Position numbers and translations under genes: made by a program
The notes under the pieces: generated by a model
The model's input: only the letters and a program-made list of their open reading frames with translations
Databases searched by the model: none
Told to the model about the DNA's origin: nothing
Shown: piece by piece, positions 1 through 64,000 of the stretch
Layout of the letters: each line of letters starts with the position of its first letter
Numbering within the stretch: the first letter of the stretch is position 1
Source: Hysterium pulicare CBS 123377
Taxonomy: Eukaryota; Ascomycota; Dothideomycetes; Hysteriales; Hysteriaceae
Reading direction: 5' to 3'
Assembly (NCBI GenBank): GCA_000467715.1
Contig: AJFK01000443.1
Coordinates: 1 to 64,000 of the forward strand
DNA: 64,000 nucleotides

Positions 1-1647
1 AGTTGTACTCTCACTAAGCGCGCGACTTCTGACTGGTGTCGCCAGAGTGCTGAAGTTGCTAGATGAGCGATCTCTGGTAAGTGTAGCTGGTGAGGGAACC
101 TCAAGATTTCCAAATGGACTTGGATTTGAAGGGCCATCATCGGCCTAAGTGTTCTGGAAGTTAGCAATGTTCTCAAATGGGTCAAAATAATTGCAGCCTC
201 TTACCGCGGGTACTTCGACGTTTATTCTCGGCAAAATGGGCATATCGTGCCCTCCAGGACTATTTTCTGATGCCATAGCGATGACAAGAACAAGTTTGAT
301 GGATAGAAAATATCTTGAGATAAATTTTCTTCCTGAACATGACGATGGCGAGGCTTCATGGTGGGTGTTTTAATTTTCCCAAAGGGGCTGTGCAAATTGT
401 CGTGGCAGCCTTGTCTGTTGTGACCCACGGCACACTGCTTTGAGGAACGTCAGTAATGAGCGCAAACAGAGGTAAGCCAAGGAGCGGAGCCCAAAATTGC
501 CAAGTATTCCGCCTTGGTACCAAGGTTCTTCCGCTCCAATGACCGGAATGGAGCCTAGGATACCGCAAATTAGCAACTATCGGCGCCATAGAAAACTTGG
601 AACTTTCCTTTGTTGTGTCGATGTAAAACGGATCTTGCTTGAAGCCCTCCATGCAAGGGATCCTCGAACAAGAAATACTGAGGCTAGCTTGGCAACAAGG
701 ACACAGGAGCGTTCAAGGAGATGTCAACCTCACCGACAAGAAGACGGACCAAGTATCACAATGCAGATTGATGACCGACACGACTCACCAGCCACACTAT
801 CACGTGCATTTTCATGCCAACAAGGCATCTCTGGCCGTTTCCGCCACCCTCCGCCACACCTAGGCATCTCTTCCACTCATGTAAACCACGGCGCAGCAGT
901 CGCAGTCTTATCAACTCAGCCTCCCCGCGGGCAACCGAAACGAAGTTCGATTTTATTTGACCGAGTTTCTACCCACACCTTCATGTCTGGCGTTCGAATC
1001 AAGGAGAGCGTTAAGATACATTTAAGGTGGACCAGAAAACGCCGAGGGGGGCTGTGCTCTTGGCACGAATCTCTCAGCGGACCGCAGTGGTCGCTGACGA
1101 GTTTAATGTATGTCTGGAACGTAACGGGAGTTGAAGATGGGAGATTTTGAGACTGCGGGAGGCGAATTTCGATAATTCGCGGAAGGGGAGATGAGGCGTT
1201 GTTGAAGGCAGAGTTTGAGGTGAGCGGTCCGTGCCTGAGGCGAGAATGAGTACTCTAAAAAGTGCCTTAGTACTTGGTGCCTAAGACAACCTAGCGGTTT
1301 GTAATGAGGATATTTTCCGTGCATCATTTTCGATGAATATAATTCTCAGGAATGTGTGTCGATTCGATTCATCAATTCAACATTCTTTCGAAAAGCTACG
1401 TCACGTGAGATCCCGTGATCACCCTGGAAGGATGCTCAATATATATTCGACGACAAGATACCACTGGATATCAATATCTTCAAGCAAAAAGTGGCCGACA
1501 AAGTTTTTCCGTTTATATACAATGATAGGCATTGACTATCTAGGATCTAAATGACCATTATGTACTCAGAAGACTATTTCTAGAAGCCCGAACCAATCCC
1601 AGAAACTCCGAACTCAAAACCCAAACTTTTCACTTTTCAGCTTTAAC
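1..1647. other. Left flank without a supportable gene
   Basis: I see no gene I can defend here. There is a 217-codon open frame on the + strand (about 497-1150), but its residue composition is arginine-rich and patternless and I recognise no domain, so I treat it as chance. A TCACGTG E-box-like site lies near 1404. The AT-rich stretch just right of 1560 abuts the 3' end of the carboxylesterase gene and probably holds its 3' untranslated region. Confidence 0.4.
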
Positions 1648-3366
1648 TCACTTGTCCAGCCTCAACATCCTATCCGAGTCTCTCCAAAACAGGCACTGCT
1701 GCTCCCTAATATTATCGACCTCCATCTTCGTCGCATTCAAGGTGGGCGAAACAACCAACCGCATCTTGTCTTCCACGTTGTATTGCGTCCATTCCGGTGC
1801 CACATCCAACTTGAAGGTGTTGGGATCTCCCGAAGCAACGAAGCTAGCATAGTACGCATGGTACAAGTCCGACACCGCCGGGAATTTTGTATCCGGTAAT
1901 CCATTAATATACCTAATATCTGAACCGTGCGGTACACCAACCCAAGCTGGAGTGAGATTAGGCGTATTGAAGCGAGCTTTCCAAGTCGGCACACCTGCGC
2001 TTGCAGATATGTACGCATTTTCTTGAACGGGGCAAATATACGCATAGTCACCGTAAATGGCCGAAATACGAGAGTACTCCGTGCTATTGATGCTATTGGT
2101 ATACGGCGATGAAGCTGGAAATTGAACTGGATCTGGGTATAGCGTATCTATGGAAACCAGGTCGTCCTTGGTCATACGTGGTGCCACATTTTGCATGAAG
2201 TCTAGCACTGCGTTATCCGAGGTCAAGTTGAAGGGAGAGAACCCAGTGCCTTCGTCCGTGTTACTGGTTGTCATGAGCGGAACATGGTAGAAAGTGCCTT
2301 CGATACCGGATCTGGAGCCGAGCTTTTCGAGAAGCTGAGCATTTGATACGGGCTGGAATGGCCAGGCATCACCCCAGAGGTAGGCGTTGTAGATTTGGGT
2401 TTGGATGGTTTGGATTGCGGTAATGTTCGCGCTACGGAGACACGACATGGCTGACGTCTCGTCGGCAGTTGCGGCGGACGTCGAGCAGCCCAGAACTGTC
2501 ATGTACTGATTGAACTGCTGTTCATACGGGGGATATGTGACATTGGGAAACGCGCGGGCTGTATAACCACCAGATGCCATGAAGGCTCTTGCGAACAGCG
2601 GCTTCATCCCCGCATCATCTCCATAATGATGGGCATAATGGATACCGACCGAATGTGCCCCAGCGGATTGACCGCCGAGAGTCACAGCTTCAGGATCGCC
2701 ACCGAAGTACTCGATATACTTATTCACGAACTCGAGAAATAGTCTCTGATCCCGGATCCCCAGGTTCAACAACCCTTTATCCGCAAACAATTGCGACGGT
2801 AAAGATCCCAAACTGCCAAGCCGATACTGGAAAGTGACAGCCATAAGTGGAACTTTCGATGTCGCTACGAACGCCGCGCCATCCAGACTTCGACCACTCC
2901 CACTAGTGAAAGAACCACCATGAATGAAGACCAATACAGGCAGTTTTTGATCGAAAGGAATACCTGGGGTACGGTAGACATTGAAGCTCAAGCAAGCTTC
3001 GGATTGCGGGAGAGGTGTTCCAAGGGGATCTTGGATACAGACGGGACCGTACGCCGTCGCATTTTTGACAGTACTGAAGGGGTTAGGCCAAGTGACGGGA
3101 CGGAATCGTCTAGCGCCAACGGGTTGATTGGCATAGCTGATTCCCAACCATGCATCTACGGTTTGAGGGAGAGTGAGGTTGGTGAGGGTTTTGTTGATGT
3201 GTGTGCCTAGGAAGCTGCCATAGCCCGGAAGAGTGACGGTGAGGTTCGTACTCGAAGTGGTGTTTGCTCGTCGGAGGAGAGATGTATGAGCATCAGGGGC
3301 AGCGAAAGAGAAAAGCGCCACTTGCGAAAAAACGACCAGGGACGAAAGAAATCCAGAAGGCTTCAT
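1648..3366 (-). CDS. Secreted type-B carboxylesterase/lipase
   Basis: Single-exon gene of 572 aa, the usual length for fungal type-B carboxylesterases. An N-terminal signal peptide (about residues 1-22, hydrophobic core followed by AAPDAH) implies secretion. The family hallmarks are in order: the oxyanion-hole motif FIHGGSF near residue 148, the nucleophile elbow GGQSAGAHS with the catalytic serine near 234, the acidic residue region TTSNTDEGTGF, and the catalytic histidine in GVPHGSD. SEACLSFNVYR matches the usual first disulfide motif SEDCLxLNVYRP. Several NxT/NxS sites suggest N-glycosylation. Such enzymes hydrolyse ester bonds of lipids, choline esters or plant-derived esters; the substrate cannot be read from sequence. 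The start is the first ATG before the signal peptide. No intron is needed. Family assignment is firm, substrate unknown. Confidence 0.93.
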   Translation of the reverse strand: MKPSGFLSSLVVFSQVALFSFAAPDAHTSLLRRANTTSSTNLTVTLPGYGSFLGTHINKTLTNLTLPQTVDAWLGISYANQPVGARRFRPVTWPNPFSTVKNATAYGPVCIQDPLGTPLPQSEACLSFNVYRTPGIPFDQKLPVLVFIHGGSFTSGSGRSLDGAAFVATSKVPLMAVTFQYRLGSLGSLPSQLFADKGLLNLGIRDQRLFLEFVNKYIEYFGGDPEAVTLGGQSAGAHSVGIHYAHHYGDDAGMKPLFARAFMASGGYTARAFPNVTYPPYEQQFNQYMTVLGCSTSAATADETSAMSCLRSANITAIQTIQTQIYNAYLWGDAWPFQPVSNAQLLEKLGSRSGIEGTFYHVPLMTTSNTDEGTGFSPFNLTSDNAVLDFMQNVAPRMTKDDLVSIDTLYPDPVQFPASSPYTNSINSTEYSRISAIYGDYAYICPVQENAYISASAGVPTWKARFNTPNLTPAWVGVPHGSDIRYINGLPDTKFPAVSDLYHAYYASFVASGDPNTFKLDVAPEWTQYNVEDKMRLVVSPTLNATKMEVDNIREQQCLFWRDSDRMLRLDK

Positions 3367-5594
3367 AATGAAGGTATGGTTGGTGGATTTGAAATCGAAC
3401 CTTCAAGGAGAGGGACGAGTTGCTTCTGAAACGAAGGTTGCGTGGCCTACAAAATTAGTGGTGCACATCAAGAGCAATGTTGTATTTAAGGTTGCTTGTA
3501 TGTGTTAGAGGTAGGAAGGTAATTCACTCGATCGAGAGCTAGGCATGCAACTCTTACCTCTACCCGCACCTACAAGCACCTACCCACGCAACGACCCCCA
3601 CCGGATGTAAGCTTGACCCAAGCTTAAGTCATGTATAGGTACACGCAGACAGCACCGCCCATGTTTGTGTTGGCATGTCAAAGCTTTCCGCTTTATCCTG
3701 GTTCACCTTGTCCGCCTTTGGTTACATTATATCCCAATGCCCTTGTAACCTTTCTCTTCTCTGCTCTACGTAGGCCGGCTCCAAACTCTGCATTTCGGAT
3801 AGAAGCGGTATGAAAGAATCAATGAAGGTAACAAAACGATACGATGTTAAAATTATAAAAGCACAGCCCTAGCTAAGTTTCTGCTATCACAGTAATCAAG
3901 TAAACGTGCGTAGATAGACAGAGGGTTACCCGGTCCGGAGTAGAGGCTTAGCGCTACTGCACCTAGAAGCTCGGACTCCGCAGGGCTATGTAATTCTCCG
4001 CCAGCACCTACCACTACTCCGTAGGAATCGCAGTAATAAGGGTTTCTAATTTCTGAAACTTTACTACAATCGGTAATTTCCTCGCTTTGCTAACCCGGAA
4101 ACGGATTATGGGCTATACTTAGCTATCAGATCGTCGCTGAGTTTAGCTTATCACGTGATATTTCCCAGGGATACTCCCCAGGTAGGTAATAGGTGTTTGT
4201 ACTCAATGTTCTTGATGTTAGGCAGATTTTACTGAATTATGGAAAACGAACTTCAAAATCAAAGTGACAAGCGTTACTCCTACGGACTCCATGGAGCTAC
4301 CTATTCGTATGCGACATGGTAGAACAAAAAGAGGACTTCGTTGTGGCTGCTTATCTGCTTTTGCGGCGGCGAAGTGAACAAACTTTTGGGGAGGATGGGA
4401 ACGAATTCAGAATATGTAGTCCGGAAATTTATTGCCAAGTATTACAAGTTCTTGTAGCCAAGATCTTGGGACATCCTCCACTTTGGGTTCAGATCCGGCA
4501 GCCTCTCTACCTCTTCGACCCCAACAAGATTTTTTGGCAGGCCTCCTAAGTACTAGTGTATTGCAAGAATTGTGGTTTGCGTACGAGTTTTTAGAGCTGC
4601 ATCTGATTTGCTGAGTGTTCAGCAGGAAGTTCGTCCTCACCGGACTCGCCCTACGTGAATTAAAACTCCAATATCGGTGGCTAAAGGCCAATTAGTATAC
4701 CGGCCGAACATCTCTCTGCCAGTCTTGTCTATAGCTAGTCTATCAGATTTGAGTACGCCATCGGAAACGCCGTACGGAAAGTATTGAAAGGAATAGCCAA
4801 GGTTGACCACGAGATGCGAGAAGCAAGAATGCCGAAGACGGACCCAATGGATTGGAACCTTTGGGAAGGCTGAATGTCTCGCAGTTTTCCCCACGGTGGA
4901 ATTCTTAATATGGAAGAAGTCAAGAACGTCCAGAAGCAACGCGTGATAGCCAAGATCTTCCATATGGAGTAAGTGTTGCGTTGAAGGCTCTGGGGTCCCT
5001 CAGTTGTGCAGAGGTCGAAAAGGATCTATGGTACGATTTTCAGCATCATGGTATAAACGAAGATCCGGCTCAATCTGGTGGCATGGCTGAGATAGCCGGC
5101 AAGCGATGTTGCATTACCACGTGGGAGGTCTCTGGCTTGTCGGCGAGGTCGATGCGGGAAACCCACCAACAGCAATGGAATTCACAAACAAGGACCAGAA
5201 AACCGCCTCAGTATCAGGCTCCGTTGAGCAGAGGAAGATGTGTCTGGGAAAGTTGCCGGTTGTTGCGCTGGAAAGATTGTTGCAGGGGGCCAATCGGGGA
5301 GAGACGCGCGGCGCAGTAAGCATGCAGACATTGGAACCCACACAGAGAGACGAAACGTCCGTACCTGCATATGAGGAAAATTTTTGTTGGTCGGGAAGAT
5401 CTTCACATACGTGTGCAATGAGCTTGAGAGGGCGTCGAATCATTGGCTCATTTCATTGAATTTGCTTGTTGGATAGCGGCTGTCTTTCGCCATTCAGGAT
5501 TTTGAAGTGCCCATACATCGCAATTACCGCTGCGCTGGGCTGCGGCACCAAATCGATATTGCGACCTGCCCAGTTATGGGCAGTCTTACGGGTC
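3367..5594. other. 2.2 kb gene-poor interval, possibly with decayed coding fragments
   Basis: The left part (3367-3600) is the promoter side of the carboxylesterase. I find no intact gene. Short open frames of 90-117 codons at 4.6-5.4 kb on both strands show mildly protein-like stretches (for example around 5106-5459 +), but none matches a family I recognise. Adjacent frames read better in turn, which would fit an old pseudogene. A palindromic TATCACGTGATA lies near 4150. Confidence 0.35.
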
Positions 5595-6302
5595 TTACTC
5601 AATTGCATCGGCCATGTCTCCTAATGTGTCGAATTTCCAGTCATAAATCTCGTCAGCCTTATTGCCCATAATGGCACCCGGTCGTACGATCCAGCTCGAT
5701 TTAATTCCCATCGCCTTTGCCGGATAATGGTCATGAAACTGGCTTTGCGCAGTCTGTATGACTTGGTATTTCTCCACGCCGAATTTCGATTTTACCTTGT
5801 TAAGCATGTGCTCAAAGTTCCTAAGATCGGGCTTGTATGAGCCCACATCCTGCGCTGTGATGATTAAATCGAACGGAAATCCTCGGAGCGGCCCAGCATT
5901 CGTTGTAGCGAAAGATTCTCGATCCACATTAGAGAGCACCACAAGTTTGTACTGCTTTGAAAGTCGGCGCAGCGCGTCCACAGTATCTGGAAAAGCCGGC
6001 CATTGCCCGATCGATCGGCCGAATGCCTGTGACTGTTCGACATCCGGCTCACCGAGGTCGAGCTTAGCGGCTATTTGAGGGTGAATAGTAGTGAGAACCT
6101 GCGCATATGTCATTTCCGGGGTCTTCTCTTGTTGTGATTTTTCGAGCTCATGATAGATTTCCAAGAGCTGCGCGCGCGAAAAGTCCGAGTGATGGGAGGC
6201 CTTAAGCAGCGGTTGTAGGGCTTCGAGCACGCCCGTTTCCCAGTCTATAAGCGTACCGTAGACATCGAATGACAGAAGGCGGAAATTTTTCAAATTCGAC
6301 AT
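5595..6302 (-). CDS. HAD-superfamily hydrolase, haloacid dehalogenase type II-like
   Basis: Intact single-exon 235-aa protein. HAD motif I is FDVYGTLIDWE, with the nucleophile aspartate at residue 13 of the protein and tryptophan after the second aspartate, as in type II haloacid dehalogenase-like proteins. Motif II is VVLSNVD. Motif III lysine sits in DVGSYKPDLRNFEHML. The C-terminal FHDHYPAKAMGIKSSWIVR matches the region where related enzymes identify the partner that moved to a neighbouring position. The helical cap lies between motifs I and II. No signal peptide, so probably cytosolic. The family removes halide from 2-haloalkanoic acids or dephosphorylates small metabolites; which of these applies here cannot be told. 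The start ATG gives the normal short N-terminus before motif I. Family firm, substrate unknown. Confidence 0.9.
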   Translation of the reverse strand: MSNLKNFRLLSFDVYGTLIDWETGVLEALQPLLKASHHSDFSRAQLLEIYHELEKSQQEKTPEMTYAQVLTTIHPQIAAKLDLGEPDVEQSQAFGRSIGQWPAFPDTVDALRRLSKQYKLVVLSNVDRESFATTNAGPLRGFPFDLIITAQDVGSYKPDLRNFEHMLNKVKSKFGVEKYQVIQTAQSQFHDHYPAKAMGIKSSWIVRPGAIMGNKADEIYDWKFDTLGDMADAIE

Positions 6303-7159
6303 GATTCAGTTCCGGAAGTTCGCGTCTGACAGGATAAGTTTATCGGCCGAAAGAAGTTAGACGCGGTGATCAAATTGGCATAGGCGTCCAAATGTCGAAG
6401 ATTTTATTATTAGAGCTAGCAACGAGAAGATGTGCGAGAAGTTATGCTGTCCAATGGACAAATGATTTAGGAAACGAAGAGTGAAATAGACCTGTTGAAG
6501 GAAGAGCTACGGCGGAAAAGTTTTTATCCGCCCCTTCGTTATGTAAGCGATCTTCACGCCCTTCGACGTCACGCCCTTCCAGTATCAATCTACATAATGC
6601 ATTGAATAGTCCTTTGATGTACTTGTCATTTCTCTGGCTAGATTTTTCGATTTGCCTGAACTGCGACCTCTCCAAACCTTCAGGCCGTCCCAGTCACGAT
6701 ATGTCCGCAGTAGGTGAAATAAAATTACGTTTTGGATCGAAACCACATGGAAAAAGCGCAATCTGCGATTCGGATGTAGAACGCTGCTGGTGGGTAATAG
6801 AATTTTATGACGAGATTATCGACGACCGTGAAAATTGCAAGAACCGGTAACCATGTATTGGCCTCTCTTTCTGAGTTTCGCCGCGGGTTTCTTTTGGTGT
6901 TGCCACCGAAGACTGGGTGGAGGGTCTAATTCACAGGAAATTCACATCGTATAACAAGTACTCTGATTTCTTATTAAGGGCTTCCCGAAGAAAGTGAGGA
7001 GGGAGGAGGGCTCCTTTTCCTCTGATCACTAAAAATTTCACGTGCAACTCTACCACGTGACTCAACTCCATTCTTTGCGGGTTCAATTCGGTGCCTGTGC
7101 ACCTACACTCCCTAGTATGGAATTCATTTTCAAGAGCACGTCACTAGAACTTCGTGACC
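6303..7159. other. Intergenic region between divergent HAD and P450 genes
   Basis: No gene seen. The two flanking genes diverge, so this interval should contain both promoters. The only notable sites are two CACGTG hexamers described separately. Confidence 0.5.
7039..7059. promoter_or_regulatory. Paired CACGTG E-boxes upstream of the P450 gene
   Basis: Two CACGTG hexamers occur at 7039-7044 and 7054-7059, about 100-120 bp before the P450 start codon. In fungi CACGTG is bound by bHLH factors (Cbf1/SREBP-like families). Two copies 15 bp apart are suggestive, but binding is inferred only. Confidence 0.35.
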
Positions 7160-8922
7160 ATGTCAGTCACGAATTTGAAGATCGTAGCCTTGACTGTCGC
7201 ATTAGCCCTCTACGTATACGTCTATCTTCATAGAAGGCAGCAAAGAAAGGTGAGATGCTCCAATCGAAGGCTTGTCTCTGCCGCGCCTAGATTCTCACAC
7301 ATGTATATAGCTTGAAGAGGCACTTGCGGAGCAAAACAACTGCAAACCTGTTCTTCCTAGGGTACCCTACAAGTGGCCATTCGCGTTGGATCTCCTAAAG
7401 GTTCAATTTGAGGCTTATTACGGCGGCCACAGCCTCGAAGCCTTGACCCCATACATCACCATCGCAGACACAATCAGGTTGGAGCTGTGGGGTGTAACAG
7501 GCTATATCACCACCGACCCTCAGAACATCGAGACGATTCTCTCTACTCGATTCGAAGACTATGTCATGGGAACTCGTACTCTTGCACTGCTTCCATTCCT
7601 TCGAGAGGGGATATTCACGCAGGACGGCCATTCTTGGAAGCGTTCTCGAGACCTTATTCGGCGCCAGTTTGTTCGAGTAACGAAACAATCTCCGCGAATC
7701 CTCACTTCTCACATTGACGACCTAATCTTAGTACTAGAGCAGGCAGTTGTTAGCGGCGAAATAATAGATCTGAAGCCTTATTTCTTCGATTTTACCCTCG
7801 GTACCACTACAAAAATCCTCTTCGGCGAGTCGGTCAGTACTTTGTCCAAGGAGGATCGAGATGCTTTTCGAAATGGGTTTGACTACGCTTCTTGGTGCTG
7901 TGGAATGCGCATTCGACTCGCTGACCTGGCGCCCCTGTTCAATACTTCGAAATTTAGAAAAGCCTGCAAGGTTGTCCGAGATACCGCCGGTCACTTTTCA
8001 GATAAGGCACTGAAGTACAAAGAAGAATATGGCGAGGAGAAGGCTTTTGAAAAGTATTCCTTTATCATTGATCTTTGGAGAGAGATGGGAGATGCGACAC
8101 TTGTTAGAGACCAGTTGCTGCATGTCTTGATTGCAGGGCGCGATTCAACAGCTTGTCTGTTAAGTTGGACATTGTAAGTTCCATTCTCAGAAGGTAGTTG
8201 CCATCCTTCAGCCGCTCATCGTAGTTGTGTCTAGCTTTCATCTCGTTCGAAACCGAGATGTCCTAGAAAGACTTCAACAGGAGGTGTCTACCGTTTTCGT
8301 TGACAGCGAATTAACCCGAGAGCAAATACAGAAACTTACTTTTCTCCGATGCTGTCTCAATGAAAGTATGCTATGCTCATCCCGAGGTAGGTAATGACTG
8401 CTGACAAGCATACAGCTCTGAGACTGTATCCTCAACTTCCGCTCAACTTACGCTACGCCAAAAAAGGCACCATCCTACCCCGTGGTGGTGGATCTGATGG
8501 TCTGTCGCCTGTGCTGATCCCGAAAGGATCTGGAATCGGATGGTCTGCGTATCACCTGCACCGAAGCGAAGCGATCTATGGACCCGATGCCAAAACATAT
8601 AGACCGCAACGCTGGGAGAATGGCGAGCTCATCAAGAAAGCCGGTTTAGGAGCAGGCTTTGTAGATTTCAATGGAGGTCCAAGAACATGCTTAGGAAGTA
8701 CGCAACTTCCTTTTCTATGCGGCAAGCTGTGTACTATCCCGCTAACTGCTTGTAGAAGATTTTGCCCTGATGGAGGCCAGCTATGCAGTCATAAGAGTAT
8801 TGCAGGCTTTCCCTAGTATCCGAATCCCTCCTGGAGCACCGAACGAACCTGTGGGTGTGGAAGGCCAGAGTCTTAGTATGTTAGTAGCGCCTCAGGATGG
8901 AGTTGATGTTTTATTGGCGTAG
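7160..8922 (+). CDS. Cytochrome P450 monooxygenase, CYP52/CYP53-clan-like
   Basis: Five exons: 7160-7249, 7311-8173, 8235-8365, 8416-8697, 8756-8922. They join in frame to 510 aa, a normal P450 length. Exon 1 is a membrane anchor (about 20 hydrophobic residues, then HRRQQRK). The helix I motif AGRDSTACLLSW, the ExxR motif NETLRLYP (split by the third intron), the PxRW-type YRPQRWE and the heme loop FNGGPRTCLG with its cysteine ligand are all present and in order, so the enzyme looks functional. Helix I and the YYGGHS/TDPQNIETIL region resemble fungal n-alkane/fatty-acid hydroxylase P450s. It should sit on the ER face and oxidise a hydrophobic substrate with a P450 reductase as partner. No other biosynthetic gene is adjacent, so a cluster role is not supported. 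Exon borders are my own reading. Confidence 0.9.
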
Positions 8923-9492
8923 AACTGGATACGGGCATATCAATCTTCAAGGGTGCATCTATACCCTAGGACGCGACTTCTATGAATTCGCTTTAGACTA
9001 GTAGTCTTTTCTACGATGGTACAATATACATGAGGCACGTATTGTGATACCGTAAAGCAGAAAAGAATGCGGGGGTTGTCTTTTAAGAGAGCTTCCGTTT
9101 CTCCACTTGCGGCTGCCTCTGTTCTGGGATGATCAACAGTAAATCGGTGGCCGAGGCCGAGGCTGAGCTGCAAGGCGTTTTCCCTCCATGCTCGTTGGGC
9201 CGGCTTGAAGCCTTGCCTGATTCTTGCGAGCTGACTACGTGCCCTCTTTAGCAGCCCCCACCCCACCTTCCTTTGGATAACTACACCCCATTGAACCCTT
9301 CAGCCTTGTTCAATCACCTTCAGGCTGGACTCCCCTGTTGATGATTCAGTGTCTACAAGTACTGCTTGGAATCATTAAAGTTCAGTTCGAAGATCACTCC
9401 AGCAGGTACTTAACCAGCAAACCAATCTTGCCAAGGAAAGACGTCCTTAGCTTTGAAGTGCTGCTCATTGGGGAACCAAGAACGAGGCTGAA
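8923..9492. other. Intergenic, no gene seen
   Basis: Holds the 3' flank of the P450 gene and the likely promoter side of the decayed HET gene. No supportable gene or repeat. Confidence 0.45.
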
Positions 9493-10552
9493 ATGGCAAC
9501 TCTGAACGAAGCCTTTCTTTATCCTCCACTCCCTGTCGGAGAAGACGCTATTCGCATTGTCACTGTCGAAGCTGGCGACTTCTCCAAGCCGCTGATTTGC
9601 ACGCTCACCCCTGCTGCCTTCAGCACGAAGCCTAAATACGTAGCACTATCGTACACATGAGCAGACCCTTATCCTGACAACGTGACGCTTCCGACGATGT
9701 CGAGTTATGCCGATTCATCGACCCAGTCATCAACAGGATCAGCAGGTTCTCGAAGGAGACAGAAGACCTTACCTTCACAAGTTGGAAAACAAACACTTTC
9801 AAATAAATTCAATCATAACCGGTCAGAAACACTACCAAGGAGCCAGCTCCGGCGCTCCTTACAACCGCCAGAGAGCCCTGATTCAGCCGCTGAGATTACG
9901 CTAAATGGCCATCCCTTCGACATTCAGCACAACCTCCACCTCGCCCTCCTCTACCTCCTTTCTCTAACACATCCCCTGAACCTTTGGATTGACTCCATTT
10001 CCATCAACCAAGCCGATTCTTCAGAGCGCAACTCACAAGTTGCATTGATGTCGTTCATTTATACACGTGCTCTCAAAGTTGTTGCCTGGCTAGGCGTGAA
10101 CGAGTATCGCAACCAGTCCGACCTGTTCCGCAGCATGGCAAATGACTGGAAATTCGGTCTAGGGCTTCAGTTCGCGGCATCTGTGGCCGGTGCAAAAAAG
10201 CTTTACTGTTCACCGGAGCCCAGTTCCAAGACTTTTGCGCGCCTTGCCAAGAGCGCATATTGGACGAGGCTGTGGATTGTGCAAGAAATGTCTCTACCTC
10301 ATAGTCTGTTATTTGTGTACGGGTCAAATATCTGGACGTACGACAAGCTACTGCAGTGGGATGTCTTAAAGAGGGCGAGATCTAGACTGCTGTCTCCTTA
10401 TCTGACACCGGATGAAGGGAGTGACGCATTTGAAGCTATGTTACGACTACTCGATACCAGAGACGCGAGACATAGCGAGGCGATGAAACTAGAAAATCTC
10501 ATTGAACGATTCGCAAAGAGCGCATGTTCCGAATTGCGAGATAGAGTTTATG

Positions 10553-10698
10553 GCCTTCTGGGCCTTGAAGAAGAGTTTGATTAAGCTCAACCACGCGTAA
10601 GCGGCGATTATAATTAAAGCTCTCATTTATGGTTGTTGATTTCATTCAATGATGTAACGATGTTGCTTTGATTTTGCGTTGAGTTGCCTTCTGGGCCT
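10553..10698 (-). mobile_element. SINE-like retroposon copy A in the HET gene
   Basis: A 120-bp insert (10566-10685) is flanked by 13-bp direct repeats GCCTTCTGGGCCT at 10553-10565 and 10686-10698. Removing insert plus one repeat (133 bp) restores register between the two HET reading frames. The insert shares its sequence with copies B, C and D in this window. Oriented with the shared terminus (TTAATCAAACTCTT) as the 3' end, this copy lies on the - strand and is one of the two longest. Target-site duplications of 13-14 bp with nested 5' truncation are typical of insertion by LINE-type target-primed reverse transcription. No internal Pol III box is convincing, so it could be a SINE or the 3' tail of a LINE. 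Confidence 0.75.
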
Positions 10699-11340
10699 CT
10701 CGAACGATACCCGGGTGTTTTGGGAGGCAAATAACCTCGAGAATTTCAAAGACAAGTTCTTGGAGACCCTAGATCTTCCACAAGATACTCTAGAAGATCT
10801 TCAACGACGCACTATGAAGATCGAAGTCGATTACACACGCTCTTTCTACGATATCTGGACTGATGTGGTGAAATTTATGTTTTTTCGACCAATACTTACC
10901 ACCGGACGCTATATCGACTCGGTTCCAGAGGAAGGACGAAAGAGTATAGTAAGAGCTGCTGGTATTGTACAAGAAGCGTTGAGCCAGCAAGTAGAGAAGG
11001 AGGCGAGCCATTTTGATATCATCAGGGAAAGTCTGATCTTATGTTTCTTCCGATTTCCTCTCCAAAGTCCAACGATACTGACAGCCACCAGGCCATCCCC
11101 CGAGATCCAAGCATCATGGCTGAGGGCTCCTTGTGCAGCAAAATCATCCAGCTAGGGCCGTCCTACTCCGAGCTCGTCGCTTCATTCCGCGCCCACCAGA
11201 AATGGCTTTCCTGCGGGGAAACACACTACTATGTTCCGGGAGACCTTGAGCTTCTACGTGAAAAGAACGAAAGATACACATCTAGTATTCTCGCCTTTAA
11301 CAACGACGATCTCTCCCGGATTCAGGATATGCGAAGTCCA

Positions 11341-11423
11341 GAGACTGTAGCCTGAGCTTTAAATATCATCACCGCTTACGCGTGGTTGAGCTTAATCAAA
11401 CTCTTTTTCGAGACCGTAGCCTG
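11341..11423 (+). mobile_element. SINE-like retroposon copy B, shortest copy, in the HET gene
   Basis: A 55-bp insert (11355-11409) lies between GAGACTGTAGCCTG (11341-11354) and GAGACCGTAGCCTG (11410-11423), a 14-bp target-site duplication with one C/T difference. It carries the shared 3' part (CACCGCTTACGCGTGGTTGAG then CTTAATCAAACTCTTTTTC) and lacks the 5' half present in copies A and C. The inserted total of 69 bp is a multiple of three but introduces a stop. It is the second independent insertion into the same HET gene. Confidence 0.75.
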
Positions 11424-11756
11424 GCTATGGCGGCGCTCAGGCAATAAACCAGATACCTCTGATCCTAGCTACGCGATCGAGCACTGCAAGATCTGGGACT
11501 CTAATCAGAGGCAAGGAGTGCCAAACAACTCCCGGATCTGCCTCGGCACAAACGGTATCATTGCCTTAGTGCTGCCCTCTGCGATCACCTCTTTTTTCGC
11601 TTCCTTTTTCGTGACCCCAACACCCTGCGGGCTCAAGCCTATGCTACTTGGTTTGGAAGTGTAAGCAGTCAGTCTGCCGACCTACTGGCCGAGCACATCT
11701 CGCTCGCTCGCGAATTAGAGGTCTTATATAAGGCCCTTCTATCGCAATTTATTTAG

Positions 11757-12558
11757 AATTAAGACCAGGTGCCGTGATAACATTGTGCAGTGTAGGTTTA
11801 CATAGGAAGATTGTTTTGACATTTTTAGTTAGGTTAGACGTAGTTGCCGAAATTAGAGGCCGCCTGTAATATTATGGTCGTGAGTAATACGTAACCAAAA
11901 CTTGTTTACCCAATTGCCCTGACGCGGCACCTCTTTTCTTGTCTGCCTACTTAAAATCCGCTGCTCCGTCCCAAAGGTTGACAAAGGTAGACAAATTTAA
12001 CACCGAGTTAATAGAAGATGAAGAGTAATCCCTTTCAGCTAAATGTCTATAGTAGACTGATTAGTGGACTAAAGGTCTAAATACTAAACATGGAGGCGGA
12101 AGCAGTCTTACATCACGACTTTGTTGGTTAAAATACTATTCAATAAGGCTCAAAACTATTCCTACGTTCTATTAAGATACACAAATGACCATTCGCGCTT
12201 TAGCTTCAAGCAGGCAATAATAAAGCACTGCTCTCGCCAAGGCCAAACGTGCTGCAGCGCAGTCATAACGTAGTCCTTGAACAGTGCAAGACGTACATCA
12301 ACTCGTCTTCACTCACAATTGACTAGGCGGCAGCCTCAACACGTCACTTAGTGGAATTCCCCGTGTCCTAGAGTACAACATATGCATTCATCGCACTGGC
12401 GAATTGTGGAGTGGCAGGAAAACGTGCAAGAAGCATTGCACAATTGCAGTCATTTAGGTCTACAGCTGCCAGATACAAAACCCCCGCCTGCTTATAAGTC
12501 TAAGGAGCAAATTCTTCGTACAATTAGAAACGACAGTTGACACCGCGGGCGCGCAAAG
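11757..12558. other. Gene-less interval
   Basis: AT-rich stretch with scattered stops in all frames. I see no gene, repeat or recognisable element. Confidence 0.45.
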
Positions 12559-13652
12559 ATGGCCAACCCCGACGAAGCCCCTGTAGCTCCAGAGACAGCA
12601 TCTAGATAGTCCACCTAGAAGAAGAGTTTGATTAAGCTCAACTACGCGCAAGTGGCAATCATATTTAAAGCTCTCATTCATGGTTGATCTCATTCAATAA
12701 TGTAACGATGTTGCCTTGATTTTGCTTTGAGTTCTCATTGGATAGTCCACCCAGTTTCAAAACATGAAGGAGTTGACGCCGGGGAGGTCAAATAGATCGT
12801 TAGGAAAGTCGAGCAAGAAAGGATTTAGCAAGTTCTTACCACTTTCCGTTAATCCAGTGCACCATAACAATAAGCTTAAGCTGAAAGTAGCCGAATCAAA
12901 ACAACTTCTAGCGAAATTACAAACATGGGAGACTTTAGCTCTCAGAAATATACCCTATCTAGCTAAGGTCCAATAGCCAAGCTAAGTTTTCTATATAGTA
13001 GAAGTGCTTGACTAAAATGCTTGTAGGATATTTTAGAGTTAACAGAAGCCTCCTCCAGACTCCAACCAAAACGCAGACAAGGAGCAGATGCAAAGGCCGA
13101 AGAACAGACGCTGATAAGAGAGGTGCACGAGGCCAAGACCGTTGTGGATGTGGCAAGATCATGCACAGTTGCGGCTGCGGAGAAACTCAACAAGGCAGAG
13201 TGGGGGCATGCGTACGGACGACTTCATAAAATGCTATCACTCTCTTCTAGTTCGAGTAGTCAGATATTAAAACAATATCGGCCCATGATGTCCGAAGGCC
13301 CAACATCTCGGTGCCTACACTCCGCCTTCACTATTACCCTGGAGCAGACACTCTTGGAGGCGTTGAATATCTACTCGCGAGGGATAACGTTACGTCGATT
13401 AACGCCATGGATTGTCTGTCAACGCACCCAATTAGGTTGTATATACAGGCTAACAAGTTTGACGGGGCGGATAACGGGCGAGACCAACTAGCTGCTTCCG
13501 CGAATGCTGTGTGGATGCGCTTTGATGCACTGGTCGACAACCGTGACGATATAATTGAGTTTCCGTTCGACGAACTCAGGGAAACTGTTGTCGACGAAGA
13601 TGTCGCAGACGAATTCGCCGGTTGCTTGTTCGTCGTCTTCGAGGGTGGATAG
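12559..13652 (+). pseudogene. Decayed gene of unknown family
   Basis: Protein-like sequence starts MANPDEAPVAPETASR at 12559, is interrupted by retroposon copy C, and resumes in the same frame with KELTPGRSNRSLGKSSKKG and KLKLKVAESKQLLAKLQTWE. Further coding-like segments follow in changing frames: EVHEAKTVVDVARSC near 13125-13215 (helical, alanine-rich) and VEYLLARDNVTSIN near 13350-13650, ending in FEGG and a stop at 13650-13652. Several frame changes and stops separate the pieces. I recognise no family. The acidic, globular-looking C-terminal part reads much better on the + strand than the serine-rich frame opposite it, which is why I place the gene on +. It could be a remnant of a larger signalling or incompatibility-type gene, but that is only a guess from the neighbouring HET gene. 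Confidence 0.45.
12605..12754 (-). mobile_element. SINE-like retroposon copy C, longest copy
   Basis: A 122-bp insert (12619-12740) is flanked by GATAGTCCACCTAG (12605-12618) and GATAGTCCACCCAG (12741-12754), a 14-bp duplication with one C/T difference. The body aligns with copy A over its whole length, with substitutions but almost no indels, and extends a few bases further at the 5' end (CAATGAGAACTCAAAGC on the element strand). Its 3' end is CTCTTCTT. It interrupts a decayed gene of unknown family. Confidence 0.75.
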
Positions 13653-14949
13653 GAGATCACTGGGGGCTTCTTCTACAAATCGAGCGTATTTGTCTTGCTT
13701 GAGGAGGGAGCGGACGATGTCTCTGTGAGGATAGATGAGTAAGAGCAGATAAAGAAAGCAACAAGGCTGTGAGATGCCAAATTACACATACATGAAGAAG
13801 CTTGCATTGATAAGAGGTAAAATGACCATCAAGCCAAAGACTGCTCGATTAAAATGCATTTCGGTTCTCAGTCAATTGAATATGAAATGCCCGTGAGGCT
13901 TCGAAAATTAGAAATCTTGAATTATCGGGAGGTTGATGACATGGCCCGGCTTTATTTCCAGTCTTGTCCCGCCTCGAATTGGAAGGTGCATTCAACAAAT
14001 CGCCGGAATTGTTCTAGCATTGCTGACCGCGTCGAAGTATACGAGAAACTCCAAACACTTCAAGGCCACATGAGAAGAATTTCAAGAAGGCTGAGACAGA
14101 TTCGGGCGCTAATCCTCGGCCGTGCCTCTCTATCACTGCCAAGTTGCGGAGAAAAGCTTCTGTTAGCTATGTTCCAAGAACGTCGGCAATGTATCCAATG
14201 GTTCTTGCCGTACGAGGCGAGCTGTGTATACAGAGTGGCGGTGTTGATTTAAGCATCCTATTGATATCGTGGGGGGATAGCATGCTGAAAGTAGCTTGGC
14301 CAGTACCCCATGCGTGCCTTGGTTAACCTTATAGCCTCTGAATTGACATTCCTCTCTTCTTCCTTTAATCATTCGCTTCATCACAGCAGAACCATAACAA
14401 CGAATTCGACCCAGATAAGACTAAATAAGACAATTCATCATCTTTTTCATTCGGTGAAAATTGTCTATTCCATATGCGGAGCGACATCCACATATGTTCG
14501 CTATTAATGTAGTATGACAGAAATATGATACAAATGGCGAAAGTACCACCGGGACATGTGTGCTGACCAAAGCTCCCTTGTCGAGCAAAACGAGCGATGT
14601 CGACATCATAGTGTCCTCTATTATTTTGTGAATGATCTCGATTTTAGAGTCGAGCAGCCAGGACAACCGAAATCATTTGACGTTATCCATAACTTTGGAT
14701 AACAGCGGAAGCCACACTTCTGGCTTAATTTAAGTTTGAAGACTCCAGAAAATACCATGGCACCGTTTTCTGGTCGTTTCTAGCTGAGAAGACTCTGCAA
14801 AGGCATCTATATCGAAAGCTAGAAACTGCTGAATTTTGAATTTTGAATCGTGATTCCTTTTCAAGACGACTTCCACAGCAAGGACCATGATAGTCTCTTG
14901 AGACAGCACATAAATTTCTGGCAGCCCTTGATATGAAACCTAATGCTCT
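13653..14949. other. Gene-less interval before the repeat block
   Basis: A 132-codon open frame on + (13854-14252) has some helical character, for example LQTLQGHMRRISRRLRQIR, but no recognisable domain; it may be part of the decayed gene to its left or chance. Repeat modules of the large array become recognisable from about 14.95 kb. Confidence 0.35.
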
Positions 14950-17900
14950 CAGTGCTATAGAAGAACCATGAAAAGTGACTTAGGAAATCACTTTATAGTT
15001 CCACCAACTTCCGACATGGACTGCATTTCTTGCTGCTTAGGCAGTAACGATGACTCTGGGGCAGATAACAAATGCTCAGCCAATGGACTTGGGAAGAAAT
15101 ATATCCAAACCACTCGGCCCAATGTTTCAAATGATTCCAAATAACGACCAAGGCTCCAGCAACTCCACATCGGGTCTTCGTATATGCAGCTTCAGTATGG
15201 CAACCAGATACCGATGAGAGTCATTAATATGGCCGAAGCTTGCGTTTAGAAACAATCATGCAAATATTAGAATCCCATTAGATGGTGAAAAGGGGCGGTC
15301 CAACACCCCAGCGACTCCCATAATGTCTGGTCCGAACCGCTTTGTGGCAGTCAGTAGATAATTATGCCCCATCTTCGTAGTAGGGGAAACCTTTAAGGGA
15401 GTCTGCATTCGTTCAACAACATGAAGAATCTGGTTGATCTCGTATGAATATGTCAGGGCTCTGGTCCAACTGACTTCATCGACGTAGTTGTTTGGTACGT
15501 GGGAGAGTTTGAGCTAGACCACTTCGGCTGCATTTGGCAAGCGCTAGCTTGTACCGTTATTTTAAAGCCATAGGGCATGAGCCTCCTCTGTAATTTCTTG
15601 TGATGCAATCAGGGTCATCGGGCGCTTGATGGTACCAAGTTGAGAGTCCCAGATCGGCCATATTGAGCAGTAGCATGCCGATATCAATTCATCGAAAGCA
15701 TGTGAGCGGAGAGCATGAGTTCGGTGCAAAGAGTTTTTTTGAAGACGAGCAAGGGCGCAACGGAGCATGAGAAGGAATGCCGGCGTCGTGATGGAATCTA
15801 CTCTTATTCAGAGCTGCTATATACCCATTTGAGAGCCTTAGATTGACCATAATCGACAGTAAAAGACCGGTTGTAAGAACTGACAAGTGTATAAATCGCC
15901 CATATCTGTTAGATTTGTTGTTTGAAGAAAGAACCATAGAGCGCCCATAGGGGATGATGTAGATGATGTTGGCTGATGTAACAGTGTCCAGAAACCTGAC
16001 AAATCCACACAAAATCGGAAATATATGCATTTTGGAAACTCAGAAATCATTGAGTGGAAGACAAAAGCAGGGACCATATGGTTGGGGCATTTTGCGCTCT
16101 TGAAGTGGAGACACTGGGCGCTCATCGCGGGAGCGCCGTATTGTTTGTAGGTTCTAGAAGGGTTAAATCTCCAACAGACCGGCATGCATCATCAATCGTA
16201 TTCTTTCTGGACCGGAAAAACCACAGAAGAAGCCCGGATCGAGGGACATAGTACTGAGCCTTGGCTATATAGAAGAACGGCCAGCACGACATTCGTGAGT
16301 AGTATCGGGCGTTTCAGGGATGTAGTATAGTTCAAAAGTCCGAGAGCACCACACGACTTCGAGCTGGAGATTATGTTGCCTTTTAGCGTACGGAAGACGG
16401 ATGTTAAGCATGCAAATACGACCGTCGACGGCCATTCTTGAAATAAAATGATCATGTAGAAGAAGAACCACAAGACACACATTCGGTGAATTGTTCCATG
16501 AGTATGGACATCATATCATCCAGCCCCATAAAATTGATCAAGCATATTGTGCATACAGTCCGGTGTTTGAAGGTAGGGGGAGAGACTCAAGAAAGGAAGC
16601 CATGTATCGAATATCTCCGAATCTTCAAAAAGGAGCGAACAAGATGCCCATGGAAAGCTTCAATACAATCGATGTTGTTGATATACTCTAAACCTTGCCA
16701 ATTCACATTGAAATATTCCTTGCAAAGGGTCTGCTACTCGCAGGACTGCGAAAGAGACGCAATAGCGGAGAACATGATGCAGTTTGGAGGTTCTAGTTTG
16801 AGCAAAGTCCCACCCCACACATACTATGCTTCCAGACTTTCCGCTATCTTGATATCATTTAAAGCTTCTCCGGCTGAACATCGTTTCGTTCTCCAATGAT
16901 ATTATGGAACTCAGACGATGTGTAAAGAGGCACAAGGACAGTAGCCATGAATAGTTACTGCCGATAAGAATGAAGAAGAGCAACAGGGTGACAGGATACG
17001 CATGACAAATTTGGTCTGAACTTGATGGTCTTAGTAACGGTTAAGAATCCAGAAAAGTTCATAGGCTAGTTCAAGCCTACGCTTTCCGACACTGAGACGC
17101 GGGCGGAAGAGACACAACAGCTGAGGCCATCCATGGGCCAGCACCCGTCAATTCGGCTCATGACGGACTTCGCTTGGACTCGATGGAATTAGTATCATTG
17201 AGAAACTCTGAGATCTCCATGTACAAAACGCTAGGTAGCTTCCCCAACCATGAATGAGAGCTTTAAATATAATCACCGCTTACGCGTGATTGATTGACCT
17301 TAATCAAACTCTTTTTCTAGGTAGCTTCCGGCACTGAGACGCAGCGAAATAGACGCAAGAACGGCGGCCATGACCTTTCCGTCATTCACGATTTAAAGAA
17401 GAGCCACGGAGTCCTCATAGGTCTCCATTTTGTTCCAGGAATAATACCCCAGGGGCCCCAATAGCTCCACATGCGTAAGCTCAATGGTAGATATGAACTT
17501 ATAGGGTGTCCGAATCATACTGGAGCGGAGACCATCGACCAAAGTATTTCCCATAGTTGAAGAGAGCTATAGGATGCTTATACCGAAAGTCCTTAAGTTC
17601 TGAGGTTGTTGATGTCATCCAAGCCTCTAAAGCACCATACCTCAGCTAGATCACTAGCTTTTGGCGTCAGAATTCCGCTGAGTGAGTGGCAAAGGCTACG
17701 GTTATGAGGCTTCTCCAGAATTGGGGTTGAAAAAGAGCCACAATCCATTTATAGGCTTTTTAACTACGTTTGTTGGCAACGTTGATACTATAGGAGTCTC
17801 CAAGAAGTCCACATTTGGAGCCAAGCGTAGTTGAGTTGACAATTTGAAGCCGGCGAAAGGGGCGCAAGGAAGACGGCCATTGCCCAACTATAGTAGCATG

Positions 17901-20450
17901 GAATAGTATTGTTCAAATATTACCACCCCACATGAATGCATCAGCAAAGAGTTTTTGGCGTTTTGGTGCCGGTAGAAGAGAGGCAAAAACAGCGGGAGAC
18001 CATAAAAACGGCACTGCTGGTTGCTTCGATGAATAATTGCAGCTGACTCATCGCATGCAGTACTGTAACATGGTTGATATCGTTCATAGTACGAAAAGCA
18101 CCACATCTTCAGGAACTCAGTGGCTTGTGAAATAGACAATCTCAGCAGCCATCACTCATTCAGACGATTGGATGTTGGAAGAAGAGTTACGAATACCCGC
18201 ATCAGAGCAGTAGGAGGATGATATAGAAAAATTTCGTCCATATCCCACCAAATCCATAAACATCCTTTCAGATCCAGTTTTTGCAGTATGATGCTGGCAA
18301 AGGAGAGCCAAGCCCGACACCAATGTCCATTTCATAAGTTGGTGTTTAAAGAGGAGCCACAAGGAACCCATGCCGTTACTCCAAGTACTGAGATGGAATC
18401 GATATTGTTCATAGTGCTGAGAGCACCGCATCATTGGCAAATTCAGGGGATTTTAGCTTCCGGAAGTCGGCGAGAGAGAGACAAGCGCGACGACCATCAG
18501 CCATTTTTTCGAGCTGATTTTAAAGAGATGCCATCGAAAGCTCATGTCGTAGAAATATAAATGTTATATGGCAGAGTATCGTTCAGATCCCAACAACTCC
18601 ACATAAGGACTTTGGCGAAGATTCTTGGCGTTCAAGTCCCGGAAGAAGAGAGGCAAAGACGGGAGCCATCATTTACATCATCACCCTTGGTTTTTGAAGC
18701 GCTACAAACACTTCAATGCATACCTTCAACCATTCACAGCTTGATATCTCCAGAGTCGGATAGCACAACATTCTTCAGAGTTTCGAGGGATTTTAGCACT
18801 CCGAAGCCGATACAAGAACAGAAGCCATGAGTCGAGATTGTAAAGAGCCGGAAAGGAGTTGCACCGCACTCACTTAGGGGTTTAGAGAGAGAAGTTAAGG
18901 GAGTAACTTCAATTTTCAGCCATTCCACATCAGCCCTTGAAGGCGTCCTTTTGGCACTGCCATGCCGGTGGAAGAGAGGAACAGGCCGCGGCATTTAACT
19001 GTTTTGCGATGGTATTTTGAAAAGATCCAGAAGACTGATACCATTACTCCAAGTGCTGAGGTGGGGTTGATGTTGTTCAACCCCACAAAAGGTCCACATT
19101 GAAGGAAAGCTCTCCTCTGGATAGGTACTTGGAACTGGGCGCAGGGACGGCGACCATCATCTCCACTGTTAATATGGGTTTCAATAGAGCTATATAGGGC
19201 TCATAGTTACCTTTAGCAGAGCGTACGTTCGCAATATTATCGATCAAACTCCCACAGGATCCGCATAGTTAACGAATGAAGAATAGATGTAGCTCCAGGG
19301 TGCCGACGGAAGAGAGAGCAAGAAGAACGGCCACCATTTGCTTTGTTTGGATGTTGTTGGCAAAAGGCCACGGAGCATAGATTCTTTCTCTCGCAAAGCT
19401 TTTGTGAAGGAGTAAAGAGTCTGAAGACGGCAGCCATTTGCCTTTTCCTGTAGAGTCATTGAAAAGAGCCATATAGTGTCTTTATGGTTGCTCTTAATAA
19501 GCCGCATACATGAAATAGTATCCAGACCTCCAAAGATCTACATGATAGCAAAGGGTATACATATCTGGCACTCGGGTGCCGATGGAAGAGAACTCAAGAA
19601 AACGGCCATCTTGAGGAAGTGAAAAGCGAGTTAAAGAAGAGCCACGGACTCGCGGAGCATTTTTCCGTACACTGGAGCGAAAATGGTGTAAGGAGATATC
19701 GTTCGGTTCCACATGGGTAGCGACAAAGTCGTATTTCTGGAATCCTCGGGCTAAGGGGGACGGATAGGAGAGCGGAGGTCATCGACCACTTGTCAAAGGT
19801 AGGCCGGAAGCAGAACACCAAAGAAGTCATAAGATGGTTTCAAGGTCTGACTGACTTCGATCTTTTTCAAGGCCGGGAGGAGCTCACATACCATTCCAGT
19901 TTTCCTCTTGTTTAGGTTCGGAGGGTTGGCGGGTAGTAGACGAGAGAGGCCGAATCTATATCCCAAGAATAAATCTGGGAAAGAGCCACAGGATACTCAT
20001 TACTGCGATAGAGAATGCTGTATGAAGGGGTGTCATTCAAATCCTAACAAACCCACATGAGGACCAGTGAAATCATGATTTGGAATCCTCTTGATTGTTG
20101 GGACGGACCAAATAGCGGAGGTCATCGGATATCCAAGACCATCGATTTGAAGCGGAGGAACGAGAGATCTTTGGGCTTTTGTCATTTTGCTATATGTTGG
20201 ATTCGATACATTTCACACTCCCACCAATTCCACATAATAATCCTTAAAGGTTACTCTTCAAGCTCGGAAGGTTGGCGAAAAGCAGGCGAGGGAGGCCATT
20301 AAACGATTGATGATAAAGCTTTCAGTAGAGACACAGGCCACCGACGTCATGGGTCGAGATGTTGATATCAACTAGTCATCGTTTGAACTCCAACCAGTTT
20401 CAACTTCCACATCCAATGGTGAGGAGCGGAGAGTTTGGTAATTGGCGCCG
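14950..20450. repeat. Diverged three-part tandem repeat, period about 168 bp
   Basis: No gene is visible, but three short motifs recur in fixed order on the + strand: (D) a stretch like ATCGTTCATAGT ending in CCACAT; (B) a stretch like CCGGAAGAAGAGAGGCAAAG ending in GGCCAT or GAGCCAT; (C) a stretch like AAAGAAGAGCCACAGG ending in CTCAT. Positions of the CCACAT/CCGCAT of D include 18253, 18426, 18599, 18925, 19094 and 19261, giving steps of 173, 173, 326 (two units), 169 and 167. C recurs at about 16461, 16625, 16797, 16974 and 17135, then 17391, 17557 and 17729. Units are so diverged that only the motif cores and spacing survive. On the - strand each module begins with ATG and reads like MWCS, MGSLWLFF or MAVFLSSLP, but frames are not maintained over more than a few units. 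Function unknown. Confidence 0.7.
17231..17329 (+). mobile_element. SINE-like retroposon copy D, inside a repeat unit
   Basis: A 73-bp insert (17244-17316) is flanked by perfect 13-bp repeats CTAGGTAGCTTCC at 17231-17243 and 17317-17329. It is intermediate in length between copy B and copies A/C and ends in CTTAATCAAACTCTTTTT. Its insertion splits a B module of the 168-bp repeat, so the array is older than this insertion. The perfect duplication suggests it may be the youngest of the four copies. Confidence 0.78.
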
Positions 20451-23400
20451 AGGATAAGACCACATAAGGGGCAAGCCATGTCCGCGTTTGGAGACGTCGT
20501 TATTGGAGCGCACACTACTGCAAACCAGCATTGAGGTTCTTTCCAGATCTGACAGATCCACACCGGAGCGATAGGCTCATGGTCTTGAAAAGATCTGAAT
20601 GGTCCGCACATAGTACCAGTATTCCAAGTAATCTGGAGAAAGTCACCCAGAATCACTACCCGGGGGAAAGACGGGAAGAACATTTGTTGCTGGTACGCGG
20701 AAAAGTGGACGAGATCTCAGCAGTCCCATGGGATACGAAAAGATGAGTGTTGAATGAAGGGTCCAAAGCTCCAGAGGAGTCCCATGATGCCTACTGGTAT
20801 CGTATCTTGGTAGCAAGAACCCCATAGACATTGTGTAGTAGAGAGTTCGAACATTATGTAGCATTTTAAAGGATCAGTTCTGGACAAGAACGATAAGCGC
20901 TTGCATTGGTGTCATATGACCAGCACCATCAGGCGGCTTGGCTCGGAAGTTGACTCCAGACATCATTCAACTCTTTCCAAAAATCCGAAAGGAAAGGCCC
21001 GCCCACATTACGCCGAGAAGGAAGGTACAATGATGGATACGACTCTCCAGCCCGGGCATGGAGGTAGCTGCTACCATACTTCGAGGCCAAAGAGGCAAAG
21101 GTCGGCCACATAAGAAGGTTATGTGACTACGTAGTGATCCAAAAAGCCTTCACAGGTCCCAGTACCGCCATTAGAGTTATGATAGCGAAAGTGGAGGAGA
21201 ACAAGGCTTGCCACATCAGTATACAGTGAGATAGGTAAGGATCAATGCTCTCAAATATCAACAAGGGGACATGTATGGGGATAGTACCATGAGATTGAGA
21301 AGCGAAGAGCCAACCACGCATATAACAGTGATGAAAATCGTGATGATGAATGCTCTCCGGCCATTCATTATGGCAATGTGGGCAATAAGACCAAGTTGAG
21401 AACGGAAAGGCCAACCACACATAGTGCGGGCTGTTGGTCCGTGATAATCAATGTTCCCATGTCCCACCACCTAGACATCATCCTTGTTCTTCGCGGAGAT
21501 GGAAGTCAAGGAATGGAAGCCGAACCACATGAATTAGTAACTATTAAAGTGCTGATCAATGCCGCAGGCTCGCAAAATCCCACACGAGCCCATGGTTTAG
21601 CTGCCGGCTTGTACTTGAGCAGCCACAGACCAACCACATAGCCATAGATAGTGTCGCGCATCGTAATGATCGATGCTCTCCGGCTCGGACATGAACCATA
21701 GACCATGAGACTGTCGAACGTTGAAGTCGAGGGACAAAAGCCCACCAAATGTAGCTGAGTGTATGTTGCTGATCAATGTTGCAGCTAACCTAGAATCTCA
21801 CCCCGAACATGGAACGTAGCGTTGGATGGATTGAACAGCGAAGACCAACCCCATATCGATGGGGTAGAACCATGCTGATAAATGCCACAGAACCAAACTT
21901 CCCATCCGAAGACATGACGTGTAGGACGGTTGTCGAGTTGAAGAGCGAAGTTTTGATCACATTGCGATCACACCTTCCAGCGGGATAACCAATGGCTCCA
22001 AAAATCCACAGAAAGGCATAAGGAAGTGATAATCACGGGAGTTGATCATAATATCTCCAGGTTTTCTTTTTGTGATTTTCAGCTTTGTTCTCAACAACTA
22101 AATAACCCAATGGTTAATTAGGAGCATTCGCTGGCATCAGCACATCGTTTGTTGAAAACTCCATAGTGAGGATCGATGGTCTTTTCGGACTCTAAGCGTT
22201 TCGAGTAGAGAGACCCGATGCATATGCCGATGGTAGTCGAAACCATGATGTGGATGCTAAAGGTGATTGGTTCGAAGTCACAGTTTTTCACGCAGAGGCA
22301 TGTGGAGGCTTGTTCAAGTCATCGAAGAAAGCCCAGCGACATAATGCCATAAATGGCAATAGGATTGATCAATGTTCTCGAGATTCCACAGGAAGACATG
22401 TAGCTGGTGGACTCTGAAAGTCGAGGAGCGGAAAACGAATCGCACATGTTCGTTGCTCGGAAGTGTATGACTGATCCATATTCCCAAGTTCCCGACATAG
22501 AGACATCGAGTTGAGGAATAAAAGATCAACTACATATGTTAGATGGAAATCAAATGATAACCGAGATTTGAAAGACATCTAGTAGAGCTCCGATGGAAGA
22601 CAAGGAGCGGAAGAACAACCACATGCATCGTAGATGAGATCGCTGATTGATCCGCATCCGAGATTGCGGCACGGAGACATGGCTACAGCGAGTCTTTCAG
22701 ATGACGAGTGAACGACCAACCACGCATTTAGTACTCTAAGACTGACGAGTGACCCCAAGATCTAGCACGGACGCATACGTGAAAAAGCGGAGAGGCATTG
22801 GAGCAAAGACCAACCACACATATGGCTCACCGGATTTGCTATATTGATCAAAGTTCCGACGTTCCGGCAAAGACATGAAAGCCTTCCCAGAACTTGGCCG
22901 AAGAAACATAAGACCATCATTTGAAGGACGCTGGTATCCTAGTTGACGATCAATGTTCCCATGATCGAACATGAAGATATCATTTTGGTTTGGTAAAGGA
23001 AGTAAAGAGAGGAAGTCCAACCACGCATGTGGATGGTTACTGATGCTCAATGTTTCCGGGACCCAACATGCAGGCATTGCTATCACGAAGGAAAGAGGGC
23101 AGGTCCAATCATACATCGAGTATTCAATGCTGGGTTGATGTTGCCAGGATCGATCGAGAGGCCATAAATCCGAGAAACCCAAACAGTTGAAAAGCGGAAG
23201 TCCAACCACACATGGGAATGACGGGTGTGTCGAGTTATGTTCCCAGGTTCCCAAAAGCAGCCATGATCCTAAGTAATTCTGAGTAATTGAAAAGTGGAGG
23301 TGAAAACGCCCATGTCAGAAACGTGGGTTCTGGCGTTATGTTCCGAAGAACCAACAAGCAGCCATGTTGTAGGGGAGGACAGGGTTGAAAACCGAAACGG

Positions 23401-25240
23401 CAACCACATAGAACTGCTCAACAACCTTTGGCGATAATATTCCTAGGACAAGACCCAAAACAGAGCCATTCATCTTTTTGATTGGTCCTCTGAAGAAGCA
23501 AACGACCGGCCACACGTGTCATCTCCAGGGTCCGGTAGTATGATCCTAGAGCCCCGAGCGGAGACATAGTTCCCCACTTGAGTCGAATTCGAAGAGGCAA
23601 AAAGGTCAACCACACATGTAAAGATAGACACTCCGATGAACGATCCCAGAACCGAAAACGGAGACATAGTACTTCTCCACCCAGTAAGATTAAAGAGAGA
23701 AAAGACCAACCACACATGTCCACGTCGAGCAATCCAGTGATGATCCCGGGACGCAGAGCAAAGACATCATGTTCTGGGAACCTGGCCCAATTGAAGAGGC
23801 GGAAGCCCAACACACATACGCCATATCCAAACTCTCGATGAATGTTTCCAGAACCGAGGACTGAGACATCATCGTCCTGTGTACCTGGGATCGGAGAGCC
23901 AAAGTCCTAACCACTCATGTCATAACGGAGCGATCCACAGATGATCCCGGACCCGAGGACGGAAGCATCGCTCTTCTATTTGGGATGGTTTCAAAGAAGC
24001 AAAGCTCCCAACCACACATCCAATGGCTCAATGGCAGGAAGAAAGTCCAAGCATCTAGAACGGAGACATCAGAATCCTCCGAGCCGAAAGATTAAGAGAG
24101 AAAAGGCCAACCACACACTTCAAACCAGGTGAGAGACGGTGGATGTTCTGAGGACCGAGAACGGAGACATCGCTCTTCCCTTGGCAATGGTTTTGAAGGA
24201 GCAAGGGGCTGACCACACATGTCATGACCAAGCGATCCACAGATGATTCCGGACCCGACGACGGAGACATCGCTCTTCCCATGGCAATAGTATTGAAGAA
24301 ACAAATCCCAGCACATAATGTTTTCGATCATGCACGCGTGATCCCAGAACCCGCCACGGAGACATCACGACCCGCGATTCCATCATATGGAAGCGGTAAT
24401 CCAACCACATACATACGCGTTGTCAGCGGTAATGATGAAAGTCCCAAGGGTCTAACAAGGAGACATAAGTCCTGCATGTGGAATGGTTATAGAGTGAAAG
24501 GCCGACAAAATACGTCCCGCAGGAGACATGGATGATCGATTGACCGGCCGGACACGCCGACATGAAGGCGTGAAGGTGCCTATCTTCTTGCGTTGGGGAA
24601 GCGGAAGGCCAAGCAATAAACATATGCAGGGTACGGCGCAGTAATAATGAATAATGGTTCCAGAACCCATGGCTGATGTTACTGCATGGCTATTGAAGCG
24701 GAAGGCCAACCACCAAACACCAAACACATTTTCCAAGGTAGAGTTGTATCGATGATGAATGGTTCCAAGGCCCGACACCGAGACATGTCTGGTGAACACC
24801 GTTTGAGATGGACCGGAAGACCAGCGACCTGCGCTGGCGTTGAACATAACAATCGATCGATGCTCCCAGGCCCGAAAACAGGGACATACCCCACGGCTGT
24901 AAGTTGGTGTTGGCGACTCCAGACTTCCATGGAAGACGAGGAGGGGATTCGAAGAACCCATGGCGCCGTTGCGGTCTTTGTTCCTGATCGACACCAGAGA
25001 AACCGCAGACGCGATCATCCACGGTTCCTTCCACGAAGTTGGCAATGGGGATAAGTCAAGCAACAGGACAAGTCTCGCAACTGCCCCATGCATTGTCAAT
25101 GATAGCCAGTTCATCTCCCAGCAGTTGATCCACTCCATCATCCATGCTCCTATGGGCTTACGATGCCCACACAAGAAAGGAAAAAGTGCACCCGAAGTAC
25201 AGAACAAAGCATCCCCAAAGCAGAGAACGACGGAGTCTAT
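20450..25240. repeat. Diverged two-part tandem repeat, period about 100 bp
   Basis: Continues the left block with shorter units. Two motifs alternate about 50 bp apart on the + strand: X, CCAACCACACATG, and Y, a GATCCCGGACCCGAGGACG-like stretch ending in GGAGACAT. X cores (CACACAT) lie at 23611, 23711, 23811, 23912, 24013, 24112, 24214, 24312 and 24406, steps of 94-102 bp. Y cores lie at 23560, 23660, 23760, 23862, 23961, 24062, 24163, 24263 and 24358, steps of 95-102 bp. Left of 23 kb the spacing is looser (about 97-120 bp). On the - strand X reads MCGW/MWLVF and Y reads MSPFSVLG. Some short runs stay in one frame, giving minus-strand open frames of 172 codons (22736-23254) and 251 codons (24452-25207), but most of the array does not. 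No known gene family is recognised. Confidence 0.75.
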
Positions 25241-25263
25241 ATAGACGCCCAGGAGCCCCGATC

Positions 25264-25680
25264 TCGTTCCTCTGGAGTCGACTTACCTGGCTTTGACACC
25301 ATTTACCCTACAGCAGAGCGGCCGCGTGGATGAGAGCGGTGAGCTTACGGCCGCGGAGTGTGGACTCGTGAGTATGTTATACGATAACTTACCCTGCAGC
25401 AAAGAAGGAGAGGAGAAAGATGTGGTGAGCTTACGGCCGTGGACTTAGGGGAATGAACACATCGTACAAAGACTTACCCGGCGAGAAAGAAAGAGCAGAG
25501 CAGAGCGCTGAGTAGACGCCCTCTACCCTCTACATCACGATCCCATCACACAACGACTTCCCCAGCGAGAAAGATATGAGCGGATAAATGTGCGGTGAGT
25601 ATACGGCCGCAACTCTGCCCTCGTGAGCGAGTGGTGCCGGACTTACTACATGCATGGTGAGCTGGCGTTCAATACGAATC
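25264..25680. repeat. Short direct repeats of about 86 bp at the array edge
   Basis: A different repeat borders the large array. An ACTTACCC(T/G)GC core followed by purine-rich AAAGA recurs near 25270, 25385, 25470 and 25556 (steps of about 115, 85 and 86 bp). GGTGAGCTTACGGCCG recurs near 25340 and 25425, with a variant GGTGAGTATACGGCCG near 25592. About four units are recognisable. The cores look like 5' splice donors (GGTAAGT or GTAAGC on -, GTGAGC on +), but no exon is evident. Confidence 0.6.
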
Positions 25681-26357
25681 CACCAAAACAGCGCGTAGCC
25701 TGAGAGCTTTGCCGGGTAAGAAGAGGTGTAAGGGGGTGGCTAGTCTATTCAAAGCATGTTCTCTTGACCGTGTAAGCCGTCTGCGAGCGGGCGAGCGGTG
25801 AGAAATGAGGTGTTTACTGAGCAAGAATAATCAGGAGATATCGTGATGTGCAGCGATGACCGGCGTTTAGCTCATGGAGAAGATTACGTCAGTCGGAGCG
25901 GTCGGGAGAGTTTGGGAAACGTATGATGTGTGCGGTGAACGTGGGCGCAAAATGGATGACTAGGCATGGATGAATGGGTGGAGGAATGAATGAGGCGGCG
26001 AGGGAAGAATACAGGCGCGAGATATGTTTACTGATGGGAAGATATCCAAGTGGTAGTAATGAAGATCATGGAGAGACCGGAGTTCGGCGAGAGGCGGTAT
26101 GCGAACATAGATGTGACGACGAGAACACACGTAAAACACTGCAAAGGAAACGAGCAAGAGCTTTGAGGAAAGTATAGAGGTATATTTCATCTAATCATTC
26201 AGCCATTCTTTTTAATTTGTGACAATGAAGAAAAAGTCCATGCCTCATATCCGTCACGTGACCCGTCTATCATATCGATCGTTGAACGAAAGAAGAGAAG
26301 AAAAGGGAAGAGTCCGACCAATCGTTCAATCCCAATCTAGCAATCTCTTATATTCAT
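25681..26357. other. Intergenic, no gene seen
   Basis: Holds the 3' flank of mpdA. A TCACGTGACC E-box-like site lies near 26254. No repeat units or coding frames I can support. Confidence 0.45.
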
Positions 26358-27554
26358 TTACAGAGAAGAGCCCTTCTGGACCTTAGCGACGACCTTCTCG
26401 ACGGCTGCGAAGAGAGGGTGAGATGTCTCCAAGCCGGTGATCTTTTCCGTGGCCTCCTTGGCACTGTTGTCCTTGAGAATCTTGGCCAACTCAGCACTCT
26501 CCTCGTCGCCTTCTACATTCTGGAACCGAAGAGCCATCTCGACACCTCCAAGCAGAGCATCGTATTTGTCGCCCATCTCGGCAAGGTGGGCCGCGGGGGC
26601 AATGAAACGCTCCTTTCGGGAGAGCTTGCGGAGTGGCGCACGGCCGACACGCTCGACCTTGTCTTCAAGAGCTGGGTTCGAGATACGCTTGATGATCTTC
26701 TCGACGTACTCGTCCTGTTCTTCGGTGGTGATTTCGTGCTTGTTGGTGATGAGGTGGGCGGTCTCCTTGAGGGCGTTGCGAACGATGTCGTGAAGTTCCT
26801 TGGTCTCCATGGTCTCGTGGATGGTCGACTTGCCGGCGTTGTAGCCGTAGTAGGCAGCGGTGGCGTGGGAGGTGTTGACGGTGAAGAGCTTACGCTCGAT
26901 GTAGGGCTGGAGGTCATGGACGAAGTGGACGCCCTTGATCTCGGGCTGCACGGCGCCGTCGAATGGCGGAGACTCGACGCACCACTCGAAGAACTTCTCG
27001 ATTTTGACGTTTAAGCCAGCGTCCGGGTCTTGGTGGGGTACGATACGGTCAATGGCTGAGTTGGCGAAGCGAGCCTTCTTCAGAAGAGCATCGTCTTCAG
27101 CAAGTTTGGGCTCGTTCAGCTTATCCTTGATGTAGCTTGTGATGAAACCCTTCCAGGTAGTTGTGGCGTTGATTGCGTTTTCACAGGCAATGACTGCGAG
27201 AGGGGTTTCGGACTTGCGCGCCTGGATAGCCTTGGCTACTGGCTCGGCGACGAACTTGAGGATGTTTGGGCCCACAGCACAGGTGACGACATCTGCGGTA
27301 GCAATCTCGTCGACTACCTTGGCCATCTCGTACTTGCTGTTGATGGCACGGTAGTGGTCAATGGTGAAGGTTCGCTCTCCATCATCGCCAATTTCCGTGA
27401 CAGTGTATTTTGGGGTCTTCTGCAGAGCCTCGATGATGCTGTCCATGACATCAACGAAGACGACCTCATAGCCGGAGTTGTGAAGGAACTCGGCGACGAA
27501 GCCACGGCCAATGTTGCCGCCTCCAAAGTGTACAGCTTTCTTGTCGAAAGGCAT
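26358..27554 (-). CDS. mpdA: Mannitol-1-phosphate 5-dehydrogenase
   Basis: 398-aa single-exon protein starting [19 protein letters not shown], which carries the NAD-binding glycine-rich loop near residues 11-18. The polyol-specific long-chain dehydrogenase signature appears as [14 protein letters not shown], and [14 protein letters not shown] and [12 protein letters not shown] match the C-terminal catalytic domain, including the active-site helix. The enzyme reduces fructose 6-phosphate to mannitol 1-phosphate with NADH, the first step of mannitol synthesis in ascomycetes, in the cytosol. The open frame continues about 140 codons upstream, but that part is low-complexity (serine, threonine and proline rich) and the family starts at MPFDKKA, so I place the start at 27554 and regard the upstream part as 5' untranslated sequence. 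Length and motifs are complete. Confidence 0.95.
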
Positions 27555-28404
27555 TGTGGTGTTTGTGGGTTGAATATGGGGGAATTGGAGGTTAATTGGA
27601 GGAGTCGAGGAGGGTTTTGAGGGCGAGAAAGAGGATACGTGGGTGTTGTGTGGGCGGAAGTGGCTGTGGGAGGAAGGAGCAGGTGTAGCTGGAGGTTGAA
27701 GAAGTGAGGTCAGCCGGAGGGAAGAAAAAGAGGCTCTAGTCGGAGTTTCCAGACTCACCCTGCTTCGTGCGCAGAATGCGGTGTGATAGGCGATTAGGCT
27801 GCGTGGGAGGGCGTTCGCTTTATCGTTGGTTGGCGCGAGGGTGAATTGGGGGCAGAGTATGTGCTGGTCGAGATACCCCGCAGAGGCGGTGATGATGCAG
27901 GCTGGCAGGTGTGAGCAGCCCAGTTGGGCTAGGGACGCCACACCAAAAGTCGATTGCACTGGCACGACCAGCAAAAGAAATACCTTCAGCTTTCTTTCCG
28001 GAATGGCGCAGGCTGAAAAAGGCTTTTCAATGCTCTTAGGACAAAAGCGATTCAGGTACCCCCACTATCCAATTCATAACGCACATAACCCAAGCTTGAC
28101 ATGGCACATCAGCACAGAGGCATCAGCAATGTTGCATCAGACACGGAATGACAAGCCCAATTCCCTCCGAGTATCGCGTACTTGAATGACCCCGAGCCAC
28201 GATCGGCGTCATGATAGCAACGTTTTTATGGTAGCTCCCGTTAGACCCCGCTCGGGTGGGGCGAACTCATATAGGAGATCTGCATGGAACTTCATGCGAG
28301 ACCGTCAATTGTATCATAAATCTATTACATGCCCATCCCATGTGAAGTAGGTACCCAATACGCTGTTCAGTTTTCCTGCCCATCACTTCCCCAACTCTCC
28401 CTCA
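27555..28404. other. mpdA promoter/5' leader and spacer to PNS1
   Basis: The part next to mpdA (27555-27975) is open in the mpdA frame but looks like pyrimidine-rich leader in transcript sense. The rest is spacer beyond the 3' end of PNS1. A short GC hairpin near 28243-28260 (CCCCGC paired with GTGGGG) is noted without a role. Confidence 0.5.
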
Positions 28405-30156
28405 CTACGCATGAATTGCTTGCTGAACTTGCGGGTACACTGCTATCATCCGTGTATAAAGATCGGGATGGTCTCTCATGAGAACCTCCGGATCCCACGC
28501 GCAAGCCACAAAGATCGTGTCGATACCACTACTCAGCGGCGTCGTGAAGATGTTGGCGATCTGCAGCCCGATCAAAAAGGCGAAGGCAACCACAACAGGT
28601 GTGAATGATCCGGTGCTGTTGTAGGCCGGTGACGTGAAGATGAGGTAGAGGTAGGCGAGAAGAGCACATGCGTAGCCGATGAAGGTTGCGCCCATTGTAA
28701 AGACTGGGCCGATGAGGCATTCGTTAACGAGCGCGTCGATGCCGCGTTGTTTGATCATACTAGAAAAGGTCAGAATTACTCTAAAAGTTGATGCATGAAA
28801 GCACTCACGTCCACGTATCCTTTGCAGCGGCAAGATATGACTTTCCATACAATGCAATATGCGAGAATGCATATCGGTTCAGGAATTGTACCGCCCAATC
28901 CAATATGCCAATGATGCAGCCGAGACAGCAGAACAATACCACTCCGACGATATTTCCATCCTGGGACGACTGCTGTTGGGCCACGGAACAGAGCTGGCGG
29001 AGGCAATTGATCAAGGCCACGATCAAGCTCCCGAAACTGATGCTACCAAAGCTGTACGTCAAGGAACGCTTAAGCGCACCACGTGTGGCACCCTTTGGGA
29101 AGTTGTGAGAGCAAAAGTACCAGGATCCATATACTCCAGAGATGGTTGTGTGAATGGTGTTTTTAAGCCACTCGGTTATCCAGTATCCGGCGAAGGTGAT
29201 GAAGACTAGTAATCCGATGACTTTGGCGGAGCTGCAGCCACCAACGCCTTGCCCGCAAGCCGGATTACTACCTGGTTCGTATTTGACATAGACAGCGACA
29301 AGGGTTACAGAGTACCAAGCACCGAATGCAGCAGCGAGAAGGCCCCCAATGAAAGAGACGATATAAACGTGGCCATACTTTTTTGAAACGTCGATACTGG
29401 TCTGCAACATCAAAACCGAAAAGGGTATCCGAGGTATCCACGATATGAAGCAGATGACTGTGAATATCGAGAACAATAAAAAGACGATGCCGCCAGACCA
29501 GTATTTCCTCGACAGCATGTAGAATGCTGTTACGAACCCAAAGATAATGTTGAGAATCCCAGTTATCCAAATAAACTGTTTGGTGAAGGCCCGCGCAGTC
29601 CAAACGTAGGCATAGCTGAGGACGGTAGCTACAGCGAGACAGAACACGAAGAGCACGATGGTGTTGGTTGAAAGGCCGAAATCATTGTTGCCGTGGTAGA
29701 TGCCGCCGCCATTAAAACCTTTGGTCTTCGCTACGGAAAGATGTCAGTCCCCAACCTTCATTCAGGCGTGAGACAAAAAACTAACCGTATCCTTGTATTG
29801 AAATTCCCGAGACTGCGACGAAGCCTGCGAAGACTGTCAGGAACTGCCATTGCGATTAGCGAGCTCCCAATATATCAAGGTATTTAATATGCGCATACCA
29901 AGATCCCTGCCCATAGATCGTTGTATTTGGGTCGCTCTATCTTGAATGCTTGGTCGAATGTAGGTTTCTCGCCGTAGGTCTGCTGACCTCCGTTCTGCTG
30001 TCCGTAGTTCTGACCATACTGCGGAGGCTGTTGTGGATATTTCGGCGCGTCATGTTGATGTGATGGTGGAGGATATTGAGGTGCGCCATTGTTGTATTGA
30101 CCTTGAGGAGGCGCATTCTGATAGTAGTCAGCAGCCTCGCCATGTGGCTGTGCCAT
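28405..30156 (-). CDS. PNS1: Pns1-type choline transporter-like protein (CTL/SLC44 family)
   Basis: Four exons on the - strand: 30156-29899, 29843-29786, 29730-28809 and 28759-28405, joining in frame to 530 aa. The N-terminal 80 or so residues are hydrophilic and rich in Q, P, Y and N. Then come about ten hydrophobic segments, starting FLTVFAGFVAVSGISIQGY, with the family landmarks FNGGGIYHG, FISWIPRIPFSVLMLQT, GNIVGVVLFCC, FLNRYAFSHIALYGKSYL and, near the end, DIFTTPLSSGIDTIFVA-type sequence (here IANIFTTPLSSGIDTIFVAC). Fungal Pns1 proteins sit in the plasma membrane; a role in choline uptake has been proposed from the family but is not established for the yeast protein. All splice phases check and the total length is normal. 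Confidence 0.93.
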
Positions 30157-30963
30157 CGTAAATGAGATGGAATGAGACGTGTAGAGCTCCAAAGTAGAGG
30201 AGGGGAATGAGTGACGATGAAGTCAAATAATTGTTAGCTCTGCTTTGGTGACGAGCAGGGAACCCGTCGATCCATGTAGTCCGTGCGCAGATCTCCAACG
30301 TCATTGCGGTCTGGCCAGGTCTTTGGCGGGCGTTTTGTCCGGTCCATGTCTCAACACCACAACATCACGATGTATCTGGAGGATCGTTTTTCCTTCAGCC
30401 TGGTGATAGTATGATTTTCTGGCTCAATGAGAAGGAAAATACTCAATGGCATCAACTTCTCCAGATATACATCTCTCAATTGGAGTTGAAAAGATGGTTC
30501 TCCACTTCAAAGGGATCTTGGCATTGCATGGCTTATTTCAGCATATGATCGATCGACAGATCCACACTTCAATACAAGAGTTGAATGAGTGCCTGGAATT
30601 AGAGGTTCGAGGCGGGTTTATGTCTTCAATTTTATGCCACTAATCTTTCCTATTTCCGTCTTCAGGGTCTAGGAGCATATTCGTATCGCTGGCAAATCCG
30701 GGAGACAAGATATTTTCTAACTGCCTGCCACTCTCCTCCGGTTGTAACCACGCGATCGATATTCTTGGTGACATGGAGAGTTGAGCTCTCTCACCGCTTA
30801 CCTTTTTCAGATGCTTAAATCCTATTGCTACTACTTACCTTTTCCCCTCTTCCCTCTTTCCTTTCACCTCTTCCCTCTTTCTCTTCATCTCTTACCTCCT
30901 ACCTCTTACCTCACTCTTCAAACCTCCAATTTTGGTTTCTGCTACATTCTGCAACATCTCGAA
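30157..30963. other. Intergenic with pyrimidine-rich tract
   Basis: Contains the divergent promoters of PNS1 and of the first CxxC-family gene. Bases about 30838-30912 form a strongly pyrimidine-rich tract of repeated CTCTTCCCTCTTTC-like units on the + strand, ending about 50 bp before the ATG at 30964. Such tracts are common just upstream of transcription starts or in leaders of fungal genes. Confidence 0.5.
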
Positions 30964-31842
30964 ATGGAAAACACCAGCAGCGATGCTGAAGTTGCTAAAC
31001 TTCGATTTGACATTGATGAAATTGGCCATACGGAGAGGGAAATTCTAACCAAGGTGCACCTCAATGTCACAACACTTCAGGTCTTAGAGTCACTTTCTTC
31101 CGAGCGAATTGTAAGTATAATATGACTATTCGGATATCGAATCCGCTGCACATATCGAAAATGGCTAACCACATTTATCAGGCCATGATAAAACGTCTGC
31201 AACAACTGTTGCATCATCAACGCGATGGAGATACGATGAGACCCTCAAATGAAGTCCAAACGGCTACCGCGGTACCGGTTGCAGCTGTTGTGCCTTCCAA
31301 TGATCACCACGCTATCCCACCCCAGAGTGATGTCACTGTTAGTTCAATTCACCATTCTTACCTACGCTTTATTCCGTGGAAGCCACGTTCAAGGATTCTA
31401 AATCTTCCCTAAAACACACGCTAATCTACCTCTCTTCCACCAGAGCTATCCTAAGGAATCTAAGGAATCCTCGCTTAGTACCCAGGCGAACGGAGCCCTC
31501 ACAAATGCCTTTGTAGCGCATGCTCACCATGCCAATAACGATCCAGCCACCCCTCCTCCAGAACATCCTTACTCACATGGCCATCAGCAAGCCAATACCC
31601 AGCCAAATGATGCTGCTCAAGCGCCCCACTCAGGAACTCCACGTACAAAATCAGGCAAATATCAAATGCACTCATCCTACACCCATATCGTCAAAACTCT
31701 GGACGACACCGACTGGAAAGAGTTGCAATGCCCCTTCTGCCATGACAAGTGCGTTTTGACGAAGACGTGGACGGCTGCAGAATTGGAGGATGACGGACCA
31801 GCTTTGATCAAGGCTATCAAAATCAAGACTCCGCGTGACTAG
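30964..31842 (+). CDS. CxxC/HxxxxH-family paralog 1 (lacks the histidine half)
   Basis: Three exons, all phase 0: 30964-31110, 31182-31337, 31444-31842, giving 233 aa. Unrecognised family, paralogous to the next two genes. Exon 1 encodes a helical segment (AEVAKLRFDIDEIGHTEREI), exon 2 a short linker, exon 3 a low-complexity part and the conserved end: YTHIVKTLDDTDWKELQCPFC. After CPFCHDK the protein jumps to VLTKTWTAAELEDDGPALI, so the roughly 40 residues with the F..L..HL....H segment of paralogs 2 and 3 are missing, probably by an in-frame deletion. A metal site as in the paralogs could not form. Whether it still works is unknown. Confidence 0.7.
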
Positions 31843-32904
31843 TGGTCTCGAAGCAAACGACAACGATGGTATGGGGTTAATCATTCCAGATGCTGTCAGG
31901 GCGAGCTTAGAGAATGGCGATATCGGGAAGTAGCATGGCTTCAGCACAATCCCAAGGTATTTGGGCTTTCTTAGTTTCGTGTATTCACAGAGGGCGACAC
32001 TGGATAGTTCTCAGGGTGGCACTTCAAGGCATGGGATCCCCGACTAGGCATCATTGATTCTCCCTCCAGAGAAAGGTGGGCAATCCTTCCGCTCTTGCTG
32101 CTCCAATGTCTGCTTCCTGCAAATGGAGATTAGATTTTCTACTAAATCAATGCCTCTTGTTAACTTTCATTTGTCCAACTTTCCGTGCCCTTCTGATATT
32201 TTACTGACTCCGATTACCCTGATCTTTCCAGACCTCTTGCAATGGTGCGGAACCGTTCCAGTAATCGTTGGTTTGATGTGGTTCTTCGGATTACAATATT
32301 GATAAGCCAATCGCTATCTAACTCCACCACTCCCATGCTCTGAGTATGGTCTTATATGTACATTTCGTTTTCGGACTGTAATGACTGTCACGTCCGCCTA
32401 CCTTATTAGCCTTCAAATCTCTTTGTCGGTTGTTATTAGTAACGGTCTCCGGGTGGCGCTCCAACTGGAGAGATGCGAATCGCAATTTCACGAATAACCT
32501 TCACTACAAAGATGGCCAAAGGCAGTTGCATTTCTAAAGAAACCACCAAAAATGCTGCAATTAACCCGTTCTCCAAGCATCGTTATTGCAGTGGACGCGG
32601 TTCCCAAAACTGTTCACAATATAGCTATAAGCTACATTATCTTATAAGAGTAATCTTAAATTGCTTGATCCAGCTAAATGTATCAGGCCATTATTAATTT
32701 AGCTAGCTTCACTGCTTACTTAGTAACTCCCTCTCACTTGTGTTTTCCCACAATTAATCCTCTTTCGCTTACGACACAAACCCAACTTCACTTGCCTAGC
32801 GAATACCAATCCACTTCTATACTTCGCTTGTCCACTTACTTCCTCCTAGCTTTGGACGAGACCCGCCTACTACCACCACTGCTGCCACGCAAGACAACTA
32901 CAGC
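31843..32904. other. Spacer between CxxC-family paralogs 1 and 2
   Basis: No gene seen. AT-rich, with pyrimidine-rich stretches at 32700-32880 that probably form the leader/promoter of paralog 2. Confidence 0.45.
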
Positions 32905-34485
32905 ATGGCTAGCAGCAAGCGCGACGCAATTGAGGTGTTGAGAGGTCAATTTATTGAGAGCCTGCAGCGTCAAATTGATGTGGCAAAGTGGGAGATGACG
33001 GTGTTCACAGTGGACACAATTGAGGAACTCAAGCGCACCAGCGGAGTAAGTTACTTCACACTTATAGCCTAAAAACTTAAGAATACCGCATACTATATTA
33101 GCATATCTAGAGTCTATGCTAGCACATTATCCCATATATATATTTACTGACATCCCGTTTGTAACTAGGAGAAATACGCAGCCCTCAAAAACGCTGTCTA
33201 TCAGCAGGGTGGCAATTCCGACGACCGTATGGGTTCCACCGCCGAAATGGCTATCAAAATCGAGACGCATGATGTTGACCTGTCAGATCGGCGTGGCAAA
33301 CTTCCTGCTCCTAGAGATACTCTGAGTCACGGATCGATGGTATGTCTGCTTTGAGAAGCACTCCTTTCTTTGGCACATGTATACGGCGTTATCACGTATA
33401 AAACCCCGCTAATTCTGTAAGAATTACTCCCAGGAGCGTTCCAGAGACCAATTCGGGCCCAATGAACGAGATGGACGAGCGACTCACTCTTATTCGATGC
33501 AGGGAGGAATGCAACATTACGGAAATGACCACACGGGACGCGGCGTATCTGCTTTCGGCCAGAACAATCCATTGGGTATGACCAATCAAGCTCACTTTGG
33601 GGCGCCCTATAATGCTCCTCATACAGTTTTCGGGGCGAACAATGCTGCGGTAAGTCAATCCACTGCACGCCATTTCCCCTTCTCTGAATGAGACCTATGG
33701 CTGGTCAATTCATCTTACGCAATCGGTTACCATAAAGCAGTGCTAATTATTCATCAGAGTTATGAAGGACGCGGATCTTTCAATCCGGATCAGCGCTTTG
33801 CAGAGCCATACGCGGCATCTCCGTTTGCCTACGGCCGTGATACTGTCCAGGCCAGCACTTCTAGGAACGCTTATAGCAATAATCACGGCGAGCCGAATGG
33901 TCTTCCGCAGTTTGATCCAGCTTATTCACAAGTTTCTGCCAGGAATGTCGGACCTATGGCGACTCAACAGCGCGACAGAATCCCTGGTGTCGCAATGGAT
34001 CTACCTGTATGTAATTATTCTAACGCGCTCCACAACCGTCTATTCAACTATACATAAGGCTAATGCTCATTTGCAATTAGGCTCCCACTGCTGCAACTCG
34101 TCCCACCCACCGTGTGGGCAACAAGAATCGAACGAGCGGCGTTGAAGAAGGAAACGACTCCAGCTCCTCCACACCCAAGCTACAGCGAGGCAAGTGGGTT
34201 GTCCATCCCAAGTACCAAAATCTTGTCAAGTTTCGAGACGAGGCCGAATGGCGGGAGCTCGAGTGCGCCGTCTGCCATGCGAATGCCAGGCACGTTAACA
34301 AGGAGACGAGATTTTACAACGGGGTTTATGGGTTTCACCAGCATCTCGTCGCTGTGCATACGACTGACTTGAGTGAGACTGAGATGGTTGAGCATTTCGA
34401 GGTCAACAGATGGTCTGAAGCGGACTTGGCGCAAGCTGAGCTGAACGGCCCGGCTATCGCCAAGAAGCTTGCTGAGGTGATCTAA
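32905..34485 (+). CDS. CxxC/HxxxxH-family paralog 2 (largest member)
   Basis: Five exons, all phase 0: 32905-33045, 33169-33339, 33422-33649, 33758-34006, 34081-34485, giving 397 aa. Exon 1 (47 codons) is helical like its paralogs. Exons 3 and 4 add a disordered G/N/Q/S/Y-rich middle absent from the other two genes. The C-terminus carries the shared module: KWVVHPKYQNLVKFRDEAEW, then ECAVCHANARH, FYNGVYGFHQHLVAVH and FEVNRWSEADL. The C-x2-C plus H-x4-H arrangement resembles a C2H2-type zinc finger, which might bind nucleic acid or protein; this is inference from spacing only. I do not recognise a named family. Splice sites follow GTAAGT/GTATGT and CAG/TAG and keep frame throughout. Confidence 0.75.
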
Positions 34486-35138
34486 TGATGCGATGGAAAT
34501 AAGCTTTCAGCAGCGAATCTCTTACCATGAGGAGTATGGGTTTTGAGACTCTCCTGAAAGCGATTGAAAGGCATTTACTTGAAAATCATGGGTGGCGAAG
34601 CGTTACTTTTGGTGGGATCATTAGATGACTGGTTCGATATTGCCATGTTTGTGTGTACACAGTGCTTGGTAGTCAACGTGAATTTTCAGTAGCGACCTGC
34701 AGTAAGGTATATTTCACAAGATAGCAGCCGCTGTCTCAATGTTTCAGAATCAAAATTCAAAGTAACCCTCCTCTTTTATTAAGTTCAGGTTAAAGGAAGT
34801 TAGCGGCGCCAGGTTCGCTGTCAGCAAGAAGTATGGTAACCTGCTTTTACATTTCTCAAATCATCCCTATTCGAGTTTGCCGGTGCCATAGTCAAAACTT
34901 TGAACGAAGGCTTCTTTTCTACCAGGCTTTCTTTCAAGAGAGTCAAGTTCAAAAAAAACTTCGAAATCACGTGCTGAACACCGTACATCTACCGCTGAGC
35001 TGCCAATCATTCACTACGGCCCACCTTCACCTAATCCCTTGGTAAAAAAAAATCGACCATTCCCGGCCGAATCGTGTTCTTTCCTGACAACCACTTCTAC
35101 CGCAACTCATTTCGAAGGAAACTTCATCTCAACCCGCA
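34486..35138. other. Spacer with promoter of paralog 3
   Basis: No gene. An ATCACGTGCTG E-box-like site near 34968 lies about 170 bp before the ATG of paralog 3. A poly-A run of nine lies at about 35045. Confidence 0.45.
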
Positions 35139-35995
35139 ATGGTTAACACAAGCGACGACATCGCACGGCTCAGCCGCGAATACCGTGCTCTCATTAAAGC
35201 ACAACACGAGATCACTTCTAATGTAGAGCTGGACCTACCTATGCTCCAGCTTTTGCAAACCATGAGTTCTCAACAAACGGTAAGCGTGATGGAGGAGAGG
35301 TTTAAAGTCATTCAAGCTGATAATAACTAGGCGAAGTCTGAGGAACTGCAACGCCTGTTGGGTTCTCAGTCTGGAGGAGAAATAGCCACAGGCACCGAGC
35401 ATGTTCGAGCAAATAATATTATGGGAAAGATGGCTGACCTCAATTTGGATGGCAACGACGTTGCCCAGGAGCGGGATGCTGGCTCTGTAAGTTCATACCC
35501 TCCATTTCAATTACATTCTAGAATAGTTAAGAAGCCCAATAAGCTTGTTTGAACTTCGTTTCATCATTTAAACTGACAGAGACTTGTGTGTAGGTCAAAT
35601 GTTCTCAGAATCAGTTGAGCGATAACACTCCGAGAACCGACCCTGCAGAGAATTCGGGCCAAATGGTCCAGCATAAGGTGTTTGAAACTGATTACACAAG
35701 CTATCACGTCCATCCTAGGTATCCCAATCTTGTCAAAGAGCCGCACCATACTTTTTGGACCGAGCTCGCATGCCCTTGGTGTCGTGGTAATGGCGTCTCG
35801 CCGCGCCCTGGATTCAACCGCTTCTTTAGACTCAAAGAATTGCAGGCTCATCTCCTTAAGGACCACGGTGTACATGAGTATGCCAACTATACGGTCACAT
35901 TATGTGCTTCGAATCGGTGGACGGATGAGGAGCTGGAAGAGGATGCCCCCGCATTCAAGGCATGCGAAGCGTTTCCCTTTCATTCCAAGACTTGA
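35139..35995 (+). CDS. CxxC/HxxxxH-family paralog 3
   Basis: Three exons, all phase 0: 35139-35279, 35331-35486, 35594-35995, giving 232 aa. Exon 1 has exactly the length of paralog 2 exon 1 (141 bp) and exon 2 exactly that of paralog 1 exon 2 (156 bp), so the three genes arose by tandem duplication. Exon 1 is helical (DDIARLSREYRALIKAQHEI). The C-terminal module is complete: YHVHPRYPNLVKEPHHTFW, ELACPWCRGN, FFRLKELQAHLLKDHGVHEY and CASNRWTDEELEEDAPAF. Function unknown; a zinc-binding module is inferred from the C-x2-C and H-x4-H pairs. No signal peptide or membrane segment. Confidence 0.77.
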
Positions 35996-36633
35996 ACTCG
36001 GCACACTAGGATAGATCCATTCGATTGACTTTGGGCGCTCCTATGGGTGGGTGGTCTAATCCCTTTTGGAGGTTCTATACTGCGTATGTTCTTAAACTCG
36101 CCATCAATTCAATTACACTTAATCGGCTCCAAGCTCTCTCTACATGTCCAAAGTTATACTGGCAAGCTTTTAGGAGGGTGTTCAGTTGTCTCGTTGTTTC
36201 ATTTATCTAAGCATACATACGTCTTTTGTAAGACGATCGTATGAAACAAACCTTTGGTAGAGCATGCAATGCAGGATTTGATTGAGATACGGCATGACAA
36301 TAAGTACATGATCATGCCTGGTACTGATAATGAGTGTGAAGAGATGAGCGGGAAAAGCTTTTATATCTCCCCCTTAATCTCACGTGGACGCGGGGATTCG
36401 CACGAGTCATGTCGCGATATTTGCTTTTTGGCCGTGCACGATTCCGCATTTAGCTCCCAATTGCATGGAATATAACCTCAACGACCACAACCAAGTCTAT
36501 AGCTTATTTGCAAATAAGCTTTTCAAAGTAAGTACTTCAATTGACCCTATAGCACATGAACTGCTACGAAAGCCTTGATTAAAAATTGACGCCTGTAAGT
36601 TTTCGCATCGATCATTTCCCCCAATCTCCGAAC
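35996..36633. other. Spacer before the MYND gene
   Basis: No supportable gene; short open frames only. Confidence 0.45.
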
Positions 36634-37629
36634 ATGGCAATCCCGGCTTCGACGCTCATCCGTGGCTGCGCGGTATGCGGCAAAAAGGACAACCTCAGTC
36701 GCTGTGCTGCTTGCAAAGTTGTGCACTACTGCGGCAGAGATCATCAGGCCGCTGATCGGCCAGCTCACCACAAGGCCTGCAAGAAAGTCAAGACGTGGAA
36801 GGAGAAGCTCGACCAAGAAGAGGAGAGACAGCAGCGTGGACCCCCCACCCATACACCCTTACCCGCAGACATGATCGAGAGTGTGGAGAGAGGAGCTTAT
36901 ATGCATGCCAAGTCTGGCTACTTGAAGTCCCTCCTCGCGATCAACACCTCCAACGCTGTTCAAAATGCACTAGATGTCGCCATAGAATCCGTTCCAATTT
37001 ATCGCGATGATAATCTTGGTATGCGACAGATCACACCTGCTTTGTTTCTACGATTGGGTCGAGACCAGGAGGCCTATGATTTCATCAAGTGGTGGGACAC
37101 GGTGGGGTGGCGTGATTACGACTGGGAAAATATGACGCGCCCTTACCTCGACCTCAAAGATGCTGATATCTTCGAGCCTTGTGATCTTTGGACGAGCAGA
37201 TTCTCCGGCATCTTGTCTTCATCTGTTGCAATCGCCTTGATTAAGATCCGACTGCTCATCGATCTGCGAGCGCTACAGAACTCAATTGTTGTCGCAAATA
37301 GGGTTCCGCAGGAAATCTTGGATACCATTCGCGAACATCTTGTCTCTAATGGTGCTAGAAGGAAGGGCATCATGGATCGCAAAGAGCATGGTCTATCCAT
37401 TTCGCGGCTGGAATACCAGGTGGACCAGATGCTTGAAGCAGTCAACCGCCAGAATAAGCACTTTTGGCCTGCGCTCCTTGAACCGAGAGATAGCTCGACG
37501 GCGTGGTTCGAAGAATACCCTACCGGCTCCGAAGAGGAAATGCAACTGATATTGCAATACAATTACAGATCCTGGGTCGAAACACCTGGAGCTATCGATT
37601 TCGTCAAACGAAAGATGGCTTCTTCGTGA
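36634..37629 (+). CDS. MYND zinc-finger protein
   Basis: Intact single-exon 331-aa protein starting MAIPASTLIRGCAVCGKKDN. The MYND finger occupies about residues 12-50: CAVC, then CAACKVVHYC, then HHKAC, giving the seven cysteines and one histidine that hold two zinc ions. A basic, charged linker (KKVKTWKEKLDQEEERQQ) follows. The rest is a helical region seen in many fungal MYND proteins (LKSLLAINTSNAVQNALDVA, LFLRLGRDQEAYDFIKWW, and RSWVETPGAIDFVKRK at the end). MYND fingers bind proline-rich peptides, so a protein-interaction role is likely; the target is unknown. The gene lies directly upstream of a decayed relative. The start is the ATG that gives the family's usual short N-terminus. Confidence 0.85.
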   Translation: MAIPASTLIRGCAVCGKKDNLSRCAACKVVHYCGRDHQAADRPAHHKACKKVKTWKEKLDQEEERQQRGPPTHTPLPADMIESVERGAYMHAKSGYLKSLLAINTSNAVQNALDVAIESVPIYRDDNLGMRQITPALFLRLGRDQEAYDFIKWWDTVGWRDYDWENMTRPYLDLKDADIFEPCDLWTSRFSGILSSSVAIALIKIRLLIDLRALQNSIVVANRVPQEILDTIREHLVSNGARRKGIMDRKEHGLSISRLEYQVDQMLEAVNRQNKHFWPALLEPRDSSTAWFEEYPTGSEEEMQLILQYNYRSWVETPGAIDFVKRKMASS

Positions 37630-38241
37630 GACGTTTCCTGGAGCTGATCATGCGTAGAATATTTCCTTCTCAAAGTTATGGCAGGTCTGACGTATGCTAA
37701 ATTTAAAATGTTCAACCCATTCAAGGTGATTTTTTCCCTTCTTAAGCACGTGATCCCGTGTTTTGTTTGGATTCCAAGGTTTGCATTCCCCGCGCAAGAA
37801 CAAAACGGTCGAGCGATCTTTTAGGGACATAATTCGGAAACTAAAGCTTAAACCGTTTCCTTCTCTCTCAAGTCTAGACAAACTTTATAGACTACCTATT
37901 AGGTGGTTATATAACCGCCTATTCCGTTTCAAAGCCCTTCGCTAATTCCAATCATCTACGCGGATTGTCGATAACAAACAATATTGAGGTAGGTATTGTC
38001 GTGAAGACATCGCTAGCAAGCTCGCCAACCCCTCGACCAACTGAATATGGATGCCCGCCATTTCAAAGAGCAATGTTACCAGACCCAGCTCGACTACGCC
38101 TTGCAAGAATACGAAGTACGCCAAGAATATCGATAAAGTAGGCAAATGAGCAGGCCTCCGCCCTCATTACTCTAGCGCTCCTTAAACCATATAGTATGAC
38201 GCGCGTTAAATCGTGCAGCCTTATCGGAAACAACTCAAAAT
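37630..38241. other. Spacer between the two MYND-family genes
   Basis: No supportable gene. A CACGTGATC site lies near 37747. Confidence 0.45.
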
Positions 38242-39382
38242 ATGAACCATCCGGTTCAGCCAATCACGAACAGTAGAACTCACTCCCTCATACACGGCTG
38301 CCATATTTGCCATCAAAAGAATGAGCTCATACGATGCGATGGATGTAGGGCGGTTGAGTACTGTGGACGTTACCGCCAAGAAACCAATCAGCCTTTCCAC
38401 AAAGCCATCTGCAATATACTCAAGGAGCGTTGGGAATATGAAGAGACTATATTTCACAACATCATCGATTTGTTCCCTCGGGAGGGAAGGCTTACATACA
38501 TTACAGCTCGTTTCGGCCTTGCCGAGGCACTGCTCAGGGTCAACACCGTCATCGCCGTCCAAGCAGCTTTGGATCAGGTGCTAGAAATTCTCTTGTTATC
38601 GGTAGATAGCTTCACCAGCACTGTAGACATTCTTCCAGTTTTATATCTGCGGATGAGTAGAGAGCTAGAATGTCATGGATCCGCCAAGAACTGTGTGGCC
38701 AAACCAGAGCTTATGAGAGAATTCAAAGGACGGCAAGAGCTATGCACCATATGCTGGATGACCTGAGAGTCCAATCTATGAAAGACCAGGCTATCGGACT
38801 TCCTATGAAGCAACCTTCCCCCAACACCGTTGTCTTTAAAACGATGATCCTGGCGCAGCTTGGAGTGTTGCGAGACGGAACAGTACTGATTACCCCTACA
38901 GAGAACGCAGACACATTCGCACTCGAAGAGCCGGCAGGACTTTGGCAATCCGGAGTTAGCCCAAACCTCTCCCACATGATCACCATCAAATTGCTCAAGA
39001 CTAAACTTCGCACTGACCTAAGAACTCTGCAGCACTCGAATTTAATCGGCCATAGGGTCTCGCGCGAGCTTCTTGACAGAGTCCCCAACTTCTGTGTCGA
39101 TTCTTTGATACTCAAACGCCACAGGAAAACATGGACTGCGAAGACCCAACGCTCAACATCGAAAAACTTGGTAGGCAAGTGGAACAACTCTACAAGGCTG
39201 TCGATAAACACAATAAAGATATCTGGCGCGCACTTTTGGATCCACGCGACTATCTGACGGAACGGCGAAACTTGAAGATCAGAGAGAAGACCCAGGTGCA
39301 GCTTCTCTTCGAATACCACTATGATGCTTGGTTGGAAACGCCAGGAGCCCTCGGAATCTTAAAGTCTCTACAACTGAAGTAG
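38242..39382 (+). pseudogene. Decayed MYND zinc-finger paralog
   Basis: The N-terminal part (38242 to about 38690) reads MNHPVQPITNSRTHSLIHGC and carries a full MYND finger, CHICHQKNELIRCDGCRAVE with the following CGR and HKAIC, then ALLRVNTVIAVQAALDQVLE and LYLRMSREL, parallel to the intact gene upstream. The sequence then continues in a second frame (about 38700-39120, with LKTKLRTDLRTLQHSNLIGH) and a third (39131-39382, with LGRQVEQLYKAVDKHNKDIW and YDAWLETPGALGILKSLQ). I see no convincing introns at the joins, so at least two frame changes have broken the gene. A truncated MYND protein of about 170 residues could still be made. Identity as a paralog is firm; loss of full function is likely. 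Confidence 0.75.
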
Positions 39383-40066
39383 AATAGTCCTTCAAGAAGG
39401 CACCTTTTAGACAGCTAGGAAGCTATCTGCTATGTACGAGAGCTTAAGAAGTGAGATTAAAGGCCGTGGGAGATGAGTGTGCTTAGTCCCATGGAGATTG
39501 AAGCCACGGACGGAGCCATTCGAGCTCTGTGTCAGGTCTCAAATGGATTCTGATTCGGTGGGGCGCTCCTTTGATATACTGAGCGTAGGTCTGAGTGAGT
39601 TATGGCGGCAAGGAGAAAGTGTTAGACGGGACGATATGGATGGACTTAAATCATCATCACCGGGTCGACTTAGAGGCATTTCCATGACATCGCCAAATCT
39701 AAATTGCAGTATGCATTAATCATAGGATTGATCGGAATGAACTATTTGGTATTTATGCGCTGATTGCATTCTCTCTTCTTAAAGAGTCCCGAATACGTTA
39801 GAGAGATGACATGGAATACGGCCAGAGGTTGAACATATGGGGAGTATGCTGTAACTTTTTGGGCATGTCCTAAAATTTCCATTAGTTCCCTCAGTCAAGA
39901 TTTAAGGCTAAGTAGAGAGTGCATACTACTGTGCCATATGTCGTGCGGCCTCCAAGTCCCCTCACACTCCAGTATCCATCTTCACATTCTAAGTTTCATC
40001 CATCTTCCTGGGTATATGACTCCGTCACCTGTTTCGTGATTCATCGCCGAAGTGCACTCTCACCCA
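39383..40066. other. Intergenic, no gene seen
   Basis: Downstream of two convergent genes. No coding frame or repeat I can support. Confidence 0.45.
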
Positions 40067-40344
40067 TCACCGATGTTTAGACCCAAGTTCCTCTCGATCC
40101 ACAACCCTAATTTTTGGAATGACTCTCTCCAACTCCTCTTTATCTTTCTCCGTCGGTGTCAATCCGAATTTCTCCTCTGCTTTATCCGAGAGAAATATCC
40201 CTAAGCCAGCGTAGCCCATGATGCCAACTCCGATTAATACGCGGGTTCGAGGGGTGATGTTGCGGTACCATCTGGGCAATTGAGGTTAGAAATGTGTTAT
40301 TATATTATTATAAAGTAGTTGATTACTTACTGCCACAAGGACAT
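40067..40344 (-). CDS. Small single-pass membrane protein, 72 aa
   Basis: Two exons: 40344-40331 (only 14 bp, ATG plus three codons and two bases) and 40271-40067. They join to MSLWQWYRNITPRTRVLIGV and so on. Residues about 14-32 form one hydrophobic segment (TRVLIGVGIMGYAGLGIFL), followed by a charged tail with EEKFGLTPTEKDKEELERVI. The tiny first exon and the conserved-looking N-terminus resemble small fungal mitochondrial inner-membrane proteins, but I cannot name the family. The splice (GTAAGT ... CCCAG) is clean and required to reach an ATG. It diverges from the GH47 gene with a spacer of about 390 bp. Confidence 0.75.
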
Positions 40345-40736
40345 GTCGGACGCTCTCCGCTGAAGATATTGGGGGCGGAGGTGCAAGCGGAGGTTGGAAG
40401 AAAGTTCGCAGCTCGCTTGACGGCTCATGCCGAGAATGACATGTATGGCATAGTGTCCTTCAATTACACTTACTCCACTACCTTTGTCTATCAACGGTCC
40501 GAACGGACTAGAATCTGAAATCACTCTTCGAGAAGTACGCAGTAGCTTCGGTTCTCTTCTCGCGTAACTCGGTCTTTCTTTAATATACGATAATGCCCAG
40601 ATAGCGATCTGCCGACACCCCTCGCGGTATTGCCACTTCCATTCATTAAGAACTCGATGCTCACGATATTACTGCTACTATTAAGAGGCCAATTCCAGTG
40701 AATTTGGCGCTCTACACCCTCCCAATCCCCTTCATT
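40345..40736. promoter_or_regulatory. Shared intergenic promoter region of the 72-aa gene and GH47
   Basis: A 392-bp spacer between divergent genes, so it should contain both start regions. No specific factor site stands out. Confidence 0.5.
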
Positions 40737-42446
40737 ATGCCTCGCTTTGGCCGAAAAGCAACCTCCAGTTTCCGGCGCAACCCCGAATCCTCTTTCAAGC
40801 TCCTCGCTGCATTCCTGGTCATAACCATCTTCCTCATAATCAAAGAATTCCACAACATTACCTATCATCCTTCACCGAAACGTACCTCCGGCGCTCGAAT
40901 ACAAATCTCGGACTGGAAAAATGGCACCGGTGCTGCGGATAAAGTCAAGGCGGACAAGGTCCGCGCAGGCATGAAGTACATGTTCTGGAAATATCGGGAG
41001 AATGCGTGGGGATACGATGATATCAAACCGGTGTCTGGTGGATATCGAAATAGTCGGAATGGGTGGGGAGCTTTCATAGTCGATGCGTCCACAACACTGG
41101 CTCTCATGGGTCTATGGGACGAATTGAAGCTTTCGATCGCACATATCGTCAAGATTGACTTCACCACCTCCGAAACCCTAGTTGACCCTTTCGAAACCAC
41201 AATTCGATATCTAGGCGCACTTGTTTCCCTCATCGATCTTGCAGATGCTGGCATCATCCCCGACAGCATCATCGACGACAAAACACGCGACACCCTACTC
41301 CGCCAAGCCGTATCCCTTGCCAATTCCCTCGCACCAGCTTACGATACACCCACCGGCCTTCCATGGCCGCGAGTAAACATATCTACTATGCGCGGAGCCC
41401 CCGATCCCCCAAGACCATGGTCTGACAGACCCACATTCAAGAACCCAGTCTCTGGCCTTGCCCGAGCAGGATCCAATATCCTCGAAAACCGCGTCTTAAC
41501 CCGTCTAACGGGTGATCCCATATACGCTGTAAACGCGACTAAATCATGGGCACCTTTAGTTTGGAATCCATACAAAACACAATGGCCCGGGTTAGTAGAC
41601 ATGCCCATCGACATTATGACTGGAGAACCCGTCGCGCGTCGAAAATCCTGGGACGCAAGCCACGACTCTTACTACGAATACCTAATCAAAATGGCGCTTC
41701 TGTCACCTCCCAATGATCCCTACATCTCAACCTACAAAGAGCGCTTCCAATCCGCCGCCTACACCCTCCGCACGCACCTCTCCTCCCGCTCCGCCCCCGC
41801 AAAGTACCACTACACGCAACACCACTTCATCGGCACGCAAAACGGCCCCTGGTACGAAAACCAACAATCCCACCTCGCCTGCTTCGCCCCCGCAACCCTC
41901 CTCCTAGGCGCAAAACACCTCTCGCAACCCTACCTCCTCACCTTCGCCCAGAGCCTCCTCGAGGGATGCCGACACGTCTACCACTCCTCGCCCACGAAAC
42001 TCGGTCCGGAGGTCTGGTCCTGGATCCCGAAATTCGGCTACGACGACCCGGTCTACAAACCCCAGACCCCGCGGCAAAAAACCGAGTACGAGGAAACGGG
42101 CGTCTGGATGGTCGATCGTACATACCGTCTCCGACCCGAATACGTCGAGTCGCTTTTCTACGCTTTCCGCGTTACGGGTGAACCCAGATATCGCGAGTGG
42201 GCGTGGGAGGTGTGGTTAGCGCTCGATCGAGAGTGCAGGACGAGTTTCGGGTTTGCGGGGTTGAGGGATGTGGGTGGGGAGGGGGGCATGGATGGGAATG
42301 GCGAGTTTTGGATTGATGAGCAGGAGAGTTTTTTTGGGGCCGAGACGTTGAAGTATCTTTGGTTGGTGTTTCAGAATCCGCGGGTTGCGAGTTTGGATTC
42401 TTGGGTTTTTAGTACTGAGGGGCATTTGTTTAGGATGATTAGGTGA
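40737..42446 (+). CDS. Glycoside hydrolase family 47, class I alpha-1,2-mannosidase-like
   Basis: Single-exon 569-aa type II membrane protein: short basic cytoplasmic tail, membrane anchor at about residues 21-35 (KLLAAFLVITIFLII), then a lumenal GH47 domain. Landmarks in order: VRAGMKYMFWKYRENAWGYD, GWGAFIVDASTTLALMGLWD, FETTIRYLGAL, SWDASHDSYYEYLIKMALL, YRLRPEYVESLFYAFRVTG, DEQESFFGAETLKYLWLVF and a terminal TEGHLF that matches the calcium-binding turn. These enzymes trim alpha-1,2-mannose from N-glycans in the ER/Golgi; ER-degradation members also belong here. The HDSYYEYL form and TEGHLF differ a little from the commonest trimming enzymes, so subfamily is uncertain. The start is the first ATG giving the basic tail. 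GC content rises in the second half. Confidence 0.92.
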   Translation: MPRFGRKATSSFRRNPESSFKLLAAFLVITIFLIIKEFHNITYHPSPKRTSGARIQISDWKNGTGAADKVKADKVRAGMKYMFWKYRENAWGYDDIKPVSGGYRNSRNGWGAFIVDASTTLALMGLWDELKLSIAHIVKIDFTTSETLVDPFETTIRYLGALVSLIDLADAGIIPDSIIDDKTRDTLLRQAVSLANSLAPAYDTPTGLPWPRVNISTMRGAPDPPRPWSDRPTFKNPVSGLARAGSNILENRVLTRLTGDPIYAVNATKSWAPLVWNPYKTQWPGLVDMPIDIMTGEPVARRKSWDASHDSYYEYLIKMALLSPPNDPYISTYKERFQSAAYTLRTHLSSRSAPAKYHYTQHHFIGTQNGPWYENQQSHLACFAPATLLLGAKHLSQPYLLTFAQSLLEGCRHVYHSSPTKLGPEVWSWIPKFGYDDPVYKPQTPRQKTEYEETGVWMVDRTYRLRPEYVESLFYAFRVTGEPRYREWAWEVWLALDRECRTSFGFAGLRDVGGEGGMDGNGEFWIDEQESFFGAETLKYLWLVFQNPRVASLDSWVFSTEGHLFRMIR

Positions 42447-42638
42447 GGGGCATTGGGGATGAGGATGCTTCTATGGTTGTTTTCATCTTGGATGCGGGTT
42501 CTGAGGTACTGCGGGCATTGATCATGTATGTATGATGATGGGAGTTGGGTGTTCAGGCTGTATTATACCCTAGTAGTATTACTATTCAAGCATTTCGCTT
42601 CATTGAAACTTCCACATTACCACGCCTACACCTGTCTC

Positions 42639-44201
42639 TCATCCATTTTCGGTCTTCTTCGCTTCTTGTCCCATCAGTCCATCAATACACTTCCACATCT
42701 CCTCACTAACCCTCCTCCCCTCCTCCCTCCACGCCTCCTCACATAGCCGTCCAAAACGATCCGGATGCCACCTCAAACGCTCCTGTCTTAGAAACTCATA
42801 ACTATACAGCCCGCTTCCGCGAAATAATCTCTCGACGTCATGTTGACAAGCCTTTAAGCCTGTAGGAGAGATTTTAAGGGGCATGCAAGCCGGGCGAGCA
42901 CAGCTTGTTAGTGGAACAGGGAGGTAGGGGAAGGTGCAGAGGAGGCGGCCGGAGCGGGGAGTCGGTGTACTTGGTTTTGAAAGGGTAGGAGGATTTCGCA
43001 CTTGGAGTTTCGGGGGCCCGCCGCGGGCAGAAAGGGCAGATGCAAAGAGCGTCGCTACTTCTGTAGACCAGCCTTCATATAATGCCTGGTCTGTCGCAGA
43101 CGGAGATGCTGGTGGGCGAGGCGGGGAGAATGGGGCTTTGCGTTTTGCACCGGAGCCGGTTGTATTGCCGTTTCCGTTTGTTTGAGAACGTGGTCGGGGT
43201 TTGGAGTGGGAGGATGATCGGGGTTTTGAGTTAGTCTTGGTTTGAGATCTGGGTTTCGGTTTAGAAAAGTAGCTATGTGCGAAGGTTTCGAGAGATGCCG
43301 CATTTTGGTCGGAGATGGAGCCGGCCCAGGTGCCATCGGTGCGAATGGCGATGAATTGGTCGGGTTTGGTGGGGTCGAGGGATATGTGCTGTGGAGTGTC
43401 AATGTATATCATCTAGATGGATTGATAATGATTCTAAAGAACGGAAGGGCGATATCGCTGGGAAACAAAAGAAAGTTTTTTTGAATGAAATTTAGGAGAT
43501 TGTGGATTCCCGAAACACGTACTGCTAAATCGCTCCAGTCGAAGCCATCTTCTTCCCAGTCATCCATAGTTTCGGATAGAACTGGCCACGACTTTGGAAT
43601 CCGGTACTCGACTTCCCCATACTCGGAAAGGACAAACCAAGCATCGTCGGCACCGATTGCAACCATACGAGGTGGACCGACTTTCCATCCTGCTGGAGTA
43701 AGCCAGTCCTGAATGACCTCTTCGAGAGATTCCGGGAGGTTCGACCAACGGAGTGAACTTCGATCCCAGGCGAAGAATCCGGAATTGGCACCAAAGACTA
43801 CGCGGACATGCTCGTCGCGAAGGAATCGACGTCTTTTGGCGTCGTAGAGGTAGCGTTTCAGGGACGATGGACATGCGTCTCCGTAGACTAGTCTGACTTA
43901 GAAGTGTGATGGGCATTGTAAGCATATGGTATGTTGAACACACCTATCTGATCATATCTATCTGCATCAACAAATGAAACGAACCATGATTCCTCGTCTG
44001 GACCAGCGGATATCCAATGAGGTTCTGATATTGTTCCAGAGAGTAGAAGACGCAAAAGAGTTGGAGGTGGCTTTCGACTACAAACAGAGTCAGATAACAA
44101 ACACGAGCTGAAGAAAGAAGTGCGTCTCACTGTCTTAGGCCTTCAAAAGAATTGAAGATATAACCATCACCTGAAACAAAAGAAAAGAATGAGGTGCTCA
44201 T
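42639..44201 (-). CDS. Unrecognised protein, paralog of the divergent neighbour, with DnaJ-like end
   Basis: Four exons: 44201-44131, 44077-43944, 43887-43523 and 43388-42639, joining in frame to 439 aa. I do not recognise a named family. The first 230 residues match the neighbouring + strand gene segment by segment: VYGDACPSSLKRYLYDAKRR, WSNLPESLEEVI, GPPRMVAIGADDAWFVLSE, LSETMDDW and HISLDPTKPDQFIAIRTDGT. Short beta-strand-like repeats with W and D suggest a propeller-like fold (inference). A serine/lysine/proline-rich linker follows (about residues 245-290). The C-terminus contains YEFLRQERLRWHPDRFGRL, the HPD-containing helix seen in J-domain-like fungal proteins, preceded by HDVERLF. This part is absent from the neighbour. 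Exon 1 has the same length (71 bp) and phase as in the paralog. Confidence 0.72.
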
Positions 44202-44629
44202 GCTCAAACGACAAGTTCGCTATTGGATGAAGAATTCGTTATGACGAATGCGCAGTGATGTCATAAGAAGATGGACATAGATGCATTATAGAAACTTGTG
44301 TTCAACATGTCGAAGTGAGTATGTTAGGAAGAGTGGAAGGGAAGGTGAATGAGAAGGAAAACAAAGCGTGGTCATATATCCAAACCAAATGACCGAGATG
44401 AAGAGAGTGGGTGGCAATGTGTAGAGGATTGCCGTGTTTCCCTGTTTGGACCCTGGAAGCACATCGGGCTTGGCACGTCGCAACCCATCGACTTTCAACC
44501 TCAACCCTCTCTTGTGCGACACAAACAACACCATCTTCTTCTTTCTCTCGAGCGATGTCCATCATTTCTTTCGAGTTTTTCCGGTACCGAGTGTCCTAGT
44601 TGGTTCTTCCTTATACGTTCGCCTTAGTT
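44202..44629. promoter_or_regulatory. Bidirectional promoter between divergent paralogs
   Basis: A 428-bp spacer from ATG to ATG between two head-to-head paralogs. It contains GTGATGTCATAAG near 44251, which resembles a CRE/bZIP site. No coding frame here has support. Pyrimidine-rich stretches toward the right end probably belong to the leader of the + strand gene. Confidence 0.5.
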
Positions 44630-45621
44630 ATGTGTGATTCAGCGTTTGCATTTGGCCAGCGAGGGAGTCATTTTTTCCAGTGCCCTTCAAAAAGATGCCA
44701 GTCAGTATCTGGGCTTAACACAACAGTATGGTATTACAACTTACGCGTCATAGAACTTCGCTTCCCGGGAAACTTGAGGCCTTGCTCGAGCACGACTCGA
44801 TGAGCCGAGTATGGCACGTGACGCTAGGAGCATCGAACAGTTTCATTGTCATATACCAAGCAAAAGACGGAAGAAACCGCATACGTAGGTACTTTCCACG
44901 TGTAATTTTGGTGTGATCATTGACAGTGCGCTCTGTAGTCAGCGATGGCATCCCATCTGCGCTCTCGGCTTTCCTTTATGAACGTGACAGCAAGGGCCGC
45001 GATCTTCGTGACATCCCAAATATTCGCGTCACCCTAGGGCCACACAACGACTCTTGGTATGCCACCGATGGAAAAGCTTGGCTTTGGATGAATCTCCCTG
45101 CTGAACTACGCACCGCCCTGGAATCGAGGATGAGAGAAAGGAGATGGATAGATCCACCGCGCATTGTTGGTCTTGGAGCTGACGATGATTATCTTCTCAT
45201 TACGGAAAATGATGCTGCAGTTTGGAGCCTGAGCAACTACCGGACTTTAAGTAAGATGCTTCACTTTTCAAAGACCCAGACCGAAGGGATAGCGTCTGTT
45301 CACGAAGTGGCCCTTCATCCGTACCGATTCCAGTGTTTCGTTGCGCAGTCAAAAAACGGCACGATGATTTTCGAAAACTTGCCACCACACTCCCAGAAAG
45401 ATATGGAATCAATGAGAATGGCTGTTAAAAGGGACACGGAGTGTGGGATTCAGCAAGAACGTCAACCTCAGAAGAAAGACAGACTCTCGCGTCAAGCCAC
45501 TTTACGTCGCGAATGGTCCAATCAGCAACACCAGATTCGCCGGGAGGCTTCGCAATACAAAATGCAGCTCAAGTTGACATTAAATATTTCTACTAGCTCG
45601 ATCGCAAGGTTGTTCGGATGA
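44630..45621 (+). CDS. Unrecognised protein, paralog of the gene at 42639-44201
   Basis: Three exons: 44630-44700, 44754-44884 and 44927-45621, giving 298 aa. Exon 1 is 71 bp and ends in phase 2, exactly as in the divergent neighbour, and exon 2 is 131 bp against 134 bp. Matching segments include SALSAFLYERDSKGRDLRD, WMNLPAELRTALE, DPPRIVGLGADDDYLLITE, LSKMLHF and VALHPYRFQCFVAQSKNGT. The tail is basic and coiled-coil-like (QQERQPQKKDRLSRQATLRR) and lacks the DnaJ-like end of the neighbour. The second intron as drawn is only 42 bp, short for this genome, so that border is less certain. Function unknown; no signal peptide or membrane segment. Confidence 0.7.
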
Positions 45622-46212
45622 ACGTAATTAAATGCCTCATTTAAGGCTCCAATCTGCACTTGATGATACTAGTTTATGTCTACTTGGTGGACCCGGATTA
45701 TCCTGAGTGCCTGCATTCGAAGAAGCGGCTCTGCATAAGCTGCCGGCTACTTAACAACGAAATGTCTTTACGAACCCTCTAGAATGCTCACCATCTCAAT
45801 AAGGGTCTGGCCGGGCCGGTCGGCCGCCCTCCTCGTATGTGCCAGCAAAGTGTTACGCCAATTCGTTTGTTTTTCACATGTCGGCCAACCAAAAGACATG
45901 GGGCGTAAGGCTGAAACGGGCGACAACGCACATCCAACTCTCGAACCCCTCCTTTCTCGTTGCCTATATTGCCCTTCGTTCCCTTTAAACATCCAAATGT
46001 TAGTCGTGGGGTTTGCGCTCACAGATGCCCATCTATAAATTGTCGTTCTTTTCTATGTCCAGAATATTCATCGCCTTCAGCCTTGGTCCACCGTCCCGCA
46101 GGTTCAGCCTCATCGTCCCTACGGACCATTCACGAATTCATGATCTCGGAACTTATCGGCTCAACAATCAAAAGACATTTATAGTCTCTCGCGTGCTGGA
46201 CCCGAAGAAAAA
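45622..46212. other. Intergenic region upstream of the HET gene
   Basis: No supportable gene. Presumably holds the promoter of the HET-domain gene. Confidence 0.45.
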
Positions 46213-49165
46213 ATGGATCATCTTCCATACCCAGGTCACTTGGGCATTTCTCCTGTCGTAGTTCCGTACTTCGGATTGTATGAGTTCGATGGGAAAGAAT
46301 TTGGCACTTTTTCCGAAAGATTTCCAAGAAGCGTTGGCCCTGGAGCCAAACTTTCGACACAAGAGACAGCAGCGCTAGCTCAGGCTTGGTTATATTTCGG
46401 GTTAATCGAAATCATCGTCGGGCAGAAGCTAGACAAGAACACTCTCCTCCGGAAGCCCACAGTATCGGAAGCCGCTGTCACAGAGCGCGTGGTTGACAGC
46501 TCGGCGCTACCTAACTTGCTCAGTTCTCGCGTGAGGAACTTACGAAAGCAGGGGAAGGTCAAACGACAGCAGGATTTGGCTTTGTGGCGCTCAGTTCTCC
46601 AAATTGCTTCTAAAAAAAATGCGCAATTCAACACCATTCTTTCGTATGATGAAACGAGTGCTGCAGTTTTCCTATCGATTAATGTTCTCCTTGTCACCTT
46701 GAGAGATTTCTACAGTCGCGTGGATGCGATTTGGACCCTCAAGCAAAAGAATGGGGGTGCATCTTCCCAACCAATGAATGCAGACCTGCCCAATTATTCG
46801 GGAGTTTTGGAATATCAGTATCTTGGTCGTCCTTCAATAGCAGCTGTCTTGTTGATAAATCGAATGCGACAAGGAGGCTGGTGCGCTCACCAGATCGCCC
46901 AATTCCTCGACAGCTTGGATTACTGCATAACATACTACCTATCGTCAATTCCGAGGAAAGATTTACCGGATATAAATCATGACTCATGTACGGAAGTGGA
47001 TTGTGTTGCGTACAATACTAAGCCGGATGAGTACAAAGTGCGACATGTGTCCGAAGAATGCCAGTGCTGTACCATTGAGGCGCCATGGCAAGCAATCAAC
47101 CGGATTGTACGTGCGGGCGGGGTTCCTCTAATAAGAATTTTGACCTCTCAAGGAAAGCCGCCGCTACTAGATGTCGTGGAAAGCACCGCAACCACAGATT
47201 ACACTGCCATTTCTCATGTGTGGATTGATGGACTTGGGAATCCAAAGGTGAACGGGCTCCCAACATGTCAAATCAACGAATTGGCCAAACACCTTTTTGC
47301 GCTGTCTCGATTGCAGCAATCCATGTTTTCACGCCTTTGGTGGAAATTAAGAGGAAGGTCCAATCATACGACTTCACTATGGATGGACACCTTTTGTATT
47401 CCGGTCAAGCCCGAACACGCAGATCTTCGGATGAAAGCCATCAATCGAATGTCTTTTATTTACGCAGGCGCAAAGGAAGTGCTTGTGCTAGATGACGAGC
47501 TTCGAAAGGTCGACTCACAACGCGAGCCCATCGAGCTGTTGCATGCGCGAATATTGTCCTCGAGATGGAACACTCGCAGCTGGACATTGCAAGAGGGCGC
47601 TCTTGCCCGTTGCAGCTTCTTCCAGTTCCGAGACGTAGCGCACAAGCTGGAATCGCCTGAAGGATATAGTTCTTTGGAGGTCCGCTGGAATCGTTTGAAA
47701 AGAGCTCTTAAGTCGCCGCTTTGGATATTCAGAAGCTGCTGGGAGTGTATGAGGCGACGGGATATGATCTGGTTGTTAGCGTATCTTATGTTTCCGCCTC
47801 CATCGGTATACGATGATGTGAAACAGTACACAAAGAGTTCGCTTCACATCCTGGCATCCACAAGATTCGACCTTCAGCTTTTTAATGAGGTGGGGCGGCG
47901 ATCTTTTCTTTTCTTTGATCCCCGGATGCCCCCTTCACTCGCTGCCAAGTTCGAAAGAGCTTGGAGGAATTTGGGCCAAAGAACAACTACCTACTCCCAT
48001 GATCTTCACGTGATACTTGCCAATCTAACAGGTTTCAGCGCAACTCAACTGATGCAGCTGGATACCCCAGTAAACCGAACCAAGACAATGTTACAGTGTC
48101 TTCCCGACTTTGATCTCGGTCTATTGTACAATGATTATCCAAGGCCAGAAGGAGGCGGGAATCACTGCAATCGGTGGATACCTAGTTTTCCCGGTCCAGC
48201 TCACCTCGATGGCAAAGTCCGTGGGAGAATGACCTCGAAAGGAACGCTTGTCAATGCGGGAGCAGATTGGACAATCACTTTCCGGCTTAAACCCGGATGT
48301 TTCCTGCCTCAATTTCGGTTGAGATATCCCCGCCCATGTAAAGTACACGATAGTCGTTGCAGGAATCAGGGAGACGCTGTTCGTACAGACTGGTGCTTGA
48401 TTACTTGCTTGCTCCCGCCTAACGATATGCTGGCAAGAGATCCTTCAAAAAGCGCCTACATCATGCTTTCTCTGTATACAGGGAATACCGTTCAAGAAGA
48501 ACCGTTGCGGGAATTGCGCGGAGCACGGCTTCTTGAAAACCGAAGAGAAGATTCGGGGGACATACACGTTCGATTTGACTGTCCATTGACGTTAACTGTT
48601 CAAAAATTCCGGCCGACGGCAGAGCACCTGGCTAGCTTTCCAGAGTTGACTATTCAGGACATCATAAATACGAAACATCTTGTTATCGAATGTGGTAAGC
48701 CCTCATAGTCTCACTCGCTTGCAGAACTTACCTAATACTCTTATAGATATGGATCCGAAAGTTTGCGAGAAGTTTCCAACACGAGATGGTAACCTCTTCA
48801 GAATATCTCGATGGCGAGAGATTACAATCATTATAGGTGTTCACATGATCGTCTATTCTGGTATTATAACCAGCACAGCAATCATTCTGCTGGAATTAAA
48901 TGCTATCCAAGAAGCCGCCATGTTCACATTTCTTTTAACTTGCTTAATATTCGTATTTGTGTCGTATCGAGTAGTGTCCAGTTATATAAGATCACAAAAT
49001 TATAAAGCTTGGAAAGCGACATTCGAAGAGGACTGGGAGCCGGGGAAAAAGCGCCCAGGGAGATATAGAAGACTGTTGGGATGGGTGGGCATCGGCCAGA
49101 AAAAGAAGACCGGAGTCACCGAATGCGAGATGGTGCCAACTGGAGCTGCTGAATCTGCGCCTTGA
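46213..49165 (+). CDS. HET-domain protein with two C-terminal membrane segments
   Basis: Two exons, 46213-48694 and 48747-49165, joining in frame to 966 aa. The intron has GTAAGC, a CCTAATAC branch site and TATAG. The protein starts MDHLPYPGHLGISPVVVPYF, which is a common N-terminus of large Leotiomycete HET proteins. The HET domain begins near residue 325: DYTAISHVWIDGLGNPKVNG, then SLWMDTFCIPV, AINRMSFIYAGAKEVLVLDD and SSRWNTRSWTLQEGALA. Past the domain lies a long helical region. Exon 2 encodes two hydrophobic helices (ITIIIGVHMIVYSGIITSTA and MFTFLLTCLIFVFVSYRVV) and a basic tail, so the protein is probably membrane-tethered. HET proteins control death after fusion of unlike mycelia. Unlike the copy at 9.5 kb this one is intact. 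Confidence 0.9.
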
Positions 49166-50300
49166 TCGTTCGAGTCAAGCTTTCACAACTTCATGAAAAT
49201 ATCTTCCGATTTCAACTTATTACGATTTCCGTTTCAAAGGCTTGTGCTTTCTCGGGTATGCTTTATTCTGTGAGACATAGATGTTGCCTTTTTAAATTTC
49301 GATACTTCTGAAGTTTTGCTATCAAGGCATGCAATGGAAGTGGAATACAGTTAACATTCGCAACTAATAACTCTATTCTAGACTGTTGGTCAACTTTGTT
49401 AGCCTTGAATTACCGTGCGAACTCGCTCTTGTAATGATCGTCGACAAGTGTGATGAGGATCAAAAGCCAAGACACGCTTAACTCAGCCGTTTCACGATTG
49501 GAGTGGCGTCAGCGATATCTATGAGTGGCAACTCGTACGAAAGATGGATATACAAAACTCTTCAGAGATAGGTGAATTTCCTGGACCATTCTCTAGAGAA
49601 GCAATATAGAATCCCAACTCCCTCGTCATACTTAGGTTAATTTGGCCTAAGCTATCTACATTCACACCGAAAAAGCGATCTTTTGTGGTTTGTAGTACAG
49701 TCCATCGCTAGTAGTGTATATGCGCTTCGGGCTTGCCCGATGATCCCAGCACCATAATCCATCACAGTGGCATTATAGCGATAAACTCGGCTGCAAAGGA
49801 ACTATGACTTCAGATTGCAGTTCCACCCATACATGGAATGCCCTGTCATTTTAGGATCACGTCCCCAGAAAGAACTCTCTCCGTTCCAACTTGGTGTCTC
49901 ATCATCCAAATGCTTGGGACTCTAAGCTGGATGAAAGAACCCGTGAAGTGGGATCCTAACTTGTGAAAGCCCGTACAACATCTATCTACTTCCTAATCTT
50001 CGGCCTTGTGTAGTCATTGCAAGCATCGACTCGAAGTTCCCACGACTTTGGACTTTATCATTCACTCCTTGTTCCTCTACGTGGCAGTCCAGCTCCGCAG
50101 TCATCGCTGCTGTCGAAATATGGATACTCATTACGTTGGCGTTTACGGAGGGTTTGCCTCGATCGGATCCAAGAAGACTCTAGGAAGCAGACACAACATT
50201 CTTTGTTTACAGGTTAAGGTTCTAGGTATGATAAATGTGGAGGCGAGGATCCATGAAGTCGGACGCTCGGTCTGTGTTAGGTCCGAAAACATGAATTGTT
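49166..50300. other. Gene-less interval leading into the second repeat block
   Basis: No gene. Module-like CAT motifs begin to appear from about 49.7 kb, but the border of the repeat block is fuzzy. Confidence 0.4.
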
Positions 50301-53300
50301 TTTGGCATTCAGTTTATTGATTCCAGATAATATCCGAGAGCATGCATAATCGTCTCAACATCATGATTCATCGGCTGGACGCTGACAGGCTACATAAGCG
50401 CGCTCGATCGGAGTATGCTGCAGTGTAGAAGAGTCGAATGGACATCAACCTCCCATTGAGGCAAACTCTAGACACCGGAAGACATATTTCATAAGGGGAT
50501 CGTGACATATGACCGGTTGGGGTTGGACCAAGCCGGGAGCATTTTGCCCAACCATCTAATAAAGACGATATGATAGCGCGGGACCGCCCCAAACACCATG
50601 ACACACTTGTCATTGGATGCGCTCGAACACAAAGATCCTATCACTCTACTATAACCATGAATATGATAGTATCTAAGACCACACAATCATAAATGGGTGC
50701 AAAGTGATAATCCTAAACCTATCGCGCCGCATATTCTTATGAGTGAAGGTTTGCCAACATAGTTATATTCCTGATTACGTTTGAAAGAGAGTCAACTAGA
50801 AGCATCGGGCCTTTGTTAGAGTATCGTTCAGTGCTAACTTTCGATGGCGACCGGATGAGACATAGTATAGCCTGTTGAAGAGTGTAACTTGGTTGATTGA
50901 CCTTGATAGGGCTGAGGTTCTACTTAAGGCCCTGGCTGGCAATGGCTGCCCATGAGTCAGCCTGCACGGCTGCTCCACAACACAACCGTACGAAGGAACC
51001 TTCGATAATTTGTTTCCAAAAGATCATATCACCAAACAAGGCAAAAGCAGGTGGTGAAAGTGCCGGCGCGTCGGGCTGCTCTCCGGCATTTAATTGAATA
51101 TGGCGCATGAGTTTCTTGGTGTCTTCAAGCTCAATGTCCTCTCGATCGGGGATATTGATAACTTCCGGCATAACTATCAGAACATAGTCCACCCTTGTTA
51201 TAAGGTTGAAAGTCGCACTGCTTATTAATGAGCTATCGTTGGTTAGTTTAAGAATTCTCCAATCTATGTAGTCCCTTCTTTCGGTGGTTGTGGAGTTCAG
51301 CTGCCAGCATAATGCTTCAAGACTTCAAGTGCTGATTGTAGATCCCGCAGCGGTGAATGTCAGATACATAGTGGCAAATTAGTCCAAAACATGGAAGGTA
51401 TAAAGTCGTAATTTCGAAGCCGGAAGACATAAGTTCTAAGGTTTCCCGTTGGCAGTCCAGCAACGTTGATATGTTCTTGTTGAAGAGTTTTGTCTTTCAA
51501 ACATCGCCAAAATTTTCGTCCATTGATGCGTTTTAACTCAGCCAAGAATAGAGAACCGCGATTATACTTTTCTCAATTTCCAAAGCACATAAGAGGATGC
51601 GCTTTAGGAGTCTTTGAAGGGACGCAGAGGCATCGAATATCTCTGCTGTTGAACTGAGCAATACCATGCTATGACCTTTGTCATCATGGCAATTTCAAAG
51701 CTACTTTCCCATTCCAAGCCCTCAGCAAAAGCAGAACAAGACCAACCCCAATGCTCGATTTCTGTCACACATTATGTTGATGTATACATCGATTGAAGCG
51801 ATGCTACAGACAGAAATAAGTCGCAAGTCGCCACTATGTTCTTGGGAACACATATTTGGAGAAACATTCCATGGTAGAAAGACATTGTGCCATTAAGTAT
51901 GGTCATATGACTCTCGCATCTCGCTTCCATTGGGATAGTCATGGTCAGTGTTTGAAGACGCAGACCACATTCTCTAGGTTTCGGGTCTTTATCTGGTTAT
52001 CGAGTCCCGGGGCATCAAATGATCGTCGTCGCTATCTAGGTAGTGTTTTGGAACATGGATGGTCATTGTTTTCTTATCCTAAATTCGAGAAAGTACTTCA
52101 GTTCCATGAGGCATGCTTTGGTGCTGTTGTTTCCATCCAGCTAGTTCGTCCTATGGTACGGGGAACCGGCACAGTGCGGACGTGCCAAGCTCTGCTGCCA
52201 TACGTTTGATGATATAAGTGACCCACAAGCACGACATACAACAAATACATTGCGAAGACATGTTTGAAATTTTGGAAAATTAGGTAGACATATTTCCATA
52301 TAACGGAGACTTCTAGGCATCAGCGGGGGTGAAATAAGACTATTAGTCTGTGATCGGTAGCCATACATTAATCTGAATATTTTCCCACATACGTGTAGGA
52401 CTAGGAATGCTACGGACTCGGAGAAGCGAACATAGATATATTCGAGAGGTGGAATGGAACTCCCGCTATTGGAGCCTCAGTCCATGTTATGGTGTTCTGT
52501 TCAGTATTCTGAATTAGAGGGTCCAGAGATGGCGAGCAAGCCATAGCAAGCTGTAGTGATTAAAGTTGCCTCTCATGCGCGTTGTCGCTACCATTCTGAC
52601 GGTATGGCAAACCAACAATGTCCAAACCCATACTGGCTTATGGGGATATTGAATGAACCACAAAGAGGATGCAACGCCGACACGTCGTTGCCTCCGACAT
52701 GGCATATTTCATCCAAGGCTTCCCATGGCTGATTGAATGAGGAGCCGTAGAAAAACACAATGGACATCTACTTAAACAACAGTGAAATTCGGTAGGTTCC
52801 GCGGAACTCGAGAAAGTGGGTCATGTCCAATAAGAGAATAGGTTTCTCGGTGAGTTCTGGCACAGCCGGCTTATCCACATAGAATCGGATAGAGATGATA
52901 TCTGGTATCCTCATGTGGTGGCATGGTATTGTCTTACGATAAGAGTTTGAGATAGGTTCATCACGGCATGATGTTCAGAGCTTCATTGCATCGAGGGAGT
53001 CCGATGCATGGTGCCTTCCCTGATTTCGTCACATGCATCGCTTTCTGAAGTCTCTATGAAACCATTGAAGTAGATTCATTGGAGCCTATACTCGATGATC
53101 CTCCAGTTGTCCGATCACTACTACATTGAGTAGCATTAAGCTCAGAGGCAAGGCCGGAACATCCTGAGAGTGGAACTGATGTCAAGCTGTGGCATACGTC
53201 ATTATGCGACTTGTGTAGATTCTGCCCGTCACCGGAAACGGATTCTTCTCGATCTTCGATCTGGTCAAGAGACATAAGTCCAGGTGCCTCTTAATGGTGG

Positions 53301-56300
53301 AATATCAGACAAAGTCCGACTGTCTCGGTCATCAGACCCATTTCTTCCTGGAGCTATTCTAAGGATCCCGGCACCGACAACGACCATGTCTGGTTTGAAG
53401 GTGTGGGCGTACTTTACTCTCAATGGAGAATTCCAGTCCATGAAAGTCACCTTGTCATCGCGCTGAGCGAATTCGAATTATGCCGTTGGGCTCGAACTCA
53501 AGGACCAACATGTAGAGCAAGTGCAATTTGTGATGGTGTGGACAACTCCAAGGATATTTTAGCGACGTGATTGAAATTTCTCAAGAGTCGCTCATGTTAA
53601 ATGTCCATGCAATTTCTAGCACATGCACGTCCTTTGTTCCATGCCTTTGATACGAGCGAGATTGTGCGCAAGTTTTGGAGAAAACCGTCCCCAAAGGTTT
53701 TTAGTGCGGAAGTTTGGAAACTACCTAAGCTCTAATATTACGCTGCCTCATCAAATGGTTGGCCAATTGCGCTATGGCAACACCCAAATCAAACCATGGA
53801 TCATTTTCCTTTGGTGAGATAAGGTCCCAGAAAATTGCGAAGGACAACCATGGATTTTAATTCTGTGAACTTTTGAAGCCGGAAGAGGGAGCGCATGCGC
53901 AGAAATTGCATCCATATAATAGACGGGGTCCATCAAGCGGCTGTCGAAAGGGAATTTGGACCCCAACAATATGCTCATTTCGAGTAGACCTTGAGAATCA
54001 AGTGGCAAATGGTCCATATTTCGAGTTAGGAAATTGGTTAGTCCCAGAGGTCGACATGACTTTGGCACAGGTCCATTTTCTAGCTCCATGCCCGGGGCCT
54101 ATGCAAGCTTCGATGCCCTTCCCACAGCAAGAAACATAATACCTCAACCTTCATCGGAATGACCCCAGGAATACTGCCCATGAGCATTATAACTCGCAAC
54201 CGATGGAAGCATAGACACATGACAGTTCTTCGGCTACTTGTGGTGGATGCCGGGAAACAACTCCAAGCATGTATCGTAGAGTTTCCAAAGTTCTACTGTT
54301 TGCACGTTACATATCCATCGGCGTCTCGTAAACGGAGGAACTCCAGACACATAACTAGACAGCGACTGCTGATTATGATGGGAAGACCAAACGACGAGTC
54401 CGGACATCTAGTCCTGACCGAAGGATGTATGATCTAACCATGTATGGCGCCTTGGAACAATTTTGGAGACGAGAAAAGCCCAGACATATGTACGGTTTAG
54501 CAACCGATGTATATGCCAAGCAAGCTGCACGACGATCTCGGACATCAGAGCCTCATTGCAAAAAGTATGATCCAAACATGGGTTGTTTGATAGATGCCAT
54601 TTTGGAGACCTGAGAGGCCCGGAAAAATGACCAGGATCCATGCTGATGTGTGTAATGTGGGATGGGAACAACGAACCCCAAAATCAATACCTGGCTGTAG
54701 GATGTATGTTCCAACCATGAACAGCATCAGTGTTGTAGTTTCCGGCCAGATGGAAAACCCCGACATGTCGTTGACTTGGTCTACCTTTTAAGTAAGCTGA
54801 GCAACGATCCTTTTCTTTTCATTACTCGTATCAGCATTCTCATTCGGGATACCAAAATCGATTGAACTTTCAACGATCAGGAAACATGTGTGTTTTCTCT
54901 TGAATGTATGGTATATACAACCATATTACCATGTAAACGTGCCCTTTGAACACACGAAAGCAGCCAATCCATGGAGGCTGATGTGGACGCTGATATTAGT
55001 CATCAAAAAATATCTTCCACATCTTATTCTAGATAGGATTTATATGGTCCCGCCATACGAGAAACTCCCAACGTGGTTCGGACAAGGGAAAACTCCAGAC
55101 ATGGAAAAGATTCTTGTCGAGTATGATAGAGGAGCCAAGCAACTATTCCGAATATACACGTTCTTAGTGGAGCGGTATGATCCGACCATGACTTAGCCCA
55201 TGGGTTATGTTTGGGCACGAGCGAAGCCAGACATACGGAGGGCTCTCGTGTTGATGTGACAATCGGAGCCAACCAAGGATCCCGACCATGGTAAGCTTTG
55301 GCGGCTGCCTGGTTTATTGTCCAGACATGCAAGTGTTACAAAGACTATTTTGGCCACGAGAAAAGCCCACCCAGGGACATAGGCAAGACATGTATCCGAG
55401 CCATATTCAAGAAAGCGAGCCAGAGCGAGGATCCCGGACATGTAGGCTATGTCTGAGTAAGGTATAATCCGGCCTCAGAATCTCGCACTGACCTCTTTGG
55501 ACACGAGCAAAGCGCAGACATGGTCGGACGATATTCTCGCATATAACCAAGAAGCCGAGCAAACGATCCTAGACATCAGCTTGGGCAATAAAATTAGTAT
55601 GATCCGACCATGGCGAGCTCATGACGAATGATTCGAAATACTGAAAAAGCGCAAAGGCATCTCAAGCTTGCTTCTAGCAATATATACGAGAAGACAAACA
55701 CCCAACTCGACCATGATGTGACGGCCTACGATTGGTATGGCACCATGACGACTTTAGTGAGTTCTGTTATGGACGGGAAAAACCGAGAGACATGATTACT
55801 ATGATGACTCGACGTCTGGTATGATTATAGAGCCGAGAAACGCTCTCGAACATGACGAAGTGTCGTCGTAGATCTGTGGAGATAGATCCCGTGTAGGTGT
55901 TGGGCACGAGAAAAGCGCAGACACATAAGCATGCTTAGGGGTATTGGATGATATGAACCCCAGGAACCGGTAGAGGCATTAGAGAGCTACTATAGACGAA
56001 ATATAGTTTGGCCATGGCAATCCTTCGGAGAGCGTTTGTGGACGGGTGAATGGAGGACGCGGAGCCACTCCATAAAGGTGCCCTCATAATTTTCATAACA
56101 AGGTCTCGAGCAAAACATCATGAAATCCTTGCCATTGATTCTTTCGGGACCATAAACTCACAGTCTATTATCTTTCGACCCCCAGTCTGGTATGCATTGC
56201 TGATTGTCATCTGGTAGGAACACTCCCATGGCTATGTTCGTTAGAGCTTATTGACGTCCAGGACCATTATGCAACGCTTCAAAATCTTCTGGACCTCCGA

Positions 56301-57180
56301 TCCCATCAGTAGCCCTTGGTTCGATGCTTGAGAGCAACATATTCCAAGAGGCGAAGAAGTTATGAAGAAGAAACAACATCTCAAGGACCATCATGATTGG
56401 TGTGGGCTGGAGTTGAGAGCACCACATGCGGATGCCTCTGGATCTTTTATCAGATCCCGAAAAGTTCCAACGAGAACAACATCTGGCTTCGTGCTCAATG
56501 ACTTTGAGGCACAAAATCTTGTCCGAGATGACGAGTGAAAGGCTTATTGCATATAGGGGTAAAAGTTTGGAATAAGCATAGTCTGCGATGCCAAGAGCTT
56601 GAGGATAAGGGCCATCAATCTTGATGTCCAATATGAACAGCTCCAAGACATAGAGCATGACGCCAATATCGTTGTGGTGACGCCGGACATGCATTGCCAA
56701 ATCCAAGAGTCTGATCAGGAACATGAAGGATATGAAGGGGGTAGGCTGAATTGAAGACTCATTTTTGCCTTGAAAGACCATGAATCCGGGTGGCAGTGAG
56801 TTATGAGCACGAGGTCACATGGCAAGGATCTGTTTGGCCAATTAATGGATCCATCAAGAGAAGCCAGACCATATACCGAAAGAAAGAAGACTTTGACATT
56901 CCATCGACAGCTTAGTTGATATAGTTGACATGATCCATCCCGAAGGTGAAGTTGACAGAGTGGAGGTATTGGTCCATAGGGTTATGTTGAATGTAATTTT
57001 GGTCACAGTCCACGGAAGGCTCGACCACATTGAAATATGACGAGCGAGAGCTTTGGTGGTAATACGATCATCCCTCCGAAGACCATGGCCATATACGAAT
57101 CAACTTGGTGAGGATGCTAAGTTTGAGAGCCTAAGGATAAACAACATCGTTTGGATTCTTCGTGTATAGTGGACATTCCG
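50300..57180. repeat. Second diverged modular repeat block; clear 138-bp period at 54.4-55.9 kb
   Basis: About 7 kb without a recognisable gene. At 54.4-55.9 kb a three-part unit is clear on the + strand: Q, TATGATCCGACCATG; P, a stretch like ACGAGAAAAGCCCAGACAT; R, a stretch like GATCCCGGACATG. P cores (GACAT or variant) lie at 55097, 55230, 55376, 55517, 55656, 55789 and 55920, steps of 131-146 bp. Q is identical over 16 bases (GTATGATCCGACCATG) at 55175-55190 and 55597-55612, and Q-like cores lie at 54438, 54576 and 54716. Left of 54 kb the pattern is weaker, but B-like modules of the left block recur (for example GAAGCCGGAAGAGGGAGCGC near 53876). The + strand orientation is the same as in the left block. 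Minus-strand open frames of 177 and 186 codons (56248-56781, 57183-57743) lie at the right end. Function unknown. Confidence 0.65.
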
Positions 57181-57758
57181 TGTCAACCATGAAGTGGAAG
57201 AGTACTTGTTTTGGTTCCCCATATAGATGGGTCACTTTCATTCTCAAAACCCAAGAAAAGGCTCGCGACTGGGAAGTTCGGTCTCGGACTCATGACGTGA
57301 ACAGCTTGCTGAAATTTGAACACATTTGTAAAGGGATCGTTTGGGCCGAGCCACATCAGCGCCTTCCAGTTTCTACTGTGATGGAGCCGGGACACGTCTA
57401 TTTCAAGACAGAACATTGCATCCCAACGTTCGAGATGCGAAAGCCTTGCAAATGTGTTTCGATAGCTCACAGAGCATGACAAGAAGGAAGTAGAAATGTT
57501 GAAGTGGAGTGGAGAGTGGAAGAATGGAGAAGACAAAACGGAGAGAAAGCAGTGGTTTAAGTATTGCTCCAGGAGAGCTGGAAGTGACGTGGCAGATGCA
57601 GAAATGTCCGAGGAGATGTGAACTTCCATGAACCAGCGGTAAATTACTTCCGCTCGCGCGCCGGAATTGTGCTCACGAATCGTATGATGAATGAGCTGTA
57701 TTTCTTCAAAGTTACGTACATAGAATGATAACGGGTTCTCCAAATCCTCACCGTCTTC
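57181..57758. other. Open frame of uncertain status at the edge of the second repeat block
   Basis: A 186-codon minus-strand frame (57183-57743) is open. Its first two thirds are unlike the repeats, while its end (LMWLGPNDPF, HVMSPRPNF) reads like the minus-strand repeat modules. It could be the first exon of a transcript running through the array, or chance. I do not call it a gene. Confidence 0.3.
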
Positions 57759-58426
57759 TCACGAAGCTCCGCTCTTTCCCTTATCCTTTTCTTCCAATTT
57801 CCTCCTCGCGGCCAATATCATTTCCTCTCGCCGTTGTTGTAAGTTTAGTTGCCGCTTTTCCCGATCTTGTGCCCACCCGCTTTTCTTGTTGACATCTGAC
57901 CCTGATGTCGAAGCGTCGGAGCTAGTATTGAGCTTTGATGATAGGTTGTATCGCGTTATCAGGTCAGGGTGTGACGATTTCGCCGGTGGAGTAGCAGTGC
58001 GGGATGCTGGAGTAGATGTGCGAGGAGTCGGCGGCTGGAAGGAAGGCGGTGGCTAAATCTTACGTTAGTCTCAAGACAACTCATCGAGTTCGTGAAACTG
58101 CGGAGCTCTAAGATCATGATAATCTGTAATGAATTCCACGGAGAACTCACCGCTTCTAGACCTCTTCCACTCAGGACTCTTTCCGTTGTAGCGGTCACAT
58201 TTCCTCCATTCCGTTGCAAATCCCACATGATTTCTCTCCTAGTGAGTTGTGGAAACATCTGCGCAACCTGATCGACCTGCGCCGGATTGACTCTGTAACC
58301 CCGGTTCTGGCCAGGTGGCTGTCGTGTGCCATTACCTGACGGCTTTGAAAAGAACCATCGGAGGACTAGAAAGCTGATGACGACGAATGCGATGATTTGA
58401 GGTATATTCAGTGTTTGTTCCGCCAT
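57759..58426 (-). CDS. Membrane-anchored CUE-domain protein, Cue1-like
   Basis: Two exons, 58426-58151 and 58052-57759, joining to 189 aa. An N-terminal membrane segment (IPQIIAFVVISFLVLRWFF) is followed by a CUE domain at about residues 45-90: NPAQVDQVAQMFPQLTRREI, WDLQRNGGNVTATTERVL. Then come a proline/serine/threonine-rich linker and a basic helical end (DREKRQLNLQQRREEMILAA, RRKLEEKDKGK). This layout matches Cue1, which anchors and activates the E2 Ubc7 at the ER membrane for ER-associated degradation; the C-terminal helix is where the Ubc7-binding region sits in that family, so I infer the same here. CUE domains bind ubiquitin through the MFP motif, which is present. An RBR ubiquitin ligase lies 4 kb away, but nothing links the two. 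Confidence 0.85.
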
Positions 58427-58918
58427 CTTGCGAGTGCCACACCGTATCGTTAGGCCAGGTGGGAAAGTGGGATTCAGGTGCGGACCTCCGGTCGGAGCGA
58501 TGTTCGAGATGATCGGATAAGGGAATCAAGGGGGCCAGGAAGAACGCGGTGGTGGATTGTTTGTAGTGGCTGTTTGTGAGATATTTTCTAAATGAACGCG
58601 AAAGCACTTTTATAGCCTGGCAGGTTGATAGAGCTGCGGGGTGGTGTATGGAGTGAGGTGGAATGCGGTTGAAGATGACATAACTACGGCGGGCTTGGCG
58701 TTTGGCTTCGGAGATTTCCCCCAGGGCAGGGGCTATGCTTCATCAGACATTCACACCTCAAGCGCCTTCAGTCGACCAGCATACGCCCAATTGTGGCCGA
58801 CACCTGTGCAGAGACTCACACACTGAGCTATCCACTCGTTTCTAGCATGCCTTGATATCTCAGCTCCCATGAAATCTTAAAAACCCCCACTCGTCTACGC
58901 GCCTGACGACCCAGCATC
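58427..58918. promoter_or_regulatory. Divergent promoter region of the CUE gene and beta-barrel gene 1
   Basis: A 492-bp spacer between head-to-head genes. No factor site stands out. Confidence 0.5.
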
Positions 58919-59707
58919 ATGACGACCCCTTACCAGACTCCATTACAACAAATCCCAAGCGAGCCGCCTCCAGCATATGCTTCCCACAGACCTCCGGATA
59001 GACCTGCGGATAGACCTGCGCCAGACTGGGAAATACCTACAGAAGGCGCCAGAAAAACTCCTCGAGCCCGTTTGGGCCCGGTATCTTCAAGATGGGCACT
59101 CTCGGACAGATTCGACCGAATGATGCCGCCACACAAACGATATCTACGTCTCAGTCGCCGAAACTTCCTTATCGTACTCGCAGCAATAATCGTTTTTATA
59201 ATTGGTCTTGCCATTGGGCTGGCTGTTGGCGTGCACCATAAACCAAAGTATATGCTACTTTTCAAAAACTGCAATTCTAGGATCTAATACGGTATAGGCT
59301 TCAAAACCTTCCTCTTCCAAGCAGCCACGGACCCTTCACTGGTGATCTGACATACTACGAACCTGGCCTGGGTGCTTGCGGACTGGATTCTACGAGCAAT
59401 GACTCAATAGTATCGATCAGTCACTTCACATTTGATGCGGCGCAAAAAGGCTCAGATCCAAATGCAAACCCATTATGTCGGCTGAAGATTAGAGCTCAGC
59501 GGGAATATAACGGAACGATGGTCAGCGTAGATCTGACTGTGGTTGATCGATGTGAGTAATCGTTTGCGTTACGGGATATGGGGTAACTAACCAGACTTCT
59601 CAGGTACTGGTTGTGAGCCCAAGGATCTTGATGTAACGGATACAGTGTTTGCAAAACTTGCAAATGTGGATGCAGGTAGAGTACCAGTAACGTGGTCTTG
59701 GCTTTGA
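58919..59707 (+). CDS. Membrane-anchored RlpA-like double-psi beta-barrel protein 1
   Basis: Three exons, 58919-59247, 59298-59551 and 59604-59707, joining to 228 aa. A proline-rich cytosolic part (about 80 residues) leads to a membrane segment (FLIVLAAIIVFIIGLAIGLA) and an outer domain with the RlpA-like/barwin double-psi beta-barrel signature: GDLTYYEPGLGACG, DSIVSISHFTFDA, NPLCRLKI, VDRCTGCEPKDLDVTDTVF and VPVTWSWL. The conserved cysteines of the family are present. Fungal proteins of this kind are related to expansin domain 1 and kiwellin/barwin proteins; a wall- or peptide-binding role is possible but unproven. As a type II membrane protein its barrel would face outward or lumenal. The next gene downstream has the same domain. 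Confidence 0.82.
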
Positions 59708-59976
59708 AGTAAACGCCATGGCTTTAATGTTTAATATCAATCAATCATTAACAAAGACTCATCCTATGACTGCAATTATGAATCGAACCTTTGAACTGAC
59801 AGCATGCGACTCATATAAGTATATTTCTAAACCAAATCTCCTCCCACACACTCTCTCTCTTCATCAATCTCCTACCATTGTCAGTCTTTTCTTCATTTAT
59901 TTCCACTCAAATCTTCATACAATTTACCATCTTTCAATAAACAACAAAGCTGCACATCAACGCCAGTTGAAGACAT

Positions 59977-62085
59977 ATGTCCTCTGGTGACAGGAGATAC
60001 CCTGCCGATTCCATCTACAAACTTTATCAAAATCGACCTCTCGAAGCAGAAACTCCACATTCTCCACGATTTACAAGGTACGGCTCTCCTCGGTCTCCAG
60101 CTCCTGCTCCTCTGCCTCCACCGCCTCCGCCGCCTCCGCCGCCTCCTCTTCAAGAGTCCACTTCGAACGTGATGGACGGATCTACATCGAACACGCCCAG
60201 GATGTTCAGGGTCAATCGCAAATCGAAGGCTCTTGGCCGCTCTTGCGGAGATGTGAAATCTTTCTGGTCGAGAGATAGCCGGGAAGGCCAGGGACGCCGC
60301 AGCTTGAGCGTAGGCAAGATTATACTCCTGGTCCTTGTACTCATTATCACTACCATCTCGGTCTTTACATTCACAGCCACTGTTTGGGCCATGGCAAAGC
60401 TGCACGGAGCCGTGGACATTGCTGAACATCCAGTGTCGTACGTCGAAAGTGTTGTGGAACAGGTGATGAGTAGTGAAGCAAACAAGGTGCAGAGCAAGGC
60501 AAGTGCGATCAAAAGTTCTCTCAAGAGTTCACTCCAGAGCGAAGCGAGTTCTTTGGTCAACGCGATCAATAGCAAAGCGAACTCTATCGGTGGTAAAGCC
60601 GACAGCGCCCTCCACAGTGCCGCAGGCGGGTTTACCACACTTCTCCCTCGTGACGGCGAAGAGGGATTCACCACAATGATCACGATCTCGCCCAGCATGA
60701 CCGCTGCATTACCAACACCTACTCCACATCAGGCTCGTGGAAGCTACATGACATCCTACAATCAACTCCGGAATGATGCGACAGAACTATGCTTCAGGTT
60801 CAACAGCACAGCCGCTGGCAGTTCTGATAGATATCAGGCACTATCCAGAGATATTCAGGACTTTTGTCAAGAGATAAACAGTACATACCCCGAACAAATC
60901 TTCACAGAGGATACGCAAACGTACACGAACCTCCTCGACTATGGACGCAGCTTCTGTTCGGATGAAATTTTATCAACGAATAGTACCTACGAAGACTCGG
61001 TCAACCAGCTCTTACAGGACCTCCAGGAATTATGCAGCAACTTCGAAGTGGCGGATACAGTTTTCGGTCTGAGTGCTACCAACGAAGGAACCGCAAATCC
61101 ATCGAACTCAATAACGAGCACGAGTTCTGTGCCGGATCAACTGGCGGCAACATCCGCTGCAGCTGTTGACTCTTCACAGGAGTCAGGAGCCTCGGTCAGT
61201 CAATCCGACTCGGTTGTGACTGACTCAATGGGCTTGCTTCCAACAGGTCCTCAAATCGAGAGTTTGTCGAGTGCCTTTCAATCTACCGCACCTGACCCAA
61301 CGACATTTACTACACTCATCAGTACTATCTATGTCACTCCCATCCCAGTCACAGCCGCTGAATACACCGCGTCGACACTAGCAGCACCAACCAACCAAGC
61401 CGGCTCATCATCGCTTCCAACAACCATCACAGGGCCAACAAACTGGGTCACAAACCCCACCATCCTAACCCCTCTCTCCTCAATAACAGTCCCAGTACTC
61501 ACCTACTCGCTCTCCTCAGTCCCCTGGACCCTCACAACAACAGACGTGCCTCCAAACACCGCCACCTGGAACAATTCCGGCCTACAAAGAACCTGGCCCA
61601 CCGACTCCCCATGGCCTCTCCCCGCCGGCTACGCAACCCGCACAACAGGCCCCTCCAACGAACCAACCATGCTCGTGCCCGCAGCCGCGCAAACCGGCGA
61701 ACTGACATGGTACAACAGCGGCGGAGGCCCCTGTGTCCAAGGCAACGACCCAGACTTCACAGACAACTCCTTCATCGCGGCCATCAGCTGGCAGATCTAC
61801 GACTTGGGTCGAGTGAACCCCGGGACGACGGAGGGGGACGGCCTCTCTGTGCTCTGTAATCGGAAGATCGATGCGTGGATGGATGGGAAGCAGGATCAGA
61901 AGGTCGAGTTGACGGTCAGGGATCGCTGCGATGGGTGTAGGCCGCAGGATCTGGATATCGAGCCTGTGATTTTTGATCATTATTTTGCTCCGAGTGGGGC
62001 TGGAAGGGCTGGCGGACTTAGTTGGAGTTGGGTTCCTCAGACGGAGAGCTCGACTGCTGCTACTGCGACGAGTACGGGGGCGTGA
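59977..62085 (+). CDS. Membrane-anchored RlpA-like double-psi beta-barrel protein 2, long stalk
   Basis: Single-exon 702-aa protein. A cytosolic part with an eleven-proline run precedes a membrane segment (ILLVLVLIITTISVFTFTAT). Then come an alanine/serine/lysine helical stretch with repeated KASAIKSSLKSS-like sequence, a region with cysteines and N-glycosylation sites, a long serine/threonine-rich stalk, and the C-terminal beta-barrel: GELTWYNSGGGPCVQGND, FIAAISWQIYDL, LCNRKIDAWMDG, VRDRCDGCRPQDLDIEPVIF and GGLSWSWVP. Domain order (proline-rich tail, membrane segment, barrel at the end) equals that of the gene 270 bp upstream, so the pair probably arose by duplication, with the stalk added or lost. 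A cell-surface role is inferred. GC content is high in the last third. Confidence 0.85.
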   Translation: MSSGDRRYPADSIYKLYQNRPLEAETPHSPRFTRYGSPRSPAPAPLPPPPPPPPPPPLQESTSNVMDGSTSNTPRMFRVNRKSKALGRSCGDVKSFWSRDSREGQGRRSLSVGKIILLVLVLIITTISVFTFTATVWAMAKLHGAVDIAEHPVSYVESVVEQVMSSEANKVQSKASAIKSSLKSSLQSEASSLVNAINSKANSIGGKADSALHSAAGGFTTLLPRDGEEGFTTMITISPSMTAALPTPTPHQARGSYMTSYNQLRNDATELCFRFNSTAAGSSDRYQALSRDIQDFCQEINSTYPEQIFTEDTQTYTNLLDYGRSFCSDEILSTNSTYEDSVNQLLQDLQELCSNFEVADTVFGLSATNEGTANPSNSITSTSSVPDQLAATSAAAVDSSQESGASVSQSDSVVTDSMGLLPTGPQIESLSSAFQSTAPDPTTFTTLISTIYVTPIPVTAAEYTASTLAAPTNQAGSSSLPTTITGPTNWVTNPTILTPLSSITVPVLTYSLSSVPWTLTTTDVPPNTATWNNSGLQRTWPTDSPWPLPAGYATRTTGPSNEPTMLVPAAAQTGELTWYNSGGGPCVQGNDPDFTDNSFIAAISWQIYDLGRVNPGTTEGDGLSVLCNRKIDAWMDGKQDQKVELTVRDRCDGCRPQDLDIEPVIFDHYFAPSGAGRAGGLSWSWVPQTESSTAATATSTGA

Positions 62086-62554
62086 GGTGTTACCTTTGGT
62101 CTTTTGTTAACGGGTCGCTGTCTTTCGGTTTTCGTTTGCTCTTTGTTATGTGGGATACCCCCTTTCTTTTGTATTCTGATCCAGCGTTTTTGTCTCTTCA
62201 GAAAGTTCATGTTTGAGTAGTCGTTCGTTTAGACTTTTTCATTTGTTTGCTAGTTTCTGAGACTGATAGATACTCTTTATATTCGGACTTTCTCTTATGG
62301 TATTGATCGGTAATACAAACCACCATCGTTTACGTATCTCTCAACGTCTACTGGAACATTTTCTCTGTAAATACTACATCAGTCCGATAGAAGGATTCAC
62401 ACTAGCAAAATCTAGCCATGATTCATCGTTCATCCATTGGTCGAAATTGATTAGTCTCCCATACTATTAATAAAAGCGATAGAAGGGCTGAAAGAATCTT
62501 CACTATCCTATCCTATTACCTCCAAACCCTGAAGCACCAAGATCATGCATGCGC
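62086..62554. other. Spacer between convergent genes
   Basis: 469 bp between the 3' ends of beta-barrel gene 2 (+) and the RBR gene (-). T-rich on the left, consistent with 3' untranslated sequence. Nothing else seen. Confidence 0.5.
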
Positions 62555-64000
62555 TTAAGCAACAACAGAATCCAGCAAAGCATCCAACCACCCCTCCCAC
62601 TTCCTCCATTCCCAAATCTCCGGTTCACGCATCTGAACCAACACCCTCTTCTTCTCCTTCCCACCCCCATCACCCCCCTTCATCTCTCCCTCCCCAGCCC
62701 CATTCCTCTCCCACCACTCCCTCTCCGCCCTCTCCCTCGCCCTCCTAACCGCCACCTCCTCATCCTCAACCCGATATAAATCACACCGATCACACTCCCT
62801 GCACGGCTCGCCGGGCCTCTCTCTAAAATGCTGACAAAAATGCTTATAACTCTCCCTGCCCAGGTCCGCTCGACATACGTAACACATGTGGTAGCCACAC
62901 ACACAAGTTAATTTGTTGCAGCCCTCGCTCTTTACGAAACTCAGGTTGCATTGCGGACAGGTGCGTTTCACAGCGTCGGCCATTGCCCGCTCGAGCGTTA
63001 GACGCAGCGCTGTGCGCGAGGATTCGTGGCAGATGTGGATGTCGTGCCAGGGGGCATGGCAGTTTAGACAGGAGGAACGGGCGCAGTGGGGAGAGGCGCA
63101 TGTGAATTTCAGACCGCGACGTTTGCGCGCTATGCGCGCTAGCGAGGCTGTAAAGGGTTTGAAGATCGGGAGGCGGTATGGTGGGGGCAGGAGATAGTTT
63201 AGAGTTAGAAACATAAAAAGCCAGAGGACGAGGAAGCGGAAAAAGGCGCGGATGATTTCTAGATAGAGGATTTGGAGAAGGGAGACGGCGGAGATGGCGA
63301 GTGCGGGGCGGTTTTTAAGGCGGATGGTTGGGAGGGTTGGGGTCGAGTGTTGGAGGTCGTCGATTTCGGCGTAGGGACAGAATGGGCATTGGATTAGTGG
63401 GAGTTGGGATTTTAGGAGGGCTTCGCGGTCGAAGCGTTCTTGAAGACGCCGCCAGTGCGATTCGCCGTCTTTTTCTTCCAGTAGGGCGCGTTTGAGAAAG
63501 GTGCGTTGGATACAGCCGGAACAATCTTTTACGCCGTCGCTGACAGGAGCTATGCAGCGGAGAGTGCAGCGTTCGGAGTTGATGTTGCGAGCCCAGCCTT
63601 GGTCGTAAAGGGCAGCATTTGTTGAGTGCCTTATGCAGCGGAAGCAGATGTAGTGGCCATTCTTGTCGCAAGCAGACATCTGGTCGAGGGTGCTTGGCGT
63701 AAAGCAGCATTCGCAGTCATACATTTCGCCAAGCTCTTCTGCTTCCGCTTCTGCAAGGTGTTGTGCGACTTCCCGATCATTCTGAAGCTGATCTGCTCTC
63801 TGCTTCTGAAGTACTGGAACAATAAGAGCATCGTAGAGCTCCTTGTCAAGTTCTCGGCTCTTCGTCTTAGTCACGAATGGCATGGCAGGACTTCCAGTCT
63901 TGGGGTCGGCAGGTTTCCAAATGACCAAGGGATGGCTCTCGGCAGATGGAGGCTTCCGTCTCATCAGGAAGCTAGTAATGGAGATTCTCCATGACTTGGA
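62555..64000 (-). CDS. RBR-type E3 ubiquitin ligase, RNF216-like, 5' end possibly outside the window
   Basis: Reads 469 aa from an ATG at 63964, but the frame stays open to the window edge, so the true start may lie further right or in another exon. RING1 is at about residues 84-110 (CECCF, then CDKNGHYICFRC). The in-between-RING region is at about 193-303 (CPFC, CASPHC, SCLNCHAPWH). RING2 is at about 336-364: CPQCNLSFVKSEGCNKLTC followed by CGYHMCYVC, with the catalytic cysteine expected at residue 349 in the GCNKLTC motif. A hydrophobic stretch (about 222-258) splits the in-between-RING region and might insert in a membrane. RBR ligases take ubiquitin from an E2 onto the RING2 cysteine before transfer. 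The C-terminus is acidic/basic low complexity followed by EPEIWEWRKWEGWLDALLDS. Domain call is firm. Confidence 0.88.
   Translation of the reverse strand, partial: SKSWRISITSFLMRRKPPSAESHPLVIWKPADPKTGSPAMPFVTKTKSRELDKELYDALIVPVLQKQRADQLQNDREVAQHLAEAEAEELGEMYDCECCFTPSTLDQMSACDKNGHYICFRCIRHSTNAALYDQGWARNINSERCTLRCIAPVSDGVKDCSGCIQRTFLKRALLEEKDGESHWRRLQERFDREALLKSQLPLIQCPFCPYAEIDDLQHSTPTLPTIRLKNRPALAISAVSLLQILYLEIIRAFFRFLVLWLFMFLTLNYLLPPPYRLPIFKPFTASLARIARKRRGLKFTCASPHCARSSCLNCHAPWHDIHICHESSRTALRLTLERAMADAVKRTCPQCNLSFVKSEGCNKLTCVCGYHMCYVCRADLGRESYKHFCQHFRERPGEPCRECDRCDLYRVEDEEVAVRRARERAEREWWERNGAGEGEMKGGDGGGKEKKRVLVQMREPEIWEWRKWEGWLDALLDSVVA

Follow-up and report, generated by a model that had tools for sequence, protein, structure and literature searches.

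What keeps a 10-kb block of fungal DNA in step when the sequence of its repeated units has drifted almost beyond recognition? A sequence-only reading of the window (the whole 64-kb stretch of DNA analyzed here) had described such a block at 14950–25240 as gene-less and as something other than a conventional gene. Its coordinates and the lack of genes were confirmed: no gene was found, and the block, array 1 below, is non-coding. That reading did not mention a further array, similar in kind and lying in the same orientation, at 50199–57416 (+ strand); the two arrays together cover ~17 kb of the window. We tentatively propose that both may be members of a single dispersed family of ancient, non-coding tandem repeats of satellite-like character, whose strand-specific boxes have been, or still are, under selection, probably as a series of putative binding sites.

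Layout and periodicity of the arrays

The left half of array 1 (14950–20400, + strand; lags of 171, 323, 343, 497, and 668 bp) carries, per ~171 bp, three module types ending in GGCCAT (M1), CTCAT (M2), and CCACAT (M3), with a 27-module chain at 17933–19378. Its regularity starts at ~17.9 kb; the part before 17.7 kb is not periodic alone, and in 6-mer lag analysis no lag exceeded the null for 15.0–17.7 kb by itself. The right half (20400–24890, + strand; lag 99–100 bp) is composed, per ~100 bp, of two alternating modules, A ending in CCAACCACACAT and B ending in GGAGACAT, with 46 modules chained at 22626–24887. The best-preserved stretch of the array, at 23500–24470 (+ strand), shows mostly 49–52-bp steps, conserved box ends, and linkers near chance. 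Array 2 (lags of 136, 275, and 420 bp) contains, per ~136 bp, the modules Z (...AgaCAT), X (...ATCccgaaCAT), and Y (...CgacCAT); it is regular at 54.9–56.1 kb, with a chain of 26 modules at 54927–56062.

When 6-mer lags were compared with 50 dinucleotide shuffles (mean null maximum ~3.5), the right half of array 1 reached z 28.8 at 99 bp, and the left half 4.1 at 171 bp and 10.7 at 343 bp. In 2-kb windows, with 30 shuffles as the null, the values were 38.3 at 100 bp for the right half (null maximum 5.2), and 9.0 at 323 bp and 8.3 at 497 bp (null maximum 6.9) as well as 11.3 at 346 bp (null maximum 7.6) for the left half. The single 171-bp peak is weak, a control at 4–9 kb having given 4.5 at lag 82, and the left ladder therefore rests on the approximate multiples of ~170 bp (343, 497, 668) and on the chained module ends. 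Successive M1 ends at 18003–19337 are 149, 172, 173, 172, 159, 167, 162, and 180 bp apart, and successive B ends at 23567–24466 are 100, 100, 102, 99, 101, 101, 100, 95, and 101 bp apart. Both ladders of the sequence-only reading, ~168 bp near 18.2–19.3 kb and 94–102 bp at 23.5–24.4 kb, are thus borne out by the steps and by autocorrelation peaks at ~170-bp multiples and, far above shuffled controls, at 99–100 bp. Tandem Repeats Finder at its default threshold reported neither array.

Array 1 also contains multi-unit duplications, with lags of 301 and 670 bp, and in both arrays the regular stretches have degraded flanks. This alternation favors the chief rival to our proposal, an old satellite without present function, in which a T-poor, CAT-ended founder spread and decays, and the core signal reflects homogenization, uneven mutation, and alignment anchoring. 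We regard this explanation as possible, if doubtful.

A short dispersed element copy, with a 13-bp direct repeat (CTAGGTAGCTTCC) on either side, is inserted in array 1 at 17245–17322 (− strand). To the right of array 1, lag and class scans located a separate short ladder (GGTGAGCTTACGGCCG / ACTTACCC; no strand assigned) at 25303–25627, within 25.3–25.65 kb, which had been overlooked at first reading. It is without the CAT grammar and differs from array 1, and is treated here as a feature of the neighborhood and not counted as an array member.

A strand-specific box grammar

Many of the modules consist of a T-free tract (~10–33 nt), CAT on the + strand, and a near-random linker. The modules had been said all to end in CAT; the enrichment is real, but "all" is an overstatement, with an exact CAT at the anchor in 71 of 99 chained modules (sum over eight types). 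We scanned 72 run/terminator classes in the left and right halves of array 1 (B1L and B1R), in array 2 (B2), and in four controls. The class of T-free runs followed by CAT on the + strand ranked first in each array segment and lay outside the top four in all four controls. Runs of at least 10 T-free bases followed by CAT on this strand numbered 27 in B1L, 46 in B1R, and 30 in B2, against 7.7, 9.4, and 7.9 expected, and T-free runs of at least 15 ended in CAT in 68/125 cases in the arrays and 20/146 in the controls (Fisher p 5e-13). Two small intergenic stretches off the arrays gave 3/9 and 3/8. CAT was among the two most over-represented trinucleotides of each segment (z 3.6, 3.8, and 5.0; ATG 0.7, 1.8, and 1.8) and was not similarly over-represented in three controls (z 0.8, −1.9, and 1.1); within the sub-stretch 54.1–56.0 kb it came third (2.2), with ATG ahead of it (2.3). 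A T at +23 after CAT ranked highest among 164 offset-base cells in every segment (0.74, 0.54, and 0.50). This spacing is a preference and is not rigid: the T that most closely precedes the following T-free run stood at 22–24 in 5/20, 12/41, and 5/19. In motif discovery, with each score set against its own shuffles, the arrays scored higher by the larger margin (304.5 vs. 230.2, 255.3 vs. 215.2, and 319.6 vs. 299.7), and the controls were slightly above their shuffles too (239.9 vs. at most 233.0 and 297.3 vs. at most 295.7).

That the same grammar ranks first in three segments speaks against an old satellite without function. Selection on nucleosome-scale phasing, which had been suggested for the block, is not supported, because one box grammar spans periods of ~100, ~136, and ~171 bp; a nucleosome-phasing element with a single nucleosome-scale period was rejected. 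Strand specificity as such is also expected from tandem duplication of a founder.

Conservation of boxes and linkers

In the best-preserved stretch (nine A and nine B modules), the identity of the last 12 core bases is 0.71 for A and 0.78 for B, and that of the linkers is on average 0.26–0.39 (0.22–0.41 for adjacent ones), with 0.26–0.32 expected by chance. The sequence between cores is thus almost unrelated, as had been noticed from the sequence, and linkers near chance beside conserved box ends agree with old copies whose order and spacing persist. The greater likeness of the box ends hints at past or present use of the boxes. With core borders and anchors defined on the same data, a partition model of 22 units improved lnL from −2278.3 to −2213.6, with speeds of 0.55 for cores and 1.52 for linkers, so that cores change ~2.8-fold more slowly. 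In its upstream half, the A core is hardly more conserved than its own composition predicts (0.43 vs. 0.39).

Even decay is the expectation for old tandem arrays. Near-chance linkers beside box ends of 0.7–0.8 count against the old satellite, as do the near-constant steps, which limit the freedom of anchoring. On the other hand, core and linker decay is partly equal in the clearest later duplicate (23819–24020 vs. 24120–24317, 66.5% identical), where by eye one linker is kept as well as the adjoining core and 5 bp are lost from an A core. The duplicate alignment concerned five pairs, with 17800/18460 and 19600/19950 dropped (overlapping ranges) and 19100/19440 unused (21-base overlap). Equal-rate coalescent simulations (40 runs each) also sometimes match the heterogeneity among columns seen in the 12 best units, whose sd is 0.232, with maxima of 0.242 and 0.232; equal-rate star-tree simulations stayed below it (maxima of 0.178 and 0.182). 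The arrays are head-to-tail non-coding repeats, and a box is kept within otherwise variable monomers, the latter with the reservations raised by the duplicate and the coalescent simulations. As regards origin, the suggestion of no more than an old satellite is probably correct, but linkers near saturation beside box ends that persist in three segments are not easily explained by it alone. Under the reading that we prefer, the boxes would be held, now or formerly, by purifying selection as a row of putative sites for a nucleic-acid-binding protein.

Relation between the arrays and search for relatives

Segment profiles found other segments better than did their column-shuffled selves in 9/16 tests at p ≤ 0.02; the count was 7/11 between array 1 and array 2 only, and 1/8 for a control region. 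Profile A exceeded its shuffles on the + strand only (z 4.3 in B1L and 3.1 in B2), and profile B was unremarkable in the same two segments (z 1.6 and 1.9; controls up to 1.3). When module profiles were compared directly, most pairs were not significant, with p < 0.05 in 3/28. Between arrays, composition and CAT are held in common, and word-level similarity is weak by direct comparison and present in the column-shuffle scans. The cross-array matches are also compatible with the common descent of an old satellite.

These comparisons bear on a duplex-DNA platform, in which a DNA-binding or heterochromatin protein would occupy the boxes, much as the CENP-B box is occupied in alpha satellite. Box ends with 8–12 conserved bp at fixed steps suit such a platform. 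We nevertheless judge it improbable, as the boxes of the arrays are not clearly one word, their common composition is strand-specific, and two arrays in 64 kb amid ordinary genes are unlike one centromere. It does have a precedent: in the satellites described in PMC3694981, a box persists although the rest of the sequence has diverged.

In our preferred reading of selected boxes, the sites might, as a weaker step, be read in a + strand transcript that would be U-poor, unstructured, and CAU-ended, because the eight module types share a strand-specific composition and a trinucleotide, not one duplex-DNA word. More speculatively, and on the whole unlikely, the arrays could represent an undescribed fungal locus class, in which dozens of strand-specific modules in a row would each have a T-free tract, CAT and, preferably after a gap of 22 nucleotides, a T, with selection on grammar and not on sequence and a role as long multivalent RNA platforms. 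Judged by titles and abstract openings, no description of such arrays in fungi was found in the literature searched. A pattern scan for relatives gave 0 matches in viral_contigs and, in genome_contigs, two bacterial records, neither of them array-like (T-free runs of at least 15 ending in CAT at most 6/89 and 5/58, on either strand).

Coding, RNA, and repeat-decay explanations

Decayed or micro-exon coding repeats (33–34 aa repeats or many tiny exons) would fit the period near 99–102 bp in part of the arrays and the minus strand, which reads as ATG followed by A-free tracts and has fewer stops; tracts free of A are stop-free. Steps of ~100, 136, and 171 bp, however, do not fit, and stops occur in every frame of each 1-kb block tested. 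Averaged over the eight module types, the information content was 0.80, 0.75, and 0.84 at the first, second, and third minus-frame codon positions, and the third position was lowest in only one type. There was no excess of 5'SS-branch-3'SS consensus combinations, and Pfam gave no match for two open stretches of array 1, at 24455–25282 (276 aa, minus) and 22736–23254 (172 aa, minus). We therefore consider coding repeats very improbable. The repeated peptide envisaged earlier is unsupported, because the unit lengths are not multiples of three, stops are present in all frames, and third positions are not more variable. Minus-strand mini-ORFs from each ATG, with lengths scattered from 3 to 126 codons, and a protein-coding tandem repeat (TPR, ANK, microexon), for which neither an open frame nor codon-phased conservation was seen, were rejected.

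Rfam returned nothing at gathering score for the whole window, and nothing for 14.0–26.2 kb when relaxed to E 5. Folding of both arrays in 120-nt tiles gave a mean z of −0.26 to 0.15 (three segments, two strands). A structured or known RNA family was rejected, with no Rfam match at these thresholds and no folding energy below shuffles; as no RNA structure was found, an unstructured platform would be possible. Near-random linkers of preferred length could also suggest a guide or small-RNA array, with boxes as processing signals and linkers as guides. We find this scarcely credible: 103 linkers compared with the rest of the window scored on average 14.28 of 20, vs. 14.26 for shuffled linkers, a duplicated unit shares a linker, and, with module steps of 34–71 in B1L and B2, many linkers must differ in length. 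A CRISPR-like guide array was rejected in the same way, with no unique spacers matching other DNA in this window.

With TA/AT of 0.50–0.67 and (CA+TG)/(AC+GT) of 1.33–1.38, the DNA has no RIP signature and is not an AT-rich relic, in agreement with the sequence-only reading. A RIP-degraded repeat was accordingly rejected, the DNA being neither AT-rich nor high in TA/AT nor low in (CA+TG)/(AC+GT).

Comparison with known systems

If a compositional, strand-specific grammar does outlive sequence, it would point to functional repeats that are missed by ordinary repeat finders. The signature, a T-free run with a CAT end on a single strand, is countable in any fungal genome, which makes the question of selection versus neglect directly testable.

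The closest known kind is satellite DNA with conserved boxes. Primate alpha satellite has ~171-bp monomers and CENP-B boxes. Array 1 resembles it in the left-half period near 171 bp, diverged monomers, and multi-unit duplications, whereas the arrays described here are short, lie among genes, differ in period, and are far more diverged. Long non-coding RNAs of the NORAD type have repeat units with Pumilio sites, and the analogy lies in a long row of short putative protein sites in diverged units; the motif and the organism are different, and our arrays are known from DNA sequence alone. According to PMC3694981, the satellite DNAs of Meloidogyne keep a CENP-B-box-like Box 1 in monomers that are 32–64% identical overall. 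As in those satellites, the monomers here are tandem and non-coding, with low overall identity and a short kept box, and the mixture of monomers in higher-order repeats is a further likeness. In Meloidogyne one 17-bp segment is kept, whereas what the arrays here have in common is a T-free composition, CAT, and a preferred T 23 nt on, with words specific to each array.

Periodicity of the arrays

Identical 6-mers were counted at each lag and compared with 50 dinucleotide shuffles. In the right half of array 1 (from 20400 to ~24890, + strand; modules A and B alternating), a lag of 99–100 bp reached a z of 28.8, with its multiples too, and 2-kb windows gave 38.3 at 100 bp. The ladders described in the sequence-only reading of array 1 are thus real, and the step sizes claimed between module ends were borne out. 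The ~168-bp ladder of the left half (~14950 to 20400, + strand; modules M1, M2, and M3) holds through the lags at 343 (z 10.7) and 498 (z 7.3), but the peak at 171 (z 4.1) is by itself unconvincing, because the control region at 4–9 kb reached 4.5 at lag 82. The 2-kb windows of this half gave 9.0 at 323, 8.3 at 497, 8.1 at 668, and 11.3 at 346, and for 15.0–17.7 kb alone no lag exceeded the null. For array 2 (~50199–57416, + strand), the 2-kb-window scan peaked at 136, 275, and 420 bp within 53–57 kb. Some non-array windows also exceeded the null maxima, e.g., lag 36 at 29–31 kb (9.0), lag 84 at 41–43 kb (7.8), and lag 93 at 62–64 kb (7.0). Tandem Repeats Finder reported neither array. Since the periods are about 100, 136, and 171, the nucleosome phasing offered earlier as an explanation is not needed.

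A T-free tract followed by CAT

In array 2, as in array 1, the + strand carries CAT at the module ends. The array 2 modules keep a constant order, namely Z (TT.tGGACa.GAaAAaaGc..AgaCAT), X (..gaagCcaAgcAAcgATCccgaaCAT), and Y (gTATagTcCgacCATG), and their median steps are 45, 54.5, and 35. CAT was among the top two over-represented trinucleotides, on one strand, in both halves of array 1 and in array 2, while in the sub-stretch 54.1–56.0 kb it came third with ATG equally high. T-free runs were first counted in a search for what stands before CAT. As a test was needed that did not choose this class beforehand, a scan against 40 shuffles took in all 72 classes defined by strand, absent base, and closing trinucleotide. 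The + strand T-free tract ending in CAT ranked first in the left half (27 vs. 7.7 expected), the right half (46 vs. 9.4), and array 2 (30 vs. 7.9), and was outside the top four in all four control regions. Minus-strand A-free GGA in the right half (z 5.1) and A-free CCA in array 2 (z 4.6) were also high and are taken for left borders of the same tracts; minus-strand T-free CAT was likewise high in the right half (6 vs. 1.8).

T-free runs of at least 15 bases ended in CAT in 68 of 125 cases in the arrays, compared with 20 of 146 in controls, coding DNA among them, and 4 of 24 when the arrays were read on the opposite strand; five small non-array intergenic stretches gave 0/9, 3/9, 3/8, 0/2, and 0/9. 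When each 1-kb bin was searched for CATs with 10 or more T-free bases directly in front, bins 14–24 held 76 on the + strand vs. 9 on the − strand, bins 50–57 held 30 vs. 7, and the remaining 45 bins 49 vs. 37. Downstream, T at +23 past CAT was the top of 164 offset-base cells in the left half, the right half, and array 2 (frequencies 0.74, 0.54, and 0.50; n = 27, 46, and 30), and other cells were on top in two controls. The sites were picked by the T-free rule, so the upstream tract is built in and the +23 T is not, though the latter is partly a consequence of step and tract length. The last T ahead of the next T-free run lay at 22–24 in 5/20, 12/41, and 5/19 cases, respectively; the +23 T is a preference and no rule.

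Relationship between the arrays

Each module profile was run across the segments other than its own and compared with 200 column-shuffled versions of itself in which CAT stayed in place. Profile A matched the left half (p 0.005) and array 2 (p 0.010), B array 2 (p 0.005), M1 array 2 (p 0.015), M3 the right half and array 2 (p 0.005 each), Z the right (p 0.015) and left (p 0.020) halves, and X the right half (p 0.015). Matches were absent for B and X in the left half, M1 and M2 in the right half, M2 in array 2, and Y in both halves. Altogether 9 of 16 scans, and 7 of 11 between arrays 1 and 2, had p ≤ 0.02, against one of eight profiles (M1) in a control region. Against dinucleotide shuffles, profile A gave a z of 4.3 in the left half and 3.1 in array 2, and B was not outstanding (1.6 and 1.9). 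When profiles were compared directly with each other, similarity was weak (p < 0.05 in 3 of 28 pairs). Judged by these sequence comparisons, the arrays are probably of common ancestry, their words largely changed and their grammar of T-free tract, CAT, and preferred T kept.

Conservation of cores and linkers

Cores (module boxes) and the linkers between them were compared at 23.5–24.4 kb, where nearly all steps are 49–52 bp and anchoring freedom is small (nine A and nine B modules). For the final 12 bases of the core, identity was 0.71 (A) and 0.78 (B), and for 26 bases it was 0.56 and 0.70, compared with 0.26–0.30 (A) and 0.32–0.39 (B) in linkers, chance being 0.26–0.32. The upstream half was hardly above expectation from its own composition in A (0.43 vs. 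0.39) and clearly above in B (0.64 vs. 0.27). Adjacent A linkers were no closer to each other than distant ones (0.22–0.23 vs. 0.26–0.30), and adjacent B linkers were slightly more alike (0.35–0.41 vs. 0.32–0.39). Across 22 units at 22.6–24.9 kb, separate rates raised lnL from −2278.3 to −2213.6 (speeds 0.55 for core, 1.52 for linker), with core borders derived from the same data. The scarcity of linker indels is weak evidence, because substitutions far outnumber indels in fungi. Within these limits, box ends resemble each other more closely than linkers do.

We propose that the arrays are ancient satellite-like repeats whose boxes may be selected, now or formerly, as rows of binding sites; selection would then cause the difference between box ends and linkers, and the reader would be a protein. 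That the putative sites are read in + strand RNA is a guess, its sole support being strand specificity and the sharing of a composition rather than of one word. The chief rival, a functionless decaying satellite, falls only slightly behind selected boxes in likelihood. Heterogeneity among the columns of the 12 best units was occasionally reached by equal-rate simulations on a coalescent tree and was not reached on a star tree. In the clearest later duplicate, an A core has a 5-bp loss and one linker looks, by eye, as well preserved as its core.

Other readings lack support. No sign of coding was found in the arrays, so that coding repeats and the repeated peptide considered earlier are not supported. 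Likewise, there was no intron richness, no known or folded RNA in searches of the arrays, no sign of RIP, and no sign of guides with matches in this 64-kb window.

Genomic surroundings

The analysis covers 64 kb of DNA with filamentous-ascomycete-like gene content; Pfam identified HET-domain genes, a cytochrome P450, glycosyl hydrolase 47, mannitol dehydrogenase, and a CUE-domain protein. Both arrays have a + strand HET gene to the left (open piece 9661–10584, Pfam match on 9661–10581, E 1.8e-20, probably a broken gene; long open frame 46213–48708) and a − strand gene to the right (mannitol dehydrogenase, 26358–27974; CUE-domain gene, 57959–58525, both by Pfam). With two cases, this layout may be chance.

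The 9661–10584 frame terminates inside a copy of a short dispersed element, which recurs ~0.8 kb further and inside array 1. Its four copies (10563–10685, 11354–11415, 12614–12733, and 17245–17322; 83–90% identical where aligned) comprise two of ~120 bp and two of ~60–77 bp in opposite orientation. Each is bounded by a direct repeat of ~13–14 bp, some with one mismatch (by eye), as in retroposed SINEs. Lag peaks of 135–138 bp occur at 10000–13000 (8.8 at 11–13 kb vs. a null maximum of 5.3), a region without the CAT grammar. A separate short ladder at 25303–25627, stepping by ~85 and ~170 bp, has GGTGAGCTTACGGCCG / ACTTACCC blocks similar to 5′ splice sites on both strands; at 25.3–26.3 kb, 0 of 9 T-free runs ended in CAT.

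Comparison with known satellites

A literature search of titles and abstract beginnings gave no fungal example of such arrays. In root-knot nematodes, satellites with very different monomers share a conserved box, and a CENP-B-box-like 17-bp segment is kept in two satellites only 32% identical (PMC3694981). The present arrays fit this kind of conserved-box satellite. Unlike the nematode satellites, arrays 1 and 2 have in common a composition and a trinucleotide rather than one word.

Follow-up and report, generated by a model that had tools for sequence, protein, structure and literature searches.

The block at 14.95-25.24 kb of the window is made of very old modules of about 50 bases arranged head to tail. 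Rather than a gene, it probably represents either a field of binding sites or an old array of satellite type. The reading that we favour, with confidence somewhat short of even, is that this one locus carries a non-coding, satellite-like array, the boxes of which may be kept by sequence-specific recognition of the DNA or of an unfolded transcript. The window is the whole stretch of DNA that was analysed, bases 1-64,000 of a 68,457-base contig in a genome of 37.2 Mb and 596 contigs, and its fungal-type genes include those for HET, P450, GH47, mannitol dehydrogenase, choline transporter and CUE-domain proteins, a gene content that points to a filamentous ascomycete. Between about 14.3 and 26.36 kb, only two open reading frames reach 150 amino acids (22,736-23,254 and 24,452-25,207, both on the minus strand). 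The block would escape ordinary annotation: a six-frame Pfam scan of 14.9-24.9 kb gave zero matches, an Rfam search of 13.0-26.5 kb (E up to 5) matched zero families, and Tandem Repeats Finder reported two short repeats and nothing more in 14.95-25.24 kb. The gene-less 10-kb block of short recurring modules that an earlier, sequence-only reading had described is real, with periodicity, ladders and profile matches above their controls. The modules of both halves lie on the plus strand throughout, are about 50-57 bp long and form three-module units (about 172 bp) on the left and two-module units (about 100 bp) on the right; that reading had three motif classes on the left and two on the right, and the profiles give boxes L1, L2 and L3 on the left and boxes A and B on the right. 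The features of the block and its right neighbour are:

15,000-20,800, plus strand: left array with three boxes (L1, L2, L3), unit about 172 bp, most regular at about 17.8-20.2 kb
17,231-17,329, minus strand: younger short dispersed element inside the left array, conserved part 17,245-17,321
21,090-24,890, plus strand: right array, unit about 100 bp, boxes A and B about 50 bp apart; matched 33 times by the profile, with 36 intervals marked by hand
23,517-24,270, plus strand: most regular run, 16 consecutive module ends
26,358-27,974, minus strand: mannitol dehydrogenase gene, right neighbour of the block, its 3' end towards the block

The limits of the block are approximate; the regular part stops near 24.89 kb, and the left edge is not sharp.

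In the right array, profile refinement yielded the consensus AGgAGcGAAAGgCCAACCACACAT for box A and GATcaATGtTCCCAGGAcCCAaCACGGAGACAT for box B, which end in ...CCAACCACACAT and ...CACGGAGACAT, respectively, and alternate every ~50 bp from 21.1 to 24.9 kb. The 6-mer autocorrelation of the right half reaches up to 140 counts at lags of 97-105 bp, with further peaks near 200 and 300 bp, compared with a largest value of 33 in 30 dinucleotide-Markov sequences, in agreement with the spacing of about 100 bp read from the sequence. CAT is the three-letter word of strongest period in this half, at 50.8 bp. Trained on 22 A+B units, a profile found 33 matches in the window (E up to 10), namely the 22 training units, 8 at E 0.04 or better and 3 at E 0.8-6, all on the plus strand and confined to 21,089-24,888; the same profile had zero matches in 64,457 bases from seven other genome stretches. 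The steps between B boxes from 23,469, a hand-picked start, to 24,466 are 98, 100, 100, 102, 99, 101, 101, 100, 95 and 101 bp, and the ladder of 94-102 bp over nine units that had been noted at 23.5-24.4 kb thus holds. Regularity culminates at 23,517-24,270, where the 15 module steps, with ends adjusted to CAT, are 50, 50, 50, 50, 50, 50, 52, 49, 50, 51, 50, 49, 52, 50 and 50 bp (range 49-52); the unadjusted ends give identical values in slightly changed order, one end lying 2 bp further on. A ladder search with random seeds found 14 equal steps in the right half and 8 in the left. Shuffling, applied to the left half only, gave 3 or 4 such steps in each of 12 runs, and one control stretch gave 3.

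The left array, with the consensus sequences CCAACAgcTCCACAT (L1), GaAAGAGAcaCAAgaaCGGCGGCCAT (L2) and TTgAAGAAGAGCCACA (L3), is more loosely ordered. The boxes follow the succession L1, L2, L3, L1 in 38 of 60 steps, whereas 14 steps run backward and 8 lead to the same box; 8 of the 20 L2 steps measure 172-175 bp and the remainder 100-526 bp. Autocorrelation near 170 bp (36 counts) stays below the control maximum of 45 and is not significant, whereas the double step of 342 bp (65 counts against the same 45) is significant. The left ladder had been described with a step of about 168 bp, and 163-173 bp at 18.2-19.3 kb; the periodicity and the repeated spacing stand, but the step is about 172 bp, exceeding the autocorrelation control at twice its length only, and the L2 steps at 18.2-19.3 kb are 172, 173, 172, 159, 167, 162 and 180 bp.

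The statement that the modules all end in CAT was too strong. CAT is placed exactly at the profile end in 23 of 26 B, 17 of 21 L2 and 16 of 23 L1 boxes, with an exact-match background of 0.028, but in only 14 of 30 A boxes, and it occurs within 4 bp of the A profile end in 26/30 (chance 0.26) and a few bases past the end of L3 in 13/17; these frequencies lean towards CAT, because the profile seeds contained it. Beyond CAT, the box classes resemble one another weakly (5 of 28 class pairs at p <= 0.05, 1.4 expected). Sequence conservation breaks off abruptly after CAT: over the first 14-16 bases that follow it in the right array, identity is 0.27, compared with 0.25-0.26 in random windows, and base composition is nearly even across the first 16 bases of the linkers.

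The differing divergence of boxes and linkers inside units is what needs explaining, more than the spacing. Among the eight units at 23.5-24.3 kb, mean identity amounts to 0.59 for box A and 0.65 for box B, compared with 0.28-0.38 for the linkers. The linkers are clearly related in 3 of the 28 unit pairs of this stretch (0.57, 0.59 and 0.73), which indicates a mixed duplication history. An old array with nearly unrelated sequence between cores of kept spacing had been suspected, and the near-chance linkers and boxes about 60% alike at 23.5-24.3 kb bear this out; the old-satellite option is likewise supported as far as an old tandem array is concerned, given nearly fixed spacing and unrelated linkers. 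Over the whole right array, identity is 0.48 among A boxes (25 positions) and 0.50 among B boxes (30 positions), at positions that were hand-adjusted and picked by box similarity. The box/linker contrast is 0.24 at the real phase and 0.28 at the best phase, whereas three sets of 1000 neutral simulations, in which boxes and linkers decay at equal rates, reached maxima of 0.18, 0.19 and 0.17; they were run with 8 units, without indels, unequal exchange or rate variation, and tuned to an identity of 0.50 (observed 0.53). Since simulated equal-rate decay falls short of the observed contrast, boxes and linkers in shared units have diverged differently.

The main rival, a serious possibility if a less probable one, is a functionless old tandem array that expanded once or a few times and then decayed. 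The contrast would then stem from boxes that were duplicated into unlike linkers or from uneven mutation, with no present selection. The gradient of copy quality fits such a history, the A+B bit scores being highest mid-array and lower towards the left edge, as do an insertion left in place in the left array, the lack of Pfam or Rfam matches, and the fixed spacing that a low indel rate can yield: by estimate, an indel-to-substitution ratio near 0.03, which is within the fungal range, suffices for the 5 of 15 module steps that deviate from 50 bp. Constancy of length is hence weaker evidence and, alone, no proof of selection. However, equal-rate decay does not reach the contrast, and most unit pairs with near-chance linkers still retain about 60% box identity.

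Box identity is nearly independent of distance: near neighbours are 0.51 (A) and 0.54 (B) identical compared with 0.48 and 0.50 far apart, the correlations with distance are -0.11 and -0.18, and the eight ladder units show no trend by separation. A shared target thus fits better than local homogenisation. The same values bear on the idea that each box serves as a recombination or junction motif and is kept by the exchange process itself, not by a host function. PMC3694981 reports conserved motifs at the monomer junctions of Meloidogyne satellites, which offers a precedent, and the boxes of the block end sharply at the module boundary; yet with neighbours barely more alike than distant copies, and no trend within the ladder, an origin on this nematode-satellite model would be very unlikely.

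The insertion in the left array is a short, dispersed, retroposon-like element. Direct repeats containing AGGTAGCTTCC flank it at 17,233-17,243 and 17,319-17,329 and are read as a putative target-site duplication; two further copies in the window likewise carry direct repeats, 11 bp or longer (by eye). A genome search with 14,950-18,200 gave at least 39 scored matches on other contigs, all to 71-83 bases at about 17,245-17,327, from 200 candidates in a first look, such that the counts are lower bounds. As the element sits within the pre-existing left array, the array is older than the insertion. A derivation of the modules from the dispersed element was considered and rejected, the element profile having no significant module match (best 0.5 bits).

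Of the earlier proposals, selection on a repeated peptide, on an RNA in folded form and on nucleosome-scale phasing found no support. A repeated peptide is rejected: unit lengths cover all values modulo 3, stops occur in all frames, Pfam is empty and 29 of 30 codon tests are null; neither an open frame or Pfam match nor a spacing in multiples of three, the marks of repeat proteins of the ANK, TPR or WD type, was found. For the same reasons, a decayed repeat-protein gene with repeats of 33 or 57 amino acids is the least probable of the readings considered here. It could draw on the one codon test that stands out, L1 in one minus-strand frame (z 2.8 for conservative change, the best of 30), on L2, which from its ATG remains stop-free over ten codons in 20/20, and on the scarcity of minus-strand stop words in the right half (TTA 19 compared with ATT 44 and TAT 35), which may reflect composition. 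Against it, besides unit lengths and the empty six-frame scan, stand the stops met on reading from ATG in A (3/25), B (7/31) and L1 (6/16) and the mismatches of the nine closest ungapped pairs, which are not clearly 3-periodic (10/10/19 in the longest, more even in the others). Exons and introns at a 50-bp pitch were also discarded, with no invariant GT or AG column in the box profiles (by eye), as was RIP, the indices of which match the rest of the window.

A folded RNA is unsupported, with mean fold z values of -0.04 to 0.08 in 60-base windows on both strands, like control sequence, and with the empty Rfam search; z falls below -2 in 1.6-4.9% of the block windows, compared with 2.3-3.7% of the control windows. 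The Xist A-repeat has conserved cores of about 26 nt and variable spacers. By analogy, the block might specify a long non-coding RNA of repeated, unstructured, protein-binding modules, with which short cores, variable spacers and the single direction of all modules would agree. Tandem duplication, however, already gives a single direction, a fold signal is absent on either strand, and the block differs from the A-repeat RNA in having no such signal and far more modules; this reading is unlikely. Nucleosome phasing is unsupported, because the unit is about 100, 172 and 138 bp across three arrays; no clear 10-bp dinucleotide period appeared in a weak test without shuffled control.

The third of these arrays lies in a second block elsewhere in the window:

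54,350-55,930, plus strand: second array with boxes X GAGaAAAGCCCAGACA, Y CAACGATCcCGAACAT and Z GTATGATCCaACCATG, steps mostly 133-140 bp
57,759-58,525, minus strand: CUE-domain gene, its 3' end towards the second block

The opposite flank of this block is a plus-strand HET-domain gene that ends near 49,165; the second array lies inside about 8.6 kb between the converging HET and CUE genes. Its unit is about 138 bp, and its boxes differ from A, B and L1-L3. In 6/10 X, 8/11 Y and 5/5 Z boxes, the profile end has a CAT no more than 4 bp away (chance 0.26), and at a loose cut-off the A profile has 10 matches in the second block on the plus strand and 2 on the minus strand. At the right end of this block are minus-strand open reading frames of 177 and 186 amino acids; Pfam gave no match in the minus frames of the block beyond one at E 0.2.

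Like a satellite, the block at 14.95-25.24 kb consists of head-to-tail tandem copies above chance and is non-coding; abundance in several genomic arrays was not observed, with no second copy of the array at the sensitivity used. DNA searches of its own genome with 18.2-19.3, 21.2-25.9 and 53.0-57.4 kb (19.3-21.2 kb was left out) returned self matches alone, and a plasmid collection had zero matches to 21.2-25.2 kb. Words like box A (up to one mismatch) matched 39 times, 7 times in the block and 32 times scattered outside (reversed pattern, 13). One box-pair pattern had a single genome match, in this block (reversed, 0), and a second had 3 in this block and 4 elsewhere (reversed, 2). One pattern of box words matching the second array had 5 of its 11 matches in the second block (reversed, 1), another 3 of 8 (reversed, 4). 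In a repeat survey of 41 genome stretches (six 10-kb stretches, 34 no longer than 3 kb, and the contig end), a lag exceeded controls in 11; the six of these that were inspected (L003, L018, L023, L032, L045 and L055; L009, L025, L033, L038 and L044 were left out) hold short-period, AT-rich or no repeats. None of six other 10-kb genome stretches, a small sample, has a comparable array.

Several known systems resemble the block in part. (i) Alpha satellite with its CENP-B box, the core of which is TTCGNNNNANNCGGG, is a higher-order-repeat satellite array. Unlike in alpha satellite, CENP-B box matches to the block are at chance level, and a CENP-B box satellite is rejected: with up to one mismatch, the core occurs 11 times in 64 kb (12.4 expected), once in the block. 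As in alpha satellite and in the Meloidogyne satellites of PMC3694981, the block has head-to-tail modules, multi-module units and a short box in diverged monomers. Unlike such higher-order-repeat satellites, it is a single locus of a few kilobases with modules of ~50 bp and no other copy found. (ii) In the pairing centres of C. elegans, zinc-finger proteins bind to arrayed short motifs; these centres share with the block many copies of short motifs that differ between places, a likeness of sequence layout, whereas the block is apparently fungal and has longer boxes in tandem spacing. (iii) CRISPR-type arrays have a repeat-spacer layout, to which the constant part of ~30 bp, the variable part of ~20 bp and the near-fixed pitch of the block are similar; in contrast to them, the constant parts agree at only about 50-65% and come in two or three alternating kinds, and the host is a eukaryote. 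Matches of the linkers to the rest of the window are no longer than those of shuffled linkers (mean longest match 9.8 in both cases; 51 linkers).

A non-coding array with recognised boxes could have arisen in the following manner: The modules presumably grew by tandem duplication long ago. Since then, boxes of 25-35 bp would have been held near their consensus by something recognising the sequence; along the chromosome this may be a DNA-binding protein, or, on an unfolded transcript, an RNA-binding protein. The linkers of ~15-20 bp would drift freely, their length kept mainly through the rarity of small indels and perhaps also helped by a spacing requirement. That the second array has a similar build but its own boxes seems to count for recognition; whole-array box identity of about 0.5, low for strongly selected sites, counts against it, as do the A-like words scattered elsewhere and the weak resemblance of box classes beyond CAT. 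Even less probable than junction motifs kept by exchange is that the module itself is a functional unit, in which a box of 25-35 bp ending in CAT would be joined to a part of ~15-20 bp that is diversified, not merely decayed, each block having its own box family; modules of this kind at near-fixed pitch might be, for example, serial minigenes or the precursor of small guide-like RNAs.

A literature search, mostly at the level of listings, turned up no such element for fungi. If the array is merely old, it is a good case of decay with few indels imitating 'conserved spacing'. If the boxes are under selection, the block would be a functional non-coding element of several kilobases, and slow boxes together with fast linkers at near-constant length provide a testable signature.

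A second array runs in the same direction as the first, that is, the tandem arrays of the gene-less block, and possesses its own boxes.

54350-55930, same direction as first array: second array, boxes X, Y and Z, unit ~138 bp

The block itself is adjoined by a third, short array (window 25338-25643; steps of ~84-86 bp), in which the words GGTGAGCTTACGGCCGCGGA and ACTTACCCGGCGAGAAAGA are repeated, three copies of each; its boxes differ from those of the block.

A very AT-rich stretch closes the contig (C341:68190-68457, positions 4190-4457 of the surveyed contig end, L003). Its composition is as expected of a RIP-mutated repeat, for which it is a candidate, and the 99-bp autocorrelation lag in L003 probably arises from its repeats.

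A short dispersed element occurs in the window in the following copies:

10563-10697, +, dispersed short element
11248-11413, -, dispersed short element
12614-12746, +, dispersed short element
17245-17321, -, dispersed short element

The genome search returned at least 39 scored matches on other contigs. The element is ~73-125 bp long, with one end constant and the opposite end variable, and three window copies are flanked, as judged by eye, by direct repeats of at least 11 bp, containing GGCCCAGAAGG, GGTGGACTATC and AGGTAGCTTCC. It looks like a short non-autonomous retroposon, and we regard it as a candidate for one.
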